Source: Streptomyces sp. R41 (GTDB taxonomy: Bacteria; Actinomycetota; Actinomycetes; Streptomycetales; Streptomycetaceae). Taken from it: a DNA stretch of 64,000 bases. The stretch lies in the NCBI RefSeq assembly GCF_041053055.1, contig NZ_CP163443.1, positions 8,539,001 to 8,603,000 on the forward strand, written 5' to 3'. Within the stretch, counting starts at the first letter, position 1; each line of letters starts with the position of its first letter. The notes under the pieces were generated by a model that saw nothing but the letters and a program-made list of their open reading frames with translations, searched no databases and was not told where the DNA came from. This document shows, one piece after another, positions 1-64,000 of this stretch. The position numbers and the translations under genes are program-made.

Positions 1-155
1 CCGCGTACCACGGTGCCGTCCGCGGCGAGGATCCTGCGGGCCAGCTCCTCGTCCACCGGGTAGTTGTCCTTGCCGCCCAGCCACCAGTCGTAGACGCGGG
101 CGGGATGGGGCCGACTGGTGTCGACACGGGTGGGCGCGGATTCACTGCCGGTCAT
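1..155 (-). CDS. SAM-dependent methyltransferase, DUF574 family (N-terminal part only)
   Basis: Only the first 51 residues lie in the window; the gene runs off the left edge. After a short polar N-terminus the protein carries HPARVYDWWLGGKDNYP and then a DEELARRIL stretch. This is the conserved opening of the actinobacterial DUF574 S-adenosylmethionine methyltransferase family, whose members are usually about 270 residues. The family is abundant in Streptomyces and its substrates are generally unknown. The ATG at 153-155 gives exactly the conserved N-terminus. The next gene leftward-reading upstream, at 213-1076, is on the same strand, so the two may be co-transcribed. Family assignment is firm; function is not. 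Confidence 0.8.
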   Translation of the reverse strand, partial: MTGSESAPTRVDTSRPHPARVYDWWLGGKDNYPVDEELARRILAADGTVVR

Positions 156-212
156 ACGGATGCTCCTCAAGGTGCTCAATGGGTTCGGATGGCGTCTCGT
201 CCGGGTGGCGTC

Positions 213-1076
213 TCAGAAGCTCCCGCGGAACTCCTGCAGGATCTTCTGGGTGCGCTGGGCGGAGGCCGCGTGGGCGGACATGTGGTCGAGGACCTCCAGG
301 TGCGTGGCCACCTCGGCGCGCGAGTCGAGGTAGAGGGCACCGGTCACGTACTCGCTGTAGACCATGTCCGGCAGCTCCGGCTCCGCGAAGCGGAACAGCG
401 CGAAGGACGTGTACGTGCCCGGGTGCGGGCCCTTCGCGTACTCGGCGACCTGGAGCGTGATGTGATCGCTCTCGATCGCCTGGAGGAGCCGGTCGATCTG
501 GTCGCGCATGACCGAGGCGTGGATGCCCACGGGCCGGATCAGCGCCGTCTCGTCCATGATCACCCACAGGTGCGGCGGACTCTCGCGCGTGAGCAGCTTC
601 TGCCGGTTCATGCGCAGCGCCACATGCCGCTCGATGGCATCGGGACCCGTCTGCCCGACCGTTCCGGCCTCCAGTACGGCCCGCGCGTAATCCTCGGTCT
701 GCAGCAGCCCGGGCACGAAGTGCGGCTCGTACGAGCGGATCATCCGGGCGGCGCCCTCCAGGCTGACGTGCATGCTGAACCAGTCCGGCAGCACATCGTG
801 GAACCGCTGCCACCACCCCGGCTGGTTCGCCTCCTCGGCCAGCGCGACGAAGGCGCCCACCTCGTCGTCGGCCACACCGTACGTCGTCAACAGCACCTGT
901 ACGTAAGGGATCTTGAGGGCGACCTCGGCCATCTCCATGCGGCGCACGGTCGCCGGGGCGACCCGCAACACACGGGCCGCCTCCTCCCGCTTCAGCCCCG
1001 AGGCCTCCCGCAACTCCTGCAACCGCCGCCCCAGCACCACCTGCCCCACGGTGGGCGCAGCCCGCCGCTCACTCAC
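213..1076 (-). CDS. XRE-family regulator with DUF5753 domain
   Basis: The product is a 287-residue DNA-binding regulator. Residues about 10-70 form a helix-turn-helix (GRRLQELREASGLKREEAAR, then VAPATVRRMEMAEV). The remainder is the DUF5753 ligand/effector domain, recognised by the FVPGLLQTEDYARAV region and the LRMNRQKLL segment. Such proteins are usually followed by a small DUF397 partner; none is seen here, and the downstream gene is a DUF574 methyltransferase. An in-frame ATG exists at 1091, but the GTG at 1076 has a GGGGAGG ribosome-binding site six bases upstream and gives the usual N-terminus VSERR, so I chose it. The trypsin-STAND gene reads toward this gene from upstream with an 84-99 bp gap, so read-through is possible. 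Confidence 0.85.
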   Translation of the reverse strand: MSERRAAPTVGQVVLGRRLQELREASGLKREEAARVLRVAPATVRRMEMAEVALKIPYVQVLLTTYGVADDEVGAFVALAEEANQPGWWQRFHDVLPDWFSMHVSLEGAARMIRSYEPHFVPGLLQTEDYARAVLEAGTVGQTGPDAIERHVALRMNRQKLLTRESPPHLWVIMDETALIRPVGIHASVMRDQIDRLLQAIESDHITLQVAEYAKGPHPGTYTSFALFRFAEPELPDMVYSEYVTGALYLDSRAEVATHLEVLDHMSAHAASAQRTQKILQEFRGSF

Positions 1077-1175
1077 GCCACGCCTCCCCACGCGCCGAAG
1101 TACCCGAGCAGTGTGTCATGTTCCGGTGGGAAGCCCCATGGGTCCGCGGGGAGTGCTCATTGCCCTGTCGTACCG

Positions 1176-4100
1176 TCAGGCCAGTAGCTTGCGCAGCGCC
1201 TTGAGAGAGGCATCACCGCGGACGGCGGCGCGGAGGTTCTCGCCGGTCTCGTCCAGCCGAAGCAGCAGAGGAGCCAGTCCGATCACATCCGCTACGAGCT
1301 CGCTGCGGCGGCGCCACCGACCGTCCGTCAGCCAGCGGCCTGCGATCTCCGCCGCGACGGGGACGGGCACCGAGACCTGCAGAGGACTCGAACTGGCGAG
1401 GACGGCCGCCCTCAGTTCGTTGCTTCGGGTACCCGAGAACCGCCTCAGAACAGCGTTGATCCACTCGCCCAGGAACTCGGGAGCCATCCCGTCGGCGATC
1501 TCCATGGCTGCATGGGCGGAGCTCGGGGCCCACCCGCAGTCATGAATTCCGTCCAGGGCCTCCGGTATGTCGCCGAGGTGCGCCTTGCGCACCGCTATGG
1601 CCGCGCGCAGGCTGTCGCGCTCCCCGGAACTCCCGGCCTGTCGTTCAACGGTCCCGGCCAACACATCCAGGTGGTGGCGGTCGAAGGCGTCGATGAGTTC
1701 CGCGACGCGACTCGCCCACCCCACGGGCACATCCCCTGGACGAGAGCCCTGGGAGAACGAGGTCTCGCCCTCGGCGAATCCAGGCGGCAGGAGCAGACTC
1801 CACGCCCTGGCACGGAAGCGGTCGGGAACGTGGTGGAAGAGCTGCGTGGCCCGGGAGAGATTCCACGGCATCTCCGCTTGCTGGCCGTCCAAGTACGTTT
1901 CCACCTCCTCCCAGAGCCTGTCCGCTTCGGGCGCTGACACCGACGGGAGGAGGGCGACAAGCAGGTTCGCCGCGCTCCACGCTCCCTCCTTCGTGCGGTC
2001 CCGGTATTCGGCCGCGTGAGCCCGCCGCCGCGCGGCGGCCATGGTCAGGGACACCGCGGAGGAAGGGAGGTCAGGGCCCGCAGCCGACAGTGCGCAGGCC
2101 AGCAAGGAGTGGCTGCCACCGCGCTGCGCGAATGCCACTGCCGCCGCCGGGGTGACGGACCGGGCGAGCCGGACGAAGTAGGCGTGGGTGAGGCGCTCCT
2201 TGTCGAGGTCGAGGTCTTCTCCCGCGCAATCGTCGATGAGTCGGGACAGCGCCACCTCGTCGATGCCGTGGGCCAGCGCGGTCCCGGCGACTCGCCGGGC
2301 CTTGTCCCGCAGCCAAGAAGGGGGAAGCGTCTTCGCCAGGCGCATCGCCCCTGTCGGGGTCATGGGGAGGCGTGCGCACATACCTGCCAGCACCGCGAAC
2401 CTCAGCTCCTCGCCGGCCAGTTCACGCAGCGCGCTGTCCCAGCCCCCGTCGGGCGGCTCGGGGGTGAGGCTCAGTGCGAGGGCGTCGTCATCCGTGACCG
2501 AGAGGCGGGTGCGGTAGGTCTCGGCCAAGGCGTCACTCGCCGCGGAGGGCCCAAAGCTCGCCCAGCGCGCGACGACGGCACGCAGGCCCGACGAGTCCCC
2601 CGCGGAGGAGTCCGCCATGGCAAGGCGCAGTGCCTCTGGAATCAGTTCCTCCTCCAGAGCCGGAGCGACGGCTTCCAGCACGCTCAAGGCATCACCTTGG
2701 CGGTCCCTCGCGCGGATGATGCGAAGGACAAGGCGGCCCAGGCCTCCTTGGGTCATGGCAGCCATGGCGTCCCGGAAGTGATTGCTGCCGCCGAAGAGTG
2801 CTGTTTCGGCATGCCCGTCGAGGAACTCGACGATCTGCTGTCGCTCGTGGGCCGGGAACGGGCCTCGACTCAATGCCGCGTACACCCTGCACCGATCGGG
2901 CGCACTGAGCGACGACGCCATGTGCTGGGCACGCCGGCACAGGTCCGGTGTCAGATGGGGCGCCATGCGGCCGAGCACGTCCGGCCACAGCACAGGGTCG
3001 AAGTCCCGGATGACGTCGTCCAGCGCACCGGACAACCGCTCGGCTCGAATGCTGTCCGGCAGCCAGGGTGCCGTGATGGCCACCACATCGGGGAAGCGGG
3101 CCACGTTCTCGTATTGGTCCGGCGAAAGGGCCTTGCCCCTGGTCATCCAGTGCACGACGGCATGCTCGGGATCCTGGTGGCCCAATGCGGCGGCCAGCCG
3201 TACTGCACGGTCCAACGGCACGCTCGCGGTCAGTACGCGCAGCAGCTCTTCACCGCTTCCCAGCCTGTCGAGGCGCTCGACGGCCTTCCGGCACGCCCGC
3301 GCGGCGAGGTCGCCGTCGAGGTGCGGTACGAGGCTGATGAGGGCGTACGCCTCTTCGTAGGTGCGTCGGCTGCCGGCGTAGATCGTGCCGGTGTCCGGCA
3401 CGATTTGGTGTTCGGCCACCCGCACAGCCTCGTCCGGCGACGAGATTCGGGCGAGGTGGACGACGTATGCGGCCAGGGCTTCGGCGAATTCGAGGTCGTG
3501 GGCGGGGCGTGCGCTGTCCAGCAGCCCGTCGATCTCCGCTCGCCCTGTGGTGCGCAGTACGGGGATCAGCACGCCGACTCCCGTCGCGCGCTCCACCGGC
3601 GACTGCAGGCCGAGGACGTATCCGATGGCCCGGCTCTCGCTCCAGACATTCCAGCGGACGAGTTCGGCGGCCAGTGCGGGTGACAGACATGCGGCTTGGA
3701 CGCTGGTGTTCGCGCGTGAGGCAGCCACGCCGAGGGCGGCAGCGACCGGGAAGGCTCTGCGTCGGCGCACGGTGCCGCGCCGCGCCTCAGCGGTCAGCCC
3801 GGACATCGCCCGGCGGACGTCCGGCAGATGGCCGTGCACATCCTCCGACGTACTGTCCCAAGCGCGCCGCCACTCGGTGGAGCCGAGCGGGACCAGGAGT
3901 TCGGGGCGGACGGCGCCGGCCCGGTCGAGATGCTGCCCAAGGTGTTTCACCAGGTATGCGGGGATGTCGTCGGCGGCCAGTCGTCCCTTGCGGACGTCAC
4001 GGAATGTCTCCTGTGCCCAGGTCAGATAGGCGTCTTCGACCCGAGCGAACTCGCCGTCCTCACGCAGTCGGCGCTGCCGTGTGGACGCGTAGCGCGGGTG

Positions 4101-5768
4101 TCCCAGGACGAGTGCCCGGTCGCCCTCGCGTCGGGTCAGGAAGCGGCGCAGCGCGACGAGGGACCGGTCGAGCCTGTCTCCCATCGGTGTGCGCCGGTTC
4201 TGCGGGGGCGACAGATGGCGCATCACCTGGAGCGCGTCGCCCCGGGTCAGGGGACCGCACGCCAGGGCCAACGTGTCCAGCAGGGCGCCCACGTCGGAGG
4301 AGGGTGGTCCGAGACCGGACCGCCACTGGACCTCCTGGTCGGCCCACCAACGCTCGAAGTAGGCCGTGAGCCCCCGTTCCACGGAGCGCAGCGACGAGAG
4401 GTCGGGTACCTGTCCTTTCTCTTGGAGGAGTTCGGCCAATTCGTCGACGTAGAGCCTGAGTACGACGGGTTCCCCGTCGGACAGGCGGTGCAGCTCGGCA
4501 GCGAGGCCTGACAGGTCGGGGAGCGCGGCGCGAAGATCGGGCTGGTGCGCCAGTACCTCCCGGACACCCTCGACGGAGAGTGCCGGCACGTCCAGGGTCC
4601 GGGCCCTGCGCCATCCCAGACGTTCGCGCCAGTCGTGCGCCGTGGGCCGGTCGGCCGTATGCCGGGCGGACAGGACCACACGCACGTCCTCCGCGAGTTC
4701 GTGCGGAAGGAAGTGCGGCCCCGGGTCCCAACCGACGGCCTCGTCCAGCCCGTCCACGACGACGAGCAGGCGGCCTGAGGGCGGCGGACGGCGTAGGAGA
4801 TCCGCCAGCTCCTCCCTGAGCTCGTCCGCTCCCCGGCCGGAGACGGCCACCGGCACCCGGTATGCCCGGGCGACGCGGGCCACCAGTGCTCTGTGGACGA
4901 CGTCCTCGGTCGCGATGTCGAAGGCGATGCTGATCGGGACGAAGACGACGGAGAGCGCCGGGGAGCCAACCAGGGAGTCGATCCACCTGATGAGCAAAGA
5001 GGACTTGCCGCGCCCCGCCGTGGCGGTGACCAGCAGACGCCTGTCGGCGCTCGCGTCCCACAGCCAGTCGGTGAGTTCCGCGAGCTCCGCGCTCCGGCCC
5101 CCGAACGGGACGGGTTCGTCGGCGCTTCCGAGGGTGGCCTCCACCAGATTGCCGATGGGTGTTTCCAGGGGGAGCCGAGCGCTGACCCGAACCGTGCCGG
5201 TCAGGCGGAAACGTGCCACCACCGTGTCGACCGGCACCGCGTAGAGCACGTTCGAGGCGGGGCGTTCCTGGCCCACCGTGGTGCGTGTCCGTAGCGGCAC
5301 CTGTTCGACGAGGATCCCGGCGACGCCCCCGGATCCCGGTATGACGACAGCGCTGCCTGAGTATCCCTTGAAGCTGCCCAGATCCTGCTGGACGCGCAGT
5401 TGAAGGACATGAAGCCCGTACCCCCGGTCATTGGTGATCTCTGTGGCGGCGAAGTCCACGATGCCGGTGAGTCCGGGGTCGTTGCCACGGGGTGTGTGCG
5501 GCGCGGCACGGACCCGCCATACGGCGCCCTCGGTCGCGGTCGAGAGGGAGGAGGGCTCGACGTCTTCCGCGAGATGGAGAACCGCCACGTCGAGCTGCTC
5601 GTCGTCCTCGGTTCGGACGACTTCGACCGTGCGTCCGGTCGGCAGCGCGAACGCCAACTCCGCCGTGTCGTGGCCGCGAACCACATGGCGAGCCGTGAGC
5701 ACCGCGCGGGCCGTCACGGCGCAGCCACCGCCGCGGTCACGCGCGCCGACGAGCACACGGCCGTGCAC
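1176..5768 (-). CDS. Trypsin-like protease fused to STAND NTPase with long helical repeat tail
   Basis: This 1530-residue protein starts directly with a trypsin-fold protease. His28 (TARHVV), Asp60 (LDVAVLHL) and Ser137 (GYSGSAV) form an apparently intact triad, and no signal peptide is seen, so it should be cytoplasmic. A P-loop NTPase follows, with Walker A ATAGRGKS (Lys255) and Walker B VVVDGLDEA (Asp339, Asp342, Glu343). About 900 residues of Ala/Leu/Arg-rich helical repeats then resemble a sensor superstructure. Such protease-STAND fusions next to a Trypco1 protein are described as NTP-dependent conflict systems, where the sensor is thought to release the protease on infection or damage. 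The GTG start at 5768 lies nine bases past the stop of the Trypco1 gene, so the pair is an operon. Target and trigger are unknown. Confidence 0.82.
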   Translation of the reverse strand: MHGRVLVGARDRGGGCAVTARAVLTARHVVRGHDTAELAFALPTGRTVEVVRTEDDEQLDVAVLHLAEDVEPSSLSTATEGAVWRVRAAPHTPRGNDPGLTGIVDFAATEITNDRGYGLHVLQLRVQQDLGSFKGYSGSAVVIPGSGGVAGILVEQVPLRTRTTVGQERPASNVLYAVPVDTVVARFRLTGTVRVSARLPLETPIGNLVEATLGSADEPVPFGGRSAELAELTDWLWDASADRRLLVTATAGRGKSSLLIRWIDSLVGSPALSVVFVPISIAFDIATEDVVHRALVARVARAYRVPVAVSGRGADELREELADLLRRPPPSGRLLVVVDGLDEAVGWDPGPHFLPHELAEDVRVVLSARHTADRPTAHDWRERLGWRRARTLDVPALSVEGVREVLAHQPDLRAALPDLSGLAAELHRLSDGEPVVLRLYVDELAELLQEKGQVPDLSSLRSVERGLTAYFERWWADQEVQWRSGLGPPSSDVGALLDTLALACGPLTRGDALQVMRHLSPPQNRRTPMGDRLDRSLVALRRFLTRREGDRALVLGHPRYASTRQRRLREDGEFARVEDAYLTWAQETFRDVRKGRLAADDIPAYLVKHLGQHLDRAGAVRPELLVPLGSTEWRRAWDSTSEDVHGHLPDVRRAMSGLTAEARRGTVRRRRAFPVAAALGVAASRANTSVQAACLSPALAAELVRWNVWSESRAIGYVLGLQSPVERATGVGVLIPVLRTTGRAEIDGLLDSARPAHDLEFAEALAAYVVHLARISSPDEAVRVAEHQIVPDTGTIYAGSRRTYEEAYALISLVPHLDGDLAARACRKAVERLDRLGSGEELLRVLTASVPLDRAVRLAAALGHQDPEHAVVHWMTRGKALSPDQYENVARFPDVVAITAPWLPDSIRAERLSGALDDVIRDFDPVLWPDVLGRMAPHLTPDLCRRAQHMASSLSAPDRCRVYAALSRGPFPAHERQQIVEFLDGHAETALFGGSNHFRDAMAAMTQGGLGRLVLRIIRARDRQGDALSVLEAVAPALEEELIPEALRLAMADSSAGDSSGLRAVVARWASFGPSAASDALAETYRTRLSVTDDDALALSLTPEPPDGGWDSALRELAGEELRFAVLAGMCARLPMTPTGAMRLAKTLPPSWLRDKARRVAGTALAHGIDEVALSRLIDDCAGEDLDLDKERLTHAYFVRLARSVTPAAAVAFAQRGGSHSLLACALSAAGPDLPSSAVSLTMAAARRRAHAAEYRDRTKEGAWSAANLLVALLPSVSAPEADRLWEEVETYLDGQQAEMPWNLSRATQLFHHVPDRFRARAWSLLLPPGFAEGETSFSQGSRPGDVPVGWASRVAELIDAFDRHHLDVLAGTVERQAGSSGERDSLRAAIAVRKAHLGDIPEALDGIHDCGWAPSSAHAAMEIADGMAPEFLGEWINAVLRRFSGTRSNELRAAVLASSSPLQVSVPVPVAAEIAGRWLTDGRWRRRSELVADVIGLAPLLLRLDETGENLRAAVRGDASLKALRKLLA

Positions 5769-5777
5769 GGCCCGCGC

Positions 5778-6101
5778 CTACTCGCCCCGGCGGCGGAAGG
5801 TCAGCGCCACTTCGAAGGTCGCCTCCGCCGATGCCTTGGAAAGAATCACTCCCGCCTCCGCGGTCAGCGTGATTCCGAAGGTCGCGGAAACCTCGCCCAC
5901 TTCCCAGTCTTCATGGCTGGGCAGGTCGCCGAGACTGCCCGCGACCGATGCCGCACCGGCGTGGACGGCCTCTCGGATGTCGTCGATCCGGCTCCTCAGC
6001 GACTCGGCGATATTGGAGCCCCACGAGATCTCACGGCCACTTTGAAGATCCACGACCTGAACGAGCACCTCGGTCGCCGACTCGCCGTCCGGCTCGGCCA
6101 T
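5778..6101 (-). CDS. Trypco1 (trypsin co-occurring domain, CU044_2847-like) protein
   Basis: A 107-residue protein whose second half carries TFGITLTAEAGVILSKASAE followed by a predicted beta strand, the signature of the Trypco1/CU044_2847 family. The family is known mainly from its constant linkage to trypsin-like proteases in conflict loci and probably modulates or delivers the protease; no activity is proven. It is immediately upstream of the trypsin-STAND gene (nine-base gap), which fits a dedicated partner. A second family member in this window (61963-62274) shares the same core motif but little else, so this is not a recent gene duplication. A scrap of the N-terminal coding sequence is repeated upstream at 6149-6179. 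Confidence 0.85.
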   Translation of the reverse strand: MAEPDGESATEVLVQVVDLQSGREISWGSNIAESLRSRIDDIREAVHAGAASVAGSLGDLPSHEDWEVGEVSATFGITLTAEAGVILSKASAEATFEVALTFRRRGE

Positions 6102-6179
6102 GCGCTTCCCCCTGCGGTGCCGTCCTGCAGTTGCGTAGATGCTTCCACAGATCCACGACTTGAACGAGCACGCGGTCGC
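6046..6179. repeat. Partial duplication of the Trypco1 5' region
   Basis: About 31 bases at 6046-6077, inside the Trypco1 gene, recur at 6149-6179 just upstream of it and downstream of the MmyB-type gene. The copies differ at two positions and one base of length. Read on the minus strand both encode VLVQVVDL, so the outer copy looks like the remnant of a second Trypco1 N-terminus or of a local slippage duplication. Confidence 0.6.
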
Positions 6180-6180
6180 G

Positions 6181-7014
6181 TCAAGTCGCCGACGACTGAA
6201 GGTATTTGACCGTCGCCGGGTCGGCCGGGAGGAAGGTCTCGATGGCCAGCTCGGCGACCGTCACGTCCATCGGCGTGTTGAAGGTGGAGATGGAGGAGAT
6301 GAAGGACAGGAGCCGCCCGTCGTGCTCGATCTGCATGGGGAGGGCGAAGTAGGCGACGGGTCCGGCGAGTTCGTCGTCGGCGGGGTCCGGGGCCGGGACT
6401 GGGTAGGCGGCCACCTCCTCGTACAGGGCGCGCAGCGGCTCCGAGCGGCGCAGCGCGATCTGGCGGTCCATCTGGGCGAGCAGATGGTCGCGCCAGGCGC
6501 GCAGATTGCGGATGCGCGGCGCCAGACCCTGCGGGTGGAGGGTGAGACGCATGGCGTTCAGCGGAGGCGTGAGCAGGGACTCCGGTACGCCTTCCAGGAG
6601 CATGACGATGCCCCGGTTCGCGGCGAGCACGTTGTATGTGGCGTCGACCACCAGCGCCGGATACGGCTCATAGCCCTGGATCAGCCGCTCCATGCCCTCG
6701 CGCAGGGCATCCATCGACGGGTCGTCGAGCGGGGTCTCCGGGTAGTGCGGAGCGTAGCCCGCCGCGAGCAGGAGCGCGTTGCGGTCCCGGACGGGGATGT
6801 CGAGATGCTCGGCGAGCCGCAGCACCATCTCCTCGCTGGGGCGGGAGCGGCCCGTCTCGATGAAGCTGATGTGCCGGGCCGAGGAACCCGCCCGCAGCGC
6901 CAGCTCCAGCTGGCTCACCCGCCGCTGCTCGCGCCAGCCGCGCAGGAGCGGGCCGATGCCCTTGTCGACGGGGGCAGTTGGGGGCGCCGCGGCTCCGGAC
7001 GGGACAATGGTCAT
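6181..7014 (-). CDS. XRE regulator with MmyB-like ligand-binding domain
   Basis: A 277-residue transcription factor. Residues about 18-80 are a helix-turn-helix (LLRGWREQRRVSQLELALRA, then HISFIETGRSRPSEEMVLRL). The rest is the MmyB-like ligand-binding domain with the typical GYAPHYPETPL, PALVVDATYNVLAANRG and NLRAWRDHLL segments. Family members sit next to the single enzyme gene they control and respond to small molecules, perhaps fatty-acid-like. The divergent neighbour, an ADP-ribosylglycohydrolase, starts only 27 bases away, making it the likely target. I see no convincing Shine-Dalgarno before the ATG, so the message may be leaderless. The longer open frame extending upstream is antisense to the hydrolase gene and was not used. 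Confidence 0.88.
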   Translation of the reverse strand: MTIVPSGAAAPPTAPVDKGIGPLLRGWREQRRVSQLELALRAGSSARHISFIETGRSRPSEEMVLRLAEHLDIPVRDRNALLLAAGYAPHYPETPLDDPSMDALREGMERLIQGYEPYPALVVDATYNVLAANRGIVMLLEGVPESLLTPPLNAMRLTLHPQGLAPRIRNLRAWRDHLLAQMDRQIALRRSEPLRALYEEVAAYPVPAPDPADDELAGPVAYFALPMQIEHDGRLLSFISSISTFNTPMDVTVAELAIETFLPADPATVKYLQSSAT

Positions 7015-7041
7015 ACAAGGACCGTAGTCGAGGAGTTGTGC

Positions 7042-8112
7042 GTGAACGAGTCGGGGAATCTGTCCTGGGAGGCAGAGGCGGTCTACCGGGCGCGGGTGCG
7101 GGGCTGTCTGCTGGGCGGGGCGGTCGGGGACGCCCTCGGCTATGCCATCGAGTTCGCGTCGCTGGAGCGGATCCGTGCCGGGTACGGGCCCCAGGGTGCG
7201 ACCGGGCTCGTACCCGACGGTGACGGGGTCGTGGGCCGGGTCAGCGACGACACACAGATGACGCTCTTCACGGTGGAGGGGCTCCAGCAGGCCCACGCGC
7301 GGGCCCGGCTCAAGGGGATCGGCGGTGCGTCGACCGCGTTGGTCCGGCAGGCGTACGAGCGGTGGCGGGAGACGCAGCATGAAGCCGAACCGGACGCGAC
7401 GGCGACCGGCGGGCTCGCCGCGCAGGCCTGGCTGTACGCGCGCCGCGCCCCCGGCAACGCCTGTCTGTCCGGGCTCGCGCAGCACCACGTCCCCGACCCG
7501 TGGGGCGAGCTGGGTCCGCCCGGGCCCGTCAATCCGGAGTCGAAGGGGTGCGGCACGGTGATGCGCTCGGCGCCGTTCGGGCTCATGGTGCGCACCCCGG
7601 CCCGGCACGCGTTCGAGCTGGCCGCGCGGTGCGCCCAAATCACTCACGGTCACCCCACGGGGTACTACGCCGCGGGGGCGCTGGCCGCCATCGTCAGCCA
7701 TCTGGTCGCGGGGGACTCCCTGGAGGGTGCCGTGCTGCGCACGCTGCGACTGCTCGTCCGCCATCCCGGGCACGAGGAGACCGCGGCCGCCCTGAACCAA
7801 GCCCTCGACCTGTCCGCCGAAGGCGCTCCGACCGCCGAGAAGGTCGAGTCCCTCGGTGCCGGCTGGATCGCCGAGGAGGCCCTGGCCATCGGCGTCTACT
7901 CCGCCCTCGCCGGCGACAAGGTCACCGACGCCCTCCTTCTCTCCGTCAACCACTCCGGCGACAGCGACTCCACCGGCTCCATCTGCGGCAACCTCCTCGG
8001 CGCGCGGTACGGCGACCACGGGCTCCCGCAGGAGTGGCTGGAGCGGATCGAGGGGCGCGCGCAGATCGCCGCCCTCGCGGACGACTTCGCCACGGAGTGC
8101 GTACGCCGCTGA
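7042..8112 (+). CDS. ADP-ribosylglycohydrolase family protein (DraG-like)
   Basis: A 356-residue cytosolic protein of the ADP-ribosylglycohydrolase family, which removes ADP-ribose from proteins or small molecules with two metal ions. The N-terminal GCLLGGAVGDALG, the acidic VSDDTQMTLFT and the C-terminal NHSGDSDSTGSICGNLLGA segments supply the usual metal ligands. The GTG start at 7042 follows GAGGAG at a spacing of six. It is divergent from an MmyB-like regulator, a common regulator-enzyme arrangement. Paralogues are frequent in Streptomyces and the substrate cannot be told from sequence. A strong G-rich hairpin follows downstream at 8212-8228. Confidence 0.9.
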   Translation: MNESGNLSWEAEAVYRARVRGCLLGGAVGDALGYAIEFASLERIRAGYGPQGATGLVPDGDGVVGRVSDDTQMTLFTVEGLQQAHARARLKGIGGASTALVRQAYERWRETQHEAEPDATATGGLAAQAWLYARRAPGNACLSGLAQHHVPDPWGELGPPGPVNPESKGCGTVMRSAPFGLMVRTPARHAFELAARCAQITHGHPTGYYAAGALAAIVSHLVAGDSLEGAVLRTLRLLVRHPGHEETAAALNQALDLSAEGAPTAEKVESLGAGWIAEEALAIGVYSALAGDKVTDALLLSVNHSGDSDSTGSICGNLLGARYGDHGLPQEWLERIEGRAQIAALADDFATECVRR

Positions 8113-8135
8113 GGTGGGGTTTGTTCCGCCCCGCC

Positions 8136-8228
8136 GCCCCGCAAGGGGCGCGGGGAACTGCGCGACAAGCCCCCACTGACCCGCAGCCAAAAGACAACCC
8201 AGGGGGTCTGGGGGGGGCGAAGCCCCCC
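8136..8228. repeat. Dispersed Streptomyces intergenic repeat, copy 1, with terminator hairpins
   Basis: Bases 8136-8171 match 42266-42301 almost exactly: a GCCCC-GCAA-GGGGC mini-hairpin followed by GCGGGGAACTGCGCGA. The wider gap 8113-8374 otherwise contains no gene. A second perfect hairpin (GGGGGGC, loop GAA, GCCCCCC) lies at 8212-8228 and probably ends transcription of the upstream hydrolase. The repeat resembles a family scattered between genes in many Streptomyces genomes. Confidence 0.7.
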
Positions 8229-8374
8229 GAGGTACGGGAATGGGTAGGGGCGGAGGAGGCGAAAGACCCTCGGTGTACCGGCGCCTGGCGTGTGCGGCGC
8301 AGCCGGCAGGGGACTGTGGCACGCTGAGGAACAGCCTCACCCGCACCCCCCCGCCGGACGAAAGGAGCGAGGTC

Positions 8375-8680
8375 ATGGCCGTCGAACCGTTGTCGCAGAA
8401 GGAGATCGAGGAGCGGCTCGCGGAGTTGCCGGGCTGGTCGGTGGACGGCGACCGACTCGCCCGTTCCTACCGCCTCGGCTCGCACTTCGCGGCGACCGCG
8501 ATGGTCGTGCACATCGCCCAGGTGCAGGAGGAGCTCGACCACCACTCCGACCTCACGCTCGGCTACAACACCATCTCCCTCACCGTGAACACGCACAGCG
8601 TCGGCGGCGCCATCACCGAACTCGACTTCGCTCTCGCCCGCAGGGTGGAGGACCTCGCCCCGGGACACGGGGCAAGCTGA
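8375..8680 (+). CDS. 4a-hydroxytetrahydrobiopterin dehydratase (pterin carbinolamine dehydratase)
   Basis: A 101-residue protein, the usual length for this family. It dehydrates 4a-carbinolamine pterin, recycling the cofactor of aromatic amino acid hydroxylases. The active-site pattern is present: ELDHHSDLTLGYNTISLTV followed by NTHSVGG and a late ELD, giving the paired histidines and the downstream His/Asp. The ATG at 8375 is preceded by AAAGGAG with a seven-base gap. No phenylalanine hydroxylase is visible nearby, so the partner lies elsewhere or the protein has the alternative transcription-cofactor-like role known for homologues. The next gene starts six bases after the stop, suggesting co-transcription. 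Confidence 0.92.
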   Translation: MAVEPLSQKEIEERLAELPGWSVDGDRLARSYRLGSHFAATAMVVHIAQVQEELDHHSDLTLGYNTISLTVNTHSVGGAITELDFALARRVEDLAPGHGAS

Positions 8681-8685
8681 CCCAC

Positions 8686-9402
8686 GTGCTGGATTACGAC
8701 AAGGAAGCGGACGAGTACGACGCGACGCAGGGCGGCGAGCCCCGGGCCGCCGCGGCCGCCGACGCGGTGCTCGGCCTCGTCCCCGAGGGCGCGCGCAGCC
8801 TGCTCGACGTCGCGTGCGGCACCGGGATCGCGACGCGGCACCTCGCCGCCGGGCGGCCGGGGCTGCGGGTGACGGGCGCGGACGCCGCGCACGGCATGGC
8901 GCGGATGGCGGCCGCGCGCCTCCCGGGTGCCGTCATCCTCGCCGACTCCCGTCAACTACCTTTCACCGAGGGCTCGTTCGACGCCGTGTCCGTCGTCTGG
9001 CTGCTGCATCTGCTGGACGACGCGGCGCCCGTCGTCGCCGAGGCAGCGCGCGTCCTGCGCCCCGGCGGCGTCCTCGTCACCACCGTCGACAAGGCCGCCT
9101 CCCACCACGTGGGCAGCGACATCGACGCACTCGCCGCGCCCTACCGCGAGGAGCGAGCCACGGACGAGGCCGAACTCGTCACGGCGTACGCCGCCGAGCA
9201 CGGCCTGCTCCCGAGCGGTACGGCCCGGTTCCGGGGCCACGGCCAGGGACGGATCCCGCGCCGCCTGGCCCGCTGCGTCCGGGACGGCGAGATCTACGCG
9301 GCCGGCGGCACCACGCTCGCCGAGCGCATCGAGGCGCTCCCGGACCCGGACTCACCGCGCCCGGACCCCGAGTTCACGCTGCGGGCGTTCCGGAAGGCCT
9401 GA
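8686..9402 (+). CDS. Class I SAM-dependent methyltransferase
   Basis: A 238-residue methyltransferase of the Rossmann-like class. SAM-binding motif I is LLDVACGTGIATRHLA, the acidic residue of motif II is in VTGADAAHGMARMA, and the post-I and motif III regions are FDAVSVVWLLHLLDD and VLRPGGVLVTTVDKA. The substrate is unknown; the layout is that of UbiE/Methyltransf_11 small-molecule enzymes. The GTG at 8686 opens with VLDYDKEADEYD, the usual leader of this group. It follows the pterin dehydratase by six bases. It converges on the gene at 9447, with a shared hairpin in the 44-base gap. Confidence 0.85.
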   Translation: MLDYDKEADEYDATQGGEPRAAAAADAVLGLVPEGARSLLDVACGTGIATRHLAAGRPGLRVTGADAAHGMARMAAARLPGAVILADSRQLPFTEGSFDAVSVVWLLHLLDDAAPVVAEAARVLRPGGVLVTTVDKAASHHVGSDIDALAAPYREERATDEAELVTAYAAEHGLLPSGTARFRGHGQGRIPRRLARCVRDGEIYAAGGTTLAERIEALPDPDSPRPDPEFTLRAFRKA

Positions 9403-9430
9403 CCTGACGCGCGGCCGTTCCCGAAGGCCG

Positions 9431-9452
9431 GCTTGAGCACCCCTGCTCAAGC
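9431..9452. terminator. Hairpin between convergent genes
   Basis: A perfect nine-base stem, GCTTGAGCA and TGCTCAAGC, with a CCCC loop lies between two convergent genes. It overlaps the stop codon of the minus-strand gene at 9447. No T-run follows, as is usual in Streptomyces. It probably terminates both transcripts. Confidence 0.65.
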
Positions 9453-9935
9453 AGCTCCCCGCCGCGTGAACTCCATGACCCAGTTGGTCACCCACGTCCT
9501 CTCCCCGTCCACGGAGAACGCCTGCTCCCAACGCGCCGTGGTCTCCGAGATCCCCGACCACAGGAACCGCACCCGCACGTCCTTCCCGTCGTGCGTGTCG
9601 TCCCCGTAGAACTCGCCCCGGCCATCCGTGAATCGACCGATCACCGGCGGGAACAGCCTGCCGCTGCGGCTGGAGGACCAGTTCAGGGACCACTCGCGCG
9701 CCGCGGGGTCGAAGAGCCGCAGGGTGAGTCCCGTCCAGCCCTGCTCCGGCACCGCCAACTCGTCGACGTTCGCGGCCCCGTCGAACAGACTCCAGCAGCG
9801 GTTGGTGGCCGGGAACTCCTCCCAGTCGCTGTCGGCGTCGAGGAAGTCGGCTCGGCGGCGGTTGAGGACGTCCCACTCGCCGTGGAAGAAGTCGAAGTCG
9901 TGCGGAGTGCTGGTGCTGTCGTGTGCGCTGCTCAT
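9447..9935 (-). CDS. Conserved hypothetical protein (DUF1579-like beta-barrel)
   Basis: A 162-residue soluble protein without signal or membrane segment. The N-terminal FDFFHGEWDVLNRR and the later EWSLNWSSSRSG, GEFYGDDTHDGK and SETTARWEQAFS segments resemble small lipocalin-like beta-barrels of the DUF1579 type, usually of unknown function. Its ATG overlaps the stop of the upstream gene (ATGA), so the two are translationally coupled. The pair is divergent from a WYL/YafY-type regulator that probably controls it. Fold assignment is tentative. Confidence 0.7.
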   Translation of the reverse strand: MSSAHDSTSTPHDFDFFHGEWDVLNRRRADFLDADSDWEEFPATNRCWSLFDGAANVDELAVPEQGWTGLTLRLFDPAAREWSLNWSSSRSGRLFPPVIGRFTDGRGEFYGDDTHDGKDVRVRFLWSGISETTARWEQAFSVDGERTWVTNWVMEFTRRGAA

Positions 9936-10411
9936 GAGCGGTCTCCTGTGGTGCCCTCGGGAAGAGAGTCCGCGAGGTAGGCGTCGAGGTCGGGGACGTC
10001 GGGCGCGAGCATGTGCCGCACCCAGGCGTCGCGTTCGTGCAGGATCGGCGGCAGCTCCCAGACGCAGCCGATCCACGGCAGGTCGGGCGTGATGAAGTGC
10101 GTCGGGTCCCGGTCCGGGCACCCGAGCACCGGCTGGCCCGCCGACGCGCCCCGGAAGTGCAGGACGTTGTCCCACACCCAGCTGTACGCGTTGAGGTACG
10201 CGCCGTCGTCGCCGCCCCGGTGCAGGACGACGAAGGTCGCGGGCGGGGTGCCGTCCGGCTCCGGGAGCAGCTTCGGGAGCATCGCGTAGGCCGCCTGCTC
10301 CACCTCGGGCGCGATACCCGCCGGATCGGCGGTGACGTGGTAGCGCTTGATCCGCCGCCCGGCCACCTCGATGGGCGGCGGCACGGTCAGCAGTTTCTCC
10401 AAGAAGGCCAT
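9932..10411 (-). CDS. Conserved hypothetical protein
   Basis: A 159-residue cytosolic protein that I cannot assign to a characterised family. Visible features are an AFLEKLLTVPPP N-terminus, a central TFVVLHRGGDDGAYLNAYSW segment and aromatic-rich WVWDNVLHFRG and DLPWIGCVWELPPI stretches. It overlaps by four bases the downstream DUF1579-like gene and is divergent from the regulator at 10474, with a clean palindrome between them. This gives a two-gene operon under a local WYL regulator. It looks intact and well conserved in codon use. Confidence 0.7.
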   Translation of the reverse strand: MAFLEKLLTVPPPIEVAGRRIKRYHVTADPAGIAPEVEQAAYAMLPKLLPEPDGTPPATFVVLHRGGDDGAYLNAYSWVWDNVLHFRGASAGQPVLGCPDRDPTHFITPDLPWIGCVWELPPILHERDAWVRHMLAPDVPDLDAYLADSLPEGTTGDRS

Positions 10412-10434
10412 GCGAGGAAGCTAGGTCCGCTTTC

Positions 10435-10451
10435 CTGACACCTTCTGTCAG
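10435..10451. promoter_or_regulatory. Probable operator of the WYL regulator
   Basis: CTGACA, five bases, TGTCAG: a perfect six-base dyad centred between the divergent regulator (10474) and the hypothetical-protein operon (10411). Its position close to both starts fits an autoregulated operator for the YafY-type regulator. Confidence 0.55.
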
Positions 10452-10473
10452 TGAAGTCTGGGATTCTGGAGCG

Positions 10474-11421
10474 GTGAAATCAGCGCGGCTCGTCTCGATC
10501 CTCCTGCTCCTGCAGACCCGCGGCCGGATGACCGCCGCCCAGCTCGCCGAGGAGCTCGACGTCTCGGTGCGCACCATCTACCGGGACGTCGAGGCGCTGA
10601 GCACGGCCGGCGTCCCGCTGTACGGCGACGCCGGCCACGCGGGCGGCTACCAGCTCCTCGACGGCTACCGCACCCGCCTCACCGGCCTCACCACCGACGA
10701 GGCCGAGGCCCTCTTCCTCGCGGGCGTCCCCGGACCCGCCGCCGAGCTCGGCCTCGGCTCGGTCCTCGCCGCGGCCCAGTTGAAGGTGCGCGCCGCCCTC
10801 CCGCACGAGCTGCGCGCGCACGCCGACCGGATCAGCGGCCGCTTCCACCTGGACGCGCCCGGCTGGTACGCGGACGCCGACGAGACCCCGCACCTGCCCA
10901 CCGTCGCCGACGCCGTCTGGAACAGCCGTGTCCTGCGCGTCCGGTACCGCCGCTGGCGCGAGCCCACCGACGTGGAGCGCCGCCTGGAGCCGTACGGCCT
11001 CGTCCTGAAGGCGGGCCGCTGGTACGTCGTCGCGGGGCCGGGGCCGCGTACGTTCCGCGTCGACCAGATCCTTGAAATCGCCCCGCCCGAGGAGGAGTTC
11101 ACCCGTCCCGGGGACTTCGATCTCGCCGCGTACTGGTCGGCGTACCAGAGGGACTTCCTCGATCGGCTGCACCGAGCGGAGGCGGTCGTCCGACTCGCAC
11201 CGGGAACTCGACTGAGCGGCCCCATGGCTCACGCCGTGCAGGTCAATGGCCGTACGGACAAGGATGGTTGGACACGTGCGACCGTCCCCATCGAGTCCGT
11301 GGACCACGCCCACCACGACTTCCTCCGCCTCGGTGCGGACATCGAGGTGCTCGAACCGGCGGAGCTGCGGGAGAGGATCGCGGCGACGGTGATCGCACTG
11401 GCGCGCATGTATGCGGGGTAG
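10474..11421 (+). CDS. YafY-type transcriptional regulator (HTH-WYL)
   Basis: A 315-residue regulator. Residues 1-60 are an HTH_11 winged helix (RLVSILLLLQTRGRMTAAQL, then VSVRTIYRDVEALSTAGVPL). A middle linker domain contains TGLTTDEAEALFLAG, and the WYL effector domain is marked by LKAGRWYVVAG followed by FRVDQILE. WYL domains bind small ligands or nucleic acid and switch DNA binding. The GTG start at 10474 follows the palindrome at 10435-10451. It is divergent from the two-gene hypothetical operon, its likely target. The protein looks full length. Confidence 0.88.
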   Translation: MKSARLVSILLLLQTRGRMTAAQLAEELDVSVRTIYRDVEALSTAGVPLYGDAGHAGGYQLLDGYRTRLTGLTTDEAEALFLAGVPGPAAELGLGSVLAAAQLKVRAALPHELRAHADRISGRFHLDAPGWYADADETPHLPTVADAVWNSRVLRVRYRRWREPTDVERRLEPYGLVLKAGRWYVVAGPGPRTFRVDQILEIAPPEEEFTRPGDFDLAAYWSAYQRDFLDRLHRAEAVVRLAPGTRLSGPMAHAVQVNGRTDKDGWTRATVPIESVDHAHHDFLRLGADIEVLEPAELRERIAATVIALARMYAG

Positions 11422-11509
11422 AGAGCGCTTGCCTATGGGCGGCAACTCCCTTGTGTCCAGCGGCAACTGAGGGAACAGAAGCAGTCTGTCCTCTCAGGAG
11501 GTAGTCACC

Positions 11510-11995
11510 GTGCAGCACCCGCACAGGCAGCACCGCAGACGCGCGATCGGATCGGCGATGGCGGCCACCGCCGCCCTCATCGCCGCCGGGCTCGCCGCCC
11601 TCGGCACCGGCTCGGCCCAGGCCGCCACCGCCCGTCAGGTCGAAGCCCTCGACCGGGGTGTCGTCAGCGTCCACACCGACAGCGGCGACCTCGTCAGCTG
11701 GCGCTGGCTCGGCACCGATCCGAACGACGTGTCGTTCAACGTCTACCGAGCCGGTACGAAGGTCAACTCGACCCCGATCACCGGCTCGACGAACTACTTC
11801 CACTCCGGCGCGCCCGCCCAGGCCGACTACACGGTCCGCGCGATCGTGAACGGCGTCGAGCAGGCCGACTCGGTCCACGCGATCCAGTTCCGTAGGGGCT
11901 ACAAGGACGTGCCGATCACCCCGCCTGCCGGAGGCACGACGCCCGACGGAGTCGCGTACACCTACGAGGCCAATGACGCCTCCGTCGGCGACCTA
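11510..11995 (+). pseudogene. Rhamnogalacturonan lyase (PL11, YesW-like), truncated by an IS element
   Basis: The GTG at 11510 follows AGGAGG and opens a secreted protein: a twin-Arg-like, Ala-rich signal peptide ending about GSAQAA, then residues VEALDRGVVSVHT, SWRWLGTDPNDVSFNVYR and DGVAYTYEANDASVGDL. These match the start of PL11 rhamnogalacturonan lyases, secreted enzymes of about 600 residues that cleave pectin. Homology stops after VGDL, where the next residues should be a calcium-binding DGDG repeat. Instead the frame reads two more codons and stops inside an IS630-family end. Only about a quarter of the enzyme is left and no catalytic domain, so it is inactive. The missing 3' part is not in the window. 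Confidence 0.85.
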
Positions 11996-12213
11996 GTGCT
12001 GTGACCGCATAGGTTCGCCGGGTCGGCGGTCGTGGCGGTTGGATGTGCGGTGACATCCGATCCGACCGCTGGAGGCGCGGTGGCCGAGCCCGTCCGTGTG
12101 CGCAGACTGACCGACCACGAGGGGCAGAAGCTGCAGCAGATCGTGCGCCGGGGCAGCACGAGTTCGGTGCGCTACCGGCGGGCGATGATGCTGCTGGCCT
12201 CCGCTGGAGGGGG
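11994..12213 (+). mobile_element. IS630-family element, left end and transposase N-terminus
   Basis: Inserted at a TA dinucleotide (11994-11995) in the lyase gene. The terminal repeat GTGCTGTGACCGCATAGG recurs, with A for G and G for A, at the end of a second element at 20876. A GTG at 12080 opens a transposase N-terminus with RRLTDHEGQKLQQIVRRG and RYRRAMMLLASAGG, the helix-turn-helix of IS630-type transposases. Homology ends near 12213, so the catalytic DDE domain and the right end are missing. The TA target fits the known IS630/Tc1 habit. Confidence 0.8.
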
Positions 12214-12283
12214 CACCGGCAGCGGATGATCAGGCGGATCCCGGCCGGCCCGCGGAGCGGGTATGTGCGGCGCTGATGTGTCC

Positions 12284-13327
12284 TCAGACGCCCGCTTCCA
12301 CCAGGTCGTCGGTATGGAAGGTGCGGCGGTAGGAGGCGGGTGAGACACCGAAGGCGGTGCGCATGTGGGCGCGCAGGGAGTTGGCGGAGCCGAAGCCACA
12401 GCGGTGGGCGACCAGGTCGATGGACAGGTCGGTGGTCTCCAGCAACTGCTTGGCCAGTTCCAGGCGTTGCGCGGTGAGCCACTGCACGGGGGTCATGCCG
12501 ACCTCGTCGCGGAAGCGGCGGGTGAAGGAGCGCAGGCTCATCCGGGCGTGTTCGGCCAGGCGGTTCAGGGAGAGGGGTTCGCCGAGGTGTTCCAGGGCCC
12601 AGGCGCGGGTGGCGGTGGTGGTGGCGACGGTGGGTTCGGGCACCGGGCGGTCGATGTACTGGGCCTGGCCGCCGTCCCGCCAGGGCGGGACGACGCACAT
12701 GCGGGCGGCGCGGTTGGCGGCGGCGGCGCCGTGGTCGCGGCGGATCATGTGCAGGCACAGGTCGACGCCGGCGGCGACGCCCGCGGAGGTCAGGACGTCG
12801 CCGTCGTCGACGAAGAGGACCTCCTCGTCGACCTTGACGCGGGGGTAGGCGCGGCGGAACTCGGGGGCGAGGTTCCAGTGGGTGGTGGCGGGCCGGCCGT
12901 CGAGGAGGCCCGCGGCGGCCAGGACGTAGGAGCCGGTGCAGATGGACACCAGGCGGGTGCCGGGCCGGATGCCGGCGATGGCCGCGGTGACCTCGGGCGG
13001 CAGCGGGCCGCCGCGGCCCAGCTCGGGCATGGCGTGCGTGGGCGGGACGATCACGGTGTCCGCGGCGGCCAGGGCCTCGGGACCGGCCGCGGGCTGCACG
13101 GTGAACCCGGCGTCGCTGAGGACCGGGGCGCCGTCGGCGGTGCAGACGGTGACCTCGTACAGCGGGCGTGAGCCGGCGTCCAGGACGCTGCCGAAGACGC
13201 GGGAGGGGATGCCGAGTTCGAAGGGCGGGACGCCGGGCAGGGCGAGGACGGCGATGCGGTGCCGCCCGGCCGCGTCGGCGCTCGGGTCGGGGCGGGGGTC
13301 GGTGCACGGCCACTGCATCTCGCTCAT
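12284..13327 (-). CDS. GlxA-family transcriptional regulator (DJ-1/PfpI + AraC HTH)
   Basis: A 347-residue regulator. Residues about 22-190 are a DJ-1/PfpI amidotransferase-like sensor (IAVLALPGVPPFELGIPSRV, with VSICTGSYVLAAAGLLDG at the usual nucleophile elbow). Residues about 230-340 are a double AraC helix-turn-helix (LSLNRLAEHARMSLRSFTRR and HRCGFGSANSLRAHMR). Members sense nitrogen compounds, stress or metabolites; this one's ligand is unknown. It is divergent from a quinone oxidoreductase gene, with AraC-style direct repeats in the 136-base gap. This suggests that it controls the oxidoreductase and itself. Confidence 0.9.
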   Translation of the reverse strand: MSEMQWPCTDPRPDPSADAAGRHRIAVLALPGVPPFELGIPSRVFGSVLDAGSRPLYEVTVCTADGAPVLSDAGFTVQPAAGPEALAAADTVIVPPTHAMPELGRGGPLPPEVTAAIAGIRPGTRLVSICTGSYVLAAAGLLDGRPATTHWNLAPEFRRAYPRVKVDEEVLFVDDGDVLTSAGVAAGVDLCLHMIRRDHGAAAANRAARMCVVPPWRDGGQAQYIDRPVPEPTVATTTATRAWALEHLGEPLSLNRLAEHARMSLRSFTRRFRDEVGMTPVQWLTAQRLELAKQLLETTDLSIDLVAHRCGFGSANSLRAHMRTAFGVSPASYRRTFHTDDLVEAGV

Positions 13328-13372
13328 GGCCAGATCCTGTCACATAGTGGCCAGACGGCCAACACCATGGTG
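13327..13372. promoter_or_regulatory. AraC-type direct repeats in the divergent promoter
   Basis: TGGCCAGA occurs at 13327-13334 and again at 13348-13355, exactly 21 bases apart (two helical turns), as expected for an AraC-family dimer. The second copy is also half of the dyad TGGCC-AGAC-GGCCA (13348-13361). A perfect palindrome CACCATGGTG follows at 13363-13372. The first repeat covers the GlxA start codon, so binding could also repress the regulator. Confidence 0.5.
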
Positions 13373-13463
13373 GGGGCGGGTGCCGGATCGTGGACTGCGT
13401 CGCGCCGGGAAGGGCCCGGGCGGCCGGTATCCGATCAAGACGGAAAAGAGTGAGGCGGACAGC

Positions 13464-14390
13464 ATGCGTGCGGTGGTCGTGGAGCAGTGGGGCGGACCGG
13501 AGGTGCTCGTGGAGCGTGAGGTCGCCCGGCCCGAGCCGGGACTGAACGAGGTCCTGGTGCGGGTCCACGCGGCCGGTGTGAACCCGGTGGACTTCAAGAC
13601 CCGGGCCAGCGGGGCCCTGATCGAGTGGGGCGAGGTCCCGGCGGTCGGCTGGGACGTCTCCGGCACCGTGGAGGCCGTCGGACCGGGCGTGGGGATGTTC
13701 CGCCCCGGGGACGAGGTGTACGGCATGCCGCTGTTCCCGCGGCAGGCCGGCGCCTACGCCGAGTACGTCGTCGCCCCGGCCCGCCACCTCGCGCCCAAGC
13801 CGGCGAACCTCACCCACGTGCAGGCGGCGGCGCTGCCGCTGGCCGCGCTGACCGCCTGGCAGGCCCTGGTGGACACCGCCGGGGTGCGCGCCGGTGAGCG
13901 GGTGCTGGTGCACGCGTCGGCCGGCGGGGTCGGCCACCTGGCCGTGCAGATCGCCAAGGCCCGCGGCGCGTACGTCATCGGCACGGCCAGCGCCGGCAAG
14001 CACGACCTGCTGCGGCAGCTGGGCGCGGACGAGGTGATCGACTACCGCACGGTCCGCTTCGAGGACGCCGTCGGGGACGTGGACGTGGTGCTGGACGGGC
14101 TCGGCGGCCAGAACGCCGAGCGGTCCCTGACGGTGCTGCGCCCGGGCGGCCGGCTGATCACCCTGCCCGGCCCCGACGACGTCCCCGCCGACGTCCCCGG
14201 CCACGTGCGGGCGGTGTGGATGCTGGTCGAGCCCGACCACCTGGGTCTGCGCGAGATCGCCGCCCTGGCCGAGCGGGGCGCGCTCACGCCCGTGGTCGAG
14301 ACCGTCGTCCCGCTGGCCGAGGCCGCGAAGGCGCACGAGATCGGCGAGCAGGGCCGCACCACCGGGAAGATCGTCCTGAGCGTCGCCTGA
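13464..14390 (+). CDS. Zinc-independent NADP-dependent quinone oxidoreductase (MDR family)
   Basis: A 308-residue medium-chain dehydrogenase/reductase. The N-terminal GroES-like half carries VHAAGVNPVDFKTR and GWDVSGTVEAVGPGV. The nucleotide-binding half carries VHASAGGVGHLAVQIAK, LGADEVIDYRT and VVLDGLGGQNAERSL. These mark quinone reductases that transfer hydride from NADPH to quinones or enones; the zinc ligands of alcohol dehydrogenases are absent. The ATG at 13464 gives the conserved MRAVVVEQWGGPEVL start. It is divergent from a GlxA regulator and is followed by a perfect terminator hairpin. A paralogue lies at 14787. Confidence 0.9.
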   Translation: MRAVVVEQWGGPEVLVEREVARPEPGLNEVLVRVHAAGVNPVDFKTRASGALIEWGEVPAVGWDVSGTVEAVGPGVGMFRPGDEVYGMPLFPRQAGAYAEYVVAPARHLAPKPANLTHVQAAALPLAALTAWQALVDTAGVRAGERVLVHASAGGVGHLAVQIAKARGAYVIGTASAGKHDLLRQLGADEVIDYRTVRFEDAVGDVDVVLDGLGGQNAERSLTVLRPGGRLITLPGPDDVPADVPGHVRAVWMLVEPDHLGLREIAALAERGALTPVVETVVPLAEAAKAHEIGEQGRTTGKIVLSVA

Positions 14391-14441
14391 CGCCGGCCGC
14401 CCCGGCCGGGTCGGCTGCGGGCAGGTGGAGCGGGACCGGAG

Positions 14442-14465
14442 CCCCGGGACCGACCGGTCCCGGGG
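14442..14465 (+). terminator. Terminator hairpin after the quinone oxidoreductase
   Basis: Perfect ten-base stem CCCCGGGACC and GGTCCCGGGG with a GACC loop, 52 bases after the stop codon. It is very GC-rich and lacks a T-run. Confidence 0.7.
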
Positions 14466-14513
14466 TTCCGGGCGCGGCCGAACGGGACGGGGCGGACCTG
14501 CGGGCACGGCCGG

Positions 14514-14639
14514 CTGCTGTGCCGTGACCCCGCTGACGCCATGTGCGGCGAACAGTTCGCGGGCTGCGGTCATGATGCGCTCACGCTTGGCCTGCTTGGC
14601 CCGCTCGCGGCGCCCGATCGGCATGTGACCGCGTCCCAT
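14514..14639 (-). pseudogene. TetR-family regulator, truncated after the recognition helix
   Basis: The ATG at 14639, preceded by GGGAGG, opens about 42 residues of a TetR DNA-binding domain: GRRERAKQAKRERIMTAARE, LFAAHGVSGVTAQQ. After VTAQQ the protein should read IADxAD; instead homology ends abruptly and the frame runs antisense through the terminator region. Its start closely resembles that of the intact TetR at 15831 (GRRERNKQEKLDRI, ASELFAEHGVDEVTTQQ), and it faces the second quinone oxidoreductase across an AT-rich operator region. It therefore looks like the decayed original repressor of that gene. Confidence 0.75.
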
Positions 14640-14652
14640 GGGACCTCCCTTG

Positions 14653-14683
14653 AGAATAATTCTGAGTAGACTCATAATTGAGT
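14653..14683. promoter_or_regulatory. AT-rich dyads upstream of the second quinone oxidoreductase
   Basis: AGAAT-A-ATTCT (14653-14663) is followed by GAGT-AG-ACTC (14664-14673) and ACTCA-TAAT-TGAGT (14670-14683). They lie between the broken TetR start and the gene at 14787 in an unusually AT-rich stretch. Overlapping dyads of this size are typical TetR-type operators, and the intact TetR at 15831 could use them. Confidence 0.5.
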
Positions 14684-14786
14684 GCAATCGGATTAATGGA
14701 GTGAGGGCTAGGCCCCATGTCACGCCGAATTGGCTGATCTGGCCTCACGCCTGGATAAACAGGATGAAGACAAGGAGTAGCGCCCC

Positions 14787-15782
14787 ATGCGAGCGTTCGT
14801 CGTCACCAAGTACAAGGAGCCGCTGCAAGAGGCGGACGTCCCCGAACCCACCGTGGGGGAGCACGACGTGCTCGTCCGGGTGGAGGCCGCCGGACTGAAC
14901 CCGCTGGATGAGAAAATCCGCGCCGGTGAGTTCAAGCAGATCCTGCCCTACAAGCTGCCGCTGATCCTGGGCAACGACGTCGCGGGCACCGTCATCAGCG
15001 TCGGGACGGCAGTTCGCGGCTTCAAGCCCGGAGACGAGGTCTACGCCCGGCCCCACCAGGACCGCATCGGCACGTTCGCCGAGCGCATCGCCATAGCGGA
15101 AGGCGACCTGGCGCTCAAGCCCGCTTCCATCAGCATGGAAGAGGCCGGCTCGCTGCCGCTGGCGGCGCTCACGGCGTGGCAGGCGCTGGTGGAGCGCGGG
15201 AAGGTGCGGCCAGGGCAGAAGGTTCTCATCCACGCCGGCGCCGGCGGGGTCGGTTCGATCGCGATCCAACTCGCCGCACACCTCGGGGCGAGCGTCGCCA
15301 CGACCGCCAGCGGTTCCAACGCGGACTTCGTGCGCGCGCTCGGCGCGGACACGGTGATCGATTACCGCAGCCAGGACTTCGAGCAGCTCCTGACCGGCTA
15401 CGACCTGGTGCTGGACAGCCTCGGTGGTGAGAATCTCGAGAAGTCCCTGCGGGTGCTCAAGCCCGGCGGCAAGGCCATCGGGATCGCCGGTCCCCCGGAC
15501 CCCGCGTTCGCCCGCGAGGCCGGCCTGAACCCGCTGATGCGCCTCGCGGTCGCAGGCATGAGCGGCAAGATCCGCAGGCAGGCCAAGAAGCTCGGCGTGA
15601 CGTATGAGTTCCTGTTCATGCGCGCCAGCGGCGACCAGCTCCGCCAGATCACCACCCTCGTCGACCAGGGCGTGGTGCGTCCGGTCGTGGGAAAGGTGGT
15701 CGGCTTCGACCAGACCCCGCAGGCGCTGCAGTCCCTGTCCCAGGGTGGTATCCGCGGCAAGGCCGTCATCGGCAGCAGCTGA
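14787..15782 (+). CDS. NADP-dependent oxidoreductase (quinone oxidoreductase-like, MDR family)
   Basis: A 331-residue medium-chain reductase, paralogous to the gene at 13464. Landmarks are VEAAGLNPLDEKIRAG, LGNDVAGTVISVG, KVLIHAGAGGVGSIAIQLAA, GADTVIDYRSQDF and LVLDSLGGENLEKSL, without zinc ligands. The extra length comes from a segment near residues 240-280 (GMSGKIRRQAKKLGVTYEFL). A predicted role is reduction of quinones or toxic enones. AAGGAG stands ten bases before the ATG. The TetR gene at 15831 follows 48 bases later on the same strand, so regulator and target probably share a transcript. Confidence 0.9.
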   Translation: MRAFVVTKYKEPLQEADVPEPTVGEHDVLVRVEAAGLNPLDEKIRAGEFKQILPYKLPLILGNDVAGTVISVGTAVRGFKPGDEVYARPHQDRIGTFAERIAIAEGDLALKPASISMEEAGSLPLAALTAWQALVERGKVRPGQKVLIHAGAGGVGSIAIQLAAHLGASVATTASGSNADFVRALGADTVIDYRSQDFEQLLTGYDLVLDSLGGENLEKSLRVLKPGGKAIGIAGPPDPAFAREAGLNPLMRLAVAGMSGKIRRQAKKLGVTYEFLFMRASGDQLRQITTLVDQGVVRPVVGKVVGFDQTPQALQSLSQGGIRGKAVIGSS

Positions 15783-15830
15783 CCCGCCGCAACCGCGACG
15801 GGCGACACAGAACGCACGAGGACACCACCC

Positions 15831-16433
15831 ATGTCTGTCGCCTCCCAGTCGGTCGGACGGCGCGAGCGGAACAAGCAGGAGAAACTCGACCGCATCGTCG
15901 CTGCCGCCAGTGAGCTGTTCGCCGAACACGGCGTCGATGAGGTCACGACCCAGCAGATCGCGGACAAGGCCGACATCGGCACCGGGACCCTGTTCCTTTA
16001 TGCCAAGACCAAGGGCGAACTCCTCCTGCTTGTCCAGAACGCCAAGTACGTCGAAGCACTTGAGCAGGGCCGGGCGGACGCCGAGACCGTCCCAGGCGTG
16101 CTGGACGCGGTGCTGGCGATCGTCCGGCCGATCGTGGAGTGCAACCGCATCCAGATCGACAACGGACGCACCTACCTGCGAGAGATGGTCTTCGGCGACC
16201 CCGAGGAGCCCCGGCACGGCGCGGCACTGGCCATCGTCGCGCAGACCGAGGAGGCCGTCGCCGCCGTGCTGCGCCGAGACGAACGGGTCGCAGAGGGCGA
16301 CGCCGCGACGCTGGCACACATCGTGTCCGCCGTGATGTTCCTCAGCATGGCGGCAGGCGTGAACATCGCCTTGAGCGTCGAGGAGATCGTGCAGGACATC
16401 CGCAGGCAGGTCGACGTCCTGCTGCCTCGCTGA
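15831..16433 (+). CDS. TetR-family transcriptional regulator
   Basis: A 200-residue repressor of normal TetR length. The helix-turn-helix occupies residues about 10-55 (ASELFAEHGVDEVTTQQIAD, KADIGTGTLFLYAKTKGELL). The C-terminal ligand domain ends with VEEIVQDIRRQVDVLLPR. It follows an NADP-dependent oxidoreductase and probably represses it through the AT-rich dyads at 14653-14683. A truncated close relative sits on the other side of that promoter on the minus strand. This suggests that a paralogous regulator has been lost. Confidence 0.9.
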   Translation: MSVASQSVGRRERNKQEKLDRIVAAASELFAEHGVDEVTTQQIADKADIGTGTLFLYAKTKGELLLLVQNAKYVEALEQGRADAETVPGVLDAVLAIVRPIVECNRIQIDNGRTYLREMVFGDPEEPRHGAALAIVAQTEEAVAAVLRRDERVAEGDAATLAHIVSAVMFLSMAAGVNIALSVEEIVQDIRRQVDVLLPR

Positions 16434-16488
16434 AGCGCGGCCCCAGCCTCAGGCCCAGGCGACCATCCGGGTAGTCCTCGGCTGCAGC

Positions 16489-16600
16489 ATGGCCCGAATC
16501 CCCAAATGGCAGGTCATCCGGCCGTTGCTGCCCATACCGGCATGACTGGACGGGTGGGGCGGCCGGCCGGAGGACTACCGCCACCGCGTGCTGCTGGGAT
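16489..16600 (+). pseudogene. IS5-family transposase remnant
   Basis: The ATG at 16489 reads MARIPKWQVIRPLLPIPA, then a TGA where Trp is expected, then LDGWGGRPEDYRHRVLL. This is the N-terminus of IS5-type transposases found in Streptomyces, which normally read PAWLDG. After about 37 codons homology is lost. It is a short dead scrap in a mobile-element graveyard running from 16434 to 17171. Confidence 0.75.
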
Positions 16601-16687
16601 TCCGGAGATTGCCTGCCTACGTGGCGTCGAGTCCCCGTCGCACAGTCCCTGTCCGCAGGATTCCGGGTCGAGGCCCGTGTGGTGCGG

Positions 16688-16823
16688 TCAGGGCTTTGTG
16701 GGTCGATTCAGCAGTTCAAGGGCGCCTTCGACGCGATGATGCCGTCCTACCGCGTCGTGCGTGGCGCAGGCGGCCAGGTCGGGGCGCTCGTAGGGCTGCC
16801 GGCAGACATGGCAGTCGTAGGTG
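16688..16823 (-). pseudogene. Unrecognised tail with zinc-ribbon-like CxxC
   Basis: Just after the integrase remnant loses homology, the other minus-strand frame reads about 45 residues including YDCHVCRQPYERPDLAAC and a following H, ending at a stop at 16688. The CxxC-C-H spacing looks like a small zinc-binding site. No start is visible, so it is probably the 3' end of another decayed gene fused to the integrase by deletion. I do not recognise it. Confidence 0.3.
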
Positions 16824-17123
16824 ACCGCCCCACCACTCGAACGCCGCCCGGTCGTCCATGGGCGCATCACGCCAGTCCCGCCTGCCTCGCGCGAACCACA
16901 GGAAGTCGAAGTACGTGCGCAGGTCCCGGACATGGGCGGCCTGGGTGTTCCACGGCGAAGACGCCAGCCACACCGAGAAATACCGGTTCAGCGCCACGTC
17001 GTACACGCCCGCCGGACTGATCAGGAACGGCTGCCCCTCGGGCACCCCCAGATCATCCAACCCCTCACCGAGATCGGCCAACAGGGAGCTGAACTCCCGT
17101 GCTCGCCAACCGGTGATCGACAT
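16824..17123 (-). pseudogene. Tyrosine-recombinase/integrase, N-terminal fragment (copy 1)
   Basis: The ATG at 17123 opens about 100 residues: GWRAREFSSLLADLGEGLDD, PFLISPAGVYDVALNRYFSV, WLASSPWNTQAAHVRDLRT, FDFLWFARG. This is the SAM-like N-terminal domain of a Streptomyces site-specific integrase; the PWNTQ...LR...FDFLW pattern is typical. Homology stops after DRAAFEWWGG, so the catalytic R-H-R-Y domain is missing. The upstream 55 bases recur at 20743-20797 beside a second remnant of the same gene. This piece is therefore one end of a repeatedly inserted element. Confidence 0.75.
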
Positions 17124-17170
17124 GACGCTGGACGATAGTCCGTGGACAGCTCAACAGCGCATAACAGAAG
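17116..17170. repeat. Element-end repeat, copy 1
   Basis: Fifty-five bases covering the integrase start and its upstream region, ending in CAGCTCAACAGCGCATAACA-GAAG. They match 20743-20797 with few differences. Similarity stops at the same base in both places, so this probably marks the outer end of the mobile element. Confidence 0.7.
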
Positions 17171-17342
17171 TTATGGACAGGGTTTGCCATTGCCCGTTGT
17201 CCATGGCCCAAGTCAGGACGATGAAGGGCGGCTGGCCCACTCGCACGGATCGCCGCACTCGTCGGTGTCGGTGTCGGTGGACTGATCGCCTCCGTCATTG
17301 CCCTGTCTGTCGGCTCACCCTCTTCAGACGTCTACAAGTCAC

Positions 17343-17378
17343 CGACACCCCCGCCGCACTCGAGGAGCGGGGGTGTCG
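17343..17378. terminator. Hairpin downstream of the sugar dehydrogenase gene
   Basis: Perfect 12-base stem CGACACCCCCGC and GCGGGGGTGTCG with a 12-base loop, 79 bases past the stop of the minus-strand dehydrogenase gene. The rest of 17171-17456 shows no convincing gene. Confidence 0.7.
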
Positions 17379-17456
17379 CATGTTGGACTGACCTGGCCGT
17401 CACCCCGTACTTGTCGCACGGCGCCGGGGTCCGCGCTGCGGCCGAAGACCCGTGCT

Positions 17457-18482
17457 TCACAGGTCTTGGAGCTTGTCGACGCGGACGGGACCGCCGGTGG
17501 TGACGGACTGGATGGCGGCGAGGGCGATGGCCAGGGCAGCGCGTGCGTCCTCGCCGGTGGCGGAGGGGGTGCGCTCGGTGCGGACGCTGTCGGTGAAGTC
17601 GGCGAGTTCGGCCACATAGGCGTCGTGGAAGAGGTGCTGGTCATAGGTGACGCACTCGGCGGCGACGCCGTCCGGGCCGTATGCGGTCAGGTGGGTGCGG
17701 CGGACGTCGCCCATGGTGAGCATCCCGGCCGAGCCGAGGACCTCGGCGCGTACGTCATAGCCGTAGACGGCCTGGAAGCTGGCCTCGGCGGTGGCGAGGG
17801 CGCCGTTGTCGAAGCGGACGGTGACAACGGCGGTGTCGAGCAGGCCGCGGTCCTTGAAGTCGGGGCGGATCAGGGCGTCCGCCATGGCGAAGACCTCGAC
17901 GGGTTCGGCACCGGGATTGAGGTGGCGCAGGACGTCGAAGTCATGGATGAGGGTCTCCAGGAAGATCGTCCACGGCGGTATGCGGGCCGGGTCGGCCAGA
18001 GCGGGGTCGCGGGTGAGCGAGCGCAACAGCTGCGGTGTGCCGATGGCGCCGGCGGCGATCTTCTCGTGGGCGGCCCTGAAGCCCGCGTCGTAGCGGCGGT
18101 TGAAGCCCACCTGGAGGGGCACGCCCGCATCCGCGGCGGCCGCGATGGCGCGGTCGGCCTCGGCGAGGGTGACCGCCATCGGCTTCTCACAGTAGACCCC
18201 CTTGCCCGCCTTGGCGGCCGCCTCGACCAGGTCGGCGTGGGTACGGGCCGGGGTGGCGATCACCACCGCGTCGATGTGCGGGTCGGCGAGCAGTTCACCG
18301 ATGTCGGTGTAGGCGGTGGCGCAGCCGAGCCGGTCGCCCAGGCTCCGCGCGGCGCCCGGGGTGGGGTCGGCGATGGCGACGAGCCGGACGCCCGGGAGGC
18401 GGTGGGCGAGGGTCTCGGCGTGGAACGAACCCATCCGTCCGGCGCCGAGGAGGCCGACGGCGAGAGGCTGCTGGGTGGTCAT
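17457..18482 (-). CDS. Gfo/Idh/MocA-family oxidoreductase (inositol 2-dehydrogenase-like)
   Basis: A 341-residue NAD(P)-dependent dehydrogenase. The Rossmann motif is VGLLGAGRMGSFHAETLA, followed by the family motif GVYCEKPMAVT with the catalytic-site lysine. The C-terminal domain carries FNRRYDAGF, FLETLIHDFDVLRHL (with the HDxD pattern) and the terminal VRVDKLQDL. Overall it is closest to myo-inositol 2-dehydrogenases, although sugar or sugar-acid substrates are possible. It lies 50 bases downstream of a TIM-barrel isomerase on the same strand; both are divergent from a LacI regulator with clear operators. Together they look like a small cyclitol or sugar catabolic operon. Confidence 0.88.
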   Translation of the reverse strand: MTTQQPLAVGLLGAGRMGSFHAETLAHRLPGVRLVAIADPTPGAARSLGDRLGCATAYTDIGELLADPHIDAVVIATPARTHADLVEAAAKAGKGVYCEKPMAVTLAEADRAIAAAADAGVPLQVGFNRRYDAGFRAAHEKIAAGAIGTPQLLRSLTRDPALADPARIPPWTIFLETLIHDFDVLRHLNPGAEPVEVFAMADALIRPDFKDRGLLDTAVVTVRFDNGALATAEASFQAVYGYDVRAEVLGSAGMLTMGDVRRTHLTAYGPDGVAAECVTYDQHLFHDAYVAELADFTDSVRTERTPSATGEDARAALAIALAAIQSVTTGGPVRVDKLQDL

Positions 18483-18532
18483 GCGGGTGCTCCGTACGTC
18501 GTCGTCGGGGTAGGTACAGGCTGTGGAGACAG

Positions 18533-19315
18533 TCAGACGGTGAAGGCGGAGCGGAAGCGCTCCAGAGCGAGCTCGCTGTCGCTGGAGGCCCACGCCTCCA
18601 TCGCGACCGTGCCCTCGTAGCCGAGGCCCGCCAGGGCGCGGGCGACGGCTGGGTAGTTGATCTCCCCGGTTCCGGGTTCGCGGCGGCCGGGGACGTCGGC
18701 CACCTGGATCTCGCCGATCAGGCCCAGGGCATGGGCCCTGCGGACCAGCTCGATCAGATTCCCCTCGCCGATCTGGGCGTGGTAGAGGTCCAGATTCATC
18801 CGCAGCCCGGGCCGGTCCACGGCCGCGACCAGGGCCAGGGTGTCGGCGGCCGTCGCGAACGGCACCCCGGGGTGGTCGACGGCGGTGTTGAGGTTCTCCA
18901 GGGTGAAGACGACCCCGGCGCTCTCGCCCAGCTCGGCGAGGCGGGTGAGCGTGCGGTGGGCGGTGATCCACATCTCTCCGGTGGCCTCGCCGGTCACCGG
19001 CACCACGGGCAGGCCCTGGCCGTCCAGTCCGGTGCCGTGCAGGTTCAGGCGAGGGCAGCCCAGTTGCTCGGCCGCCTTGAGCGACTCCTCGGCGGTGCTC
19101 AGGAGTTCGGCCGCGCCCTCCTCGTCGGTCAGACTGCCGCGGATGTAGCCGGTCATGGAGGAGAAGTCGGCCGGGGTCCGGGCCAGAGCGGCAAGGTCGT
19201 GCCGGGTCCAGTCCCAGATCTCGACCTGGAAACCGGCGTCATGGATGCGCCGTGCCCGCTCGTCGATCGGCAGATCCAGGAAGACCATCTCGGCGCAGGC
19301 CGCCAGTGTGTACAT
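18533..19315 (-). CDS. Sugar phosphate isomerase/epimerase family (hydroxypyruvate isomerase-like)
   Basis: A 260-residue TIM-barrel protein of the AP endonuclease-2 superfamily. Landmarks are GFQVEIWDWTRHDL, LNLHGTG, VVFTLENLNTAVDHPG (metal-binding Glu), MNLDLYHAQIGEG (Asp/His) and IGEIQVADVPGRREPGTGEI. These resemble hydroxypyruvate isomerases and inosose-type isomerases, which interconvert keto sugars with a divalent metal. The ATG at 19315 gives the normal MYTLAACAEM start with GAGAGG nine bases upstream; an earlier in-frame ATG at 19357 would lie inside an operator. It is the first gene of the operon and is probably repressed by the LacI protein at 19498. Confidence 0.85.
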   Translation of the reverse strand: MYTLAACAEMVFLDLPIDERARRIHDAGFQVEIWDWTRHDLAALARTPADFSSMTGYIRGSLTDEEGAAELLSTAEESLKAAEQLGCPRLNLHGTGLDGQGLPVVPVTGEATGEMWITAHRTLTRLAELGESAGVVFTLENLNTAVDHPGVPFATAADTLALVAAVDRPGLRMNLDLYHAQIGEGNLIELVRRAHALGLIGEIQVADVPGRREPGTGEINYPAVARALAGLGYEGTVAMEAWASSDSELALERFRSAFTV

Positions 19316-19344
19316 CGCCACGTACCTCTCTCCGCGACTTCGGA

Positions 19345-19456
19345 CTAGAACGTTCAAGGAACTAGAACGTTCTAGAACTCCGTGGAGCAGCAGTACGCCA
19401 GCTGTCGCCCTCCCCTGTCAAGGCTCCGGTGGCCCGTGAAAGCTAGAACGTTCTAT
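19345..19456. promoter_or_regulatory. Three LacI-family operator boxes
   Basis: CTAGAACGTTCTAG is a perfect palindrome at 19362-19375. CTAGAACGTTCAAG (19345-19358) and CTAGAACGTTCTAT (19443-19456) are near copies. The central CG is the LacI-family hallmark. Two boxes sit next to the isomerase start and one sits 42 bases before the LacI start, so the regulator probably represses both promoters, perhaps by looping over about 80 bases. Confidence 0.85.
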
Positions 19457-19497
19457 AGTCGACTCCGTAGGAGACGACTCCGACCAGGGAGGACAGG

Positions 19498-20523
19498 TTG
19501 CCGGCGACCCCAGCGGTCCCCAACGGAAAGCGACCGACGCTCGCCGACGTGGCGTCACGGGCAGGGGTGTCCACGGCGCTGGTCTCCATCGTGATGCGCG
19601 GCGCGAAGGGGGCCGGCGAGGCCACCCGCGAGCGCGTCCTTCAGGCCGCGCGGGAGATCGGTTACCGACCCGACGCCCGGGCCCGGCTGCTCCGCAGCCA
19701 CCGCTCCCATCTGCTCGGGGTGCAGTTCGGCCTCCAGCATCCGTTCCACTCCGACCTGGTGGAGGGCATCTACGCGGCGGCCGAACCGGCCGGGTACCAG
19801 ATCGCGCTGAGTGCAGTGGCCGCCGGGCGCGGCGAGCAGCGCGCCGTCGAGACGCTGCTCGACGACCGCTGCGAGGCGCTGATCCTGCTCGGCCCGCAGG
19901 CCCCCGCCGCGCGGCTGGCGGAACTCGCCGGGCAACTGCCGGTCGTCTCCGTGGCCCGCCGGCTGCGGCCGTCCGTCCCGGGCCTGGAGGTCGTACGGAC
20001 CGCCGACGACGAGGGAGCCCGCCAGGCGGTGGTCCACCTCGTCGCTCTGGGCCACCGCGACATCGCCCACATCGACGGCGGCCGGGCACCGGGCGCAGCC
20101 GACCGGCGCCGCGGCTACCGCACCGCCATGAACCGCCACGGCCTGGGCGAATACATCCGCATTCTCCCCGGCGGTCTCACTGAGGAGGAAGGCGCCGAGG
20201 CCGCCCGAACCCTGTCGGCCACTCGCCCGCGCCCCACCGCCGTACTGGCCTTCAACGACCGCTGCGCGACCGGCGTACTCGACCTCTTCCTCCGCTCCGG
20301 CGTCGCGGTCCCCGGCGACATCTCCGTCGTCGGGTTCGACGACAGCCATCTGGCCCGCCTGGCCCACATCGACCTCACCACCGTCGGACAGGACATCGCA
20401 CGCCTCGCCGGGCTCGCCGTCGGCCGGGCCGTCGCACGCCTGGAGGGCGCGGAGATCCCCGCCGGGGAACAAGTCATCACCCCCCGTCTTGTCGTCCGGG
20501 GAACGTCCGCCCCGCCCCGCTGA
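19498..20523 (+). CDS. LacI-family transcriptional regulator
   Basis: A 341-residue repressor. The N-terminal helix-turn-helix with hinge is TLADVASRAGVSTALVSIVM, then EATRERVLQAAREIGYRP. The periplasmic-binding-like effector domain follows with LLGVQFGLQHPFHSDLVEGI, HLVALGHRDIAHIDGG and ISVVGFDDSHLARL. The start is a TTG at 19498 preceded by GGGAGG at a good spacing; no ATG or GTG fits. It faces the isomerase/dehydrogenase operon across three matching palindromes, so it is almost certainly their regulator, with a cyclitol or sugar as inducer. Mobile debris begins right after its stop. Confidence 0.92.
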   Translation: MPATPAVPNGKRPTLADVASRAGVSTALVSIVMRGAKGAGEATRERVLQAAREIGYRPDARARLLRSHRSHLLGVQFGLQHPFHSDLVEGIYAAAEPAGYQIALSAVAAGRGEQRAVETLLDDRCEALILLGPQAPAARLAELAGQLPVVSVARRLRPSVPGLEVVRTADDEGARQAVVHLVALGHRDIAHIDGGRAPGAADRRRGYRTAMNRHGLGEYIRILPGGLTEEEGAEAARTLSATRPRPTAVLAFNDRCATGVLDLFLRSGVAVPGDISVVGFDDSHLARLAHIDLTTVGQDIARLAGLAVGRAVARLEGAEIPAGEQVITPRLVVRGTSAPPR

Positions 20524-20535
20524 AGGCAGATCCCG

Positions 20536-20754
20536 GGGTGCGCGGCCTGTGTGTTCCACGGCGACGACGCCCGCCACACCGAGAAGTACCGGTTCGACTC
20601 GACGTCGTACATGCCGACCGGCCTGATCAGGAACGGCTGCCCCTCGGGCACACGCATCCCGCGGCCACATCAGCTCGGCGAGTGAAGTGCGCCCGCCATG
20701 TCGATCACTGGATGGCGGGTGCACTTCACCCGCCATCCAGTGATCGACATGGCG
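20536..20754 (-). pseudogene. Integrase N-terminal remnant (copy 2), rearranged
   Basis: Bases 20541-20650 on the minus strand encode VPEGQPFLIRPVGMYDVESN and RYFSVWRASSPWNTQAAH, close to codons 27-64 of the integrase fragment at 16824-17123. The gene's start (MSITGWR) survives separately at 20733-20750, but codons 8-26 are replaced by about 80 bases holding an inverted copy of the start. It is a dead relic. Confidence 0.7.
20682..20754. repeat. Overlapping large inverted repeats
   Basis: A perfect 26-base inverted repeat (arms 20694-20719 and 20729-20754, nine-base loop) overlaps another (20682-20699 against 20712-20729, one mismatch, 12-base loop). The arms carry the integrase start region in both orientations. 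Confidence 0.8.
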
Positions 20755-20797
20755 CCGGACGATATCCCGCGGACAGCTCAACAGCGCATAACAGAAG
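20743..20797. repeat. Element-end repeat, copy 2
   Basis: Fifty-five bases matching 17116-17170 and ending at the same GAAG. The following bases belong to an unrelated gene (ATP-dependent DNA ligase), which supports this being the outer boundary of the integrase element. Confidence 0.7.
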
Positions 20798-20875
20798 TGG
20801 GACGGTTACCGCGCCCTGGCCGGCCGGTGGGCCGACGGCCGTGTCGCCCTACGGAGCCGCAACGGCAGCGATCTA
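20795..20875 (+). pseudogene. ATP-dependent DNA ligase scrap (motif I region)
   Basis: Twenty-seven codons read KWDGYRALAGRWADG and RVALRSRNGSDL. KWDGYR is motif I of ATP-dependent DNA ligases, in which the lysine is adenylated, and the rest follows the family. The left edge coincides with the end of the integrase-element repeat. The right edge is the TA target of an IS630-family element. Only this 81-base island survives between two mobile elements. Confidence 0.7.
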
Positions 20876-21207
20876 ATGCTGTGACCGCGTAGGTTCGCCG
20901 GGTTGGATCAGGCTGCGGTTGTGAGGGGGCGTCCGCCCCATCGGGTGCCTTTCTCGCTGCGGATGCGGGCGCGTTCCTTGCGTTCGGCGGCCAGGACGTC
21001 GCAGTGGCGGGCATTGGCGTTGCGCCAGCGGAGGTAGGAGTGCAGGGCCCTGGTCTGGACGGTGTGGTTGGGGTGGTGGGAGTTGGCGATGGTGAACTGC
21101 CGCAGTGGTCCGAAGTGCGCCTCGATCGGGTTCGCCCAGGAGGCGTAGGTCGGGGTGAAGCACAGCTCGACCTTGTGCTTCTTTGCCCAGCGGCGGATGT
21201 CGGCGCT
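20874..21207 (-). mobile_element. IS630-family element, right end and transposase C-terminus
   Basis: The terminal repeat ATGCTGTGACCGCGTAGG starts at 20876 next to a TA. The transposase C-terminus is on the minus strand, ending at 20908: DIRRWAKKHKVELCFTPTY, ASWANPIEAHFGPLRQF, ending GGRPLTTAA. The Glu in NPIEAHFG is the last residue of the DDE triad. Homology to transposase stops near 21205, where a methyltransferase reading frame begins on the other strand. The left end and N-terminal half are absent; it is the complementary half of the element at 11994 but a separate insertion. Confidence 0.78.
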
Positions 21208-21838
21208 GAACGTGGGCGCCGGCACCGGCTCCTACGAACCCCCGGACCGCGACGTGACCGCGGTGGAACCGTCGGCGGTCATGCGGGCGCAGCGTCCCGC
21301 GAGCGCGGCGCCGTGCGTGGCCGCCGCCGCGGAGAGCCTCCCGTTCGAGGACCAGTCCTTCGACGCCGCGATGGCCTTCAGCACCGTTCATCACTGGCAG
21401 GACCCGATCGCCGGGCTGCGTGAGATGCGGCGCGTGGCCCGCCGCGTGGTGGTGTTCACCTACGACGCCAGTGACACCGGCTGGCGTCAGCGGTTCTGGC
21501 TCACCCGCGACTACCTGCCCGAATTCGCTGACCTTCTCGTCGACTGGCCTTCACTGGCCGACCTGACCCGCGCGATCGGGGGCCGTGCGGAGCCGGTGCT
21601 CATCCCGTGGGACTGCGCTGACGGCTTCTTCGAGGCCTACTGGCGCCGGCCCGAGGCGTACCTGGACGAACAGGTGCGCCGCGCGGTATCGGTATGGACC
21701 AGAGTCGGGCCGGAGGCCGAGCAGCGGGCGGTAAACAGGCTTCGCGACGACCTGTCCTCAGGCCTGTGGGCCGAGCGCAACCGCGACCTCGTCGCACTCG
21801 ACGCGGCAGAGCTCGGCCTCCGCCTTCTCGTAGCCTGA
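21208..21838 (+). pseudogene. Class I SAM methyltransferase lacking its N-terminus
   Basis: From the IS junction the frame reads NVGAGTGSYEP (motif I, normally preceded by about 40 residues), VTAVEPSAVMRAQ, SLPFEDQSFDAAMAFSTVHH and WRQRFWLTRDYLPEFA, and ends at a normal C-terminus (LDAAELGLRLLVA). The body looks like a functional Methyltransf_11 protein, but the start codon and N-terminal helices were replaced by the IS630 end. An ATG inside the IS at 21155 could in principle restart the frame, giving 227 residues. Most likely inactive. Confidence 0.75.
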
Positions 21839-21881
21839 ACCATCGTGCGCGAGAACGCCGCAAGGAGCTGACCCGCCGGAA

Positions 21882-22064
21882 TCAGTAGACGTTGCCGCGG
21901 CGACGCTTGGTCTCGAAGGCGCGCTCGACCTGGAGGCCGTCGCCGTACAGGTCGAGCCTGGACCGGTCGGTCCAGGCCATCAGCTGCATCAGGGCGCCCT
22001 CGGAGCGCGCTACGCCCACCTCGGTATGGACGCCGCCGCCGCGCTGCCATCTGGCTCCGCACAT
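21882..22064 (-). CDS. Small hypothetical protein
   Basis: A 60-residue open frame with the tail LMAWTDRSRLDLYGDGLQVE and a basic end (FETKRRRGNVY). I do not recognise it. Its ATG lies 16 bases after the stop of the small gene at 22081, on the same strand, so the pair may be an operon. Codon third positions are GC-rich. There is no signal peptide or membrane segment. It could be intact or a remnant at the edge of the mobile region. Confidence 0.45.
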   Translation of the reverse strand: MCGARWQRGGGVHTEVGVARSEGALMQLMAWTDRSRLDLYGDGLQVERAFETKRRRGNVY

Positions 22065-22080
22065 GATCGACGGACAACTC

Positions 22081-22266
22081 CTAGTCGGCGGGCGCGTCGG
22101 CGGGCGCGTCCGACTCCAGCCGTTGCGTCCACACCTGCGCCGCGATCAGATCAGCCTCATCCTGCGGCGTGCCCGCCTTGACCAAGATGATTCCGCTGCT
22201 GCCGTCGGGGAACTTCACACTCCGCGCCTCCATGCCCAACCGGCCAGGCGTCGACTCCTCCGGCAT
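22081..22266 (-). CDS. Small hypothetical protein
   Basis: A 61-residue acidic protein: MPEESTPGRLGMEARSVKFP, then DGSSGIILVKAGTPQDEADL and an Ala/Asp/Pro tail with a short PADA repeat. GGGAGGAG stands about six bases before the ATG, a strong ribosome-binding site, which makes it a credible gene. I do not recognise the family. It precedes another small frame at 21882. Confidence 0.55.
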   Translation of the reverse strand: MPEESTPGRLGMEARSVKFPDGSSGIILVKAGTPQDEADLIAAQVWTQRLESDAPADAPAD

Positions 22267-22815
22267 GCTCGCTCCTCCCAGTCGGGGAGACCACGCTAAA
22301 ACGCCTCCACCACAGTCGGCATGGGCGTTCGGCCAGACGGCCTACGGCTCAGTCAGCGTGTACGGATCAGGCAGCGGCCCGATCGGCAGCCCGGGTCGGC
22401 CAGGCCGGGCATCGCCGAAGCGGCAGCCGCCCGCCTCGCGGAAGGGCGTCAGGAAGCCCCAGACGGGTCGTACCGCCGGCCTCGCGCCGCGTGACCGTGA
22501 CGCTGCGACCGTGCCGGAAGCCTCCCCTTCGGGAGTGGTGGTCGCTCCCAGGCGCCGCCCCTCAGCGGCAACCACGCCGATCCCGACCACAACGCGGCCC
22601 CGCCCCGCCATCGGACGAAGCAGAGGCAGGCCCCAGCCTCTGGCCCGAGCCAGAACTGGCCGCCTGGGTGGACCCTTGAGAGCGGATCAAGACCGCACCG
22701 AATCTGGCCTCCCACCTGCGGGAACCGTCGAATCGGCCGGCCCTGTAGGATCCGTCGCGCAGCGTGGGGGTTGCGCGGCAAGGCGTTGGCCAGAGGTGGA
22801 AGCGGCCGGAACTCG
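22267..22815. other. Gap with no supportable gene
   Basis: About 550 bases between a small gene and the NUDIX gene. Both strands have short GC-rich open frames, but none has a credible start, codon pattern or recognisable motif. One plus-strand frame ending at 22679 has a protein-like acidic tail (SDEAEAGPSLWPEPELAAW) and may be the relic of a lost gene. Confidence 0.5.
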
Positions 22816-23211
22816 TCAATGCGGCAGGACGCTGTCGAGGTACGTCTGCACCGGCCCGAACAGCCCGGCCGGAATCAGCGCCGAAATCTCCCGGAGCCGC
22901 ACCCAGCGAGCCTCCGAGACCTCCCGCGGACTCGCGGCGTGGGCCATGCCCGAGACATACCGGCAGGCCACGTAGACCACCGGCCTGCCGGTCGCCGGAT
23001 GCACCCGCTCACCGAGCAAGAGGACCGGCTCCACCGTCACACCCGCCTCCTCCAGGGCCTCCCGCGCGGCAGCCTCGCCCGCGGTCTCGCCTGGCTCGAC
23101 CTTGCCCGAGGGGAACGTCCACAGCAGGGAGCCGGCGGGGGTGCTGCGGCGGATCAGCAAGACACGGCCCGCGTGAGCGACCACCGCGCCGGCAATCGGG
23201 GGATCGTCCAT
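22816..23211 (-). CDS. NUDIX hydrolase
   Basis: A 131-residue protein with a complete NUDIX box: GKVEPGETAGEAAAREALEE followed by AGV, matching GX5EX7REUXEEXGU. It hydrolyses a nucleoside diphosphate linked to another group, using Mg2+ held by the box glutamates; the exact substrate is unknown (NTP sanitation and ADP-sugar cleavage are both common). The ATG at 23211 has GGAGG four bases upstream, which decides the start against the much longer open frame. It is monocistronic and divergent from an EamA exporter 334 bases away. Confidence 0.92.
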   Translation of the reverse strand: MDDPPIAGAVVAHAGRVLLIRRSTPAGSLLWTFPSGKVEPGETAGEAAAREALEEAGVTVEPVLLLGERVHPATGRPVVYVACRYVSGMAHAASPREVSEARWVRLREISALIPAGLFGPVQTYLDSVLPH

Positions 23212-23545
23212 CCAACCTCCAGCGCACCGTTTCCTACGAAAGGCACTACACCTCCGGCCCGAAACGGAAACCTCAACTCCTGCTCTGAGAACGGAAGCTG
23301 TGTGGCGATTGCCGAGCACGTCACAAGCTTCGGAACCGACTACGAAGCAGCCCGGAACGCCTTGCTCCACCTGTAGTCGAACCAGGCCCCTCAAGGGGGC
23401 TGGAGTTCTCCACGCCGCGGCGGGCGATCCGCGGCACGATCTGCCGGCGTCGCAGCCAAGCGCGCAGATGGGGTCGCGTCCCAGAACCCCAAGAAAATCA
23501 CGTGCCGCGCTGCGCCCGATCGTCGAGAATCCAGGCGTGGCCACC
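23212..23545. other. Intergenic region with a possible gene tail
   Basis: 334 bases between divergent genes. A plus-strand frame ends at 23376 with NSCSENGSCVAIAEHVTSFG and TDYEAARNALLHL, which looks protein-like and vaguely like the end of a small DUF397-type protein, but no start codon is available. No clear operator was found. Confidence 0.35.
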
Positions 23546-24448
23546 ATGAACATCGACTGGACCAAACGCGGCCCGTCCCCCCGACCCTCCCTGACCGCGC
23601 GGGCTGGACGTACCTTCGGCGCGATCCCGCCCACGGCACTTGTACTGCTCGGCATCGTCAGCGTTCAGGTGGGCTCGGCATTGGCCAAGCACCTGTTCAG
23701 CGCAGTGGGCAGCTTCGGGACAGTCTCGTTGCGACTGTTCTTCGCGGCGGCGGTGTTGATGCTGTTGTGGCGGCCGTCACTGCGCATGAATCGTCGCACG
23801 TGGACAGTAGTGCTCAGCTACGGCGTGATTCTCGGCCTGATGAACCTGTGCTTCTACCTGGCGCTGGCCCGGATCCCGCTGGGGATCGCGGTAACCACCG
23901 AGTTCCTCGGGCCGCTGGTTGTGGCCCTGGCCGGGTCGAGGCGATGGCTGGACGCTTTCTGGGCCGTGCTCGCGGCAGGCGGTGTGGTCCTGCTGATGGA
24001 GGGAAGCGGCGACCTCAACCTTGTCGGTTTTCTGTTCGCCCTCGCCGCGGGAACGTGCTGGGGCCTGTACATCCTGGTCGGCGCGGCGCTGGGCCGCCAC
24101 ACCACGGAAGGCAATGGTCTGGCTCTGGGAATGGCCGTCGCGGCACTGGTGGCTGTGCCTTTCGGCGTGGCCGACAGCGGAACGGCGCTGATTCAGCCGT
24201 GGATCCTGGTTGCGGGGCTCGGCGTGGCACTGTTGTCGTCGGTGATCCCGTACTCGCTGGATCTGGAAGCACTACGCAAGATCCCACCGCGCGTGTTCGG
24301 CATCCTGATGAGCCTCGAACCAGCGATGGCGGCCCTCATCGGCCTCATCGTGCTCCAGGAGTCGCTGCACTGGTCGCAGTGGATCGCGGTGCTGTGCGTG
24401 GTGGCCGCATCGGCGGGCGCCGCACGCGGCACCGGCCCAGACGTCTGA
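23546..24448 (+). CDS. EamA-family (DMT) transporter, RhtA-like
   Basis: A 300-residue inner-membrane protein with about ten hydrophobic helices in two EamA repeats, from LVLLGIVSVQVGSALAKHLF to WIAVLCVVAASAGAA. The second repeat holds the conserved segment PRVFGILMSLEPAMAALIGL and the ending LQESLHWSQWIAVLC, as in the threonine/homoserine exporter RhtA. The likely role is efflux of amino acids or related metabolites. The ATG at 23546 was chosen; a GTG nine bases earlier is also possible. A strong hairpin follows at 24520-24551. Confidence 0.9.
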   Translation: MNIDWTKRGPSPRPSLTARAGRTFGAIPPTALVLLGIVSVQVGSALAKHLFSAVGSFGTVSLRLFFAAAVLMLLWRPSLRMNRRTWTVVLSYGVILGLMNLCFYLALARIPLGIAVTTEFLGPLVVALAGSRRWLDAFWAVLAAGGVVLLMEGSGDLNLVGFLFALAAGTCWGLYILVGAALGRHTTEGNGLALGMAVAALVAVPFGVADSGTALIQPWILVAGLGVALLSSVIPYSLDLEALRKIPPRVFGILMSLEPAMAALIGLIVLQESLHWSQWIAVLCVVAASAGAARGTGPDV

Positions 24449-24519
24449 CCGCCGGTAGCGGGAGGGGCGGTCATCTCGCAGACGGTGCCGTAACTCCGTA
24501 GTGCTTGCCGCTCCTTGGA

Positions 24520-24551
24520 GAGGGCGCGTGCCCGGTGTGGCACGCGCCCTC
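24520..24551. terminator. Bidirectional terminator between EamA and GH74 genes
   Basis: Perfect 13-base stem GAGGGCGCGTGCC and GGCACGCGCCCTC with a six-base loop, in the gap between the convergent exporter and xyloglucanase genes. Confidence 0.8.
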
Positions 24552-24556
24552 GATCG

Positions 24557-27211
24557 TCAGGCGACCGTGCAACTCTGGTCGCCCAGCTTGAATGACGTCG
24601 GCTTCGTGTTGGAGCCCGACCAGCTCCCCGTGAACCCGAAGCTCACCGACGAACCCGGTGCCACATTGGCGTTCCAGTTCAGGTTCTTCGCCGTCACCGC
24701 CGCGTCGGTCTGTGTGTAGTCGGCGTTCCAGAGCTGTGTGATCTTCTGGCCGTCCGGGAAAGTCCAGCCGAGTGACCAGCCGCTCCAGGCGCCGGAGCCG
24801 GTGTTGGCGAGTGCCACGTCCGCCTGGAAGCCGCCCGACCACTGGTTCGTGATCTTGTACGTCACCGTGCAGGCGCCCGTCGGTGTGGGATCCGTGCCGC
24901 CTCCGCCGCCCCCGCTCGTGTCCGAGGTGTCGCCGTAGATGATCCCCCGCCCGTTCGTCGAGATGTACACCCGCCCGTAGACCCGAGGGTCGCCGGTGAT
25001 CGCCGCGCCCGTCCAACCCCACTGGTGGGCGTCGTCGTTGATGCGGGTCCAGTTCGCGCCCTTGTCGGTCGAGCGGAAGATCCCGCGTACGCCGCCGATC
25101 TTCGCGCTGGTGTAGAGCGTCTGGTACGAGACTCCCGTGGCCGCCTTGCCGAAGCCGATGGTGTCGGCCTGCTCCACGTTCGACAGCTTGGTGAAGCTCG
25201 CGCCGCCGTCCGTCGAGTGCCACAGCCCGTACGCGCCGTCGCTCGCGCCGCCCGCGAGCCACACGTCGCCCTTCGTACCGGGCAACGCCTTGAAGCGCAC
25301 GCTGTCACCGCTCGGGAGGCCGGTGGCGAGCGACGCCGTGAAGGTCGCGCCGCCGTCCGAACTGACGTAGAACTTGCCTGACTTGAAGCCGTAGAAGGTC
25401 TTCGGGTCCACCCGGTCCGACTCGACGACCGCGCCGGAGGGGATCCCGCTGGACGCCGCCCACGACGTGCCGAACCCGGTCACGTACTGCACGCCGGTGC
25501 CCGCCGGGCTCCACACGAAGCGGCTGCCGTCGGACGCGGCCGCGGCCGTGCCGCCTCCCGTGACGCCCGAAGGGTCGGTGCCCGCGAACCAGTTGGCGCC
25601 GTTGTCCGTCGAGAAGCCGATGTGCGGGCCCGAGTCGAGGTTGCCGACCCGGACGACCGTGTTCGGGTTGGTCTCGGCGTAGTCGAGGCTCGTCGTGGTG
25701 GTGAGGTTCGGCGAGGTGTACATCATCGACGGCACCTTGGTGAGGTCCGTGTGCCGGAAGCCGCCGATGTCACCGAGGGCACTGAGCAGAGAAGCCCCCG
25801 ACGGGGGAGAGGCGAGGTCGTTGACGGCCGTCTCCTCCAGGCCCTGGACCATCGGCTTGATGGTGAACTGGCTTCCGCTGTCCCAGTTGGTGAGGTTCTC
25901 GGTGCCGTAGATCGTCGCGCCCGTTCCGTACATCATCCGAGCGGAGTCGAACGGGTCGATTTCCAACCCCTCCGTCATCCAGCCGAGTTTGGGGGTCTGT
26001 TCGGGGGGTGAGGGGTTCGCGCCGAAGGTCAGCCAGGGGACGGACGACACGTCCATGGTGTAGCGGTTCGAGCGGTTGGGGTACGAGGTGTAGTCCCAGG
26101 CCTTCGTCCAGGTGCCGCCGCTGTCCGTGGACCTGAAGATCTGGGTGTCGGGCCACCAGGAGCTGTACGCCGTCGCCATCACCGTGCCCGGGTGTTGCCG
26201 GTCGACCGTCAGCCCGCTGAAGCCGTAGTACGTGTCGGCCTCCGCGACCGGGCTGATGTTCGTCCAGGTCCCGGTCCTGGTCGCGTACCGCCACAGCTGC
26301 CCCTTGCCACCGTCGTACGGGCCGCCCTTGTCGCTGTAGGCGAGATAGAGGTAGCCATTGGTGGCGTCGAGGACGCCCTTGTGGGCGAGGTAGCCGGTGG
26401 GCTGCCCGGAGAGCCGGGACCAGGTCGTGCCGCCGTCCGTCGAGCGGTAGACCGCGTTGTCCTTGTCGGCGACGCCGACGTAGACGGTCTGCGTCGCGCT
26501 GCCCGACGTACCCGTCGACTCGTCGAAGGTGACCCAGACGATGCCTTGGTTGTCGGAGGCGTAGCCGCTGGTGTCGGTCGAATCCTGCACGTAGTCGCCG
26601 ACGTTGGGGAAGTTCGTGACCTGGGACCAGCTCGCCCCCGAGTCCGTCGACCGCCACAAGCCCTTGCCGCTGGGCGTGCCCAGATAGAGCACGCTGTTCT
26701 TGTGGGGGTCCACGGCCAGGCGCTCGCCCATGCCACGTCCGGGCATGTTGCCGCCCAGCTTGAAGGGCAGGTCCGCCTTCTGCCAGCTCGCGCCCCGGTC
26801 GGCGGAGCGGAGCACGGCGCCATTCGTCGGGTCCCAGCTGTTGGTGTACGTGCCGACCGCCGCGTACACCTTGTTCGGGTCGACGGAGTCCGAGGCGAGG
26901 CTGACGACCCCGGTGTGGCCCCACTCGCTCCAGCCGACCGAGTCGAGCAGTGGGGTCCAGGTCTTGCTCGACTCCACCCAGCGGTACGCGCCGCCGATGT
27001 CCGTGCGGGCGTAGGCGAGGTTCTTCTCGGAGCGGTTGAAGACGATGCCGGGGACGAAGCCGCCGCCGTCGACCCGGGCGTTCTTCCAGGTGTACGTGTC
27101 GGCGGCGAGGCTTGTCGCATTGGGGGTGCTCGCGGCCACGGCGGGCGGGGTGCCGGCCAGTAAGCCGGCCGCGAGCGCGAGCACGGCCGTGAGGATGCGG
27201 GTTCTTCGCAC
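24557..27211 (-). CDS. Secreted xyloglucanase, GH74 with C-terminal CBM2
   Basis: An 884-residue secreted protein. A signal peptide (residues 1-27) is followed by twin seven-bladed propellers made of repeated STDGGxxW-type motifs. The two catalytic aspartates of GH74 are visible in YARTDIGGAYRW (Asp71) and SALGDIGGFRH (Asp481). A glycine linker leads to a cellulose-binding CBM2 (residues about 785-884, ACTVTYKITNQWSGGFQADV to FKLGDQSCTVA). It should cut the backbone of plant xyloglucan outside the cell. It lies downstream of the GH48 gene on the same strand, separated by a hairpin at 27246-27284, and no CebR box is seen right before it. It may depend on read-through or its own promoter. Confidence 0.95.
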   Translation of the reverse strand: MRRTRILTAVLALAAGLLAGTPPAVAASTPNATSLAADTYTWKNARVDGGGFVPGIVFNRSEKNLAYARTDIGGAYRWVESSKTWTPLLDSVGWSEWGHTGVVSLASDSVDPNKVYAAVGTYTNSWDPTNGAVLRSADRGASWQKADLPFKLGGNMPGRGMGERLAVDPHKNSVLYLGTPSGKGLWRSTDSGASWSQVTNFPNVGDYVQDSTDTSGYASDNQGIVWVTFDESTGTSGSATQTVYVGVADKDNAVYRSTDGGTTWSRLSGQPTGYLAHKGVLDATNGYLYLAYSDKGGPYDGGKGQLWRYATRTGTWTNISPVAEADTYYGFSGLTVDRQHPGTVMATAYSSWWPDTQIFRSTDSGGTWTKAWDYTSYPNRSNRYTMDVSSVPWLTFGANPSPPEQTPKLGWMTEGLEIDPFDSARMMYGTGATIYGTENLTNWDSGSQFTIKPMVQGLEETAVNDLASPPSGASLLSALGDIGGFRHTDLTKVPSMMYTSPNLTTTTSLDYAETNPNTVVRVGNLDSGPHIGFSTDNGANWFAGTDPSGVTGGGTAAAASDGSRFVWSPAGTGVQYVTGFGTSWAASSGIPSGAVVESDRVDPKTFYGFKSGKFYVSSDGGATFTASLATGLPSGDSVRFKALPGTKGDVWLAGGASDGAYGLWHSTDGGASFTKLSNVEQADTIGFGKAATGVSYQTLYTSAKIGGVRGIFRSTDKGANWTRINDDAHQWGWTGAAITGDPRVYGRVYISTNGRGIIYGDTSDTSGGGGGGTDPTPTGACTVTYKITNQWSGGFQADVALANTGSGAWSGWSLGWTFPDGQKITQLWNADYTQTDAAVTAKNLNWNANVAPGSSVSFGFTGSWSGSNTKPTSFKLGDQSCTVA

Positions 27212-27245
27212 GGTGGGGGTCCTCTCATGAAGAGAAGGGCGCGAC

Positions 27246-27284
27246 GGCCGGGCGGCCCCCTGTGCGGGTGAGGACCGCCCGGCC
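27246..27284 (-). terminator. Hairpin between GH48 and GH74 genes
   Basis: Perfect ten-base stem GGCCGGGCGG and CCGCCCGGCC with a 19-base loop, downstream of the GH48 stop. It would end or attenuate transcription before the GH74 gene. Confidence 0.65.
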
Positions 27285-27338
27285 CGAGCCCTGCCGCACG
27301 AAGGCGACAGGGCCTGGTACGCGGAGCTTTAGCGGGGA

Positions 27339-30254
27339 CTATTCGAGGAGCTCCGCGTACGAGCCCATGGCGAGGGCTATGTCCGCCTGGGCCCAGAACC
27401 GGTGGTACGTGAAGGAGGGCGCGGCCCCGCCCGCCAGATAGCTCTCGATCTTCGACCAGGCCGGGTCGTTCTTGTAGAAGGACCGGAGCGAGGCGAAGGT
27501 CGAGGAGGAGTTGATCGTGTCGCCGTTCGGCATCTTGCCGCTCCAGCCGCTCGGCACGTACACGCTGTCGTCGAAGCGGTTGTAGTCGGCGCGGGTCTCC
27601 GGGACGGCGATGCCCAGGCCGTCCTGGTAGTTGCTCCACATGCCGTCGAGCAGCGCCTTCGCCGTGGTCTTTGCCTGGGTGTTGCCGGACTTGGCGGCGT
27701 AGTACGACAGCGTCTTGGCGTACGCGGCCGCCACGCCCACGTCGTTCGTGTAGTCAGCGACCGTGACGTGAAGTCCGCTGTTGGCGCCGGGACTCGATGC
27801 GTTCCAGGTGTCGGGCGCACCCGACCACTGAAGGGTTGACGGGATCTGGTAGGTGCCGTCCGGGTTGATCGTGGTCTTGGACAGCGCCCAGGAGACCCAC
27901 TTGTCGAGGACCGCCTTCGCGCTCGCGTTCCCCGTCTGCTGGTAGTACTCGGCGACCCGCTCCATGGACCACGCCTGGAAGCCGAACCACTGGTTGGAGG
28001 GCGGGTCGTGGTAGACCGGCTGCTGGTCGTAGTACATGCCGTAGAAGGTCGGCGTCCCGGTGGGCGGCGTCGCGTAACGGCCCGCCCAGCTATTGGTCGC
28101 ACCGCCCGCGATGGCGCCCTCGTTCGACTGGAGCCAGCGGTAGAACTCCAGCTGCCGGGTCAGCGACGTGCCCCAATCCGCCGCCCCTGTCGACGACTTG
28201 GGCTTCAGATCGGCGTTCGAGCTGAGCGCGTACGCGGCCAGGGGGTTCTGGTAGCCGCCGTGGACGTGGCTGGAGCCGATGCGCCAGGCCCAGCCCGCGG
28301 AGGTGTCGTTGGCGCCACCCCAGGCGTAGTACCAGGACAGCAAATAGTGCGAGGCATCCTTGCCGGTGCCCGCCGAACAGGTCGAAGGACCGACGCAGTT
28401 GCCGATCTTCTTGAAGTACTTGTCGTACATGGCGTAGCGCAGATAGTCGCCCATCTTCGCCGCCTTGCCGACGGTCGCCGACACATCGCTGCCCCTGCCC
28501 TGCGCCTTGGCCCAGACATCGGCCCAGTACGCGGCCTGCACCGCCCGCGCGTCGGCGTCGGGAGCGTCGGTGTACTTCCACTGCTTGGCGTACGAGGAGT
28601 CGCCCGTGAAGAGGTCCAGGTACCCGTTGGTGCCGCCGTACTTGAAGGCGTCACAGGTCGGCTGCGGCACCGTCTCCCATACCGACTCCTGCACTCCGCG
28701 CTGGAAGGTGTTGATGTACGAAGGGCCGGTCGCGGTCGGTCCGGCCTCGCACTTGCCGGGCTCGTCGCCGTAGCCGTAGACGTTGTCGACGTCCTGCAGC
28801 CAGTGCATGCCGTAGACGTCGTCCGTGCCGTACGCGCTCTTCAGCTCACCCGCGATCGGGTCCGAGCCGACCGAGACGCCGGTGTCGAGCTTCGCCGGGT
28901 ACTCGTTCGGGGTGTCCAGTTCGGGCGCGTAGGTCGCCGGCTTCGAGGCGTTGTAGAAGGAGTTCGTCGGCTGGTCGGCGTGCGTGGGGATCATGTACGT
29001 CTCCATGGTCGCCCACGCGGCGTTGAACTTGGACCAGTCGCCGGTGACCTTCCCGTACATGGCCTGCAGCCAGATCAGATAGCTGTACGCCTCCGACGTC
29101 GTCTCGTGCCCCTGGTCCGGCGCCTCGACGATCAGCGTCTCCACCGAGTGGTAGGGGATGCCCTCGGGGGAGAAGTAGCCGTTCGCCGGGTTGGTGATCT
29201 TGCCGTAGAGGTCCAGGAAACGGGCGTCGTACGCCTTCGAGGCGGCCAGTTCCGTCACGGTGACCGTGGCCTTGGTGTGGCCGGTCGCGGAGGCCGTGAA
29301 GGTCGCCGATCCTGTGCCGGAGGCGTCGGCGGTGATGGTCACGGTCTGCGCCGTGTTCCAGTTGGACGGCGTGAAGGTGAGCGAGGAGCCGCCGGAGACG
29401 GACAGGCCGGTGTTGCCGTCCGTACGCGCGGTGGACACGGTCACGTTCGCGCTCGGCTGCGTCGACAGCTTCACGTCGAAGGTGCCCGACTTGCCCTGCT
29501 GAATGCCGAGTTGGGTCGGCGAGGCCACAACGGCGGGACCCGAGGCGACCGTGATGCCGACCGGAGTGGAATCCGCCGACGCGCCGAGACTGTCGTAGGC
29601 CTTGGCGATCAGCGAATGACTGCCCACGGTCAACCCAGAGGCCGAGAGCGTGTAGGGAGAGCTGGTGTCCGTGCCCAGCAGCGTCGTGTCGTCATAGAAC
29701 TCGACCTTGCTGATGGTCGCGCTGTCGGCCGCCGCGGCGGTGGCGGCCAGCGGGATCGCGTCGCCCTGGGTGTAGACGGCGCCCGCGGTGGGGCTGGTCA
29801 GCACGGTGACCGGCGGCTGGTGTGCGCCCGTGCAGGTCGTGCCGTTGATCGCGAAGGAGGCGGGGGCGGTGTTGGTGCCGCTGTAGGTGAACTGCGCCCC
29901 GGTGGATACTGCGGCCCCGGCGGCGATCGTCCCGTTCCAGGAGGCGTTCTTCGCGGTGACCGTCTTGCCGGACTGGGACCAGGTTCCGTTCCAGCCGTTG
30001 GTGAGGGTCTGGTTGCCCGTGTAGCCGTAGGTCAGCGTCCAGCCGTCGATGGCGTCCGTACCGCGGTTGGTGATCGTCAGATCCGCGGTGAAGCCGGAGC
30101 CCCAGTCATTGGTCTTGTAGTCGACACTGCACTGAACCGTGGCCGCCTGTGCGGGAGTTGTACCGGTCGCCAGTGTCGCCAGGGGAAGCGCGAGGGCCGC
30201 CACGGCAGCGGTCCACAACCGCCGCGCGGTGCGGCGTCTCCTTCTGGGGTGCAT
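27339..30254 (-). CDS. Secreted cellobiohydrolase, CBM2 - Ig-like modules - GH48
   Basis: A 971-residue processive exoglucanase. Domains in order are an Arg-rich twin-arginine-like signal peptide (1-37), CBM2 (about 38-137, starting [20 protein letters not shown]), an Ig-like module (about 148-237, [18 protein letters not shown]), a second beta-sandwich module (about 240-335, [19 protein letters not shown]), and GH48 from about 342 to the end. The GH48 proton donor region is [22 protein letters not shown]48 enzymes act from reducing ends and are the key exocellulase of bacterial cellulose systems. The gene is divergent from a CBM2-GH5 endoglucanase; the shared promoter has two CebR boxes. Confidence 0.96.
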
Positions 30255-30313
30255 GTGCTGGTTCCTCCTTGCGGCTCGGAGAATGGGGGGAGGAGCAACA
30301 AGCCTTGAACCAG

Positions 30314-30327
30314 TGGGAGCGCTCCCA
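30314..30327. promoter_or_regulatory. CebR operator upstream of GH48
   Basis: TGGGAGCGCTCCCA is a perfect match to the known binding site of CebR, the cellobiose-responsive LacI-family repressor of Streptomyces cellulase genes. It lies 60 bases upstream of the GH48 start. Confidence 0.93.
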
Positions 30328-30445
30328 TAGTGGAGAGGAGGGTGTGAGGGGTCAAGGTGCTTGAAGAGTCGAAATGATTCGATTGATCAACAGTGCAACA
30401 CCTCTGTCCTTTACTGACACTTGGCGCTAGCTTCATCCGCACCAG

Positions 30446-30459
30446 TGGGAGCGATTCCA
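30446..30459. promoter_or_regulatory. CebR operator upstream of GH5
   Basis: TGGGAGCGATTCCA differs at two positions from the CebR consensus. It lies 49 bases before the GH5 start. With the box at 30314 it brackets the divergent promoter region, 118 bases apart. Confidence 0.85.
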
Positions 30460-30507
30460 TCAGTCGACGCGTCCGTCACGACGCGCCCGAGCTGCAAGGA
30501 GTCGCTC

Positions 30508-31983
30508 ATGCGACACCCCCCGCGTTTGAGTCTTTTAGTGGTCGGTGCCGCGGTCGCCCTCGTGGGAACCGCGATCGCGCCGGTCGTCACGGCTTCAGGA
30601 GCCACACCCGCGTGCACGGTGGAGTACTCCGTCACCAGCCAGTGGGACACCGGATTCCAGGGCGCCGTGAACGTCACCAACAACATGTCAGCGGTGAGCA
30701 GTTGGAGCCTCACCTTCGACTTCGGACACGGCCAGAAGATCAACCAGGGCTGGAACGCCAAGTGGTCCCAGTCCGGGACGACGGTCACCGCGTCCAACGA
30801 GAGCTGGAACGGCTCGTTGGGTTCGGGGAGCAGTGTCAGCGCCGGGTTCCTCGCCTCGTGGTCGGGGAGCAACGCCGTACCGACGGCGTTCAAGCTCAAC
30901 GGGACCACGTGCAACGTGGATTCCGAGCCGACGCCGACGCCCACGCCCACCGAGCCTCCGTCGGACGGCACGGCACCGGCGCTGCACGTCTCCGGTAACA
31001 AGCTCGTGGACGCCGGCGGCAAGACCCGCCGGCTGCTCGGCGTCAACCGCTCCGGCGGCGAGTTCATGTGCGTCCAGGGCCGCGGCATCTTCGACGGCCC
31101 CGTCGACGACGCGTCCGTGAAGGCCATCGCCGACTGGAAGGCCAACACCGTCCGCATTCCGCTGAACGAGGAGTGCTGGCTGGGTCTGTCGAACATCGAC
31201 GCCCAGTACGCGGGCGCCAACTACATAACCGCCGTCAAGGACTTGGTGGCCAAGGTCGTTGCGCACGGCATGACACCGCTCGTCGAGCTGCACTGGTCGT
31301 ACGGCCAGTACACCGGCAACTCCTCGGGCTGCTCCGACGTGCACGCGAGCTGCCAGAAGCCGATGCCGGACGCCCAGTACACCCCGTCCTTCTGGGCCTC
31401 GGTCGCGAGCACCTTCAAGGACGACCCGGCCGTCGCGTTCGACCTGTTCAACGAGCCCTACCCGGACCGCGCGACGTCCACCACCACCCAGGCGTGGACC
31501 TGCTGGCGGGACGGCGGAACCTGCCCCGGCATCTCCTACGAGGTCGCGGGAATGCAGGACCTGGTCGACGCGGTACGCGGCACCGGCGCCAAGAACCTGA
31601 TCCTGGCGGGCGGGCTCGCGTACTCCAACGACCTGAGCCAGTGGCTGACGTACAAGCCCAGTGATCCGACGGGCAATCTCGTCGCCGCGTACCACGTCTA
31701 CAACTTCAACACCTGTGCCAGTGAGAGCTGCTGGAACTCGACGCTCGCCCCGGTGGCCGCCCAAGTCCCGCTCGTGGCGGGAGAGATCGGCGAGAACACC
31801 TGCTCCCACTCCTTCGTCGACACCGCCATGAAGTGGTTCGACGACCGGGGGCTCTCCTACCTCGGCTGGACCTGGAACACCTGGGACTGCTCCTCCGGCC
31901 CTTCCCTGATCTCCAACTACGACGGCACTCCCACGTCGTACGGCATCGGGCTGCGCGACCATCTGCGCGCCCTCAACGACTAG
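30508..31983 (+). CDS. Secreted endoglucanase, CBM2 - GH5
   Basis: A 491-residue secreted cellulase. The signal peptide is followed by CBM2 (about 35-132, ACTVEYSVTSQWDTGFQGAV to FKLNGTTCNV), a TPTPTPTE linker, and a GH5 barrel from about residue 155. The acid/base Glu316 is in LFNEPYPD and the nucleophile Glu426 in VAGEIGENTC; the cysteine-rich insertions (CSDVHASC, CASESCW) suggest disulfides. It cleaves beta-1,4-glucan internally. The ATG at 30508 has AAGGAG upstream. The GH6 gene starts 83 bases downstream and is probably co-transcribed; the gap is filled by a 14-base tandem repeat. Confidence 0.95.
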   Translation: MRHPPRLSLLVVGAAVALVGTAIAPVVTASGATPACTVEYSVTSQWDTGFQGAVNVTNNMSAVSSWSLTFDFGHGQKINQGWNAKWSQSGTTVTASNESWNGSLGSGSSVSAGFLASWSGSNAVPTAFKLNGTTCNVDSEPTPTPTPTEPPSDGTAPALHVSGNKLVDAGGKTRRLLGVNRSGGEFMCVQGRGIFDGPVDDASVKAIADWKANTVRIPLNEECWLGLSNIDAQYAGANYITAVKDLVAKVVAHGMTPLVELHWSYGQYTGNSSGCSDVHASCQKPMPDAQYTPSFWASVASTFKDDPAVAFDLFNEPYPDRATSTTTQAWTCWRDGGTCPGISYEVAGMQDLVDAVRGTGAKNLILAGGLAYSNDLSQWLTYKPSDPTGNLVAAYHVYNFNTCASESCWNSTLAPVAAQVPLVAGEIGENTCSHSFVDTAMKWFDDRGLSYLGWTWNTWDCSSGPSLISNYDGTPTSYGIGLRDHLRALND

Positions 31984-32053
31984 TCCTCAAGGGCTGGTCC
32001 TCAACGGTCGGTCCTCGACGGCCGGTCCTCAACAGATTGTCCTCAACCGATGG
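31984..32053. repeat. Five tandem copies of a 14-base unit
   Basis: Immediately after the GH5 stop codon, five units of the form TCCTCAACGGTCGG follow head to tail (31984, 31998, 32012, 32026, 32040). The first three are most alike and the last two diverge. They fill nearly the whole gap before the GH6 gene. Confidence 0.85.
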
Positions 32054-32066
32054 GAAACCCGCACTC

Positions 32067-33773
32067 ATGAGCCGTACCAGAACAGCGTTACTCGCAACGC
32101 TCTTGATGATCGCCGGTGGCACGGGCACCGCCGTCGCGGTCGTCCCCGCGGATGTCGGCACGGCCACCGTCCCCTGCACCGTCGACTACAAGGTGCAGAA
32201 CCAGTGGGACACCGGCTTCACCGCCGCCGTCACGGTAACCAACAACGCGGCCGCCAAGAGCAGTTGGGCGGTGAAGTGGTCGTACGCCGGAAACCAGAAG
32301 GTGACCAGCGGCTGGAACGCCAAGATCACCCAGAGCGGGACGGGAGTCACCGCCGCCAACGAGACCTACAACGGCTCGCTGGCGACCGGCGGCTCGGTCA
32401 GCTTCGGGTTCAACGCCTCGTACAGCGGGACCAACGCGTTGCCGACCACGTTCACGCTCGACGGGGTGACGTGCAACGTCGATGACGGCGGCACCGACCC
32501 GGACCCGGATCCGGACCCGTCGGGCAAGGTCGACAACCCCTACGCCGGTGCCAAGGTGTACGTGAACCCCGAGTGGTCCGCGAAGGCCGCGGCCGAGACC
32601 GGAGGCAGCCGGATCTCCAACCAGCCCACCGGTGTCTGGCTCGACCGGATCGCCGCGATCAACGGCGTGAACGGCGGCATGGGCCTGCGCGCCCACCTCG
32701 ACGCGGCGCTCGCACAGAAGGGCAGCGGCGAAGAGGTCGTCCAGCTCGTCGTCTACGACCTTCCCGGACGGGACTGCGCGGCCCTCGCCTCCAACGGTGA
32801 GCTCGGCCCGACGGAGATCGACAAGTACAAGACACAGTTCATCGACCCGATCGCGGCGATCCTCGCGGACAGCAAGTACGCCTCGCTCCGCATCGTCACG
32901 ACCATCGAGATCGACTCGCTGCCGAACCTCGTCACCAACACCGGCAGCCGCGCCACCGCCACGCCCGCGTGCGACACGATGCTCGCCAATGGCAACTACG
33001 TGAAGGGCGTCGGCTACGCCCTGGCCAAGCTCGGCGCGATCCCCAACGTCTACAACTACATCGACGCCGGACACCACGGCTGGCTTGGCTGGGACGACAA
33101 CTTCGCTCCCTCGGCCACCCTGTTCAAGCAGGCCGCGACGAGCGAGGGCGCGACGGTCGACGACGTCCACGGGTTCATCACCAACACGGCGAACTACAGC
33201 GCCCTCAAGGAGAACAACTTCACCATCAACGACGCGGTGAACGGCACCTCCGTGCGCCAGTCCAAGTGGGTCGACTGGAACCGCTACGTCGACGAGCTGT
33301 CCTACGCCCAGGCCTTCCGCAACCAGCTCGTATCGGTCGGCTTCAACTCCGGCATCGGCATGCTGGTCGACACGTCCAGGAACGGCTGGGGCGGTACGGC
33401 GCGGCCCACCGGTCCCGGCGCGACGACCAGCGTCGACACCTACATCGACGGCGGCCGCTACGACCGCCGCATCCACGTCGGCAACTGGTGCAACCAGTCC
33501 GGCGCCGGTCTCGGCGAGCGTCCGCAGGCGGCCCCGGCTGCCGGCATCGACGCCTATGTGTGGATGAAGCCCCCGGGCGAGTCCGACGGCTCCAGCTCGG
33601 CGATCCCGAACGACGAGGGCAAGGGCTTCGACCGGATGTGCGACCCGACGTACACGGGCAACGCCCGCAACGGCAACAACCTGTCGGGCGCGCTGCCGAA
33701 CGCTCCGCTGTCCGGGCACTGGTTCTCCGCCCAGTTCCAGCAGCTCATGACGAACGCGTACCCGCCGCTGTAG
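32067..33773 (+). CDS. Secreted cellobiohydrolase, CBM2 - GH6
   Basis: A 568-residue secreted exoglucanase acting from non-reducing ends. The order is signal peptide, CBM2 (about 33-133, PCTVDYKVQNQWDTGFTAAV), a linker of Asp-Pro repeats (DPDPDPDP), and GH6 from about residue 150. The general acid region is VVYDLPGRDCAALASNGE, followed by IDAGHHGWLGW and the C-terminal WMKPPGESDG segment typical of GH6. Together with the GH48 enzyme it covers both cellulose chain ends. It is preceded by the 14-base tandem repeat and probably shares the CebR-controlled promoter of the GH5 gene. Confidence 0.95.
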   Translation: MSRTRTALLATLLMIAGGTGTAVAVVPADVGTATVPCTVDYKVQNQWDTGFTAAVTVTNNAAAKSSWAVKWSYAGNQKVTSGWNAKITQSGTGVTAANETYNGSLATGGSVSFGFNASYSGTNALPTTFTLDGVTCNVDDGGTDPDPDPDPSGKVDNPYAGAKVYVNPEWSAKAAAETGGSRISNQPTGVWLDRIAAINGVNGGMGLRAHLDAALAQKGSGEEVVQLVVYDLPGRDCAALASNGELGPTEIDKYKTQFIDPIAAILADSKYASLRIVTTIEIDSLPNLVTNTGSRATATPACDTMLANGNYVKGVGYALAKLGAIPNVYNYIDAGHHGWLGWDDNFAPSATLFKQAATSEGATVDDVHGFITNTANYSALKENNFTINDAVNGTSVRQSKWVDWNRYVDELSYAQAFRNQLVSVGFNSGIGMLVDTSRNGWGGTARPTGPGATTSVDTYIDGGRYDRRIHVGNWCNQSGAGLGERPQAAPAAGIDAYVWMKPPGESDGSSSAIPNDEGKGFDRMCDPTYTGNARNGNNLSGALPNAPLSGHWFSAQFQQLMTNAYPPL

Positions 33774-33796
33774 CGGCCTGAGGCGATCCGCCGGGG

Positions 33797-34567
33797 TCAG
33801 GCCTGCCGGGCCAGCCCCCGGCGGATCGCGAATTCCACCGCCGAGTAGTCGGCGTCGGCCCGCTCCAGCTCGTACGGCACCGCCGGGTACAGCGGCGGCT
33901 GCGCCATGAAGCGGGGTCGGGTGCCGTGGTGCGGCTGCGCCGCGTGCACCAGGAAGGGGTGACACAGGTATACGTCGCCGGGGCGGCCGGTGGCGTACGC
34001 GAGCGGGCGGTGCGCCGAGGCCTCGACCAGCTTGGGGGCGATGTCCAGGCCGGAGACCCCCTCTTCGCCGTACGGCTCCAGGAGCGGCGGCACGTCCAGG
34101 TGCGAGCCGACGCGGATCCGGGTGGGGGCGTCCTGAGGGCCCACCTCGCTGAAGAGAAAGAGCATCAGCAGGGCGCGGCCCTTGGACCTGAGGTTTGTGA
34201 AGTACCAGCTCTCGCCCTCGGGCAGATAGCTCCCCTCGATGTGCCAGCCGGCGTCGTCCGGCTCCTCCTCGTGCGGGAAGCGCAGCGGAAAGCTGCCCAG
34301 TGAGTAGCGCGGCTCCCAGCGACCCTCGCCGAGCAGCAGGTCGAACGCCTCGTGCAGGGCGGGGGAGTTGGCCGCCGCGGCGAACGGGCCCTGGGCCATG
34401 CCGGAGACCCAGTGCACCGGCTCGGCCCAGGTCGCCGGATCGTGCGGGTCGTAGCCCGTCTCTTCCCACAGCAGCCGTGCGCAGTCCTCGGCGACGCGCG
34501 GGGGGAAGGCGCCCTCGATCTTCACGAAGCCGTCCTCGAGGAAACGCTCCACCATCTCGTCGTCCAT
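33797..34567 (-). CDS. Phytanoyl-CoA dioxygenase family protein
   Basis: A 256-residue non-heme iron, 2-oxoglutarate-type oxygenase. The N-terminal FLEDGFVKIEGAFPP opening is typical of PhyH proteins. The iron site is probably His in WHIEGSYLPEGESW, where the usual Asp is replaced by Glu, plus His in CHPFLVHAAQPHHGTRPRF, whose Arg would bind 2-oxoglutarate. The substrate is unknown; Streptomyces members often hydroxylate secondary metabolites. The ATG at 34567 fits the family length. It is divergent from a methyltransferase gene across about 150 bases and convergent with the GH6 gene. Confidence 0.82.
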   Translation of the reverse strand: MDDEMVERFLEDGFVKIEGAFPPRVAEDCARLLWEETGYDPHDPATWAEPVHWVSGMAQGPFAAAANSPALHEAFDLLLGEGRWEPRYSLGSFPLRFPHEEEPDDAGWHIEGSYLPEGESWYFTNLRSKGRALLMLFLFSEVGPQDAPTRIRVGSHLDVPPLLEPYGEEGVSGLDIAPKLVEASAHRPLAYATGRPGDVYLCHPFLVHAAQPHHGTRPRFMAQPPLYPAVPYELERADADYSAVEFAIRRGLARQA

Positions 34568-34720
34568 GGGGCCATGCTCGGGGACCGGTCCGCGCGGGCG
34601 CATCCGGTTTTTCTGCGGGCTTTGTGCTCGCCCCCTTTTTTGCTGTTTGCGCAACACGACTGGCCGTTTCCGGGAGTGGCGGAGCAGGCTGTCGGCATCC
34701 CGGACGAGAGGCTCGGAACC

Positions 34721-35587
34721 ATGGCACACCACCACCACGACCACACACAGATCGACTTCACCGAGTGGCTGCCCCTGCTGGAGCAGGAGGCCGAACTGTT
34801 CACCCCGCTGTACTCCGAGGCGGCGGCCTGGATCCGGGAGCGGCGGCCGGATCCCGAGATGATCGTGGACGCGGGCAGCGGCCCCGGCGTGATCTCCTGT
34901 CTCCTCGCGGACACCTTCCCGCAAGCGAGGGTCGTCGCCGTGGACGGCGCGGAACCTCTCCTGGAACGGGCCCGCGCCCGTGCGGACCGGCTCGGCGTCG
35001 CCGACCGCTTCAGCACCGTGGAGGCCGAACTCGCCGACGGGCTCGGTGACTTGGAGTACCCGGCGGACCTGCTGTGGGCCAGCAGGTCGCTGCACCACGT
35101 CGGCGACCAGCGAGCCGCGCTCGCCGGATTCGTGCGCGGCCTCGCGCCCGGCGGCACCCTCGCCCTCCTGGAGGGCGGCCTGCCCACGCGCTTCCTGCCG
35201 CGCGACATCGGCATCGGCCGCCCCGGTCTGCAGTCCCGGATCGACGCGGTACACGACGAGTGGTTCACACGGATGCGGGCCGAGTTGCCCGGAGCGGTGG
35301 CCGAGACGGAGGACTGGCCCGCCCTGCTGACCGCCGTGGGCCTGCGCCACACCGCGACCCGCACCTTCCTCCTCGACCTCCCGGCCCCGCTGTGGGACGA
35401 GGCCCGCGCCTTCGTCGTCACCTCCCTCACCCACCGCCGGGACGGCCTGGCCGAGGGCCTCGACGCGGACGACCTCGCCACCCTCGACCGGCTCCTCGAC
35501 CCGGACGACAAGGCGAGCGTGCACCATCGTCCGGACGTCTTCCTGCTGACGGCGCAGACGGTGTACCTCGGCGTGAAGCCGGAGTAG
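34721..35587 (+). CDS. Class I SAM-dependent methyltransferase with His-rich N-terminus
   Basis: A 288-residue methyltransferase. Motif I is MIVDAGSGPGVISCLLAD, the acidic SAM-ribose ligand is in VVAVDGAEPLLERAR, and motif III is RGLAPGGTLALLEGG. It opens with MAHHHHDHTQIDF, a natural histidine cluster that could bind metal. The C-terminal half (FLLDLPAPLWDEARAFVV) is characteristic of a trans-aconitate-methyltransferase-like Streptomyces group with unknown substrate. The ATG at 34721 follows GGACGAGAGG. It faces the dioxygenase gene and may act with it. Confidence 0.83.
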   Translation: MAHHHHDHTQIDFTEWLPLLEQEAELFTPLYSEAAAWIRERRPDPEMIVDAGSGPGVISCLLADTFPQARVVAVDGAEPLLERARARADRLGVADRFSTVEAELADGLGDLEYPADLLWASRSLHHVGDQRAALAGFVRGLAPGGTLALLEGGLPTRFLPRDIGIGRPGLQSRIDAVHDEWFTRMRAELPGAVAETEDWPALLTAVGLRHTATRTFLLDLPAPLWDEARAFVVTSLTHRRDGLAEGLDADDLATLDRLLDPDDKASVHHRPDVFLLTAQTVYLGVKPE

Positions 35588-35618
35588 GCCGCTGCCCGGA
35601 GTAGCCGCCCGCTGCCGG

Positions 35619-37367
35619 TCAGCACTCGCCCGGGTGCGCGTACACGGTGACCCGCGCACCCCGCACCTGCCGCGTGCCACACTCCTCGAAGTACTCCGCC
35701 AGGACCCGCCGTTTGACGATCTCCTGCGGTGTCCGGTCGAGAGGCTGCCCCGCGGGATCGCGCAAGGCGACCACCCGGGGCGTGGCGAGCATCCGCGCGC
35801 GGATGACGGTCGCCGGAACCTCCGTGCCGTACAAGGTGTGGGAGGCGACCGGACCGCGCTCCAGGGCCAGATCGCGCAGCCCGCGCACCGATCCCGGGTC
35901 GGGCAGTGACCACACGCGGCGCCGCGCCGGCATGTAGAGCACCCCGTCGCCCCGGTCACCGGCCTCCGCGACGGCCCGGGCCACGGCGGTGACGTCGTCG
36001 GTCCGGCTCTCGGGCGTGCGCAGCTGCAGCGTGACGGGAAGCAGCGCGAGGACGGCGGCGCCCGCGCCGGCCAGCGCCAGGGTGCGGGTCCGTCCGGCGG
36101 TCCGTATGAGCCGGTCCAACGCGGCGCCGACCAGGAGAGCGGTGCCGGCCTGGCCGTAGAGCACGTAACGGTCCACGTACAGGGGTTTGACCAGCGAGAC
36201 CAGCAGGAGCAGGAGGGAGGGGAGGAGGAGAAGGCCGAGCGCCAGGGCGGGGAGTCGGGGGTGGGATGCGGTGCTGGTCCCGAGGAGGGGGCGCCGGGGG
36301 CCGAGTGGGGGCAGCGGGGTGTCGCGCGCGGGTGCCGACGGGTGGGTGTCGGGTGCGGTGGTGTGCGTGAGTGCTGACGGGTGGGTGTCGGGTGCGGTGC
36401 CGTTCGCGGGTGCCGGCTGCCGGAATCCGTGTGCGGCGCCGAGCCCGAGTACGCGTGCGCAGGCCGCCCCCAATACGGCCAGTCCCGCGAAGCCGAGGTA
36501 GGCGCCGGTACCAGGACCCCCGATCCAGGACACCTGGTCCGACTGACGCAGGCTCAGCGTGCCGAGCGGTGCCATCGCGACGAGGACCGTCACCGCCGCC
36601 CGGGCCCATCCCCGGCGGGCGCCGCGCGGCACGGCCGGCGCGTGCGCGGCCAACGCCAGTACGGCGAACTCGTGCAGCAGACAGGCCGCCAACAGCACCG
36701 CGCCGTACGCGGCCCAGGCCCGGGCGCTGCCTCGGCTCCCCACGGCCCGCACCAGCAAATACGTCGCCCACACGACCAGAGCGCACACGAGCGCGTACGA
36801 CCGGCCCTCCTGCCCGTAGCGCTGCACCTGCGGCAGCACCGCGAAGACGGTCCCCGCCAGGAGACCGGCGCGGGGCCCGGCCAGCCGGCGCCCGAGCAGG
36901 GCCACCGTCCCGGTCGCCGCGGCCGTGGCGAGGACAGACGGGAGCCGGAGCACCAGGAGGGGATCAAGCCCGCCGCAGACCTCGAACAGGGCGTGCATGA
37001 AGAGGTAGTACAGGCCGTGCACGGCGTCGGCACCGGCGAGCGTCGACCACAGGTCGGGCAGGCTGCGCCGGGCCATGTCGTACGTCACCGCCTCGTCCCG
37101 CCACATGCTGCCGTCGCGCCGCACGCCCCACAGCCCGAGCACGAGCGAGACAAGGGCGGGGGCGAACACCGGCACCGGGGTGCCTGGGACGCGCGGTGGC
37201 AACCGTGCGGGGGCGAACGGTGGTCTGGAAGTCTGTGTGGTGGCGATGGTCGGCTCCGGTGCGTGGCGAAACCTCGCGGTCCCCGCTGACGGGGCCCCGA
37301 GGACGTACACCACCGAGTCCAGACGCCGGTCGATTGATGGGCAGCCCCGTTGCGCCGCACCTATCAA
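35619..37367 (-). CDS. Membrane glycosyltransferase, GT39/ArnT-like (mannosyltransferase-type)
   Basis: A protein of up to 582 residues with about nine hydrophobic helices. The first extracellular loop carries MWRDEAVTYDMARRSL, the acidic metal/donor motif of polyprenol-phosphate-sugar glycosyltransferases of the GT39/PMT_2 type. The LLHEFAVLALAAHAP and PLYVDRYVLYGQAGTALL segments fit actinobacterial relatives. Between helices is a low-complexity Pro/Thr/His stretch in which TAPDTHPSA occurs twice; the matching 25-base DNA repeats are at 36336-36360 and 36375-36399. The C-terminal domain is periplasmic. The start is uncertain because the first 60 residues are poorly conserved in character; a start further in is possible. 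Confidence 0.78.
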   Translation of the reverse strand: MIGAAQRGCPSIDRRLDSVVYVLGAPSAGTARFRHAPEPTIATTQTSRPPFAPARLPPRVPGTPVPVFAPALVSLVLGLWGVRRDGSMWRDEAVTYDMARRSLPDLWSTLAGADAVHGLYYLFMHALFEVCGGLDPLLVLRLPSVLATAAATGTVALLGRRLAGPRAGLLAGTVFAVLPQVQRYGQEGRSYALVCALVVWATYLLVRAVGSRGSARAWAAYGAVLLAACLLHEFAVLALAAHAPAVPRGARRGWARAAVTVLVAMAPLGTLSLRQSDQVSWIGGPGTGAYLGFAGLAVLGAACARVLGLGAAHGFRQPAPANGTAPDTHPSALTHTTAPDTHPSAPARDTPLPPLGPRRPLLGTSTASHPRLPALALGLLLLPSLLLLLVSLVKPLYVDRYVLYGQAGTALLVGAALDRLIRTAGRTRTLALAGAGAAVLALLPVTLQLRTPESRTDDVTAVARAVAEAGDRGDGVLYMPARRRVWSLPDPGSVRGLRDLALERGPVASHTLYGTEVPATVIRARMLATPRVVALRDPAGQPLDRTPQEIVKRRVLAEYFEECGTRQVRGARVTVYAHPGEC

Positions 37368-37424
37368 TCCAGGTGGGAGCGGGTTTCGGCGGATCGGGCC
37401 GACGCGAGCAGGGGGGAGTCACGA

Positions 37425-40400
37425 GTGGGACGCCGTGAGAAGCCGGTGGACCCGGCCGAGGGCGCGGTGCCGCGTTTCGCGTACGAGCTGCGCAAGCTCC
37501 GCGACGGCGCGGGCACCCCGACCTATCGCGCGATGGCGCAACGCACCGGCTACTCGGGGCCCACCCTGTCCGCCGCCGCGGCGGGCGAACGGCCGCCCAC
37601 GCTGCCCGTGCTCCTGGCGTACGTCACCGCGTGCGGAGGCGACACCGCCGAGTGGGAGCGGCTCTGGCGCGAGACCCTCGGGGCGGAGGCCGGCACGCGT
37701 GCGCCGGACGACGCCGACAGCCCCTACCCCGGGCTCGCCCGCTTCGAGCCCGCCGACCGGGACCGGTTCCACGGCCGCGACGACCTGATCGCCGAACTCC
37801 TCGAACTCTGCGCCCGCAGAAGGATATCGGCGGTCGTCGGCGCTTCCGGCAGCGGAAAGTCGTCCCTCTTGAGGGCCGGTCTGATTCCCGCACTGCGGGA
37901 GAGGACCGCGGAGGGGCGAGCGGCGCCGAGCACCCGGGGGGATATTTCAGCCGCCGTGCGGGAGAGGCACGCCCCGGGTGCGTTGCGGGACCGCGATACG
38001 CCGCCCACGGCGCGGACGACCGACATGCCCGACAGCACACGCGATCCGTCGCCGCCCCTGCGCGTCGCACCCGCCACCGCACCGACACGCGACCTGCCCG
38101 GCGCGGCGCGCAAGCCATGGGCCGGGGCACCCGCCGCCGTGCCGGGGGGCGACCTGCCCGGCGTGGCGCTCAACCCGCCGGTCACGGCACCCGTTGCCGC
38201 ACCCCGCGACCTGCCCGACGTGCCGCGGCCCCCGTCGGTCACGGCATCAGCCCCACCCGTTGCCGCACCGCGCGACGTGCCTGATGTGCCGCGGCCCCCG
38301 TCGGTCACGGCATCAGCCGCACCCGTTGCCGCACCGCGCGACGTGCCTGATGTGCCGCGGCCCCCGTCGGTCACGGCATCAGCCGCACTCGCCGCCGCAC
38401 AGCGCGACCTGTCCGGCGCGGCGCGCCCCCCGTCCGCCGCCGCCCCCGGAGCGCCCGCCACCGATCCGCCGAGCCCCAGCCCCGCGCCGCCCGCCGCCAT
38501 CCGCATCCTCACACCCGGAGCGCACCCCCGTACCCACGCCGACCTGTTCACCCCGCACGACGCGCCCGGCGACACCCTGCTCGTCATCGACCAGTTCGAG
38601 GAGGTCTTCGCGCTCTGCACCGACTCCGCCGAACGGGCCCTGTTCATCGAGCGGTTGCTCACGGCGTTGGACCCGGACAGCCGGCTGCGGGTGATCATCG
38701 GTGTCCGGGCCGACTTCTACGGGCGGTGTGCCGAACACGGCCGACTGGCCGAGGCTCTGCGCGACTCGACCCTGCTGGTCGGGCCGATGACCGCCCAGCG
38801 GCTGCGCGAGGCGGTCGTCCGGCCGGCCGCGGCGCGGCGGCTCGTCGTCGAACGTGCCCTGACCGCACGGATCGTGGCGGACGTGGCCGATGAACCCGGC
38901 GGTCTGCCGCTGATGGCCCACGCGCTGCGCGAGATCTGGCGGCGCCGCAACGGCCGGACGCTCACCCTCGCCGCGTACGAGTCCGTCGGCGGTGTCGAGG
39001 GCGCCGTCGCCCACACGGCGGAAGAGCTGTACGCCCGCTGCACACCTGCCGAAGCCGCGGCGGTACGGGCGTTGCTGCTGCGGCTGGTGAACCCGGGCGA
39101 CGGTGCCGAGGACACCCGGCGCCCCGTCGACCGTGCCGAACTCGGCTACGACGGGACGACCCCAGAGGTCCTCGAACGGCTCGTCCGCGCCCGGCTGTTG
39201 ACCGTCGGCGGCGACACCGTCGACCTCGCCCACGAGGCCCTGATCGGCGCCTGGCCCCGGCTGCGCGGCTGGGTGGACGAGGACCGCGAACGGCTGCGGC
39301 TGCACCGTCGGCTCACCGAGGCGGCACACACCTGGCGCGAGCTGAACCGGGACGGGGGCGCCCTCTACAGAGGCGTACGACTGACGGCCGCGCAGGAGGA
39401 ATTCGGGTCCCGGCAGGCCGAGTTGAGCCCACTGGAGCGCGACTTCCTGGCGGCGAGCCTCGCGGCGTACGAGCGCAGCCGTCGGGCCGCCGCCCGTACG
39501 ACACGCCGGCTGCGGGGCCTGACCGCCGGGCTCGCCGTGCTGCTCTGCCTGGCGGTGGTCGCGGGCGTGGCCGCCTGGCGGCAGAGCGGGGTCAGTGCCC
39601 GGCAGCGGGACGAGGCGGAGGCCCGCCGGGTCGCCGCGTTCGCGGACACGCTCCGGGCGACCGACCCGCGCACATCGATGCGCCTCGCCCTGGCGGCCTG
39701 GCGGACGGCCGACCTGCCCGAGACCCGCGAGGCGATGCGGCGGGCCGCGGCCCAGAGCGAACAGGACGCCTTCACCCAGCCCGCACAGGTCCGTGCGCTC
39801 AACGCGCCGTACTGGCTCAGCACGGACGGCCGGATCCTCACGACCGTCGTGCGGGACCGCGCCGTCCAGTGGGACGTACGCCGACACCGGCAACTGCGCG
39901 CTGTCGCCGTGCCCGGCCTCTCGGAGGGGATCGTCGACGTCAGCTCCGACGCCCACTGGATCGCGTACCGCAACCGGGGTGGCGCGACGGTCAGGAACCT
40001 GACGAGCAGGGAGAACCACCGCATCCCGTTCGGAAGTTGGACCGACAGCGACGGGGCGTTCGGGCCGAGTGGTCGTACCTTCGTCGTACGCCGCCTCGAC
40101 CGCGCCTCGGACGGCAGGCGCGCCACGCTCGAGGTCTGGGACGTACGACGTCAGCGGGTCCTCTTTCGATACGCGCAGGGCGATCCGGACGGACCGCTGC
40201 CGGTACTGAGCCCCAACGACCGCTTCCTCGCCTGGTGCACCCACGACGGGGAGCAGCTGCGCATCTGGGACGTCGTCGATCGGCGCCGGGTCGCGACCGA
40301 GCCACCCGCGCGGACGCAGCGGCTCCTGTGCCGGTCGGACGAGCCGACGTTCACCCCAGACGACCGCGCTCTGGCCGCGGGAACCGCTGATGGCGTCGTC

Positions 40401-41462
40401 ACCTGGGACTTCCACGCCGACCGCGCACGTCCCCTGCTGCCGATGCCCGGCGAGGGCGTCAACTCAGTGGAGTTCGACCCCACGGGCGCCTACGTCCTCA
40501 CCTGGAGTTCGACCGGCCTGGCACTGTGGCGTTCGGACAGCCCGGACCCGGCGGACGGCGGGCCACGCCGGCCGCTCGTCACGTTCCCCGTCGACACCCC
40601 CGCCGTCACCGACATCCGGCTCGACCCGCGCGAGGGTGTGCTGCGCTATCGCGAAGGCTCCCAGGCAGGAGTTGTACGCACCCTCTCGCTGCACGGGCTC
40701 ATCGGTCCGGCGTGGCGGAAGAAGGCGCAGACCGCCGCCGCCTTCGACGTCGCCGGGGAGCCGGTCGAACCCGCGGTGCGGCCCGCGGTGAGGGCCGTGG
40801 CCGCCGACGGCACGGTGCACACCGCCGTCAACACCCGCTACGGGATCCGCGTCACGCGTCAGGGCCCGCACCCCGGCTCCCACGTCATCGGAAAGCGGAC
40901 CGAAGGCCCCGCCGCGATCGACCCGGCCGGGCGTACGGTCGTGACCCTCGAAGGAGTCCTGATCGACGTCGCGACGGGCCGGCGCAGGCAGGGATTCGAG
41001 GGCGAGGATCTCCTGCCCGCCGCGGCCTTCAGCCCGGACGGACGCTTCTCGGCCGTCGCTGACATCCAGGGGCGCCTCACCCTGTGGGACGGGGCCGGGC
41101 GGCACCGGATCGCCGTCCTGGCAGGCGCCGACTCCACCGTCGAGCGACCCGCCCTGGCTTTCTCGGCCGACGGCTCGCTGCTGGCCGCGAGCCGGGCCGA
41201 CGGTTCGGTCCGGGTGTGGGAGACGGCGTCACCACGGCTGCAGGGGGCGACCCTGCCGGCCGGTGACGGGCCCGTCCTGGCGGTCGGATTCACCCAGGGC
41301 GGGCGGGAGTTGCATGTCGCCACCGCTCATATGCCTCTCCGCTCGATGCAGTTGGCTCCGGGCCGGGCAGCGGCCGAGGTGTGCGCACGGGCGGGCGGCG
41401 GGGCGACCCGTGCCGAGTGGAGCAGGTATCTGCCCGACGTTCCCTATCGGCGCACGTGTTGA
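37425..41462 (+). CDS. HTH - nSTAND1 NTPase - WD40 repeat protein
   Basis: A 1345-residue regulator. Residues about 15-85 are an XRE-like HTH (FAYELRKLRDGAGTPTYRAM, AQRTGYSGPTLSAAAAG), and FHGRDDLIAELLEL then leads into the nSTAND1 P-loop (GASGSGKS, Lys145). Walker B is LLVIDQFEEVF, near residue 388. Between the two motifs lies an unusual Pro/Ala-rich insertion of about 170 residues containing 22-residue tandem repeats. A single hydrophobic helix (GLTAGLAVLLCLAVVAGVAA, about 697-717) separates the NTPase from C-terminal WD40 propeller repeats (about 780-1345, VRVWETASPR near the end). Such proteins are thought to sense invaders or cell state. The GTG at 37425 follows GGGGGAG. Confidence 0.88.
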   Translation: MGRREKPVDPAEGAVPRFAYELRKLRDGAGTPTYRAMAQRTGYSGPTLSAAAAGERPPTLPVLLAYVTACGGDTAEWERLWRETLGAEAGTRAPDDADSPYPGLARFEPADRDRFHGRDDLIAELLELCARRRISAVVGASGSGKSSLLRAGLIPALRERTAEGRAAPSTRGDISAAVRERHAPGALRDRDTPPTARTTDMPDSTRDPSPPLRVAPATAPTRDLPGAARKPWAGAPAAVPGGDLPGVALNPPVTAPVAAPRDLPDVPRPPSVTASAPPVAAPRDVPDVPRPPSVTASAAPVAAPRDVPDVPRPPSVTASAALAAAQRDLSGAARPPSAAAPGAPATDPPSPSPAPPAAIRILTPGAHPRTHADLFTPHDAPGDTLLVIDQFEEVFALCTDSAERALFIERLLTALDPDSRLRVIIGVRADFYGRCAEHGRLAEALRDSTLLVGPMTAQRLREAVVRPAAARRLVVERALTARIVADVADEPGGLPLMAHALREIWRRRNGRTLTLAAYESVGGVEGAVAHTAEELYARCTPAEAAAVRALLLRLVNPGDGAEDTRRPVDRAELGYDGTTPEVLERLVRARLLTVGGDTVDLAHEALIGAWPRLRGWVDEDRERLRLHRRLTEAAHTWRELNRDGGALYRGVRLTAAQEEFGSRQAELSPLERDFLAASLAAYERSRRAAARTTRRLRGLTAGLAVLLCLAVVAGVAAWRQSGVSARQRDEAEARRVAAFADTLRATDPRTSMRLALAAWRTADLPETREAMRRAAAQSEQDAFTQPAQVRALNAPYWLSTDGRILTTVVRDRAVQWDVRRHRQLRAVAVPGLSEGIVDVSSDAHWIAYRNRGGATVRNLTSRENHRIPFGSWTDSDGAFGPSGRTFVVRRLDRASDGRRATLEVWDVRRQRVLFRYAQGDPDGPLPVLSPNDRFLAWCTHDGEQLRIWDVVDRRRVATEPPARTQRLLCRSDEPTFTPDDRALAAGTADGVVTWDFHADRARPLLPMPGEGVNSVEFDPTGAYVLTWSSTGLALWRSDSPDPADGGPRRPLVTFPVDTPAVTDIRLDPREGVLRYREGSQAGVVRTLSLHGLIGPAWRKKAQTAAAFDVAGEPVEPAVRPAVRAVAADGTVHTAVNTRYGIRVTRQGPHPGSHVIGKRTEGPAAIDPAGRTVVTLEGVLIDVATGRRRQGFEGEDLLPAAAFSPDGRFSAVADIQGRLTLWDGAGRHRIAVLAGADSTVERPALAFSADGSLLAASRADGSVRVWETASPRLQGATLPAGDGPVLAVGFTQGGRELHVATAHMPLRSMQLAPGRAAAEVCARAGGGATRAEWSRYLPDVPYRRTC
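38193..38456 (+). repeat. 66-base in-frame tandem repeat inside the STAND gene
   Basis: Units start at 38193, 38259, 38325 and 38391. The second and third differ at one base; the first and fourth are more diverged. Each encodes 22 residues of the form VAAPRDVPDVPRPPSVTASA. The array sits between Walker A and Walker B. Confidence 0.9.
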
Positions 41463-41494
41463 GACTTCCCGCCCTGACGTCGACTTTTCTGGTC

Positions 41495-41517
41495 TTGACT
41501 TCGAGAGTGCTCCAAGT
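41495..41517 (+). promoter_or_regulatory. MerR-type promoter/operator
   Basis: A -35 element TTGACT overlaps the dyad ACTTCGAG-AGTG-CTCCAAGT (41498-41517, one mismatch). The dyad lies in the spacer before a weak -10, as in promoters controlled by MerR-family activators. It reads into the short-chain dehydrogenase at 41559. No merR gene is in the window. Confidence 0.7.
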
Positions 41518-41558
41518 GATGGACTCCCGGAGTTGACCGGAAACGTATGGGGGTAACC

Positions 41559-42260
41559 ATGACCGACTCGCCTGTCGCGCTCATCACGGGTGGCGGTAGC
41601 GGTATCGGCGCCGCGGTCGCGCGGCGACTTCTCGACGCGGGGCACCGGGTCACGGTCACCGGACGGGGTGAGAAGCGGCTGCACGCCTTCGCCGAGGAAC
41701 TCGGGCGCCCCGAGGGGCTGTTGACGGTCGTCGGGAACGCGGCCGAGTACGACCAGGTGCAGGCGGCCGTCGACGCGACGCTCAAGGAGTTCGGCCGTCT
41801 CGACGCCGTCGTCGCCAACGCCGGCTTCGCCACGCACGACACGGTCGCGGACGGCGACCCGGCGGGCTGGTCCGAGATGGTGCTGACCAATGTCCTGGGT
41901 CCCGCGCTGCTGATCAGGGCCTCCATCGACGCCCTGAAGGAGACACGCGGCCGGATCGTGCTGGTCGGCAGCGTCGCGGGTCACATCCACACTCCCGGCA
42001 ACATCTACGGGGCGACGAAGTGGGCCGTGACCGGCCTCGCCGAGAACACCCGCCGTCAGGTCACCGAGTTCGGTGTCGGCGTGACCCTGATCTCCCCCGG
42101 CCGCGTGGAGACCCCGTTCTGGGACAGTTACGGCAGCCTGCCGCCGGGCCACCTGCTCACGGCCGATCAGCTCGCCGAGTCGATCGTCTGGGCGATCGGC
42201 CAGCCGGAAGGTGTCGACGTGAACACCGTGGTCGTACGCCCGATCGGCCAGCCCGTCTGA
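41559..42260 (+). CDS. Short-chain dehydrogenase/reductase
   Basis: A 233-residue classical SDR. The NAD(P) motif is LITGGGSGIGAAVA, followed by VVANAG, the catalytic Ser in LVGSVAGHIH and Tyr/Lys in YGATKWA. SPGRVETPFWDSY follows in the substrate loop. The substrate is unknown. An ATG lies 12 bases earlier at 41547, but 41559 has GGGGGTAACC directly upstream and gives the normal MTDSPVALITG start. Its promoter has a MerR-type operator, so it is probably induced by a signal such as an electrophile or another SDR/MerR ligand. The STAND gene upstream ends 97 bases before it. Confidence 0.92.
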   Translation: MTDSPVALITGGGSGIGAAVARRLLDAGHRVTVTGRGEKRLHAFAEELGRPEGLLTVVGNAAEYDQVQAAVDATLKEFGRLDAVVANAGFATHDTVADGDPAGWSEMVLTNVLGPALLIRASIDALKETRGRIVLVGSVAGHIHTPGNIYGATKWAVTGLAENTRRQVTEFGVGVTLISPGRVETPFWDSYGSLPPGHLLTADQLAESIVWAIGQPEGVDVNTVVVRPIGQPV

Positions 42261-42265
42261 CGGGT

Positions 42266-42322
42266 GCCCCGTAAGGGGCGCGGGGAACTGCGCGATCAGC
42301 CACGGACGGCACGCAGTTCCCC
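42266..42322. terminator. Dispersed repeat copy 2 with terminator hairpin
   Basis: Bases 42266-42301 match the repeat at 8136-8171. Here GGGGAACTGCG (42282-42292) pairs perfectly with CGCAGTTCCCC (42312-42322), making an 11-base stem between the convergent SDR and chitosanase genes. A smaller GCCCC-GTAA-GGGGC hairpin is nested at its left edge. Confidence 0.8.
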
Positions 42323-42342
42323 AACACCCCTCAGCCGACTGC

Positions 42343-43038
42343 TCAGTTGTTCTGGATGAACTGCTTCGCCAACGAGTCGCCCAGCGACACAGCCGCGCTG
42401 TGACTCTCGATCGGCGACACCTGAGAGTTCTTGAACAGGATGTAAGTCACGCCGGAGTCGGTCCCGCCGGTCTCCGGGTCGGGGTCGATGCCGAGCGCCT
42501 TCGCGGTGGCGTACGAGGCCTCGCCGATGATCTTCGTGGGTCCGGTGTCACCGACCACCGCGTACTCGACCTTGTTGTTGTAGATGACCGCGACCACGCC
42601 GCCGCCCTTGATGCCGGAGCTCGTGTACTTCCAGATGCTGCTGGTGCTCGGTACCACCACATACGGCAGCGAGTCGGCGCGCAGCGGCTTGCCGTCGGAC
42701 TGGTGGAAGGCGGTGTCGTCCTGGAACCAGGGGTCGGTGTCGCCGTTGCACTTGCTGGTGACCTGGCCGTCGCAGTCGATGTCCATGTCGGCCTTCCAGA
42801 ACACGGCGCCGTTCTTGCCGCAGACCGGGATGGTGGCCGACGTCTCGTCGTCGGTCTTGTACTTGCCGTTCGAGATCTGCGAACAGGACGTCACCTTGGC
42901 GAGCAGGTCGGCCGCGCTGACCGAACCCTCCTGTGCGGAACGGGGGTTGACGGTGCCGGAGGCGTTGGCCGGGAGTAAGGCGGTGGCGAGGAGCGCGGCG
43001 CCGGAAGCCGCGGCGAGGGTCAGTGTTCGAGTGCGCAC
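42343..43038 (-). CDS. Secreted chitosanase, GH75
   Basis: A 231-residue secreted enzyme. The GTG at 43038 starts a signal peptide (VRTRTLTLAAASGAALLATA to about ANASG). The mature GH75 domain includes IPVCGKNGAVFWKADMDIDC, DGQVTSKCNGDTDPWFQDDT, YVVVPSTSSIWKYTSSGIKG and GVTYILFKNSQVSP. The DMDIDCDG segment contains the Asp and the later EASYATAKALGID the Glu region typical of the family. It hydrolyses chitosan outside the cell. A near-perfect palindrome at 43055-43073 resembles known chitosanase operators, suggesting control by a CsnR-like ROK repressor. An upstream in-frame ATG would overlap that operator and was not used. Confidence 0.92.
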   Translation of the reverse strand: MRTRTLTLAAASGAALLATALLPANASGTVNPRSAQEGSVSAADLLAKVTSCSQISNGKYKTDDETSATIPVCGKNGAVFWKADMDIDCDGQVTSKCNGDTDPWFQDDTAFHQSDGKPLRADSLPYVVVPSTSSIWKYTSSGIKGGGVVAVIYNNKVEYAVVGDTGPTKIIGEASYATAKALGIDPDPETGGTDSGVTYILFKNSQVSPIESHSAAVSLGDSLAKQFIQNN

Positions 43039-43054
43039 TGTGGGGGACCCTTCT

Positions 43055-43073
43055 GTTAGGAAACTTTCCTTAC
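43055..43073. promoter_or_regulatory. Chitosanase operator (CsnR-like)
   Basis: GTTAGGAAA-C-TTTCCTTAC, a 19-base palindrome with one mismatch, 17 bases upstream of the chitosanase start. Palindromes of the AGGAAA-TTTCCT type control chitosanase genes in other actinomycetes. Confidence 0.65.
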
Positions 43074-43229
43074 CGGGTGCCGTACAAAGTGGCCCCCTTT
43101 GCATGACCTCGTCAAGCCCCTGTCGTGAACTCCGGGTTTCTGAGCCGATTGCGACCAGTCCCTTGCGGGAGAAGACTGGTTATATCGAACATTCCGGGTA
43201 ATGGCCCGGCTTCTGGGAGGCGAGGCGTC

Positions 43230-43841
43230 ATGTTCGTCCGGACTGTGTACGTGACCGGCGATCCCGCGAAGATCGACACGGCGATCAAGTCGTTGAACAC
43301 CCAGGGGCGGGACCTGCTCGAGGATCGCCCGGGGTATCGCGGATCCGGCATCTTCGTGGACCGGGAGCTCGGCAAACTCCTCGTGGTGAGCTGGTGGGAG
43401 TCCGAGGAGGCCAGACGGAACAGCGACGAGGTGCTGCGTGATCGGCGTGCGGCGCTCCTGGAGCCGTTCGCGGCGACGCTGGCGGTCGACAACTACGAGG
43501 CGGTGGTCTTCCATCCGGTCCGGCAGCCGCAGGCGGGAGGCGGACTGCGGGTCAGCAGGCTGGAGTTCGACCCCGCGGACGCGGATCTGCTTGCCGACAC
43601 CTTCCGGACGACGGTGGTCCCCAGGCTGGAGAGCCTCCCGGGGCTGGCCAGGACGTCACTGCTCATCGACCGGGAGCGTGGGCGCGGCCTGGTCGGCGCC
43701 CTGTTCACCGACCGTGAGTCCCTGGCCGCGTCCCGCGGCGCCCAGTCGGCGGCCCGGCACGAGGGCGCGGCCAAGGCGCATGTGACCGTGACCGGACTGG
43801 AGGAGTTCGAGATCGTCTTCACGGACGTGCGGGGCGGCTGA
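43230..43841 (+). CDS. Hypothetical protein with two ABM-like (dimeric alpha/beta barrel) domains
   Basis: A 203-residue soluble protein. Each half has the pattern of a ferredoxin-like ABM fold: first MFVRTVYVTGDPAKIDTAIK with GRDLLEDRPGYRGSGIFVDR and LLVVSWWESEEARRNSDE; second LRVSRLEFDPADADLLADTF with LESLPGLARTSLLIDRERGR and LVGALFTDRESLAASRG. The two halves look like an internal duplication. Members of this fold include monooxygenases and heme-binding proteins, but the function here is unknown. GGGAGG stands before the ATG. It is divergent from the chitosanase gene, with about 190 bases between. The stop codon is inside a 16-base tandem repeat. Confidence 0.75.
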   Translation: MFVRTVYVTGDPAKIDTAIKSLNTQGRDLLEDRPGYRGSGIFVDRELGKLLVVSWWESEEARRNSDEVLRDRRAALLEPFAATLAVDNYEAVVFHPVRQPQAGGGLRVSRLEFDPADADLLADTFRTTVVPRLESLPGLARTSLLIDRERGRGLVGALFTDRESLAASRGAQSAARHEGAAKAHVTVTGLEEFEIVFTDVRGG

Positions 43842-43882
43842 CGCCTACCGCGGCTGACGCCTACCGCGGCTGACGCCTACCG
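43835..43882. repeat. Three perfect tandem copies of a 16-base unit
   Basis: CGGCTGACGCCTACCG occurs at 43835, 43851 and 43867 without a mismatch. The first copy contains the stop codon (TGA) of the upstream gene. Confidence 0.9.
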
Positions 43883-43993
43883 CGCGGGGGCCGGGCGACG
43901 ACGGGTCGTGTCCCTTACGGGCCAGGCCGGAAGGGTCGTGTTCCGTGCGGGGAGAGGCCGACGGCGGGTCGTCTGACGGAGCGTGTCCCGTAT

Positions 43994-44097
43994 GTGCGCC
44001 GACCGACGACGGGTCGGCGCACGTACGCGTCTGCCCCGACGCGAGGCCGGCTCCCGCACGCGTCCGCACTGCCGTGGGAGACCCCGCGGCAGTGCGG
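43994..44097. terminator. Two strong hairpins between convergent genes
   Basis: GTGCGCCGACC/GGTCGGCGCAC (43994-44004 and 44012-44022, seven-base loop) and CCGCACTGCCG/CGGCAGTGCGG (44064-44074 and 44087-44097, 12-base loop) are both perfect 11-base stems. The surrounding 43883-44120 has no gene; they probably serve the aldo/keto reductase gene and its convergent neighbour. Confidence 0.7.
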
Positions 44098-44120
44098 CGG
44101 ACCGTCTGCGGCCGCGGGCC

Positions 44121-44954
44121 TCAGCCCATGTCGAAGGTCGCCGGGTCCGGACCCAGACGGCGGTCCTCGTTCAGCGCGGTGATCGCCGCGATGTCCTCGG
44201 CGTCCAGCGAGAAGTCGAAGACGCTGATGTTCTCCTTGATCCGGGACGGGGTCACGGACTTGGGGATCACGACGTTCCCCAACTGGAGGTGCCAGCGCAG
44301 CACGACCTGAGCCGGCGTGCGGCCGTGCTTCTGGGCGATGGCGACGATCGCCGGGACCTCCAGGAGGCCCTTGCCCGAGCCGAGCGGCGACCAGGCCTCG
44401 GTCGCGATGCCCTGCTCCGCGTGGTAGTCACGCGCCGCGTGCTGCTGGAGGTGCGGGTGCAGTTCGATCTGGTTGACGGCCGGGATGACGGACGTCGCGC
44501 CGATCAGCTTCTCCAGGTGCTCCGGAAGGAAGTTGGAGACGCCGATGGCCTTGGCGCGGCCGTCGGCGTAGAGCTTCTCGAAGGCCTTGTACGTGTCGAT
44601 GTACTTGCCCCGGGACGGCAGCGGCCAGTGGATCAGATACAGGTCGACGTACTCCAGGCCGAGCTTCTCCAGGGACGCGTCGAAGGCGCGCAGCGTCGAG
44701 TCGTACCCCTGGTCGCCGTTCCAGAGCTTGGTGGTGACGAAGAGATCCTTGCGGGCGATGCCGGAGGCGGCGACGGCCTTTCCGGTGCCCACTTCGTTGC
44801 CGTAGATCGCAGCGGTGTCGATGCTGCGGTACCCGGCCTCCAGTGCGGTGGCGACCGCCCGCTCCGCCTCGTCGTCCGGCACCTGCCAGACGCCGAAGCC
44901 CAGCTGCGGCATCGCGACGCCGTTGTTCAGGATGATCGGGGGGACCTTGCTCAC
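44121..44954 (-). CDS. Aldo/keto reductase
   Basis: A 277-residue NADPH-dependent carbonyl reductase of the 2,5-diketo-D-gluconate reductase type. The catalytic tetrad is visible: Asp and Tyr in GYRSIDTAAIYGNE, Lys in VTTKLWNGDQG and His in LYLIHWPLP. The cofactor loop is IPKSVTPSRIKENISVFDF. It reduces aldehydes or keto sugars in the cytoplasm. The GTG at 44954 gives the usual VSKVPPIILNNGVAMPQLGF start. It is divergent from the PQQ operon across about 325 bases. Reduction of keto-sugar acids made by a PQQ dehydrogenase would be a sensible link but is only inferred. Confidence 0.93.
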   Translation of the reverse strand: MSKVPPIILNNGVAMPQLGFGVWQVPDDEAERAVATALEAGYRSIDTAAIYGNEVGTGKAVAASGIARKDLFVTTKLWNGDQGYDSTLRAFDASLEKLGLEYVDLYLIHWPLPSRGKYIDTYKAFEKLYADGRAKAIGVSNFLPEHLEKLIGATSVIPAVNQIELHPHLQQHAARDYHAEQGIATEAWSPLGSGKGLLEVPAIVAIAQKHGRTPAQVVLRWHLQLGNVVIPKSVTPSRIKENISVFDFSLDAEDIAAITALNEDRRLGPDPATFDMG

Positions 44955-45210
44955 GAGCTCTCGATCCTTCAGTCGTCGGGTGGTACTCCCATGGTCAACG
45001 ATCACGGGCCGTAATGCATTCCTGACCGGTGGATTCCTCGTGGATTCATGGTGGGGGCCGGGCGTCGGCCCCTGCCCCGAGCGGAGGTTGGCCGGAAATG
45101 GATCCGACCTTCTCGGTCCGGACCATTGACCGGATCCCGTCACCCCGCAACTCTGTATCACGTCACTGAACGCTCTCATGAACTCAGTGCACGCATGTGA
45201 ACGCCAGCGT

Positions 45211-45246
45211 CTGTCTGGGCCCCACCACACCTGTCTGGGCTCCACA
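45211..45246 (+). promoter_or_regulatory. Direct repeat upstream of pqqA
   Basis: CTGTCTGGGCCCCA (45211) and CTGTCTGGGCTCCA (45231) are repeated with a 20-base period, 34-69 bases before pqqA. Side-by-side repeats two helical turns apart suggest an activator or repressor site for the whole operon. The remaining upstream region 44955-45210 shows no gene. Confidence 0.45.
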
Positions 45247-45279
45247 CCCCCCACCCATCAGGAAAGCGGGTACGCACAC

Positions 45280-45423
45280 ATGAACGAACAGTCGGCTCTC
45301 GAGGCCTCCCGTACACAACCGACCATTCGGGAAACATCGGAGGAAAGGGTCTGGGAGACCCCCGGGTATCTCGTCGTCGAGACCGCCCTGGAGGTCACCG
45401 CGTACGCCCTCGGCGAGCGCTAG
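45280..45423 (+). CDS. pqqA: PQQ precursor peptide PqqA
   Basis: A 47-residue peptide, the ribosomal precursor of pyrroloquinoline quinone. The conserved Glu and Tyr that become the cofactor are spaced EVTAY in ALEVTAYALGER, and WETPGYLVVETAL resembles the leader of actinobacterial PqqA. PqqE links the Glu and Tyr side chains on the PqqD-bound peptide. The ATG at 45280 is preceded by GGAAAGCGGG. The gene opens an operon: pqqC follows after 18 bases and is the first of seven more genes that overlap or nearly touch. The peptide is longer than the 23-29 residues typical of proteobacteria, as is common in actinobacteria. Confidence 0.9.
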   Translation: MNEQSALEASRTQPTIRETSEERVWETPGYLVVETALEVTAYALGER

Positions 45424-45441
45424 ACCACCGGTGGTCGAACC

Positions 45442-46239
45442 ATGACCGCGACAACCGTGCGCGACGACGGTGCCGCGGCCCCTTGGCGAACCCCCGAGTT
45501 CACCGAGCGGCTGCGCGCCGTCGCCGAGGAGCGCTACCACGACCGGCACCCCTTCAACACCCGTATGCATCAAGGCGAGTTGACGCCCGACGAGCTGCGC
45601 CGCTGGATCGCCAACCGCTTCCACTATCAGCGCCACATCCCCGTCAAGGACGCCCTGATCGTCGCCAAGTTCGGCGAGCCCGCGCTCCGCCGCGCCTGGC
45701 TGCGCAGGATCCAGGACCACGACGGAACCCCCGACGGCGAGGGCGGCATCGAACGCTGGCTGCGGCTCGGCGAAGCGGCCGGCCTTGACCGCCTGACACT
45801 GTGGGACGCGTCCCGGGTGCTGCCCGGCGTACGGTTCGCGGTCGAGGGTTATGTCACCTTCTGCCGCCGGCGACCGGCACTTGACGCGGTCGCCGCCTCG
45901 CTCACCGAGTTGTCGGCGCCCGGCCTGATGCGCAAGAGGATCGCCGCCTTCGAGCGGCACTATCCCTGGATCGACGCCGACGGGCTCGCCTACTTCCGGG
46001 CCCGCATCGGCCAGGGCGGACGGGACAGCGAGGAGGCCCTCGCACTCGTCCAGGCCTGGGCCCGCACCAGGGAACAGCAGGAACGGGCGGTGGCCGCGCT
46101 GGTGTTCAAGTGCGAGGTGCTGTGGGCCTTGTTGGACGCGGTGGACCAAGGCGGCGGGGAGGAGCGGGGCGTCCGGGTGGACCGGGGCGGCGGAGTGGAC
46201 CACGCCGGCGTGCTGCGCGACCCGGTGAGCGGGTCATGA
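45442..46239 (+). CDS. pqqC: Pyrroloquinoline-quinone synthase PqqC
   Basis: A 265-residue helical-bundle oxidase that performs the last ring closure and eight-electron oxidation of PQQ without a metal. Landmarks are RYHDRHPFNTRMHQGELTPD, WIANRFHYQRHIPVKDALIV, IQDHDG, GIERWLRLGEAAGL and the late FKCEVLWALLDAVD. The body ends near residue 240; the extra Gly/Asp/Val-rich tail (RGVRVDRGGGVDHAGVLRD) is poorly conserved in character. The stop overlaps the pqqD start (ATGA), so the proteins are translationally coupled. It would act in the cytoplasm on the intermediate released from processed PqqA. Confidence 0.95.
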   Translation: MTATTVRDDGAAAPWRTPEFTERLRAVAEERYHDRHPFNTRMHQGELTPDELRRWIANRFHYQRHIPVKDALIVAKFGEPALRRAWLRRIQDHDGTPDGEGGIERWLRLGEAAGLDRLTLWDASRVLPGVRFAVEGYVTFCRRRPALDAVAASLTELSAPGLMRKRIAAFERHYPWIDADGLAYFRARIGQGGRDSEEALALVQAWARTREQQERAVAALVFKCEVLWALLDAVDQGGGEERGVRVDRGGGVDHAGVLRDPVSGS

Positions 46240-46490
46240 CCTGGCGCCCCGCCCTCTCGCGATCCGTGATGCTCCGTCACGATCACGTCAGAGACACCGA
46301 CTTGCTGCTCCTCCCCGAGCGAGTCGTCGTCCTGCGCGGCACCGCGGGCAGCGTCGTCCGGCTCTGCGACGGCAGTCGCGCGGTTCCCGAGATCGTCGCC
46401 GAGCTGGGCGAACGGTTCCCCGGCGCGCCGGTCGCCGACGAAGTCCCGTTATTCCTCTCGGCGTTGCGGAAGGAGGGCTGGCTCCAGTGA
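46236..46490 (+). CDS. pqqD: PQQ biosynthesis peptide chaperone PqqD
   Basis: An 84-residue RiPP recognition element. It binds the PqqA leader and presents the peptide to PqqE. The winged-helix-like fold shows as WRPALSRSVMLRHDHVRDTD, LLLLPERVVVLRGTAGSVVR, LCDGSRAVPEIVAEL and a final FLSALRKEGWLQ, with size and pattern normal for PqqD. It overlaps pqqC by four bases and pqqE by four bases (GTGA), so all three are made together. Confidence 0.93.
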   Translation: MTWRPALSRSVMLRHDHVRDTDLLLLPERVVVLRGTAGSVVRLCDGSRAVPEIVAELGERFPGAPVADEVPLFLSALRKEGWLQ

Positions 46491-47566
46491 CCGTGGCTCC
46501 CCCCTGGGCCCTGCTCGCCGAACTCACCCACGGCTGTCCGTTGCGCTGCGCGTATTGCTCCAACCCCGTCGAACTGATCAGTCGGTCAAGAGAGCTGAAC
46601 ACCGAACAATGGGACGACGTGCTGCGCCAGGCCGCTGACCTGGGCGTCGTGCAGACCCACCTCTCCGGCGGCGAACCGCTCCTCAGGCGCGACCTCACCC
46701 GGATCGTCGAGGCCGCCGACACCGCGGGGCTCTACACCCAGCTCGTCACCAGCGGCGTGGGCCTGCACGAGCGGCGGCTCGCCGAACTGCGCGACGCCGG
46801 ACTGCGCTGCGTCCAGCTCTCCGTGCAGCACGCCGACCCGATTGCTTCCGAACTCATCGCGGGCGCCCGCTCGTTCGCCGCCAAGGAACGCGCAGCGCGC
46901 CTGGTGCGCGCCGCCGGACTCCCGCTCGGTCTGAACGTCGTGCTCCACCGCGCCAACATCGACGCCCTCGACGATCTGATCACCCTCGGCCTCGACTGGG
47001 GTGCCGAGCGGATCGAGCTCGCCAACACCCAGTTCTACGGCTGGGCGTTACGCAACCGCGCGGCCCTGCTGCCGACCCGCGTCCAGGTCGACCGGGCCCG
47101 TATCACCGTGACCCGACGCCGTGAACAGCTCGCCGGTGCTCTGGAGTTGATCTGGGTCGCACCCGACTACCTCGACGGCACCGCGAAACCGTGCATGGGC
47201 GGCTGGGGGGCCGTCTCCCTCACCGTCGCCCCGGACGGCACCGTACTCCCGTGCCCGGCTGCGGCGACCCTCCCCGACCTCGACCCGCCGAACGTGCTGG
47301 ACCACCGACTCGACTGGATCTGGCGCGAGTCGAAGGCCTTCAACGCCCACCGCGGCGAGGGCTGGATGCGGGACCCCTGCCGCACCTGCGCCCTGCGCAC
47401 CACCGACTACGGCGGCTGCCGCTGCCAGGCGTACGCGCTCACAGGCGACGCCACGCGCACGGACCCGGCCTGCCGTCACGCCCCCGACCACCACCTCGTA
47501 CGCACGCTCGTCGACGACAGCCCGCGTACGACCTCTGCCTACGCCTACCGAGAGGGAGGATCATGA
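46487..47566 (+). CDS. pqqE: PqqA peptide cyclase PqqE (radical SAM)
   Basis: A 359-residue radical SAM enzyme that forms the Glu-Tyr carbon-carbon bond in PqqA. The SAM cluster motif is CPLRCAYCSNP near residue 17-27, followed by HLSGGEPLLRRDL. A SPASM region with auxiliary-cluster cysteines follows (CMGGWGAVSLTV, LPCPAA, CRTCALRT, GGCRCQAYALTG). Start is GTG at 46487 overlapping the pqqD stop. Its own stop overlaps the ATG of a secreted GH105 gene. This ties PQQ synthesis directly to polysaccharide-degrading enzymes. No pqqB is found upstream, downstream or within the operon. Confidence 0.95.
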   Translation: MTVAPPWALLAELTHGCPLRCAYCSNPVELISRSRELNTEQWDDVLRQAADLGVVQTHLSGGEPLLRRDLTRIVEAADTAGLYTQLVTSGVGLHERRLAELRDAGLRCVQLSVQHADPIASELIAGARSFAAKERAARLVRAAGLPLGLNVVLHRANIDALDDLITLGLDWGAERIELANTQFYGWALRNRAALLPTRVQVDRARITVTRRREQLAGALELIWVAPDYLDGTAKPCMGGWGAVSLTVAPDGTVLPCPAAATLPDLDPPNVLDHRLDWIWRESKAFNAHRGEGWMRDPCRTCALRTTDYGGCRCQAYALTGDATRTDPACRHAPDHHLVRTLVDDSPRTTSAYAYREGGS

Positions 47567-48810
47567 GACGACGACTGCGAGCGGCGCTGCTCGCGGGCGC
47601 GCTCGCCACCGCCGGCCTGATGACGGTGTCCGCGACCGCGCCCCAGACTGCCGCCGCCGACCCTCAGCAGATCGCCGCGCCCGACGGATCCCGGATCGCC
47701 GCGCCCGCCGGATCCCGGATCGCCGCCCCCGGCCGGTCCCCGGTCGCCACGCCAGACTGGTCGGTCGCCCTCGTCGACTCGACCATGGCCCGCTACACGC
47801 CGAGCACGATCGGCGGCTGGTCGTACCCGGTCGGTCTCTACCTCTACGGCCAGTATCTCACCTATCGGCGCACGCACGACGCCCGCTATCTCACGTACAT
47901 CAAGAGCTATGCCGACCGCTTCGTGAAGAGCGACGGGACGATCAGCCAGAGCTTCAACAGCCTCGACAGCATGCAGGCCGGCCGACTGCTGACCATCCTG
48001 CACCACGAGACGGGTCAGGACCGCTACCGCAAGGCGGCGAAGAAGATCCGCGACCGGCTCACCACCTATCCGCGCACCGCCGACGGCGGCTTCTGGCACG
48101 CCGACACCAGCAGCCGTGCGCATCAACTCTGGGCGGACGGCGTCTACATGGTGAATCCGTTCCTCGTCGAATACGGCAAGGAGTTTGGGGACACGACGTA
48201 CGCGAACGACGAGGCGGCCAAGCAGCTGTACGTCTACGGCAGCCATCTCCAGGTCGCGAGCGGCCTGTTGAAGCACGCGTACGACGAGTCGAAGACCGCG
48301 AGCTGGGCCGATCCGCAGACGGGGCTCGCGCCCGAGCACTGGTGCCGGGCGGTCGGCTGGTACTCGATGGCGATCGTCAACGTGCTGGACGCGATCCCCG
48401 TAAGCCATCCCCGTCGGGCTCAACTGGTCGGCATCCTGCGGAAGTTGGCGGTCGGCCTGGAGAAGTACCAGGACCCGGCCACCGGGCGCTGGTTCCAGGT
48501 GATCGACAAGGGCGGCAGAATCGACAACTGGACCGAGACGTCCTGCTCCAGCATGTTCACCTACGCCCTCTCGCGCGGCGTCCAACAGGGCTACCTCGAC
48601 GCGCACTACGCCTCAGTCGCCCAGCGCGGTTACGAAGGCGTTCTCGCCAAGATCTCGACGGGCTCCGACGGCCGCACCAACCTCACCGACATCTCGATCG
48701 GCACGAACGTCGGCGACTACGCGTACTACGCCGCCCGCACCCGGGCCACGAACGACTTCCACGGCCTCGGTGCCTTTCTGATCATGAACGAACAGTTGCG
48801 AGGTGATTAG
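47563..48810 (+). CDS. Secreted GH105/GH88-like unsaturated uronyl hydrolase
   Basis: A 415-residue secreted protein with an Ala-rich signal peptide and a linker of repeated IAAPDGSR/IAAPAGSR units (24-base DNA repeats from 47671). The catalytic region is an (alpha/alpha)6 barrel: WSYPVGLYLYGQYLTYRRT, YVKSDGTISQSFNSLDSMQA-like segments, FWHADTSSRAHQLWADGVYM, GLAPEHWCRAVGWYSMAIVN and NWTETSCSSMFTYAL. These match GH105 unsaturated rhamnogalacturonyl hydrolases, which remove the delta-4,5 uronic acid left by pectin lyases. Most GH105 enzymes are cytoplasmic, so the export signal is notable. The ATG overlaps the pqqE stop by four bases (ATGA) and follows GGGAGG. Confidence 0.88.
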   Translation: MRRRLRAALLAGALATAGLMTVSATAPQTAAADPQQIAAPDGSRIAAPAGSRIAAPGRSPVATPDWSVALVDSTMARYTPSTIGGWSYPVGLYLYGQYLTYRRTHDARYLTYIKSYADRFVKSDGTISQSFNSLDSMQAGRLLTILHHETGQDRYRKAAKKIRDRLTTYPRTADGGFWHADTSSRAHQLWADGVYMVNPFLVEYGKEFGDTTYANDEAAKQLYVYGSHLQVASGLLKHAYDESKTASWADPQTGLAPEHWCRAVGWYSMAIVNVLDAIPVSHPRRAQLVGILRKLAVGLEKYQDPATGRWFQVIDKGGRIDNWTETSCSSMFTYALSRGVQQGYLDAHYASVAQRGYEGVLAKISTGSDGRTNLTDISIGTNVGDYAYYAARTRATNDFHGLGAFLIMNEQLRGD

Positions 48811-48814
48811 TGTC

Positions 48815-49594
48815 ATGAGCACGTCCAGAAGAGGGTTGCTCGGCGCCGCTCTCGGCGGCGCGGTCGGCCTCTCGAGCGCTACAGCGGCGCACGCTGCCTC
48901 CTGGCAGCAGAAGTGGGCCCCCTCGGCGAGCGGCAACGGACTCGGCGCTTTCGAGACCGTCGAGGACGATCGCGCCGACTCGCACCCCGCCGGACAGCCA
49001 CACATCTACGCGACCGGCGACAACTGGCGCTTCAACATGCACAGAGTCGACCGGGACACGTCGACCGACCGGCAGCGCCAGGAGGTCACCGGACTGCGCA
49101 ACGGCAGCGGCAGCAATTATCTGAAGTGGACCGAGGGCCAGACCTGGCGGGTCACGTACTCGATGTACATCCCGAGCTCGCTGAAGGCGACGACCACCTT
49201 CACCCACATCATGCAGATGAAGCAGCCCGGCAACGGCACCTCGCCGATCGTCGTGCAGTCACTGCGGCGTGTGAACGGCGTGCAGACCATCGAACTGAAG
49301 CTCGCGATCGACGACATCCTCGTCGGCCGTACGGACCTGGAGCCGCTGCACGACAAGTGGATCGACGTCGACTTCCAGATCAAGGTCGGTAACGGCTCGG
49401 CGGGCTCGGTCCGTTGGATCCTCAAGAACGGCTCGACCACGGTCGTCGACAAGTCGAGGACGGGCGTCGACACCTTCCTCGCCGACCGGGTGCGGCCCAA
49501 GTGGGGCATCTACCGCTCCCTCGGTGACACCTCCGGGTCACTGCAGGACTGCTACCTGCTGCTGACCAACCTCCGCGGCTACCAACTGGTGTGA
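48815..49594 (+). CDS. Tat-exported polysaccharide lyase-like protein (heparin-lyase fold)
   Basis: A 259-residue protein. The start MSTSRRGLLGAALGGAVGLS is a twin-arginine signal, so it should be exported folded. The mature part is a jelly-roll-like domain: ADSHPAGQPHIYATGDNWRF, RQRQEVTGLRNGSGSNYLKW, WRVTYSMYIPSSLKATTTFT, HIMQMKQPGNG and RPKWGIYRSLGDTSGSL. The RQE, YIPSSL, HIMQMK and KWGIYR pattern resembles heparin-lyase-like/PL20-type polysaccharide lyases, which cleave uronic-acid polymers by beta-elimination. Substrate is unknown; the pectin-like context suggests a uronate polymer. It begins five bases after the GH105 stop and ends 11 bases before the next gene. Confidence 0.7.
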   Translation: MSTSRRGLLGAALGGAVGLSSATAAHAASWQQKWAPSASGNGLGAFETVEDDRADSHPAGQPHIYATGDNWRFNMHRVDRDTSTDRQRQEVTGLRNGSGSNYLKWTEGQTWRVTYSMYIPSSLKATTTFTHIMQMKQPGNGTSPIVVQSLRRVNGVQTIELKLAIDDILVGRTDLEPLHDKWIDVDFQIKVGNGSAGSVRWILKNGSTTVVDKSRTGVDTFLADRVRPKWGIYRSLGDTSGSLQDCYLLLTNLRGYQLV

Positions 49595-49605
49595 GGAGCC
49601 GTCAC

Positions 49606-52600
49606 ATGAAACGCACACACTGGGTGACGACGGTCTTCTTCGCCTTCGCCGTGGTTCTCGGCCTGACACACCCCGAGGCCCTCGCGGCCGCACCGACGAC
49701 CCGGGCCGGCGTCTTCGACGTACGCGACTACGGAGCCAAGGGCGACGGCTCCACCAACGACACCTCCGCCATCAACAAGGCCATCACGGCTGCCAATTCG
49801 GCGGGCGGCGGCACGGTCCGCTTCCCCGCGGGCAAGTACAAGTCCAAGAACACCATCCACATGAAGAGCGAGGTCACGCTCCAGGTCGACAAGGGCGCGA
49901 CGATCCAGGGCTCCAGCGCGGACACGTACGACCCGCCCGAGGACAACCCCAACGACGCCTACCAGGACTACGGGCACAGCCACTTCCACAACGCGATGAT
50001 CTACGGCGACCGGCTCACGAACATCGGCTTCGTGGGCGACGGCGTCATCGACGGCCTCGGCAACCTCATCACCGGCAATCCCAAGTCCGGCGAGGCCGAC
50101 AAGATTCTGTCCCTGACCCGCTGCAACGGCCTGCGCATCGGCGACGGCCTCACCCTGCGCCGCGGTGGCCACTTCGCGGCCCTCATCAACGGCTGCACGA
50201 ACGTCACCTCGGACCACCTCACCATCGACACCGCGAGCGACCGCGACGGCTGGAACATCATCAGCACGACGAACGTCACGGTCACAGGCGCAAACATCAA
50301 GGCCAACGACGACGCACTCGTCTTCAAGAGCGACTACGCGCTCGGCGCCAAACTGCCCAACGGCCATGTACGGGTGAGCGATTCGTATCTGTCGGCGGTG
50401 TGCTGCAACGCGCTGATGTTCGGCTCCGAGACCTGCGGGGACTTCTCCGACTACCAGTTCGCGAAGATCCGTATCGAGGGCTCCAACAAGTCCGGGCTCG
50501 GCATGGTCTCGATGGACGGCGCGAAGATCTCGGACGTCCACTACCGCGACATCACGATGACCAACGTCCACTCGCCGATCATGCAGAAGATCGGTACCCG
50601 GAAGCGCTGCGGCAACAGTCCGGGCATCGGCTCGATCAGCGACATCACGTACGACAACATCACGGCGACCGGCTCCAGCCCCTCCTTCAGCCCGACGCTG
50701 TGGGGCGAGAGCGGCCACCGGATCAAGGGCGTCACCTTCACCGACGTCAACATCACCGTGCCCGGCGGCAACGGGACCATGTCCACCGCCGTGCCGAGCA
50801 ACGACCCGAACGACTACAACCCGAAGGCCATCGGCACGCGCCCCGCGTACGGCTGGTACCTCCACAACGCGGACGACGTCACCTTCACGGACAGCTCTGT
50901 GAAGTTCACGGCGAACGACGGACGCCCTGCCGTCATCGCCAACGCGGCGAGCGGGATCAGGTTCACGCGCCTCACGGCTCAGCGGGGGAGCGCGTCGCCG
51001 TATGACGCGGGGTTCCAGAACGTCACCGGGTACTGCCTGACGGACAGTCACAACACCACGGGCGGCGCGCTGCGGGTGTCCTCCACCGGGTCGACCGAGA
51101 ACTGTGCCGCCATGGCGAAGCCGCTCGACCTGGAGAACCCCCGCCAGGCGTTCCTCCGCGGCTCCGTCGGCGGACTCTTCCTGCACTGGGGTGAACGCAC
51201 CGCTCCCGCCCACACCAGCTGCACCGCCTGGGAGAACGACGTCACCAGCGGTGGCTGGACCCCCGACTACTGGGTGAAGGAGGCCCAGAAGCTGCACACC
51301 CAGTACCTCGTCCTCGCCACCTTCCACAGCCGGCTCGGCTACGCCCGCCCGTGGCCGTCGAAGATCCCAGGAAGCTGCTCCACCCGGCGCGACTTCCTCG
51401 GCGAACTGATCGGCGCGGCCAAGGCCGAGGGCCTCAAGGTCATCCTCTACATGACCGACGACCCTCAGTGGCACAACGAGGGCGGCCATGAATGGCTCGA
51501 CTCGGCCGCGTACTCCGCCTACAAGGGCACGAAGGTCGACCTCACCACCCGCGACGGCTTCGGCCGCTTCTCCTACGACAACTTCTTCGAGGTCATGGAC
51601 CGCTATCCCGACCTCGGCGGCTTCTGGATCGACAACGACAACGCGTACTGGGAGAGCCACAACCTCTACGCGCAGATCCAGCAGAAGCGCCCGAACTACA
51701 CGCTCAGCAACAACAACGAAGACACGCCGATCATGGACATGATCAGCAACGAGCAGAAGACGGGGATGACACCGCCGTACGACTACCCCCAGGCGGTCTA
51801 CACGGCCCAACCCCGCCTGACCGAGGCCGACTTCAAGCTCCCGTCGAGCGGGGCCTGGTGGTACGACGGCTCGAATCCCTCCGTCGACAAAATGCTCACA
51901 CTCGGCCGGCTGATCACCAACGCGGGCTCGTCAGTGAAAGCACTGATGGCCGAGACCGCCCAGGTCAACGGCAAGTTCCCGAGCAACCAGGCCGCTTTCA
52001 ACAACTTCGCCGACTCCTACCTCGACCCCATCTGGCCGTCCCTGCACGGCACCGAGGGCGGCGGCTACATGTACGGCGGCCTCAAACCCGGGTTCTGGAA
52101 CGACGGCGCCCACGGCGTGACGACGATCAGCAAGAGCGACCCCAACCTCCAGTACGTGCATGTGCTGACGCCGCCGTCCACCAGCACGCTGCGCATCCGG
52201 GACAACGGCTACCGGATCGCGTCGGTCGCCAATCTCCGTACGGGAGCGGCGATTTCATGGTCACAGTCCGGCGGGGTGCTCACGTTGAGCGGCCTCGCCA
52301 ACTGGGACCCGTACGACACCGTCTTCAAGGTCACGACCGCTGGGCGGCAGGGCATCCTCTCCGGGGTCACGGTCAGCGCGAGCGCCGCGTCGAGCGGTCA
52401 CGCGGCCTCGGCCGCGGGCGACGGCAATTACCTCACGTACTGGGACAGCGACAAAGCCCTGCCGGTCAACCTCACCTTCGACCTCGGCTCGGCGAAGAAG
52501 GTCCAGTACATCGGACTGAACCAGCGTGAGGACTCCGTCGCCTACCCGCGCTCCGAGACCGAACAGTCGGCGCGGATCAAGGCGTACAAGGTGTTCCTCA

Positions 52601-55089
52601 GCAACGACGGTTCCAGCTGGGGAAGTGCGGTGAAGACTGGGCAGCTGCCAAGCCGCCGTGGAATTCAGGGGATTGACCTGACGGCGGCCAATGCCCGCTA
52701 CGTACGCCTCGAAGTCGACTCCACCTGGGCCGCGTCCACCGACTCCACCCGGTATAAGCGGCTGCGGATCGACGAGGCGTGGATCGGGACGTCGTACGCC
52801 ACACCGGCGACGTACTCCACCTTCTCGGACAACGGTCAGTCCGTCCGCCCCGCGATGGGCTGGAGCAGTTGGAGCTTCGTGCGCCGCTGGCCCACCGAGG
52901 CGAAGATCAAGGCGCAGGCCGACGCCCTCGTGTCGAGCGGCCTCAAGAACCACGGCTTCGTGTACGTCAATCTCGACGACTTCTGGCAGAAGTGCGACGC
53001 CAATGGGTTCGTTGTCGACGGCTACGGGCGCTGGACCGTCGACTCCGCCAAATTCCCCTCCGGGATCAAGGCGCTGGCCGACTACATCCACTCCAAGGGA
53101 CTGAAGTTCGGCTTCTATGTGACACCGGGCATCGCCAAGAACGCGGTCACCAAGAACACGCCGATCGAGGGGACTTCGTATCACGCGGCCGATATCGCGG
53201 ACACGTCGAAAACCGAGAAGAACTACAACTGCAAGAACATGTATTACATCGACTACGGGAAGCCGGGCGCGCAGGAGTTCGTGAACTCGTGGGCGAAGCA
53301 GTTCGCCTCCTGGGGAGTCGACTACCTGAAGATCGACGGGGTGGGCAGCGCCGACATTCCCGACGTCCAGGCCTGGGACAAGGCGCTGCGAGCGACCGGC
53401 CGTCCGATCAACTTCGCGCTCTCCAACAACCTTCCGATCGCGAACGCCTCCACCTGGCGCGCGCTGGCGAACAGCTGGCGCACTCAGGGCGATGTCGAGT
53501 GCTACTGCGGTTCGGGCGCGAACGGCAGCGGCTATCCGCTGACCGACTGGTCGCATGTCTCCGCCCGCTTCACCTCGGCGGCCAACTGGCAGCCGTACGC
53601 CGGCCCGGGCGGCTGGAACGACCTCGACTCACTGGAGATCGGCAACGGAGACCAGGCGGGACTCACCGCCGATCAGCGCCGCTCCCACTTCACGCTGTGG
53701 GCGATGGCGGCCGCTCCGCTGCTGCTCGGTACCGACCTCACGCACGTCGACTCCGTCGACAAGGCGATGCTGACGAATGACCGGCTCATCGGCGTCGACC
53801 AGGACGGGGCCGCCGCGAAACGGGTTGTGAGCAGTGGTGTCAAGCAGGTCTGGAGCAAGAAGGAAAACAGCGGCGACTATGTCGTGGCGCTGTTCAACAC
53901 CGGTACGTCCGGCAACACCACGGTCGGTGTGAACTGGTCGCAGGTCGGTTTCACGGGCTCCGGCGACGTCACGGACCTGTGGTCGGGTTCCCACAAGGGT
54001 GTGATCGCGGACTCGTACAGTGCGACGCTGCGGCCGGGGGAAACACGGCTGATCCGTGTGAAGCCGGTGAGCGGCACGAGAGCTGTGGGTCCGGTCAACA
54101 GCGCCATGGCTGTGGACTCGGACAACAGCGCGATGGTTGTGGATCCGGTCAACAGCGCGATGGCTGTGAACTCGGTCAATCAGGTGAACGTTTCTGCTGC
54201 GGCTCCCGGTATGGCCGTCGCCCCCTACGAGTACCTCGGCTGGGGCAACCCGCAGAACCCCACCTCCGTGATGTCGGCGACCGGGGTCAAGTGGTTCACG
54301 CTCGCCTTCATCCTCTCCGATGGCTCCTGCAACCCGAAGTGGGACGGCTCGCGCCCGCTGACCGGCGGAAACGACCAGTCGAAGATCAAGGCGATCCGGG
54401 CGGCCGGCGGTGACGTCATCGTCTCCGTCGGCGGTTGGAGCGGTGCCAAACTCGGTGAGAAGTGTTCCAGCGCCTCGGCGCTCGCGGGCGCGTATCAGAA
54501 GGTGATCAACGCCTACGGCCTCAAGGTCATCGACATCGACATCGAGAACACCGAGTGGAACAACGCGACGGTACGGCAGCGCGTGATCGACGCGCTGAAG
54601 ATCGTGAAGGCCAACAACTCCGGTCTGAAGACCATCATCACCTTCGGTACGACGACCAGCGGGCCGGATTCCACCGGAGTGGACATGATCAAGCGGGGCG
54701 CCAACTCCGGTCTCGCGAACGACATCTGGTGCATCATGCCGTTCGACTTCGGCGGCGGCACCACCAACATGGGCACGCTGACCACGCAGGCCATGGAGGG
54801 CCTCAAGGCGCGAGTGAAGTCGGCGTACGGATACAGCGACGCGACGACGTACGCGCACATCGGCCTGTCGTCGATGAACGGCAAGACCGACGACTCCGGT
54901 GAACGGGTCCGCGTGGCCGACTTCAAGACCATGCTCGCCTACGCGCAGCAGCACCACATCGCGCGCCTCACCTACTGGTCCGTGAACCGCGACCGGGCCT
55001 GCGGCTCGGGTTCCGACGGTGACTCCTGCAGCGGCGTCTCCCAGCAGCCGTACGACTACCTCAAGGTCTTCGCCCAGTACACGGGCTGA
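49606..55089 (+). CDS. Giant secreted multi-enzyme: GH28 - GH29-like - CBM32 - GH27 - GH18
   Basis: An unbroken 1827-residue secreted protein. After a signal peptide come four catalytic-type domains. GH28 beta-helix, about 28-500 (GVFDVRDYGAKGDGSTNDTS, IKANDDALVFKS, MFGSETCGDF). GH29-like barrel, about 505-905 (GGLFLHWGERTAP, GGFWIDNDNAYW), followed by an F5/8-type CBM32, about 915-1060. GH27, about 1075-1490 (PAMGWSSWSFVRRWPTEAKI, VDYLKIDGVGS, GPGGWNDLDSLEIGN). A linker of 9-residue repeats leads to GH18, about 1535-1827 (VIVSVGGWSG, catalytic DIDIE 1643-1647). Predicted specificities are galacturonan-type, fucosyl or related, alpha-galactosyl, and beta-hexosaminyl linkages. GAGGAG precedes the ATG by seven bases. 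It sits 11 bases from its neighbours on both sides in the PQQ operon. Confidence 0.85.
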   Translation: MKRTHWVTTVFFAFAVVLGLTHPEALAAAPTTRAGVFDVRDYGAKGDGSTNDTSAINKAITAANSAGGGTVRFPAGKYKSKNTIHMKSEVTLQVDKGATIQGSSADTYDPPEDNPNDAYQDYGHSHFHNAMIYGDRLTNIGFVGDGVIDGLGNLITGNPKSGEADKILSLTRCNGLRIGDGLTLRRGGHFAALINGCTNVTSDHLTIDTASDRDGWNIISTTNVTVTGANIKANDDALVFKSDYALGAKLPNGHVRVSDSYLSAVCCNALMFGSETCGDFSDYQFAKIRIEGSNKSGLGMVSMDGAKISDVHYRDITMTNVHSPIMQKIGTRKRCGNSPGIGSISDITYDNITATGSSPSFSPTLWGESGHRIKGVTFTDVNITVPGGNGTMSTAVPSNDPNDYNPKAIGTRPAYGWYLHNADDVTFTDSSVKFTANDGRPAVIANAASGIRFTRLTAQRGSASPYDAGFQNVTGYCLTDSHNTTGGALRVSSTGSTENCAAMAKPLDLENPRQAFLRGSVGGLFLHWGERTAPAHTSCTAWENDVTSGGWTPDYWVKEAQKLHTQYLVLATFHSRLGYARPWPSKIPGSCSTRRDFLGELIGAAKAEGLKVILYMTDDPQWHNEGGHEWLDSAAYSAYKGTKVDLTTRDGFGRFSYDNFFEVMDRYPDLGGFWIDNDNAYWESHNLYAQIQQKRPNYTLSNNNEDTPIMDMISNEQKTGMTPPYDYPQAVYTAQPRLTEADFKLPSSGAWWYDGSNPSVDKMLTLGRLITNAGSSVKALMAETAQVNGKFPSNQAAFNNFADSYLDPIWPSLHGTEGGGYMYGGLKPGFWNDGAHGVTTISKSDPNLQYVHVLTPPSTSTLRIRDNGYRIASVANLRTGAAISWSQSGGVLTLSGLANWDPYDTVFKVTTAGRQGILSGVTVSASAASSGHAASAAGDGNYLTYWDSDKALPVNLTFDLGSAKKVQYIGLNQREDSVAYPRSETEQSARIKAYKVFLSNDGSSWGSAVKTGQLPSRRGIQGIDLTAANARYVRLEVDSTWAASTDSTRYKRLRIDEAWIGTSYATPATYSTFSDNGQSVRPAMGWSSWSFVRRWPTEAKIKAQADALVSSGLKNHGFVYVNLDDFWQKCDANGFVVDGYGRWTVDSAKFPSGIKALADYIHSKGLKFGFYVTPGIAKNAVTKNTPIEGTSYHAADIADTSKTEKNYNCKNMYYIDYGKPGAQEFVNSWAKQFASWGVDYLKIDGVGSADIPDVQAWDKALRATGRPINFALSNNLPIANASTWRALANSWRTQGDVECYCGSGANGSGYPLTDWSHVSARFTSAANWQPYAGPGGWNDLDSLEIGNGDQAGLTADQRRSHFTLWAMAAAPLLLGTDLTHVDSVDKAMLTNDRLIGVDQDGAAAKRVVSSGVKQVWSKKENSGDYVVALFNTGTSGNTTVGVNWSQVGFTGSGDVTDLWSGSHKGVIADSYSATLRPGETRLIRVKPVSGTRAVGPVNSAMAVDSDNSAMVVDPVNSAMAVNSVNQVNVSAAAPGMAVAPYEYLGWGNPQNPTSVMSATGVKWFTLAFILSDGSCNPKWDGSRPLTGGNDQSKIKAIRAAGGDVIVSVGGWSGAKLGEKCSSASALAGAYQKVINAYGLKVIDIDIENTEWNNATVRQRVIDALKIVKANNSGLKTIITFGTTTSGPDSTGVDMIKRGANSGLANDIWCIMPFDFGGGTTNMGTLTTQAMEGLKARVKSAYGYSDATTYAHIGLSSMNGKTDDSGERVRVADFKTMLAYAQQHHIARLTYWSVNRDRACGSGSDGDSCSGVSQQPYDYLKVFAQYTG
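54094..54174 (+). repeat. 27-base in-frame linker repeat between GH27 and GH18
   Basis: Three units at 54094, 54121 and 54148 encode VNSAMAVDS, DNSAMVVDP and VNSAMAVNS. They form the flexible linker before the GH18 domain and may mark where two genes were joined. Confidence 0.85.
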
Positions 55090-55100
55090 GGGGATCAACC

Positions 55101-57131
55101 ATGAAACTCACAAGAGCGCTTCCCTGGTGCCTTTCCCTGGCCCTGGCCGTGCCGCTGATCGGTCTGACCGGTTCGACGGCCCGCGCGGCCACCGACTACC
55201 AGGCCGAGGACGCCACGATCTCGCAGGGCACGGTGGCCTCCAACCACACCGGCTACACGGGCACCGGCTTCGTCGACTACACCAACACCACGGGCTCGTA
55301 TGTAGAGTTCACGGTGAGCGCGGCCTCGGCGGGCACCTCGTCGCTGGCCCTGCGCTACGCCAACGGCACCACTACCGACCGCCCCATGAACATCTCCGTC
55401 AACGGAACGGTCGTCGCCACCGGCGTCTCCTTCCCGGCCACCACCAACTGGGACACCTGGGCGGCCAAGAGCCTCAACGTCTCTTTGAACGCGGGCTCCA
55501 ACAAGATCCGCGCGACCGCCACCACGGCCAACGGCGGCCCCAACCTCGACCGGATCAGCATCGGAGCGGCGGCCGACACCCAGGCGCCGAGCCGCCCCGG
55601 CCAGCCGAGCTGCTCGGCGGTCACGGAGGACGGCCTCACCCTTTCGTGGGGCGCCTCGACGGACAACGTCGGCGTGACGGCCTACGACATCTACGAACAC
55701 GGCAACAAGCTCGGCGAGGCGCCTGGCGACGCGACCTCGAAGGCGCTCACCGGGCTGAGCCCCAACACCACCTACGACCTGACGGTCATCGCCCGGGACG
55801 CGGCCGGCAACGCCTCGCAGGCCAGCCCCGTCGTGGACTGCACCACCGCGCCGAGCTCCGACACCACCCCGCCGACCAAGCCCGGCACCCTCACCTCGTC
55901 CAACGTCACGGCCAACAGCGTCGACCTGAGCTGGGGCGCCTCGACCGACGACAAGGCGGTCGTCGGGTACGACGTGCGCAGCGGAACGACCGTCTACAAG
56001 TCCGTGACCGGCGGTACGTCGACCACGCTGACCGGACTCGCCTGCAACAGCCCGTACACCCTGAACGTCGTGGCGCGCGACGCGGCAGGCAATGTGTCGC
56101 CTGAGAGCAACACGGTCACCTTCACCACGCAGGCGTGCGCGACGGACGGCGGTGTTCCGTCGTCGATCGGGACGGTCTCCAGCGGGTGGACGATCCCGTG
56201 GGGCACGTACTGGATGCCCGACGGCCAGACCGCGCTGGTCACCGAGCGGGACGACTTCCGCGTCTGGAAGGTCACCAAGGACGGCACGAAGACGCAGGTC
56301 GGGACCGTGCCCAACGCGGTGACGACGAACGGCGAGGGCGGCCTGCTGGGCGTGGCGGCCGATCCGAAGTGGGAGACCAACCACTACGTCTACTTCATGC
56401 ACACGGCGTCCGAGGGCAACCGGGTCGTCCGCATGACGTACAACGGCAGCTCGCTGACCAACTACACGATCCTGCTCCAGGGCATCAAGAAGAACCGCTA
56501 CCACAACGGCGGACGCCTCGCCTTCGGCCCCGACGGCTATCTGTACGTCTCGACCGGTGAGGCCCAGACACCCGCCCTCGCGCAGGACAAGAACTCGCTC
56601 AACGGCAAGATCCTGCGCATGACGACGGACGGCAAGGCCGCTCCCGGCAATCCGTTCGGCAACTACGTCTACAGCTACGGTCACCGCAACCCGCAGGGCC
56701 TGGCGTTCGACCGCAACGGACGGCTGTGGGAGGCCGAGTTCGGCGACAGCTCCAAGGACGAGCTGAACCTCATCAAGCCGGGCGCCAACTACGGCTGGCC
56801 GACCTGCGAGGGCACGTGCAGCGTCTCCGGGATGACCAACCCCAAGAAGACCTGGAACGTCTCCGAGGCCTCGCCCAGCGGCATCGCCATCGTCCGCAAC
56901 GTCATCTACATGGCGTCCCTGCGCGGTGAACGGCTGTGGCGCATCCCCATCAACGGCGACACGGAGAACGTCGGCACGGCGACCGCCTACTACGTGGGTA
57001 CGTACGGCCGTCTGCGTACGGTCACCAAGGTCCCCGGCGCCGACCAGCTCTGGCTCTCGACCACCAACTGCGACAACAACGGAGGTGCGGCGGACGGCTC
57101 GGACAAGATCTTCCGGGTCAGCATCGGCTAG
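55101..57131 (+). CDS. Secreted PQQ-dependent sugar dehydrogenase with CBM35 and two FN3 domains
   Basis: A 676-residue secreted oxidoreductase. The order is signal peptide (1-29), CBM35 (about 31-155, YQAEDATISQGTVASNHTGY, TGTGFVDYTNTTGSYVEFTV), two fibronectin III domains (about 163-250 and 258-345), and a six-bladed propeller of the soluble glucose/aldose sugar dehydrogenase type (AA12-like, about 350-676). The catalytic-type segments are TYWMPDGQTALVTERDDFRV, GGLLGVAADPKW, RYHNGGRLAFGPDGYLYVST and GHRNPQGLAFDRNGRLWEAE. It should oxidise the anomeric carbon of aldoses or uronides with PQQ and Ca2+. CBM35 domains often bind uronates or plant cell wall. It is the last gene of the operon that makes its cofactor. 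Confidence 0.9.
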   Translation: MKLTRALPWCLSLALAVPLIGLTGSTARAATDYQAEDATISQGTVASNHTGYTGTGFVDYTNTTGSYVEFTVSAASAGTSSLALRYANGTTTDRPMNISVNGTVVATGVSFPATTNWDTWAAKSLNVSLNAGSNKIRATATTANGGPNLDRISIGAAADTQAPSRPGQPSCSAVTEDGLTLSWGASTDNVGVTAYDIYEHGNKLGEAPGDATSKALTGLSPNTTYDLTVIARDAAGNASQASPVVDCTTAPSSDTTPPTKPGTLTSSNVTANSVDLSWGASTDDKAVVGYDVRSGTTVYKSVTGGTSTTLTGLACNSPYTLNVVARDAAGNVSPESNTVTFTTQACATDGGVPSSIGTVSSGWTIPWGTYWMPDGQTALVTERDDFRVWKVTKDGTKTQVGTVPNAVTTNGEGGLLGVAADPKWETNHYVYFMHTASEGNRVVRMTYNGSSLTNYTILLQGIKKNRYHNGGRLAFGPDGYLYVSTGEAQTPALAQDKNSLNGKILRMTTDGKAAPGNPFGNYVYSYGHRNPQGLAFDRNGRLWEAEFGDSSKDELNLIKPGANYGWPTCEGTCSVSGMTNPKKTWNVSEASPSGIAIVRNVIYMASLRGERLWRIPINGDTENVGTATAYYVGTYGRLRTVTKVPGADQLWLSTTNCDNNGGAADGSDKIFRVSIG

Positions 57132-57182
57132 CACCTGTCCGGCCGATCGGCAGCACACGCGGCCGACCGCGGGCGGGGTGGA

Positions 57183-60100
57183 TCAGGTCCCCGTGTAACG
57201 ACCTGCCTCCTCGTCCGCGGTACGGCCGTCCAGCCGGGCGAGCAGGCGGTCCCGGACGTCGCTTCCTTCGGCCCCGGACACCTGCTCGTACCCTGCGAGG
57301 GCTTCGGCCCAGCAGGTACGGGCACGCGCGGACTCACCCCGTTCCTCCATGGCGTCACCCAGCACTACCAGGACATCGGCCCTGCGCCGGGCACCTCCCA
57401 CCCGGCCCAGCACGGCGAGCGCCTGCTCCGCCTCCGCGGCCGCGGAGGCGGGCCGGCCCGCGCCGAGGTGTATCTCGGCGCGCCGGAAGCGCGCCATGCC
57501 CTCGCCGAGCGCCTGTCCGCACTCCTCGTAGATCCCTAGCGCCTGGTCCAACTGCTCCAGGGCTTCGGGAATCTGCCCCGCTGCGGACAGCGCGAGCCCC
57601 AGCGCGTAGCGTGACTCGGCGAGCGCGAGCGTGGCGGCCTCCGAGCCGAGCCGCTCGATGGCCTCCTCGGCGAGTGCCACCGCACTGCGGACATTGCGCA
57701 GACTCGCCTCGACGTGGGACAGCTGACACAGCGCACTGGCCACACCGAACGGGTTCTCGTCCTCACGGAACCGCGACAGGGCCTCCCGCAGACACCGGTC
57801 CGCCTCCGTGTACCTGCGCTCCTGGAGTGCGATGACACCACGGTCGTACGGCACCCAGGCACTGGTCACGGGATCGTCGATCGCCACGGCCAGCGCCAGC
57901 GCACGCTGCGCCTCCGCATCGGCCTCCCGCAGATTCCCCGCCGTCAGATGGACCGCGGTGAGCGCCGCACACGCGCGGCCCTCCGCCTGGGCGTCCCGTG
58001 CCTCGCGCGCGGCACGCTGCGCCGCGGCCGCCGTGTCCTGGTACTGGCGGAAGTTGCCGGAGCCCACGATGTCCTTCACGCTCCACAGCAGATCGATCGA
58101 CCTGCGCAACTCGGAGCCCTGAGCGAGCTGGCGGGCGCAGGACAGGATGCACTGGGCCTCGGAGGCCAGCCAGCGCCTGGCGTCGTCGAGATAGGAGAAC
58201 TCGACGCCGGGATACCGGGCCGGTTCCAGATGCTCCACGCTTCGGTCACCGGGATGCTCGACCGCGTACACCCCGGTCGCGGTGGCCAGATAGAAGTCCA
58301 GCAGGCGGGTCAGTGCCGCCCCCCGTTCACTGGCGGGCTGTTCGTCCCGCTCCGCACAGGCGCGGGCGTACAGCCTGGTGAGGTCGTGGTAGCGGTAGCG
58401 GCCCGGTGCCGCCGCCTCCAGGAAGCCGGTGTCGACGAGCGCTTCGAAGATGTCCTCCGTCTCCTCCGGCGGCTGACCGAGCATGGCGGCGGCCGCGGCG
58501 AGAGAGATGTCCGATCCGTCGGCGAGGCCGACGAGACGGAAGGCGCGCGCCTGAGCAGGATCCAGCTGCCCGTATCCCATCTCGAACGTCGCCTTGACCG
58601 CGAGGTCCCCCGCCTGCAACTCGTCGAGGCGGCGGCGCTCGTCGGAGAGTTTGGCGGCGAGTACGGACACGGTCCAGGTACGGCGGGCGGCGAGGCGCGA
58701 GGCCGCGATACGGATCGCGAGCGGAAGGAAACCGCAGGCGGCGACCACATCGAGGGCGGCACTGCGTTCGGCGCCGACGCGCTCGGCCCCCACGATCCTG
58801 GTGAACAGCAAAAGCGCCTCGTCCGGGCTCATCACATCGAGGTCCACGAGGTGAGCCCCGGCCAGATCCACCATGCGGACGCGGCTGGTGACGAGCGTGG
58901 CGCACCCGGGAGTGCTGGGGATCAACGGCCGTACCTGGGCGGCGTCGCGGGCGTTGTCCAGGAGCACCAGCACCCGGCGGTCGTTCAGGACTGAGCGGTA
59001 AAGCGCCGAGCGTTCCTCCAGCGAGTCCGGGATCGCCGAGTCCTCCATGCCCAGAGCGCGCAGGAAGGAGCCCAGGACGGTCTCGGGCTCCGCCGCCCGA
59101 GCCCCGGCCCCTTGCAGGTCCACGTACAACTGCCCGTCCGGGAAGCCCTGGCGCACCTGGTGCGCGACGTGCACGGCGAGAGTGGTTTTGCCCACGCCTC
59201 CGATGGCGGCCAGGGCGGAAACGGCCACGACGGCTCCCGGCGTGCGGCCAAGGACCTGGCTCAGCTCGCGCACGAAGCCGGCACGCCCCGTGAAATCGGG
59301 GACGGTGGCGGGGAGTTGTGAGGGACGGACGAAGGCCGGCGCCGTCTCGCGGTGCTCCACGGAGGGTTCCGCAAGTCTCGGGTCGGCTTGGAGGATGCGC
59401 TGCTGCAACTCCTGTAGTTCGGACCGCGGGTCCACGCCGAGTTCGTCGGCGAGCAGGCGTCGGGTGTCCGCGTACACGGCCAACGCCTCGGCCTGGCGCC
59501 CGCTTCGGTACAGGGCAAGCATGAGCAGCTCACGCAGGCGCTCGCGCAAGGGGTGGGCGGCGGTCAGTGCCGTGAGCTCCGAGACCGCCTCCGCATGGCG
59601 ACCGAGTTCCAGGTCCAAGTCCAGGCGTGTCTCGCAGAGTTGCAGCCGCCACTCCTCCAATCTGACGCGCTGTGCTTCGGCATAGGGGCCCGGCAGGCCT
59701 GCCAGGGGCTCTCCGTCCCAGAGCGCGAGGGCCTGGTTGAACGTGTCACGTGCCTGCGCTCGTTCGCCGGCCGAACGGAGCGACTCCGCTTCTGCCGCAA
59801 GGCGCTGCGCATCCGCCAGATCGACCGAGCCGGCCGCGGTGCGCAGTGCGTATCCGCCGGACTCGCTGGCCAGGACACCTGGGCCGAGCACCTTGCGGAG
59901 CCGGGACGCGTACGTACGAACGGCTGCGAGGGCCTGGGACGGAGGCTCGTCTCCCCACAGCGCGTCGATCAACTGGGCGGCCGTGGCCGTGCGGCCTTCA
60001 CCCAGCAACAGGGCGGCGAGCAGAGCACGTTGCGGCGGCGAGCCGGCGGACAGGGCCTCCGCGCCGCGCCACGCCCGAACCGGACCGAGCACACTGAAAC

Positions 60101-61154
60101 GCAGCGTCGGCGTGCCCTCCTCGGTCCGGCCCTGCGGCACGTCCCCGACGGACGTGTCAGGAACGTGCCGGCGTACGGGTACACGAGGGCCTCGGGGCTC
60201 GGGCGGGGAGATCGGTGCCGCGGGCGCTCGCTGCACCCCCCGCCGCATGACATCGGCACGCCGCGCGGCCTCCACGAACAGGGCCCTGACTCCGGTGACA
60301 CGGCGGTCGTCCCGAGCGTCGCGGGCCCCTTCGCCCTCGACGGCGGCGAGACTGAGCAGCGCGGCGACCGTCTGGGGATGGTGCGCGCCCACGGTCGCGG
60401 CGGCCTTCTGCGTGGCGACGGCCAGCACGTCCGCGGCGCGTCCCATCCGGTCACGGTCTCCGGCGGCCCGCGCGGACTCGAACTCCGCGGTGGCCAGGGC
60501 CACCAGCGCCGACAGGGACTGCGGGTGTTCGCCGCCGAGCAGGCCCACCACGCGGCGGACGGCGCTTTCGAGGCCGTCCAGCAGCTCGTCCGCGTCGTCG
60601 TGCCGACCCTGCCGCCGCGCCGTCGCCGTCAGGACGGAGGCCACCAGGAGGCGTACGTCCAGCTCCTCCTCGGCGTGGTCGACCGCGGCCATCCGCTCCC
60701 GGGCCTGCGCGGCCGCTGCCGCGGCACCTTCGATGTCGCCCAGCCGGATCTTGAGCGCCGCGAGATTGGCCAGCGTCCTCGTGGCAGCCGCGTCGCCGCC
60801 CGGATCGAACTGCAGCGCTGAGGACAGCACGGTCGCGGCGGCGGCCAGATATCCGCGATCGGCCAGGGTCACCGCCAGTTGGTTGCGCGAGGTGCTGTCG
60901 AGGTTCAGCCCGTCGGTGTCCCACGCCAGACGGGATGCCACATGCTGGAGGAGCGCCTGCGACGCACTCTGCAGACCGAGGCTGTCGAGCAGCGCGGTGA
61001 GGCGCGCCAGGTCGCGGCTGAGGGCCGGATGGTGCAGCACGTGGTCGTCCGCACGCAGGCGTTCGACGGCGCGGGTGGTCCGTACGGCGGCCGTGCTGTC
61101 GCCCCGCAGTGCGAGGGCGGCGTGGGAGATCGCTTCCTGCCAGACGTCGGTCAT
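57183..61154 (-). CDS. TPR - SARP (BTAD) - NB-ARC - TPR regulator of the second Trypco1/trypsin locus
   Basis: A 1323-residue cytoplasmic protein. The N-terminal 300 residues are TPR-like helices. An OmpR-type winged helix follows at about 350-440 (LRFSVLGPVRAWRG, LLAALLLGEGRTATAAQLID), then a bacterial transcription activation domain to about 585 (LMLALYRSGRQAEALAVYAD). The NB-ARC switch has Walker A GGVGKTTLAV near residue 655 and Walker B VLVLLDNARDA. C-terminal TPRs run from about 900. AfsR/SARP proteins normally begin with the DNA-binding domain; here it is internal. The ATG at 61154 overlaps the stop of the trypsin gene, so the three-gene set Trypco1-trypsin-regulator is coupled. A longer upstream open frame overlaps the protease gene and was rejected. 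Confidence 0.85.
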   Translation of the reverse strand: MTDVWQEAISHAALALRGDSTAAVRTTRAVERLRADDHVLHHPALSRDLARLTALLDSLGLQSASQALLQHVASRLAWDTDGLNLDSTSRNQLAVTLADRGYLAAAATVLSSALQFDPGGDAAATRTLANLAALKIRLGDIEGAAAAAAQARERMAAVDHAEEELDVRLLVASVLTATARRQGRHDDADELLDGLESAVRRVVGLLGGEHPQSLSALVALATAEFESARAAGDRDRMGRAADVLAVATQKAAATVGAHHPQTVAALLSLAAVEGEGARDARDDRRVTGVRALFVEAARRADVMRRGVQRAPAAPISPPEPRGPRVPVRRHVPDTSVGDVPQGRTEEGTPTLRFSVLGPVRAWRGAEALSAGSPPQRALLAALLLGEGRTATAAQLIDALWGDEPPSQALAAVRTYASRLRKVLGPGVLASESGGYALRTAAGSVDLADAQRLAAEAESLRSAGERAQARDTFNQALALWDGEPLAGLPGPYAEAQRVRLEEWRLQLCETRLDLDLELGRHAEAVSELTALTAAHPLRERLRELLMLALYRSGRQAEALAVYADTRRLLADELGVDPRSELQELQQRILQADPRLAEPSVEHRETAPAFVRPSQLPATVPDFTGRAGFVRELSQVLGRTPGAVVAVSALAAIGGVGKTTLAVHVAHQVRQGFPDGQLYVDLQGAGARAAEPETVLGSFLRALGMEDSAIPDSLEERSALYRSVLNDRRVLVLLDNARDAAQVRPLIPSTPGCATLVTSRVRMVDLAGAHLVDLDVMSPDEALLLFTRIVGAERVGAERSAALDVVAACGFLPLAIRIAASRLAARRTWTVSVLAAKLSDERRRLDELQAGDLAVKATFEMGYGQLDPAQARAFRLVGLADGSDISLAAAAAMLGQPPEETEDIFEALVDTGFLEAAAPGRYRYHDLTRLYARACAERDEQPASERGAALTRLLDFYLATATGVYAVEHPGDRSVEHLEPARYPGVEFSYLDDARRWLASEAQCILSCARQLAQGSELRRSIDLLWSVKDIVGSGNFRQYQDTAAAAQRAAREARDAQAEGRACAALTAVHLTAGNLREADAEAQRALALAVAIDDPVTSAWVPYDRGVIALQERRYTEADRCLREALSRFREDENPFGVASALCQLSHVEASLRNVRSAVALAEEAIERLGSEAATLALAESRYALGLALSAAGQIPEALEQLDQALGIYEECGQALGEGMARFRRAEIHLGAGRPASAAAEAEQALAVLGRVGGARRRADVLVVLGDAMEERGESARARTCWAEALAGYEQVSGAEGSDVRDRLLARLDGRTADEEAGRYTGT

Positions 61155-61966
61155 GCGGTGCCCCCGTTCCCCTCGCCGTCGATGAGCGCCTTCACGGCCA
61201 TGAACTTGAGCTCGGCGATCTGGGACGGATCGATTAGGCTGCGCTGCGCCCATGCGTCGAGCTGGAGCAGGAGCGCCTCCGTGCCCACGAACCGGGCGGG
61301 CGTCGTGCCGTCCTGGACGAGGTGGTCGCGGTCCGGGCCCGGTGGCCGGAGCACGTCGATGAGGTGGACGACATCGAGGTGGTCGAAGCGGCGGATCGCC
61401 TCCCTGATGGTGGCGGCGAAGAGCACGTTGGCGGCGCGGGCCTCGGCGGCCCGGTCGGGGGCCTGCTCGATGAGGATGCCGACGACGGCGGGCTGCCGGG
61501 TGCCGTCGTCCCCCACACCCTCGACCGGCCCTCCCGAGTAGCCGGAGTAGTCGCCGAGATGCTGGTCCGTCGTGAGCTGCAGCGCTTCGATGGTCGCGCC
61601 CCCGACGCAGAGGTGCTGTGCGGCCCCGGCGCTGACCCGGCCGCTGAGGTGTACGTCGTTTGCGGCGGGCCGGTAGGGGCCGCGCCAGCGGTCCCCGTCG
61701 CGGGCGACGTCGGCCGCGGGGATCGGCAGCGTGACTTGGTGCCCGGCGCCGATCTCGACGAGGGCCAGATCGGCTTCCTTGTCCTGGCGGCAGACGCGGC
61801 CCTCGACCCGCTCCCCGTCGGCCAGTTCGATGCCGACGTGTTCGTCGAGCGACAGGCCGCGCAGGCAGTGCAGTGCGGTGAGCACGAACCGGCGGGTGAG
61901 CAGGAAGCCGCCGCCCAGGCGCTGCTGAGCCTGGTAGAGGTCGACCCAGTAGCTCGTGCCCGTCAC
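61151..61966 (-). CDS. Trypsin-like serine protease of a Trypco1 conflict locus
   Basis: A 271-residue protease with no signal peptide. The triad is His33 (LTALHCLRG), Asp66 (KEADLALVEI) and Ser144 (GYSGGPV). A C-terminal extension after VVGILIEQAP includes IREAIRRFDHLDVVHLIDVL. This region resembles effector-associated adaptor segments that link protease and NTPase in such loci. The GTG at 61966 overlaps the stop of Trypco1 (GTGA) and its own stop overlaps the regulator's ATG, giving perfect coupling. Compare the fused arrangement at 1176-5768, where protease and NTPase are one chain. Confidence 0.85.
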   Translation of the reverse strand: MTGTSYWVDLYQAQQRLGGGFLLTRRFVLTALHCLRGLSLDEHVGIELADGERVEGRVCRQDKEADLALVEIGAGHQVTLPIPAADVARDGDRWRGPYRPAANDVHLSGRVSAGAAQHLCVGGATIEALQLTTDQHLGDYSGYSGGPVEGVGDDGTRQPAVVGILIEQAPDRAAEARAANVLFAATIREAIRRFDHLDVVHLIDVLRPPGPDRDHLVQDGTTPARFVGTEALLLQLDAWAQRSLIDPSQIAELKFMAVKALIDGEGNGGTA

Positions 61967-62274
61967 GGGTTCCCCGGAGTGCGCTCCACGGTGAGGGTGA
62001 CCTCGAACGAGGCCTCCGCCGAAGCCTTGGACAGGATGACGCCGGCTTCGGCCGCGAGGGTCAGACCGAAGGTGACGTCCAGGCTGGTGATCTGCCAGCC
62101 GTCGCGCTCGGGGACCTGCGCCAAGGACCGCTGGGCGATGGAGGAGGCCTGGACGATCGCCTCCTCGATCTCGGCGGCGCGCTCGCCGAGGGATGACGTC
62201 GCCCGTGTTCTGCTGGCGATCTGCCTGTTCCCGGCTGTGTCGAGTGCGACCGTCTCGACCCTGACATCGGCCAT
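61963..62274 (-). CDS. Trypco1 (trypsin co-occurring domain) protein
   Basis: A 103-residue protein with the family core VTFGLTLAAEAGVILSKASA and a following beta strand, nearly the same core as the protein at 5778-6101 (TFGITLTAEAGVILSKASAE). The N-terminal halves differ. It is first in a three-gene operon with a trypsin-like protease and a SARP/NB-ARC regulator. The role is inferred from linkage: a small partner that probably couples protease to trigger. GGAGAAG precedes the ATG by five bases. Confidence 0.87.
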   Translation of the reverse strand: MADVRVETVALDTAGNRQIASRTRATSSLGERAAEIEEAIVQASSIAQRSLAQVPERDGWQITSLDVTFGLTLAAEAGVILSKASAEASFEVTLTVERTPGNP

Positions 62275-62418
62275 GACCGTACTTCTCCTGTGTGCCCGGC
62301 ACCTTCGTCGGTGGTACGTGATCTCGGCGAGAGCCTAGTCGCGCAGCTCGGGCGGTGCGACCGCTTCCCGGACAAGTCCCGGTCCTGCCCGTGGTGTTGG
62401 CGGTCATGGCCCTCGGCC

Positions 62419-62466
62419 GACGTACGACTCGGCTGACGTACGGCTCGACTGACTTACGACTCGGGC
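62419..62466. repeat. Three tandem copies of a 16-base unit
   Basis: GACGTACGACTCGGCT (62419), GACGTACGGCTCGACT (62435) and GACTTACGACTCGGGC (62451) lie head to tail between the stop of the LivG-like gene and the Trypco1 start. The rest of the 196-base gap 62275-62470 has no gene. Confidence 0.8.
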
Positions 62467-62470
62467 GTGT

Positions 62471-63247
62471 TCAGGCCGTTGCCATGCCGAGGTACGCCTC
62501 GCGCACCCGCGGGTCGGCGTGTACCTCGGCGGCCGTGCCCTCCGCGAGGACGCTGCCGAGGTCGAGGACGACGACGCGGGCGCAGAGTTCCATGACGAAG
62601 GCGACGTTGTGTTCGACGAGGAGGACGGCGCAACCTTCTTCAACTGACAGATGACGGATGACAGACAACAGATGACGGATTTCACTGTCCGTCATCCCAC
62701 TTGCGGGCTCGTCCAGCAACAACACCCTGGGCGGGTCCGCCACCGCGCGCGCGAGTTCGACCATCCGGGCCCGGCCCACCGGCAGGGCTCCCGCGTAGCT
62801 GCCCCCGAGCTCCTCAAGGCCGCACGTCCTGAGCACCGCGTCCGCCCGCTTCCTGCGTTCCCTCTCGTACGGACGCCGAGTGGGCGCCGCCAGCAGATCC
62901 GCCGCGAGGCCGCCTCCGCCGCCCCGCCACTCCTGAGCGACCACCAGGTTGTCGGCCACGGTGAGCTGGCCGAACAGCTGCTGACGCTGAAAGGTACGGC
63001 GCATGCCGTGGCGGGCGCGCCAGACGGGGGAGCGGCGCGTGATGTCGGTCCCGTCGAGGAGGATGCGGCCCTCGTCGGGGCGGCGGATGCCCGACAGGGC
63101 GTCGAAGAGGGTGGTCTTCCCGGCGCCGTTGGGTCCGATGAGTCCGCACACCTCGCCGGGGCACAACGCGAGGTCCACGCCGTCGAGGGCGTGGACGCCG
63201 CCGAAGCGGACGCCGATGCCTACGGCTTCGAGCACGGGAGCGTTCAT
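62471..63247 (-). CDS. ABC transporter ATP-binding protein, LivG-type (branched-chain amino acid)
   Basis: A 258-residue ATPase. Walker A is GLIGPNGAGKTT, the signature region is reduced to LPVGRARMVELARAV (LSGGQ-like but degenerate, as in many LivG proteins), and Walker B is VLLLDEPASGM, followed by the H-loop VLLVEHNVAFV. The HGMRRTFQRQQLFGQLTVAD segment is typical of LivG. It energises uptake of branched-chain or related amino acids. The ATG overlaps the stop of the LivF-like gene (ATGA). Near the 3' end a repeated IRHLLSV-IRHLSV stretch coincides with a direct and inverted DNA repeat. Permease and binding-protein genes are presumably to the right of the window. Confidence 0.9.
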   Translation of the reverse strand: MNAPVLEAVGIGVRFGGVHALDGVDLALCPGEVCGLIGPNGAGKTTLFDALSGIRRPDEGRILLDGTDITRRSPVWRARHGMRRTFQRQQLFGQLTVADNLVVAQEWRGGGGGLAADLLAAPTRRPYERERRKRADAVLRTCGLEELGGSYAGALPVGRARMVELARAVADPPRVLLLDEPASGMTDSEIRHLLSVIRHLSVEEGCAVLLVEHNVAFVMELCARVVVLDLGSVLAEGTAAEVHADPRVREAYLGMATA

Positions 63248-64000
63248 GACTGGGGCACCCCCTTGGCCGATGACCGGGGCGTCCCCTGCGGCGAGGCCGC
63301 GATGCCCAAGTACGCCTCCGTCAGCCGGTCCGCCTCCACCTCGGCGCGCGAACCGCACCACGTCACCCGCCCTTGAGCGAGATAGGCGACCGTGTCCGCG
63401 AACTCGAGGACCTCGGCGGCCTTCTCCTCGACCAGCAACAGCGCGGTCCCTGCCTCCTTCAGCTCGGTCAGCAGCCGGAACACCTCGTCGACCACGCGCG
63501 GGGCGAGGCCGAGCGAGGGCTCGTCCGCGATGAGCACCTTCGGCGGGCGCTGAAGCAGCGGCGCCAGCGCGAGCATCTGCTGTTCGCCGCCGGACAGCGA
63601 GCCGGCGAGGACGCCGCGGCGCGCCGCGAGGCCGGGGAAGCGCGCGTACACGGCGTCACGTTCGTCCTTCGCGCGCAGGTGCAGGGCGAGATTCTCCTCG
63701 ATGGTGAGGGACGGGAAGATCCCGCGCCCCTCGGGCGCCAGCACGACCCCCGCCCGAGACCGCCCGACGGCCCGCTCGCGTGTGGCGTCCCGCCCGGCGA
63801 CGTACACCCGGCCGGTGAGCGGGGTCAGGAGCCCGGCGGCGACACGGCAGGTGGTGGACTTGCCGGCGCCGTTCGGGCCGAGGAGGGCAAGGATCTCGCC
63901 GGGGCGGACCGCGAGGTCGACGCCGTGCAGGACGGCGGCGCCGTCGTATCCGGCGTGTACGGCCCGGAGTTCGAGGGCCGCGTCGGGGGATGCCGCCGAA
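63244..64000 (-). CDS. ABC transporter ATP-binding protein, LivF-type (5' end outside window)
   Basis: The C-terminal 251 residues of a LivF-like ATPase; the start lies beyond 64000. Walker A is LLGPNGAGKSTT at the right edge. VVLAPEGRGIFPSLTIEENL, the signature SLSGGEQQMLAL, Walker B VLIADEPSLGL and LLVEEKAAEVLEFADTVAYL are typical of LivF. It pairs with LivG as the second ATPase of a branched-chain amino acid importer. The four-base overlap with the LivG-like gene shows that they are co-translated. Confidence 0.9.
   Translation of the reverse strand, partial: SAASPDAALELRAVHAGYDGAAVLHGVDLAVRPGEILALLGPNGAGKSTTCRVAAGLLTPLTGRVYVAGRDATRERAVGRSRAGVVLAPEGRGIFPSLTIEENLALHLRAKDERDAVYARFPGLAARRGVLAGSLSGGEQQMLALAPLLQRPPKVLIADEPSLGLAPRVVDEVFRLLTELKEAGTALLLVEEKAAEVLEFADTVAYLAQGRVTWCGSRAEVEADRLTEAYLGIAASPQGTPRSSAKGVPQS

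Follow-up and report, generated by a model that had tools for sequence, protein, structure and literature searches.

A conserved probable Streptomyces operon that places PQQ biosynthesis genes before predicted secreted polysaccharide-degrading enzymes and a quinoprotein

Eight consecutive genes of Streptomyces sp. R41 probably form an inducible operon that couples the supply of the cofactor PQQ to the extracellular breakdown and oxidation of a polymer containing uronic acids and fucose/galactose. The first four, pqqA, C, D and E, are cofactor genes. They are followed by genes for a GH105 hydrolase, a polysaccharide lyase, a GH28-GH29-CBM32-GH27-GH18 protein and a CBM35-fn3-fn3-GSDH quinoprotein. 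Such an arrangement, with the enzyme cassette and the PQQ genes behind one conserved promoter, appears to be held by one clade of Streptomyces.

The operon and its gene products

The genes lie in a window of 64,000 nucleotides, which is the whole stretch of DNA analysed (Table 1). All eight reading frames are open and on the forward strand. The gaps between them, counted with ATG 48815 as the start of the lyase and ATG 49606 as that of the long protein, are 18, -4, -4, -4, 4, 11 and 11 bases, exactly as in an earlier note made from the sequence alone. The proposal in that note that they constitute one operon is supported by the conservation of the locus and by a single conserved promoter element, both of which point to cotranscription of the eight genes. 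A scan for terminators found no site on the forward strand inside the operon; all five sites that it returned are on the reverse strand, and 6.2 are expected by shuffling. Nor does the sequence appear to contain a separate promoter that would split pqq from the later genes.

Table 1. Features of the PQQ-cassette locus (positions in the window)
Feature	Position	Strand	Evidence
Conserved promoter/operator element TTGGCCGGAAATG...CGGTCCGGACCATTGACC	45088..45154	+	conserved in 10/10 aligned loci
pqqA, precursor peptide, 47 aa, core ETALEVTAY	45280..45423	+	TIGR02107 19.7 bits; ORF kept in relatives
pqqC, PQQ synthase	45442..46239	+	TIGR02111 279.8 bits, cut-off 240
pqqD, peptide chaperone	46236..46490	+	TIGR03859 69.8 bits, cut-off 46
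pqqE, radical SAM/SPASM enzyme	46487..47566	+	TIGR02109 488.3 bits, cut-off 381
Predicted secreted GH105, YteR-like unsaturated uronyl hydrolase	47563..48810	+	PF07470 302 bits; 1nc5 (YteR) 277.6 bits
Predicted polysaccharide lyase, Tat signal, beta-jelly roll	48815..49594	+	PF14099 33.4 bits, cut-off 29.9
Predicted secreted multidomain glycosidase GH28-GH29-CBM32-GH27-GH18, 1827 aa from ATG	49606..55089	+	Pfam, NCBIfam and PDB matches
Predicted secreted quinoprotein: CBM35, two fn3, Asd-type GSDH beta-propeller	55101..57131	+	PF07995 236 bits, cut-off 25; 3das 310 bits

The pqq genes belong to the standard families and follow the standard order, minus pqqB. PqqC, PqqD and PqqE score above their family cut-offs, and PqqA, just below its cut-off of 20, contains the Glu-x3-Tyr core. 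A search of the genome for pqqB gave a single match, located on the other chromosome arm (G000:C1:778974-779873). Its product scores 341 bits against a cut-off of 245, and positions 3-299 align end to end with the solved PqqB structure 4z5y. The operon that the earlier note suggested to make PQQ has four of the genes for it, with pqqB to be found outside. PqqD and PqqE would mature PqqA, the orphan pqqB would supply the missing step in trans and PqqC would finish the cofactor, so that this species probably synthesizes PQQ.

Elsewhere, too, the orphan gene accompanies the operon. All ten genomes with a pqqA-C-D-E operon devoid of pqqB have pqqB elsewhere, and the surroundings of the orphan show synteny across all 12 loci compared, that of the window's own genome included. 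The orphans form their own clade in a quick tree that carries a long-branch warning, and two of the 12 proteins are missing the NNTNP motif; the comparison of PqqB scores did not include G285 or six orphans whose genomes also have a different pqqB. Thirteen genomes without pqqC also have an unlinked pqqB. No pqqB match was obtained in three pqqC genomes: G156, which has pqqA, C and D only; G257, which has pqqC only; and G218, where pqqC, D and E of the other pqq type are on a contig ending 1.2 kb upstream.

None of the eight genes encodes a transporter or an intracellular catabolic enzyme. The earlier idea that an oxidase or oxidative polymer cleavage serves as the electron sink finds no counterpart in the eight proteins: Pfam detects in them neither an oxidase nor a cytochrome nor an LPMO domain. 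A search for an electron acceptor in the form of a linked LPMO or cytochrome found none; the genome has three genes for AA10 LPMOs, all outside the operon. The quinoprotein would presumably donate electrons to an acceptor whose gene is not part of the operon. The BTAD/NB-ARC regulator gene immediately downstream (57183-61154, reverse strand) was rejected as a dedicated regulator because, among the loci examined, no others than the window, L120 and L175 have it, many loci ending less than 4 kb downstream; the contigs of L120 and L175 are equally long and seem to come from one species.

The enzymes and their probable polymer

The lyase would cut a polyuronate chain and the GH105 enzyme would take off the unsaturated end residue, while side chains and associated chains would be stripped by the GH28, GH29, GH27 and GH18 domains. 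The GH105 protein has an Asp at the position that reads Asn in the YteR chain 2gh4, which we take to be the catalytic residue of the family. Pfam calls GH28, GH29, an F5/8-type CBM32 and GH27 in the long protein and misses GH18 at E 0.001; the latter is seen in the PDB matches alone. The glycosidase with four catalytic domains described earlier is nevertheless borne out. No PDB sequence matches the lyase at E 0.1. Its model has a beta-jelly-roll fold, the nearest structure being an endo-beta-1,4-glucuronan lyase (2zzj presumably defines family PL20). As modelled, this fold favours beta-1,4-glucuronan as the substrate, though the GH105 protein is closest to YteR.

Two polymers fit the same operon logic, and the identity of the substrate is inferred from these resemblances. 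The wall or exopolysaccharide of zygomycetes (Mucoromycota), a beta-1,4-glucuronan that also contains fucose, mannose and galactose and is bound to chitin/chitosan, is a plausible candidate to which we would give slightly less than an even chance. The GH28 domain and the likeness of the GH105 protein to YteR favour pectin instead, and Pfam finds no mannosidase in the operon. Furthermore, when Foldseek is taken alone, the top matches of the lyase model are PL7 alginate lyases, a fold match does not show specificity, and the synteny with GH75 may be only regional.

The pectin-like substrate of the earlier note, here plant rhamnogalacturonan I with galactose/fucose side chains, as in root or seed mucilage, is retained as the second and more tentative candidate. 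In addition to the likeness to YteR, there is that of the GH28 domain to the rhamnogalacturonidase BT4146, whose model is its nearest, albeit at 304 bits, below the cut-off of 500 for that model. The CBM35 of the quinoprotein also matches 2w47 with 113 bits, and this is the CBM35 of a rhamnogalacturonan acetylesterase according to excerpts of PMC9843283. However, the lyase model, nearest to a glucuronan lyase, speaks against pectin, which also leaves both GH18 and the GlcNAc-type operator unexplained, and profile searches of the eight proteins returned neither a rhamnosidase nor a pectin lyase domain.

The promoter element, distribution and loss of the pqq genes

The promoter/operator element contains the palindrome GGTCCGGACC. 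A -35 hexamer, TTGACC (45126-45131), and a -10 hexamer, AACTCT (45149-45154), separated by 17 nt, were assigned by eye; a strict sigma-70 scan gave zero promoters, and the element was recognized through its conservation instead. It is found upstream of pqqA or, in loci that have no pqq genes, upstream of the first cassette gene. The putative DasR-like operator CGGTCCGGACCA agrees at 9 of 12 core bases with the DasR site, for which the consensus A(G/C)TGGTCTAGACCA(G/C)T was used, and may mediate induction of the operon. Turned on from this single promoter, the PQQ genes and the enzymes would be expressed together. A search of the same genome for the operator returned 11 sites with three or fewer mismatches, compared to seven for the reversed control, and only the zero-mismatch site is clear of chance; random matches to the core with four mismatches are common. 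Genes for secreted GH18, alginate-lyase-like and GH105-like proteins were read by eye near three other operator-like sites, a lead only.

The search for the same gene order in relatives that the earlier note had proposed was successful. In 12 of 295 Streptomyces genomes, the window's included, pqqC is contiguous with the cassette GH105, and therefore the arrangement is not due to chance. The cassette is incomplete in some of these loci, and pqqB is present as well in three of them (L051, L077 and L099). The domains of the multidomain glycosidase are split or re-joined differently in relatives, being shuffled between one and several polypeptides. Class-wide, PqqC exceeds its cut-off in 10 of 374 genomes, seven of them Streptomyces.

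The pqqC loci outside the window number 74, of which 55 are of the window's type (type-B) and 19 of another. A GSDH gene is present within 6 kb in 31 of the 55 type-B loci and further along the locus in nine more; there is none in the 19 others. The remaining 15 type-B loci have no GSDH gene in the stretch examined, although L077 and L096 are cut by contig ends, and in four of the genomes (G054, G095, G164 and G179) the gene is about 5-6 kb from pqqC, just beyond that stretch. Of the 65 genomes with pqqC, 42 have a close quinoprotein; of the 230 others, 18 do (Fisher p 2e-20, uncorrected for kinship).

In many loci the cassette persists without pqq. A word search, run without a shuffle control, found pqq scars in 16 of the 29 loci that have no pqq genes, the weakest (L159) having four mismatches in 21 bases; the sequences thus record a decay of the pqq genes in place. 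The operator is present and no scar was found in L173, L191 and L206. At least eight changes of state, five of them forced, are required on a tree in which these three loci and L212 are unlabelled and the pqq-bearing L231 and L232 are dropped. At least 15 of at least 29 genomes encoding a quinoprotein with 80% or higher identity to the window's domain (E up to 1e-95, best seven candidates per genome) have no pqqC match, which means that a genome can keep the enzyme without the cofactor genes. As the enzymes remain where pqq is lost, such relatives would need PQQ from their surroundings and probably use it. Since the enzyme and its PQQ would both be outside the cell, a species with access to PQQ could do without the cofactor genes, and this could account for their repeated loss behind a retained promoter.

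A different explanation is that pqq entered the operon by accidental insertion, its product serving other quinoproteins or unrelated ends and the cassette quinoprotein using environmental PQQ. GSDH proteins are encoded by 292 of the 295 Streptomyces genomes, with four in the window's own, and hence PQQ use is not peculiar to the operon; PF07995 was discarded as a cassette marker for being near-universal. The scars and the pqq-less cassettes can also be read in this way. Yet type-B pqq genes adjoin a GSDH gene in upstream, downstream and divergent arrangements, five loci (L058, L060, L063, L070 and L071) combine pqqABCDE with a quinoprotein and no other cassette enzymes, and one promoter element serves both pqq and the cassette, all of which make an accident unlikely.

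The quinoprotein and its relation to known systems

Loaded with PQQ outside the cell, the CBM35-borne quinoprotein would oxidize the released sugars. Its PQQ-site residues are His468, Arg529, Asn530, Arg608, Arg637 and Arg639. Among 141 matched stretches, in which some species are represented twice, Arg-Asn is conserved in 141, the late arginines in 138 and 141, and His in 139; every cassette locus among them keeps His, Arg-Asn and Arg-x-Arg. That the propeller has ceased to use PQQ, as might be imagined from a weak match to the GSDH family kin hedgehog-interacting protein, which has a non-enzymatic role, is very improbable given these residues and the Asd structures as best matches.

The best solved match, 3das, is Asd of S. 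coelicolor according to excerpts of PMC6881789. By its sequence, the dehydrogenase is of the Asd type and probably not a strict AA12 member: no AA12 chain is among its 49 PDB sequence matches (E up to 0.001). AA12 enzymes are less than 20% identical to Asd in the same excerpts, which argues against AA12 membership. The CBM35, a CBM35/CBM6 call in Pfam, gives 156.8 bits with 2vzp, is also like 2vzq, and has SNHxGYTGTGFV, W and GGPN in alignment. Excerpts of PMC9843283 describe the roles of the His, Trp and Asn signatures in uronate-specific CBM35; with these signatures present, the module appears to be of the uronate type, the assignment of letters to roles being ours. The secreted CBM35 PQQ sugar dehydrogenase of the earlier note therefore keeps its module and its PQQ site, and its type is corrected to Asd.

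The window's PqqA, C, D and E are of the same families and order as in canonical pqqABCDE(F) operons, and most other Streptomyces loci of its pqq type have the full A-B-C-D-E order. Unlike canonical operons, however, that of the window has its pqqB unlinked, runs on into four genes for secreted enzymes and shares its promoter element with pqq-less versions of the cassette. The quinoprotein has the propeller family and PQQ-site residues of the Asd/sGDH proteins (PF07995; S. coelicolor 3das, P. aerophilum 3a9g and E. coli Asd), but it also has two fn3 domains and a CBM35 of the uronate type, and its gene stands together with those of the cofactor pathway and CAZymes. The fungal PQQ pyranose dehydrogenases of CAZy family AA12 are functional analogs, being secreted PQQ sugar dehydrogenases; one such enzyme is reported to drive LPMO action. 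Some have a carbohydrate-binding module and their hosts rely on outside PQQ (excerpts of PMC6881789 and PMC6881810). The window quinoprotein differs from them in having no cytochrome AA8 domain. Like polysaccharide utilisation loci and Streptomyces CAZyme operons, the locus clusters predicted secreted hydrolases with a lyase, here behind a putative DasR-type operator. In contrast to these, the operon of the window includes no transporter or intracellular catabolic gene, has a cofactor biosynthesis operon built into it, and belongs to a cassette whose domains are re-shuffled between polypeptides in relatives. No description of a PQQ-CAZyme operon was found among the best matches in titles and abstract openings, subscription papers lying outside the search.

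Overall, the operon and its coupling of PQQ synthesis to secreted CAZymes and a PQQ dehydrogenase appear sound, since the locus is conserved and the PQQ-site residues are retained; the earlier interpretation is modified by the unlinked pqqB, the Asd type of the enzyme and the place of pectin as one of two fits. With the cofactor pathway of an extracellular oxidoreductase behind the promoter that also serves the depolymerases, whose products the oxidoreductase would oxidize, PQQ gains a testable function in Streptomyces. The separation of pqqB from pqqACDE, with a remote copy at a fixed place, offers a clean genetic test of PqqB. Were the substrate the zygomycete wall, the locus would indicate a group of enzymes directed at this polymer. 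It is possible, if rather doubtful, that the pqq genes are an inducible, dispensable PQQ module of a zygomycete-wall locus and that perhaps five to eight lineages have dropped them and use their neighbours' PQQ in Black-Queen fashion, the cofactor being a diffusible public good and the scars the trace of its loss. On this reading, PQQ would be produced solely on contact with glucuronan/chitin of fungi, and the exported quinoprotein, anchored to carbohydrate, would receive it outside the cell. The range of pqq states behind one promoter, from intact through partly deleted to erased, constitutes a natural experiment on the loss of a shareable cofactor.

The predicted operon and its promoter element

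The operon lies in a chromosome of 10.46 Mb, of which the window comprises bases 8539001-8603000; among relatives with a name, the closest are Streptomyces. Its eight genes are separated by gaps of 18, -4, -4, -4, 4, 11 and 11 bases, and no terminator-like site was found on the plus strand between 45280 and 57131. The gene order, the protein families and the gaps bear out the unbroken row described in the earlier note, in which pqqA, C, D and E are followed by a cassette of GH105, lyase, glycosidase and quinoprotein genes.

Features of the window, with the unlinked pqqB of the same genome
Feature	Position	Strand	Content
Cellulase island	24557-31983		CBM2 protein with BNR/sortilin-type repeats; CBM2-GH48; CBM2-GH5; about 13 kb upstream of the operon
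nSTAND1 NTPase	37425-41462		1345 aa, WD40-type repeats
Promoter element	45088-45154		before pqqA
Eight-gene row	45280-57131	+	
Gene 1		+	PqqA, 47 aa
Genes 2, 3, 4		+	PqqC, PqqD, PqqE
Gene 5		+	GH105 hydrolase
Gene 6		+	lyase with twin-arginine signal
Gene 7		+	single protein with GH28, GH29, CBM32, GH27 and GH18 domains
Gene 8	55101-57131	+	CBM35-fn3-fn3-GSDH protein (quinoprotein)
ACTGATCAGTCGGTCA	46573-46588		partly palindromic, in pqqE
BTAD/NB-ARC/TPR regulator	57183-61154	-	1323 aa, convergent with the operon
Orphan pqqB (L032)	G000:C1:778974-779873		

Upstream of pqqA lies an element of about 45 bases that ends in TTGACC and is followed, after 17 bases, by AACTCT. It is strongly conserved in all ten loci aligned (nine with pqqACDE, the window's among them, and L139, in which pqqC is damaged). 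The core of the element also precedes the first cassette gene where pqq is missing: among the 20 loci L122-L141, which include L139, it was found with at most 3 mismatches in 16 and with 4 in two, the exceptions being L140 and L133, whose contig begins at GH105. Of the sequence evidence for pqq and the cassette as one predicted transcription unit, the strongest is that pqqA in some loci and GH105 in others follow the same promoter. The palindrome of the element, GGTCCGGACC, resembles the DasR site, given as A(G/C)TGGTCTAGACCA(G/C)T in PMC4398421, agreeing at 9 of 12 core positions, and is a candidate operator.

Upstream of the operon are a divergent gene for an aldo/keto reductase and one for a GH75 chitosanase, which recur in 73 and 38 other loci compared, respectively, counts that include some species twice; the locus is therefore one old chromosomal site. 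Residues 1-400 of the NTPase, a possible defence-type protein, have a match in no other locus compared, and the convergent regulator is matched, among these loci, only in L120/L175.

Conservation and the unlinked pqqB

PqqC was found above the cut-off in 65 of the 295 genomes of the genus. The neighbourhoods of 74 pqqC places were retrieved for comparison, 55 of the window type and 19 of a second, divergent type (L033-L048, L074, L103, L106), whose PqqC is 49-59% identical to that of the window and which has no GSDH gene in any of the 19 fetched stretches (up to 20 kb). In the window-type loci a GSDH gene lies at most 6 kb away in 31 cases and farther along the locus in 9; the fetched stretch contains none in 15. 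Contiguity of pqq with the cassette GH105 gene extends to 12 genomes, counting that of the window; cassette content varies among them, pqqB is retained in three, and the contig of one, L077, stops short of any quinoprotein. The glycosidase domains, a single polypeptide in the window, are elsewhere divided between two or encoded by separate genes, each with a CBM35; this varied fusion and splitting suggests that they work together.

pqqB is absent from the window's operon, and its sole match in the genome is 7.8 Mb away. Ten genomes have a window-type operon with pqqA, C, D and E but no pqqB; all ten carry pqqB above the cut-off elsewhere, as an orphan in nine and within a second pqq operon in G192. 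Full-length unlinked pqqB is present in 9 of these 10 genomes versus 20 of the 285 others, and its family scores are higher in the nine than in 13 genomes without pqqC (p 0.012). No pqqB match was obtained in three of the genomes with pqqC: G156, which has pqqA, C and D without pqqE; G257, with pqqC alone; and G218, of the other pqq type, whose pqqC, D and E are on a contig that stops 1.2 kb upstream. The orphan's neighbourhood is conserved in 12 of 12 loci, the window genome's own included, and orphan PqqB forms a clade separate from operonic PqqB in a quick tree (no bootstrap, long-branch warning). Because unlinked pqqB is found also in genomes without pqqC, and 2 of the 12 orphan PqqBs lack the NNTNP motif, some of them may be relics or serve a different function. 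In the window's genome the orphan is flanked by a MarR-type gene on one side and, on the other, by a 370-aa gene that has no Pfam match; nearby are a GH42 gene and a sugar-transport operon, as well as an SrpI-like encapsulin and a terpene synthase.

Loss of pqq and retention of the quinoprotein

In 29 of 295 genomes there is a quinoprotein with 80% or more identity to that of the window; 15 of the 29 have no pqqC match. Among the 80 named loci retained from 123 found, 29 are without pqq and readable from promoter element to GH105; pqqA scars are present in 16 of these, alongside fragments of pqqC or pqqE in some, the weakest scar being that of L159. In L214 a pqqA frame, its core Tyr replaced by Cys, precedes codons 1-44 of pqqE; L170 and L171 have an internal stop in pqqA, and in L221 pqqC runs into the 3' end of pqqE. 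The damage in L139 (genome G127 of the genus set) is an internal deletion in pqqC. On a tree built by a quick method from GSDH, GH29 and GH105 of 52 loci (48 labelled), pqq presence changes at least 8 times, with at least 5 changes forced by well-supported branches. The scars show that many of the changes are losses, so the ancestral form of this Streptomyces locus probably contained pqq, the tree being unrooted.

The stretch ACTGATCAGTCGGTCA persists as a spacer, differing from the search word at no more than 2 positions, in the scarred loci L167, L169, L170, L195 and L220, with three similar copies in L195. One deletion may have been inherited in common, or the stretch may be a regulatory site.

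Over 141 matched stretches, the PQQ-site Arg-Asn is present in 141, the catalytic His in 139 and the two late Arg in 138 and 141; no cassette locus among them departs at these residues. Fourteen loci come from other genera. Their quinoprotein is accompanied by the lyase in 6, by GH105 in 5 and by GH29 in 5; none has pqqC within the 10-kb flanks searched. Precedent for the use of outside PQQ comes from E. coli and fungi, which, according to PMC6881789 and PMC6881810, use PQQ that they do not make.

No description of the PQQ-CAZyme arrangement was found among the papers listed in the literature searches. Judged from the genomes compared, the pqq-cassette arrangement is real and conserved; its component families are all known, and what looks new is the arrangement together with its decay series.
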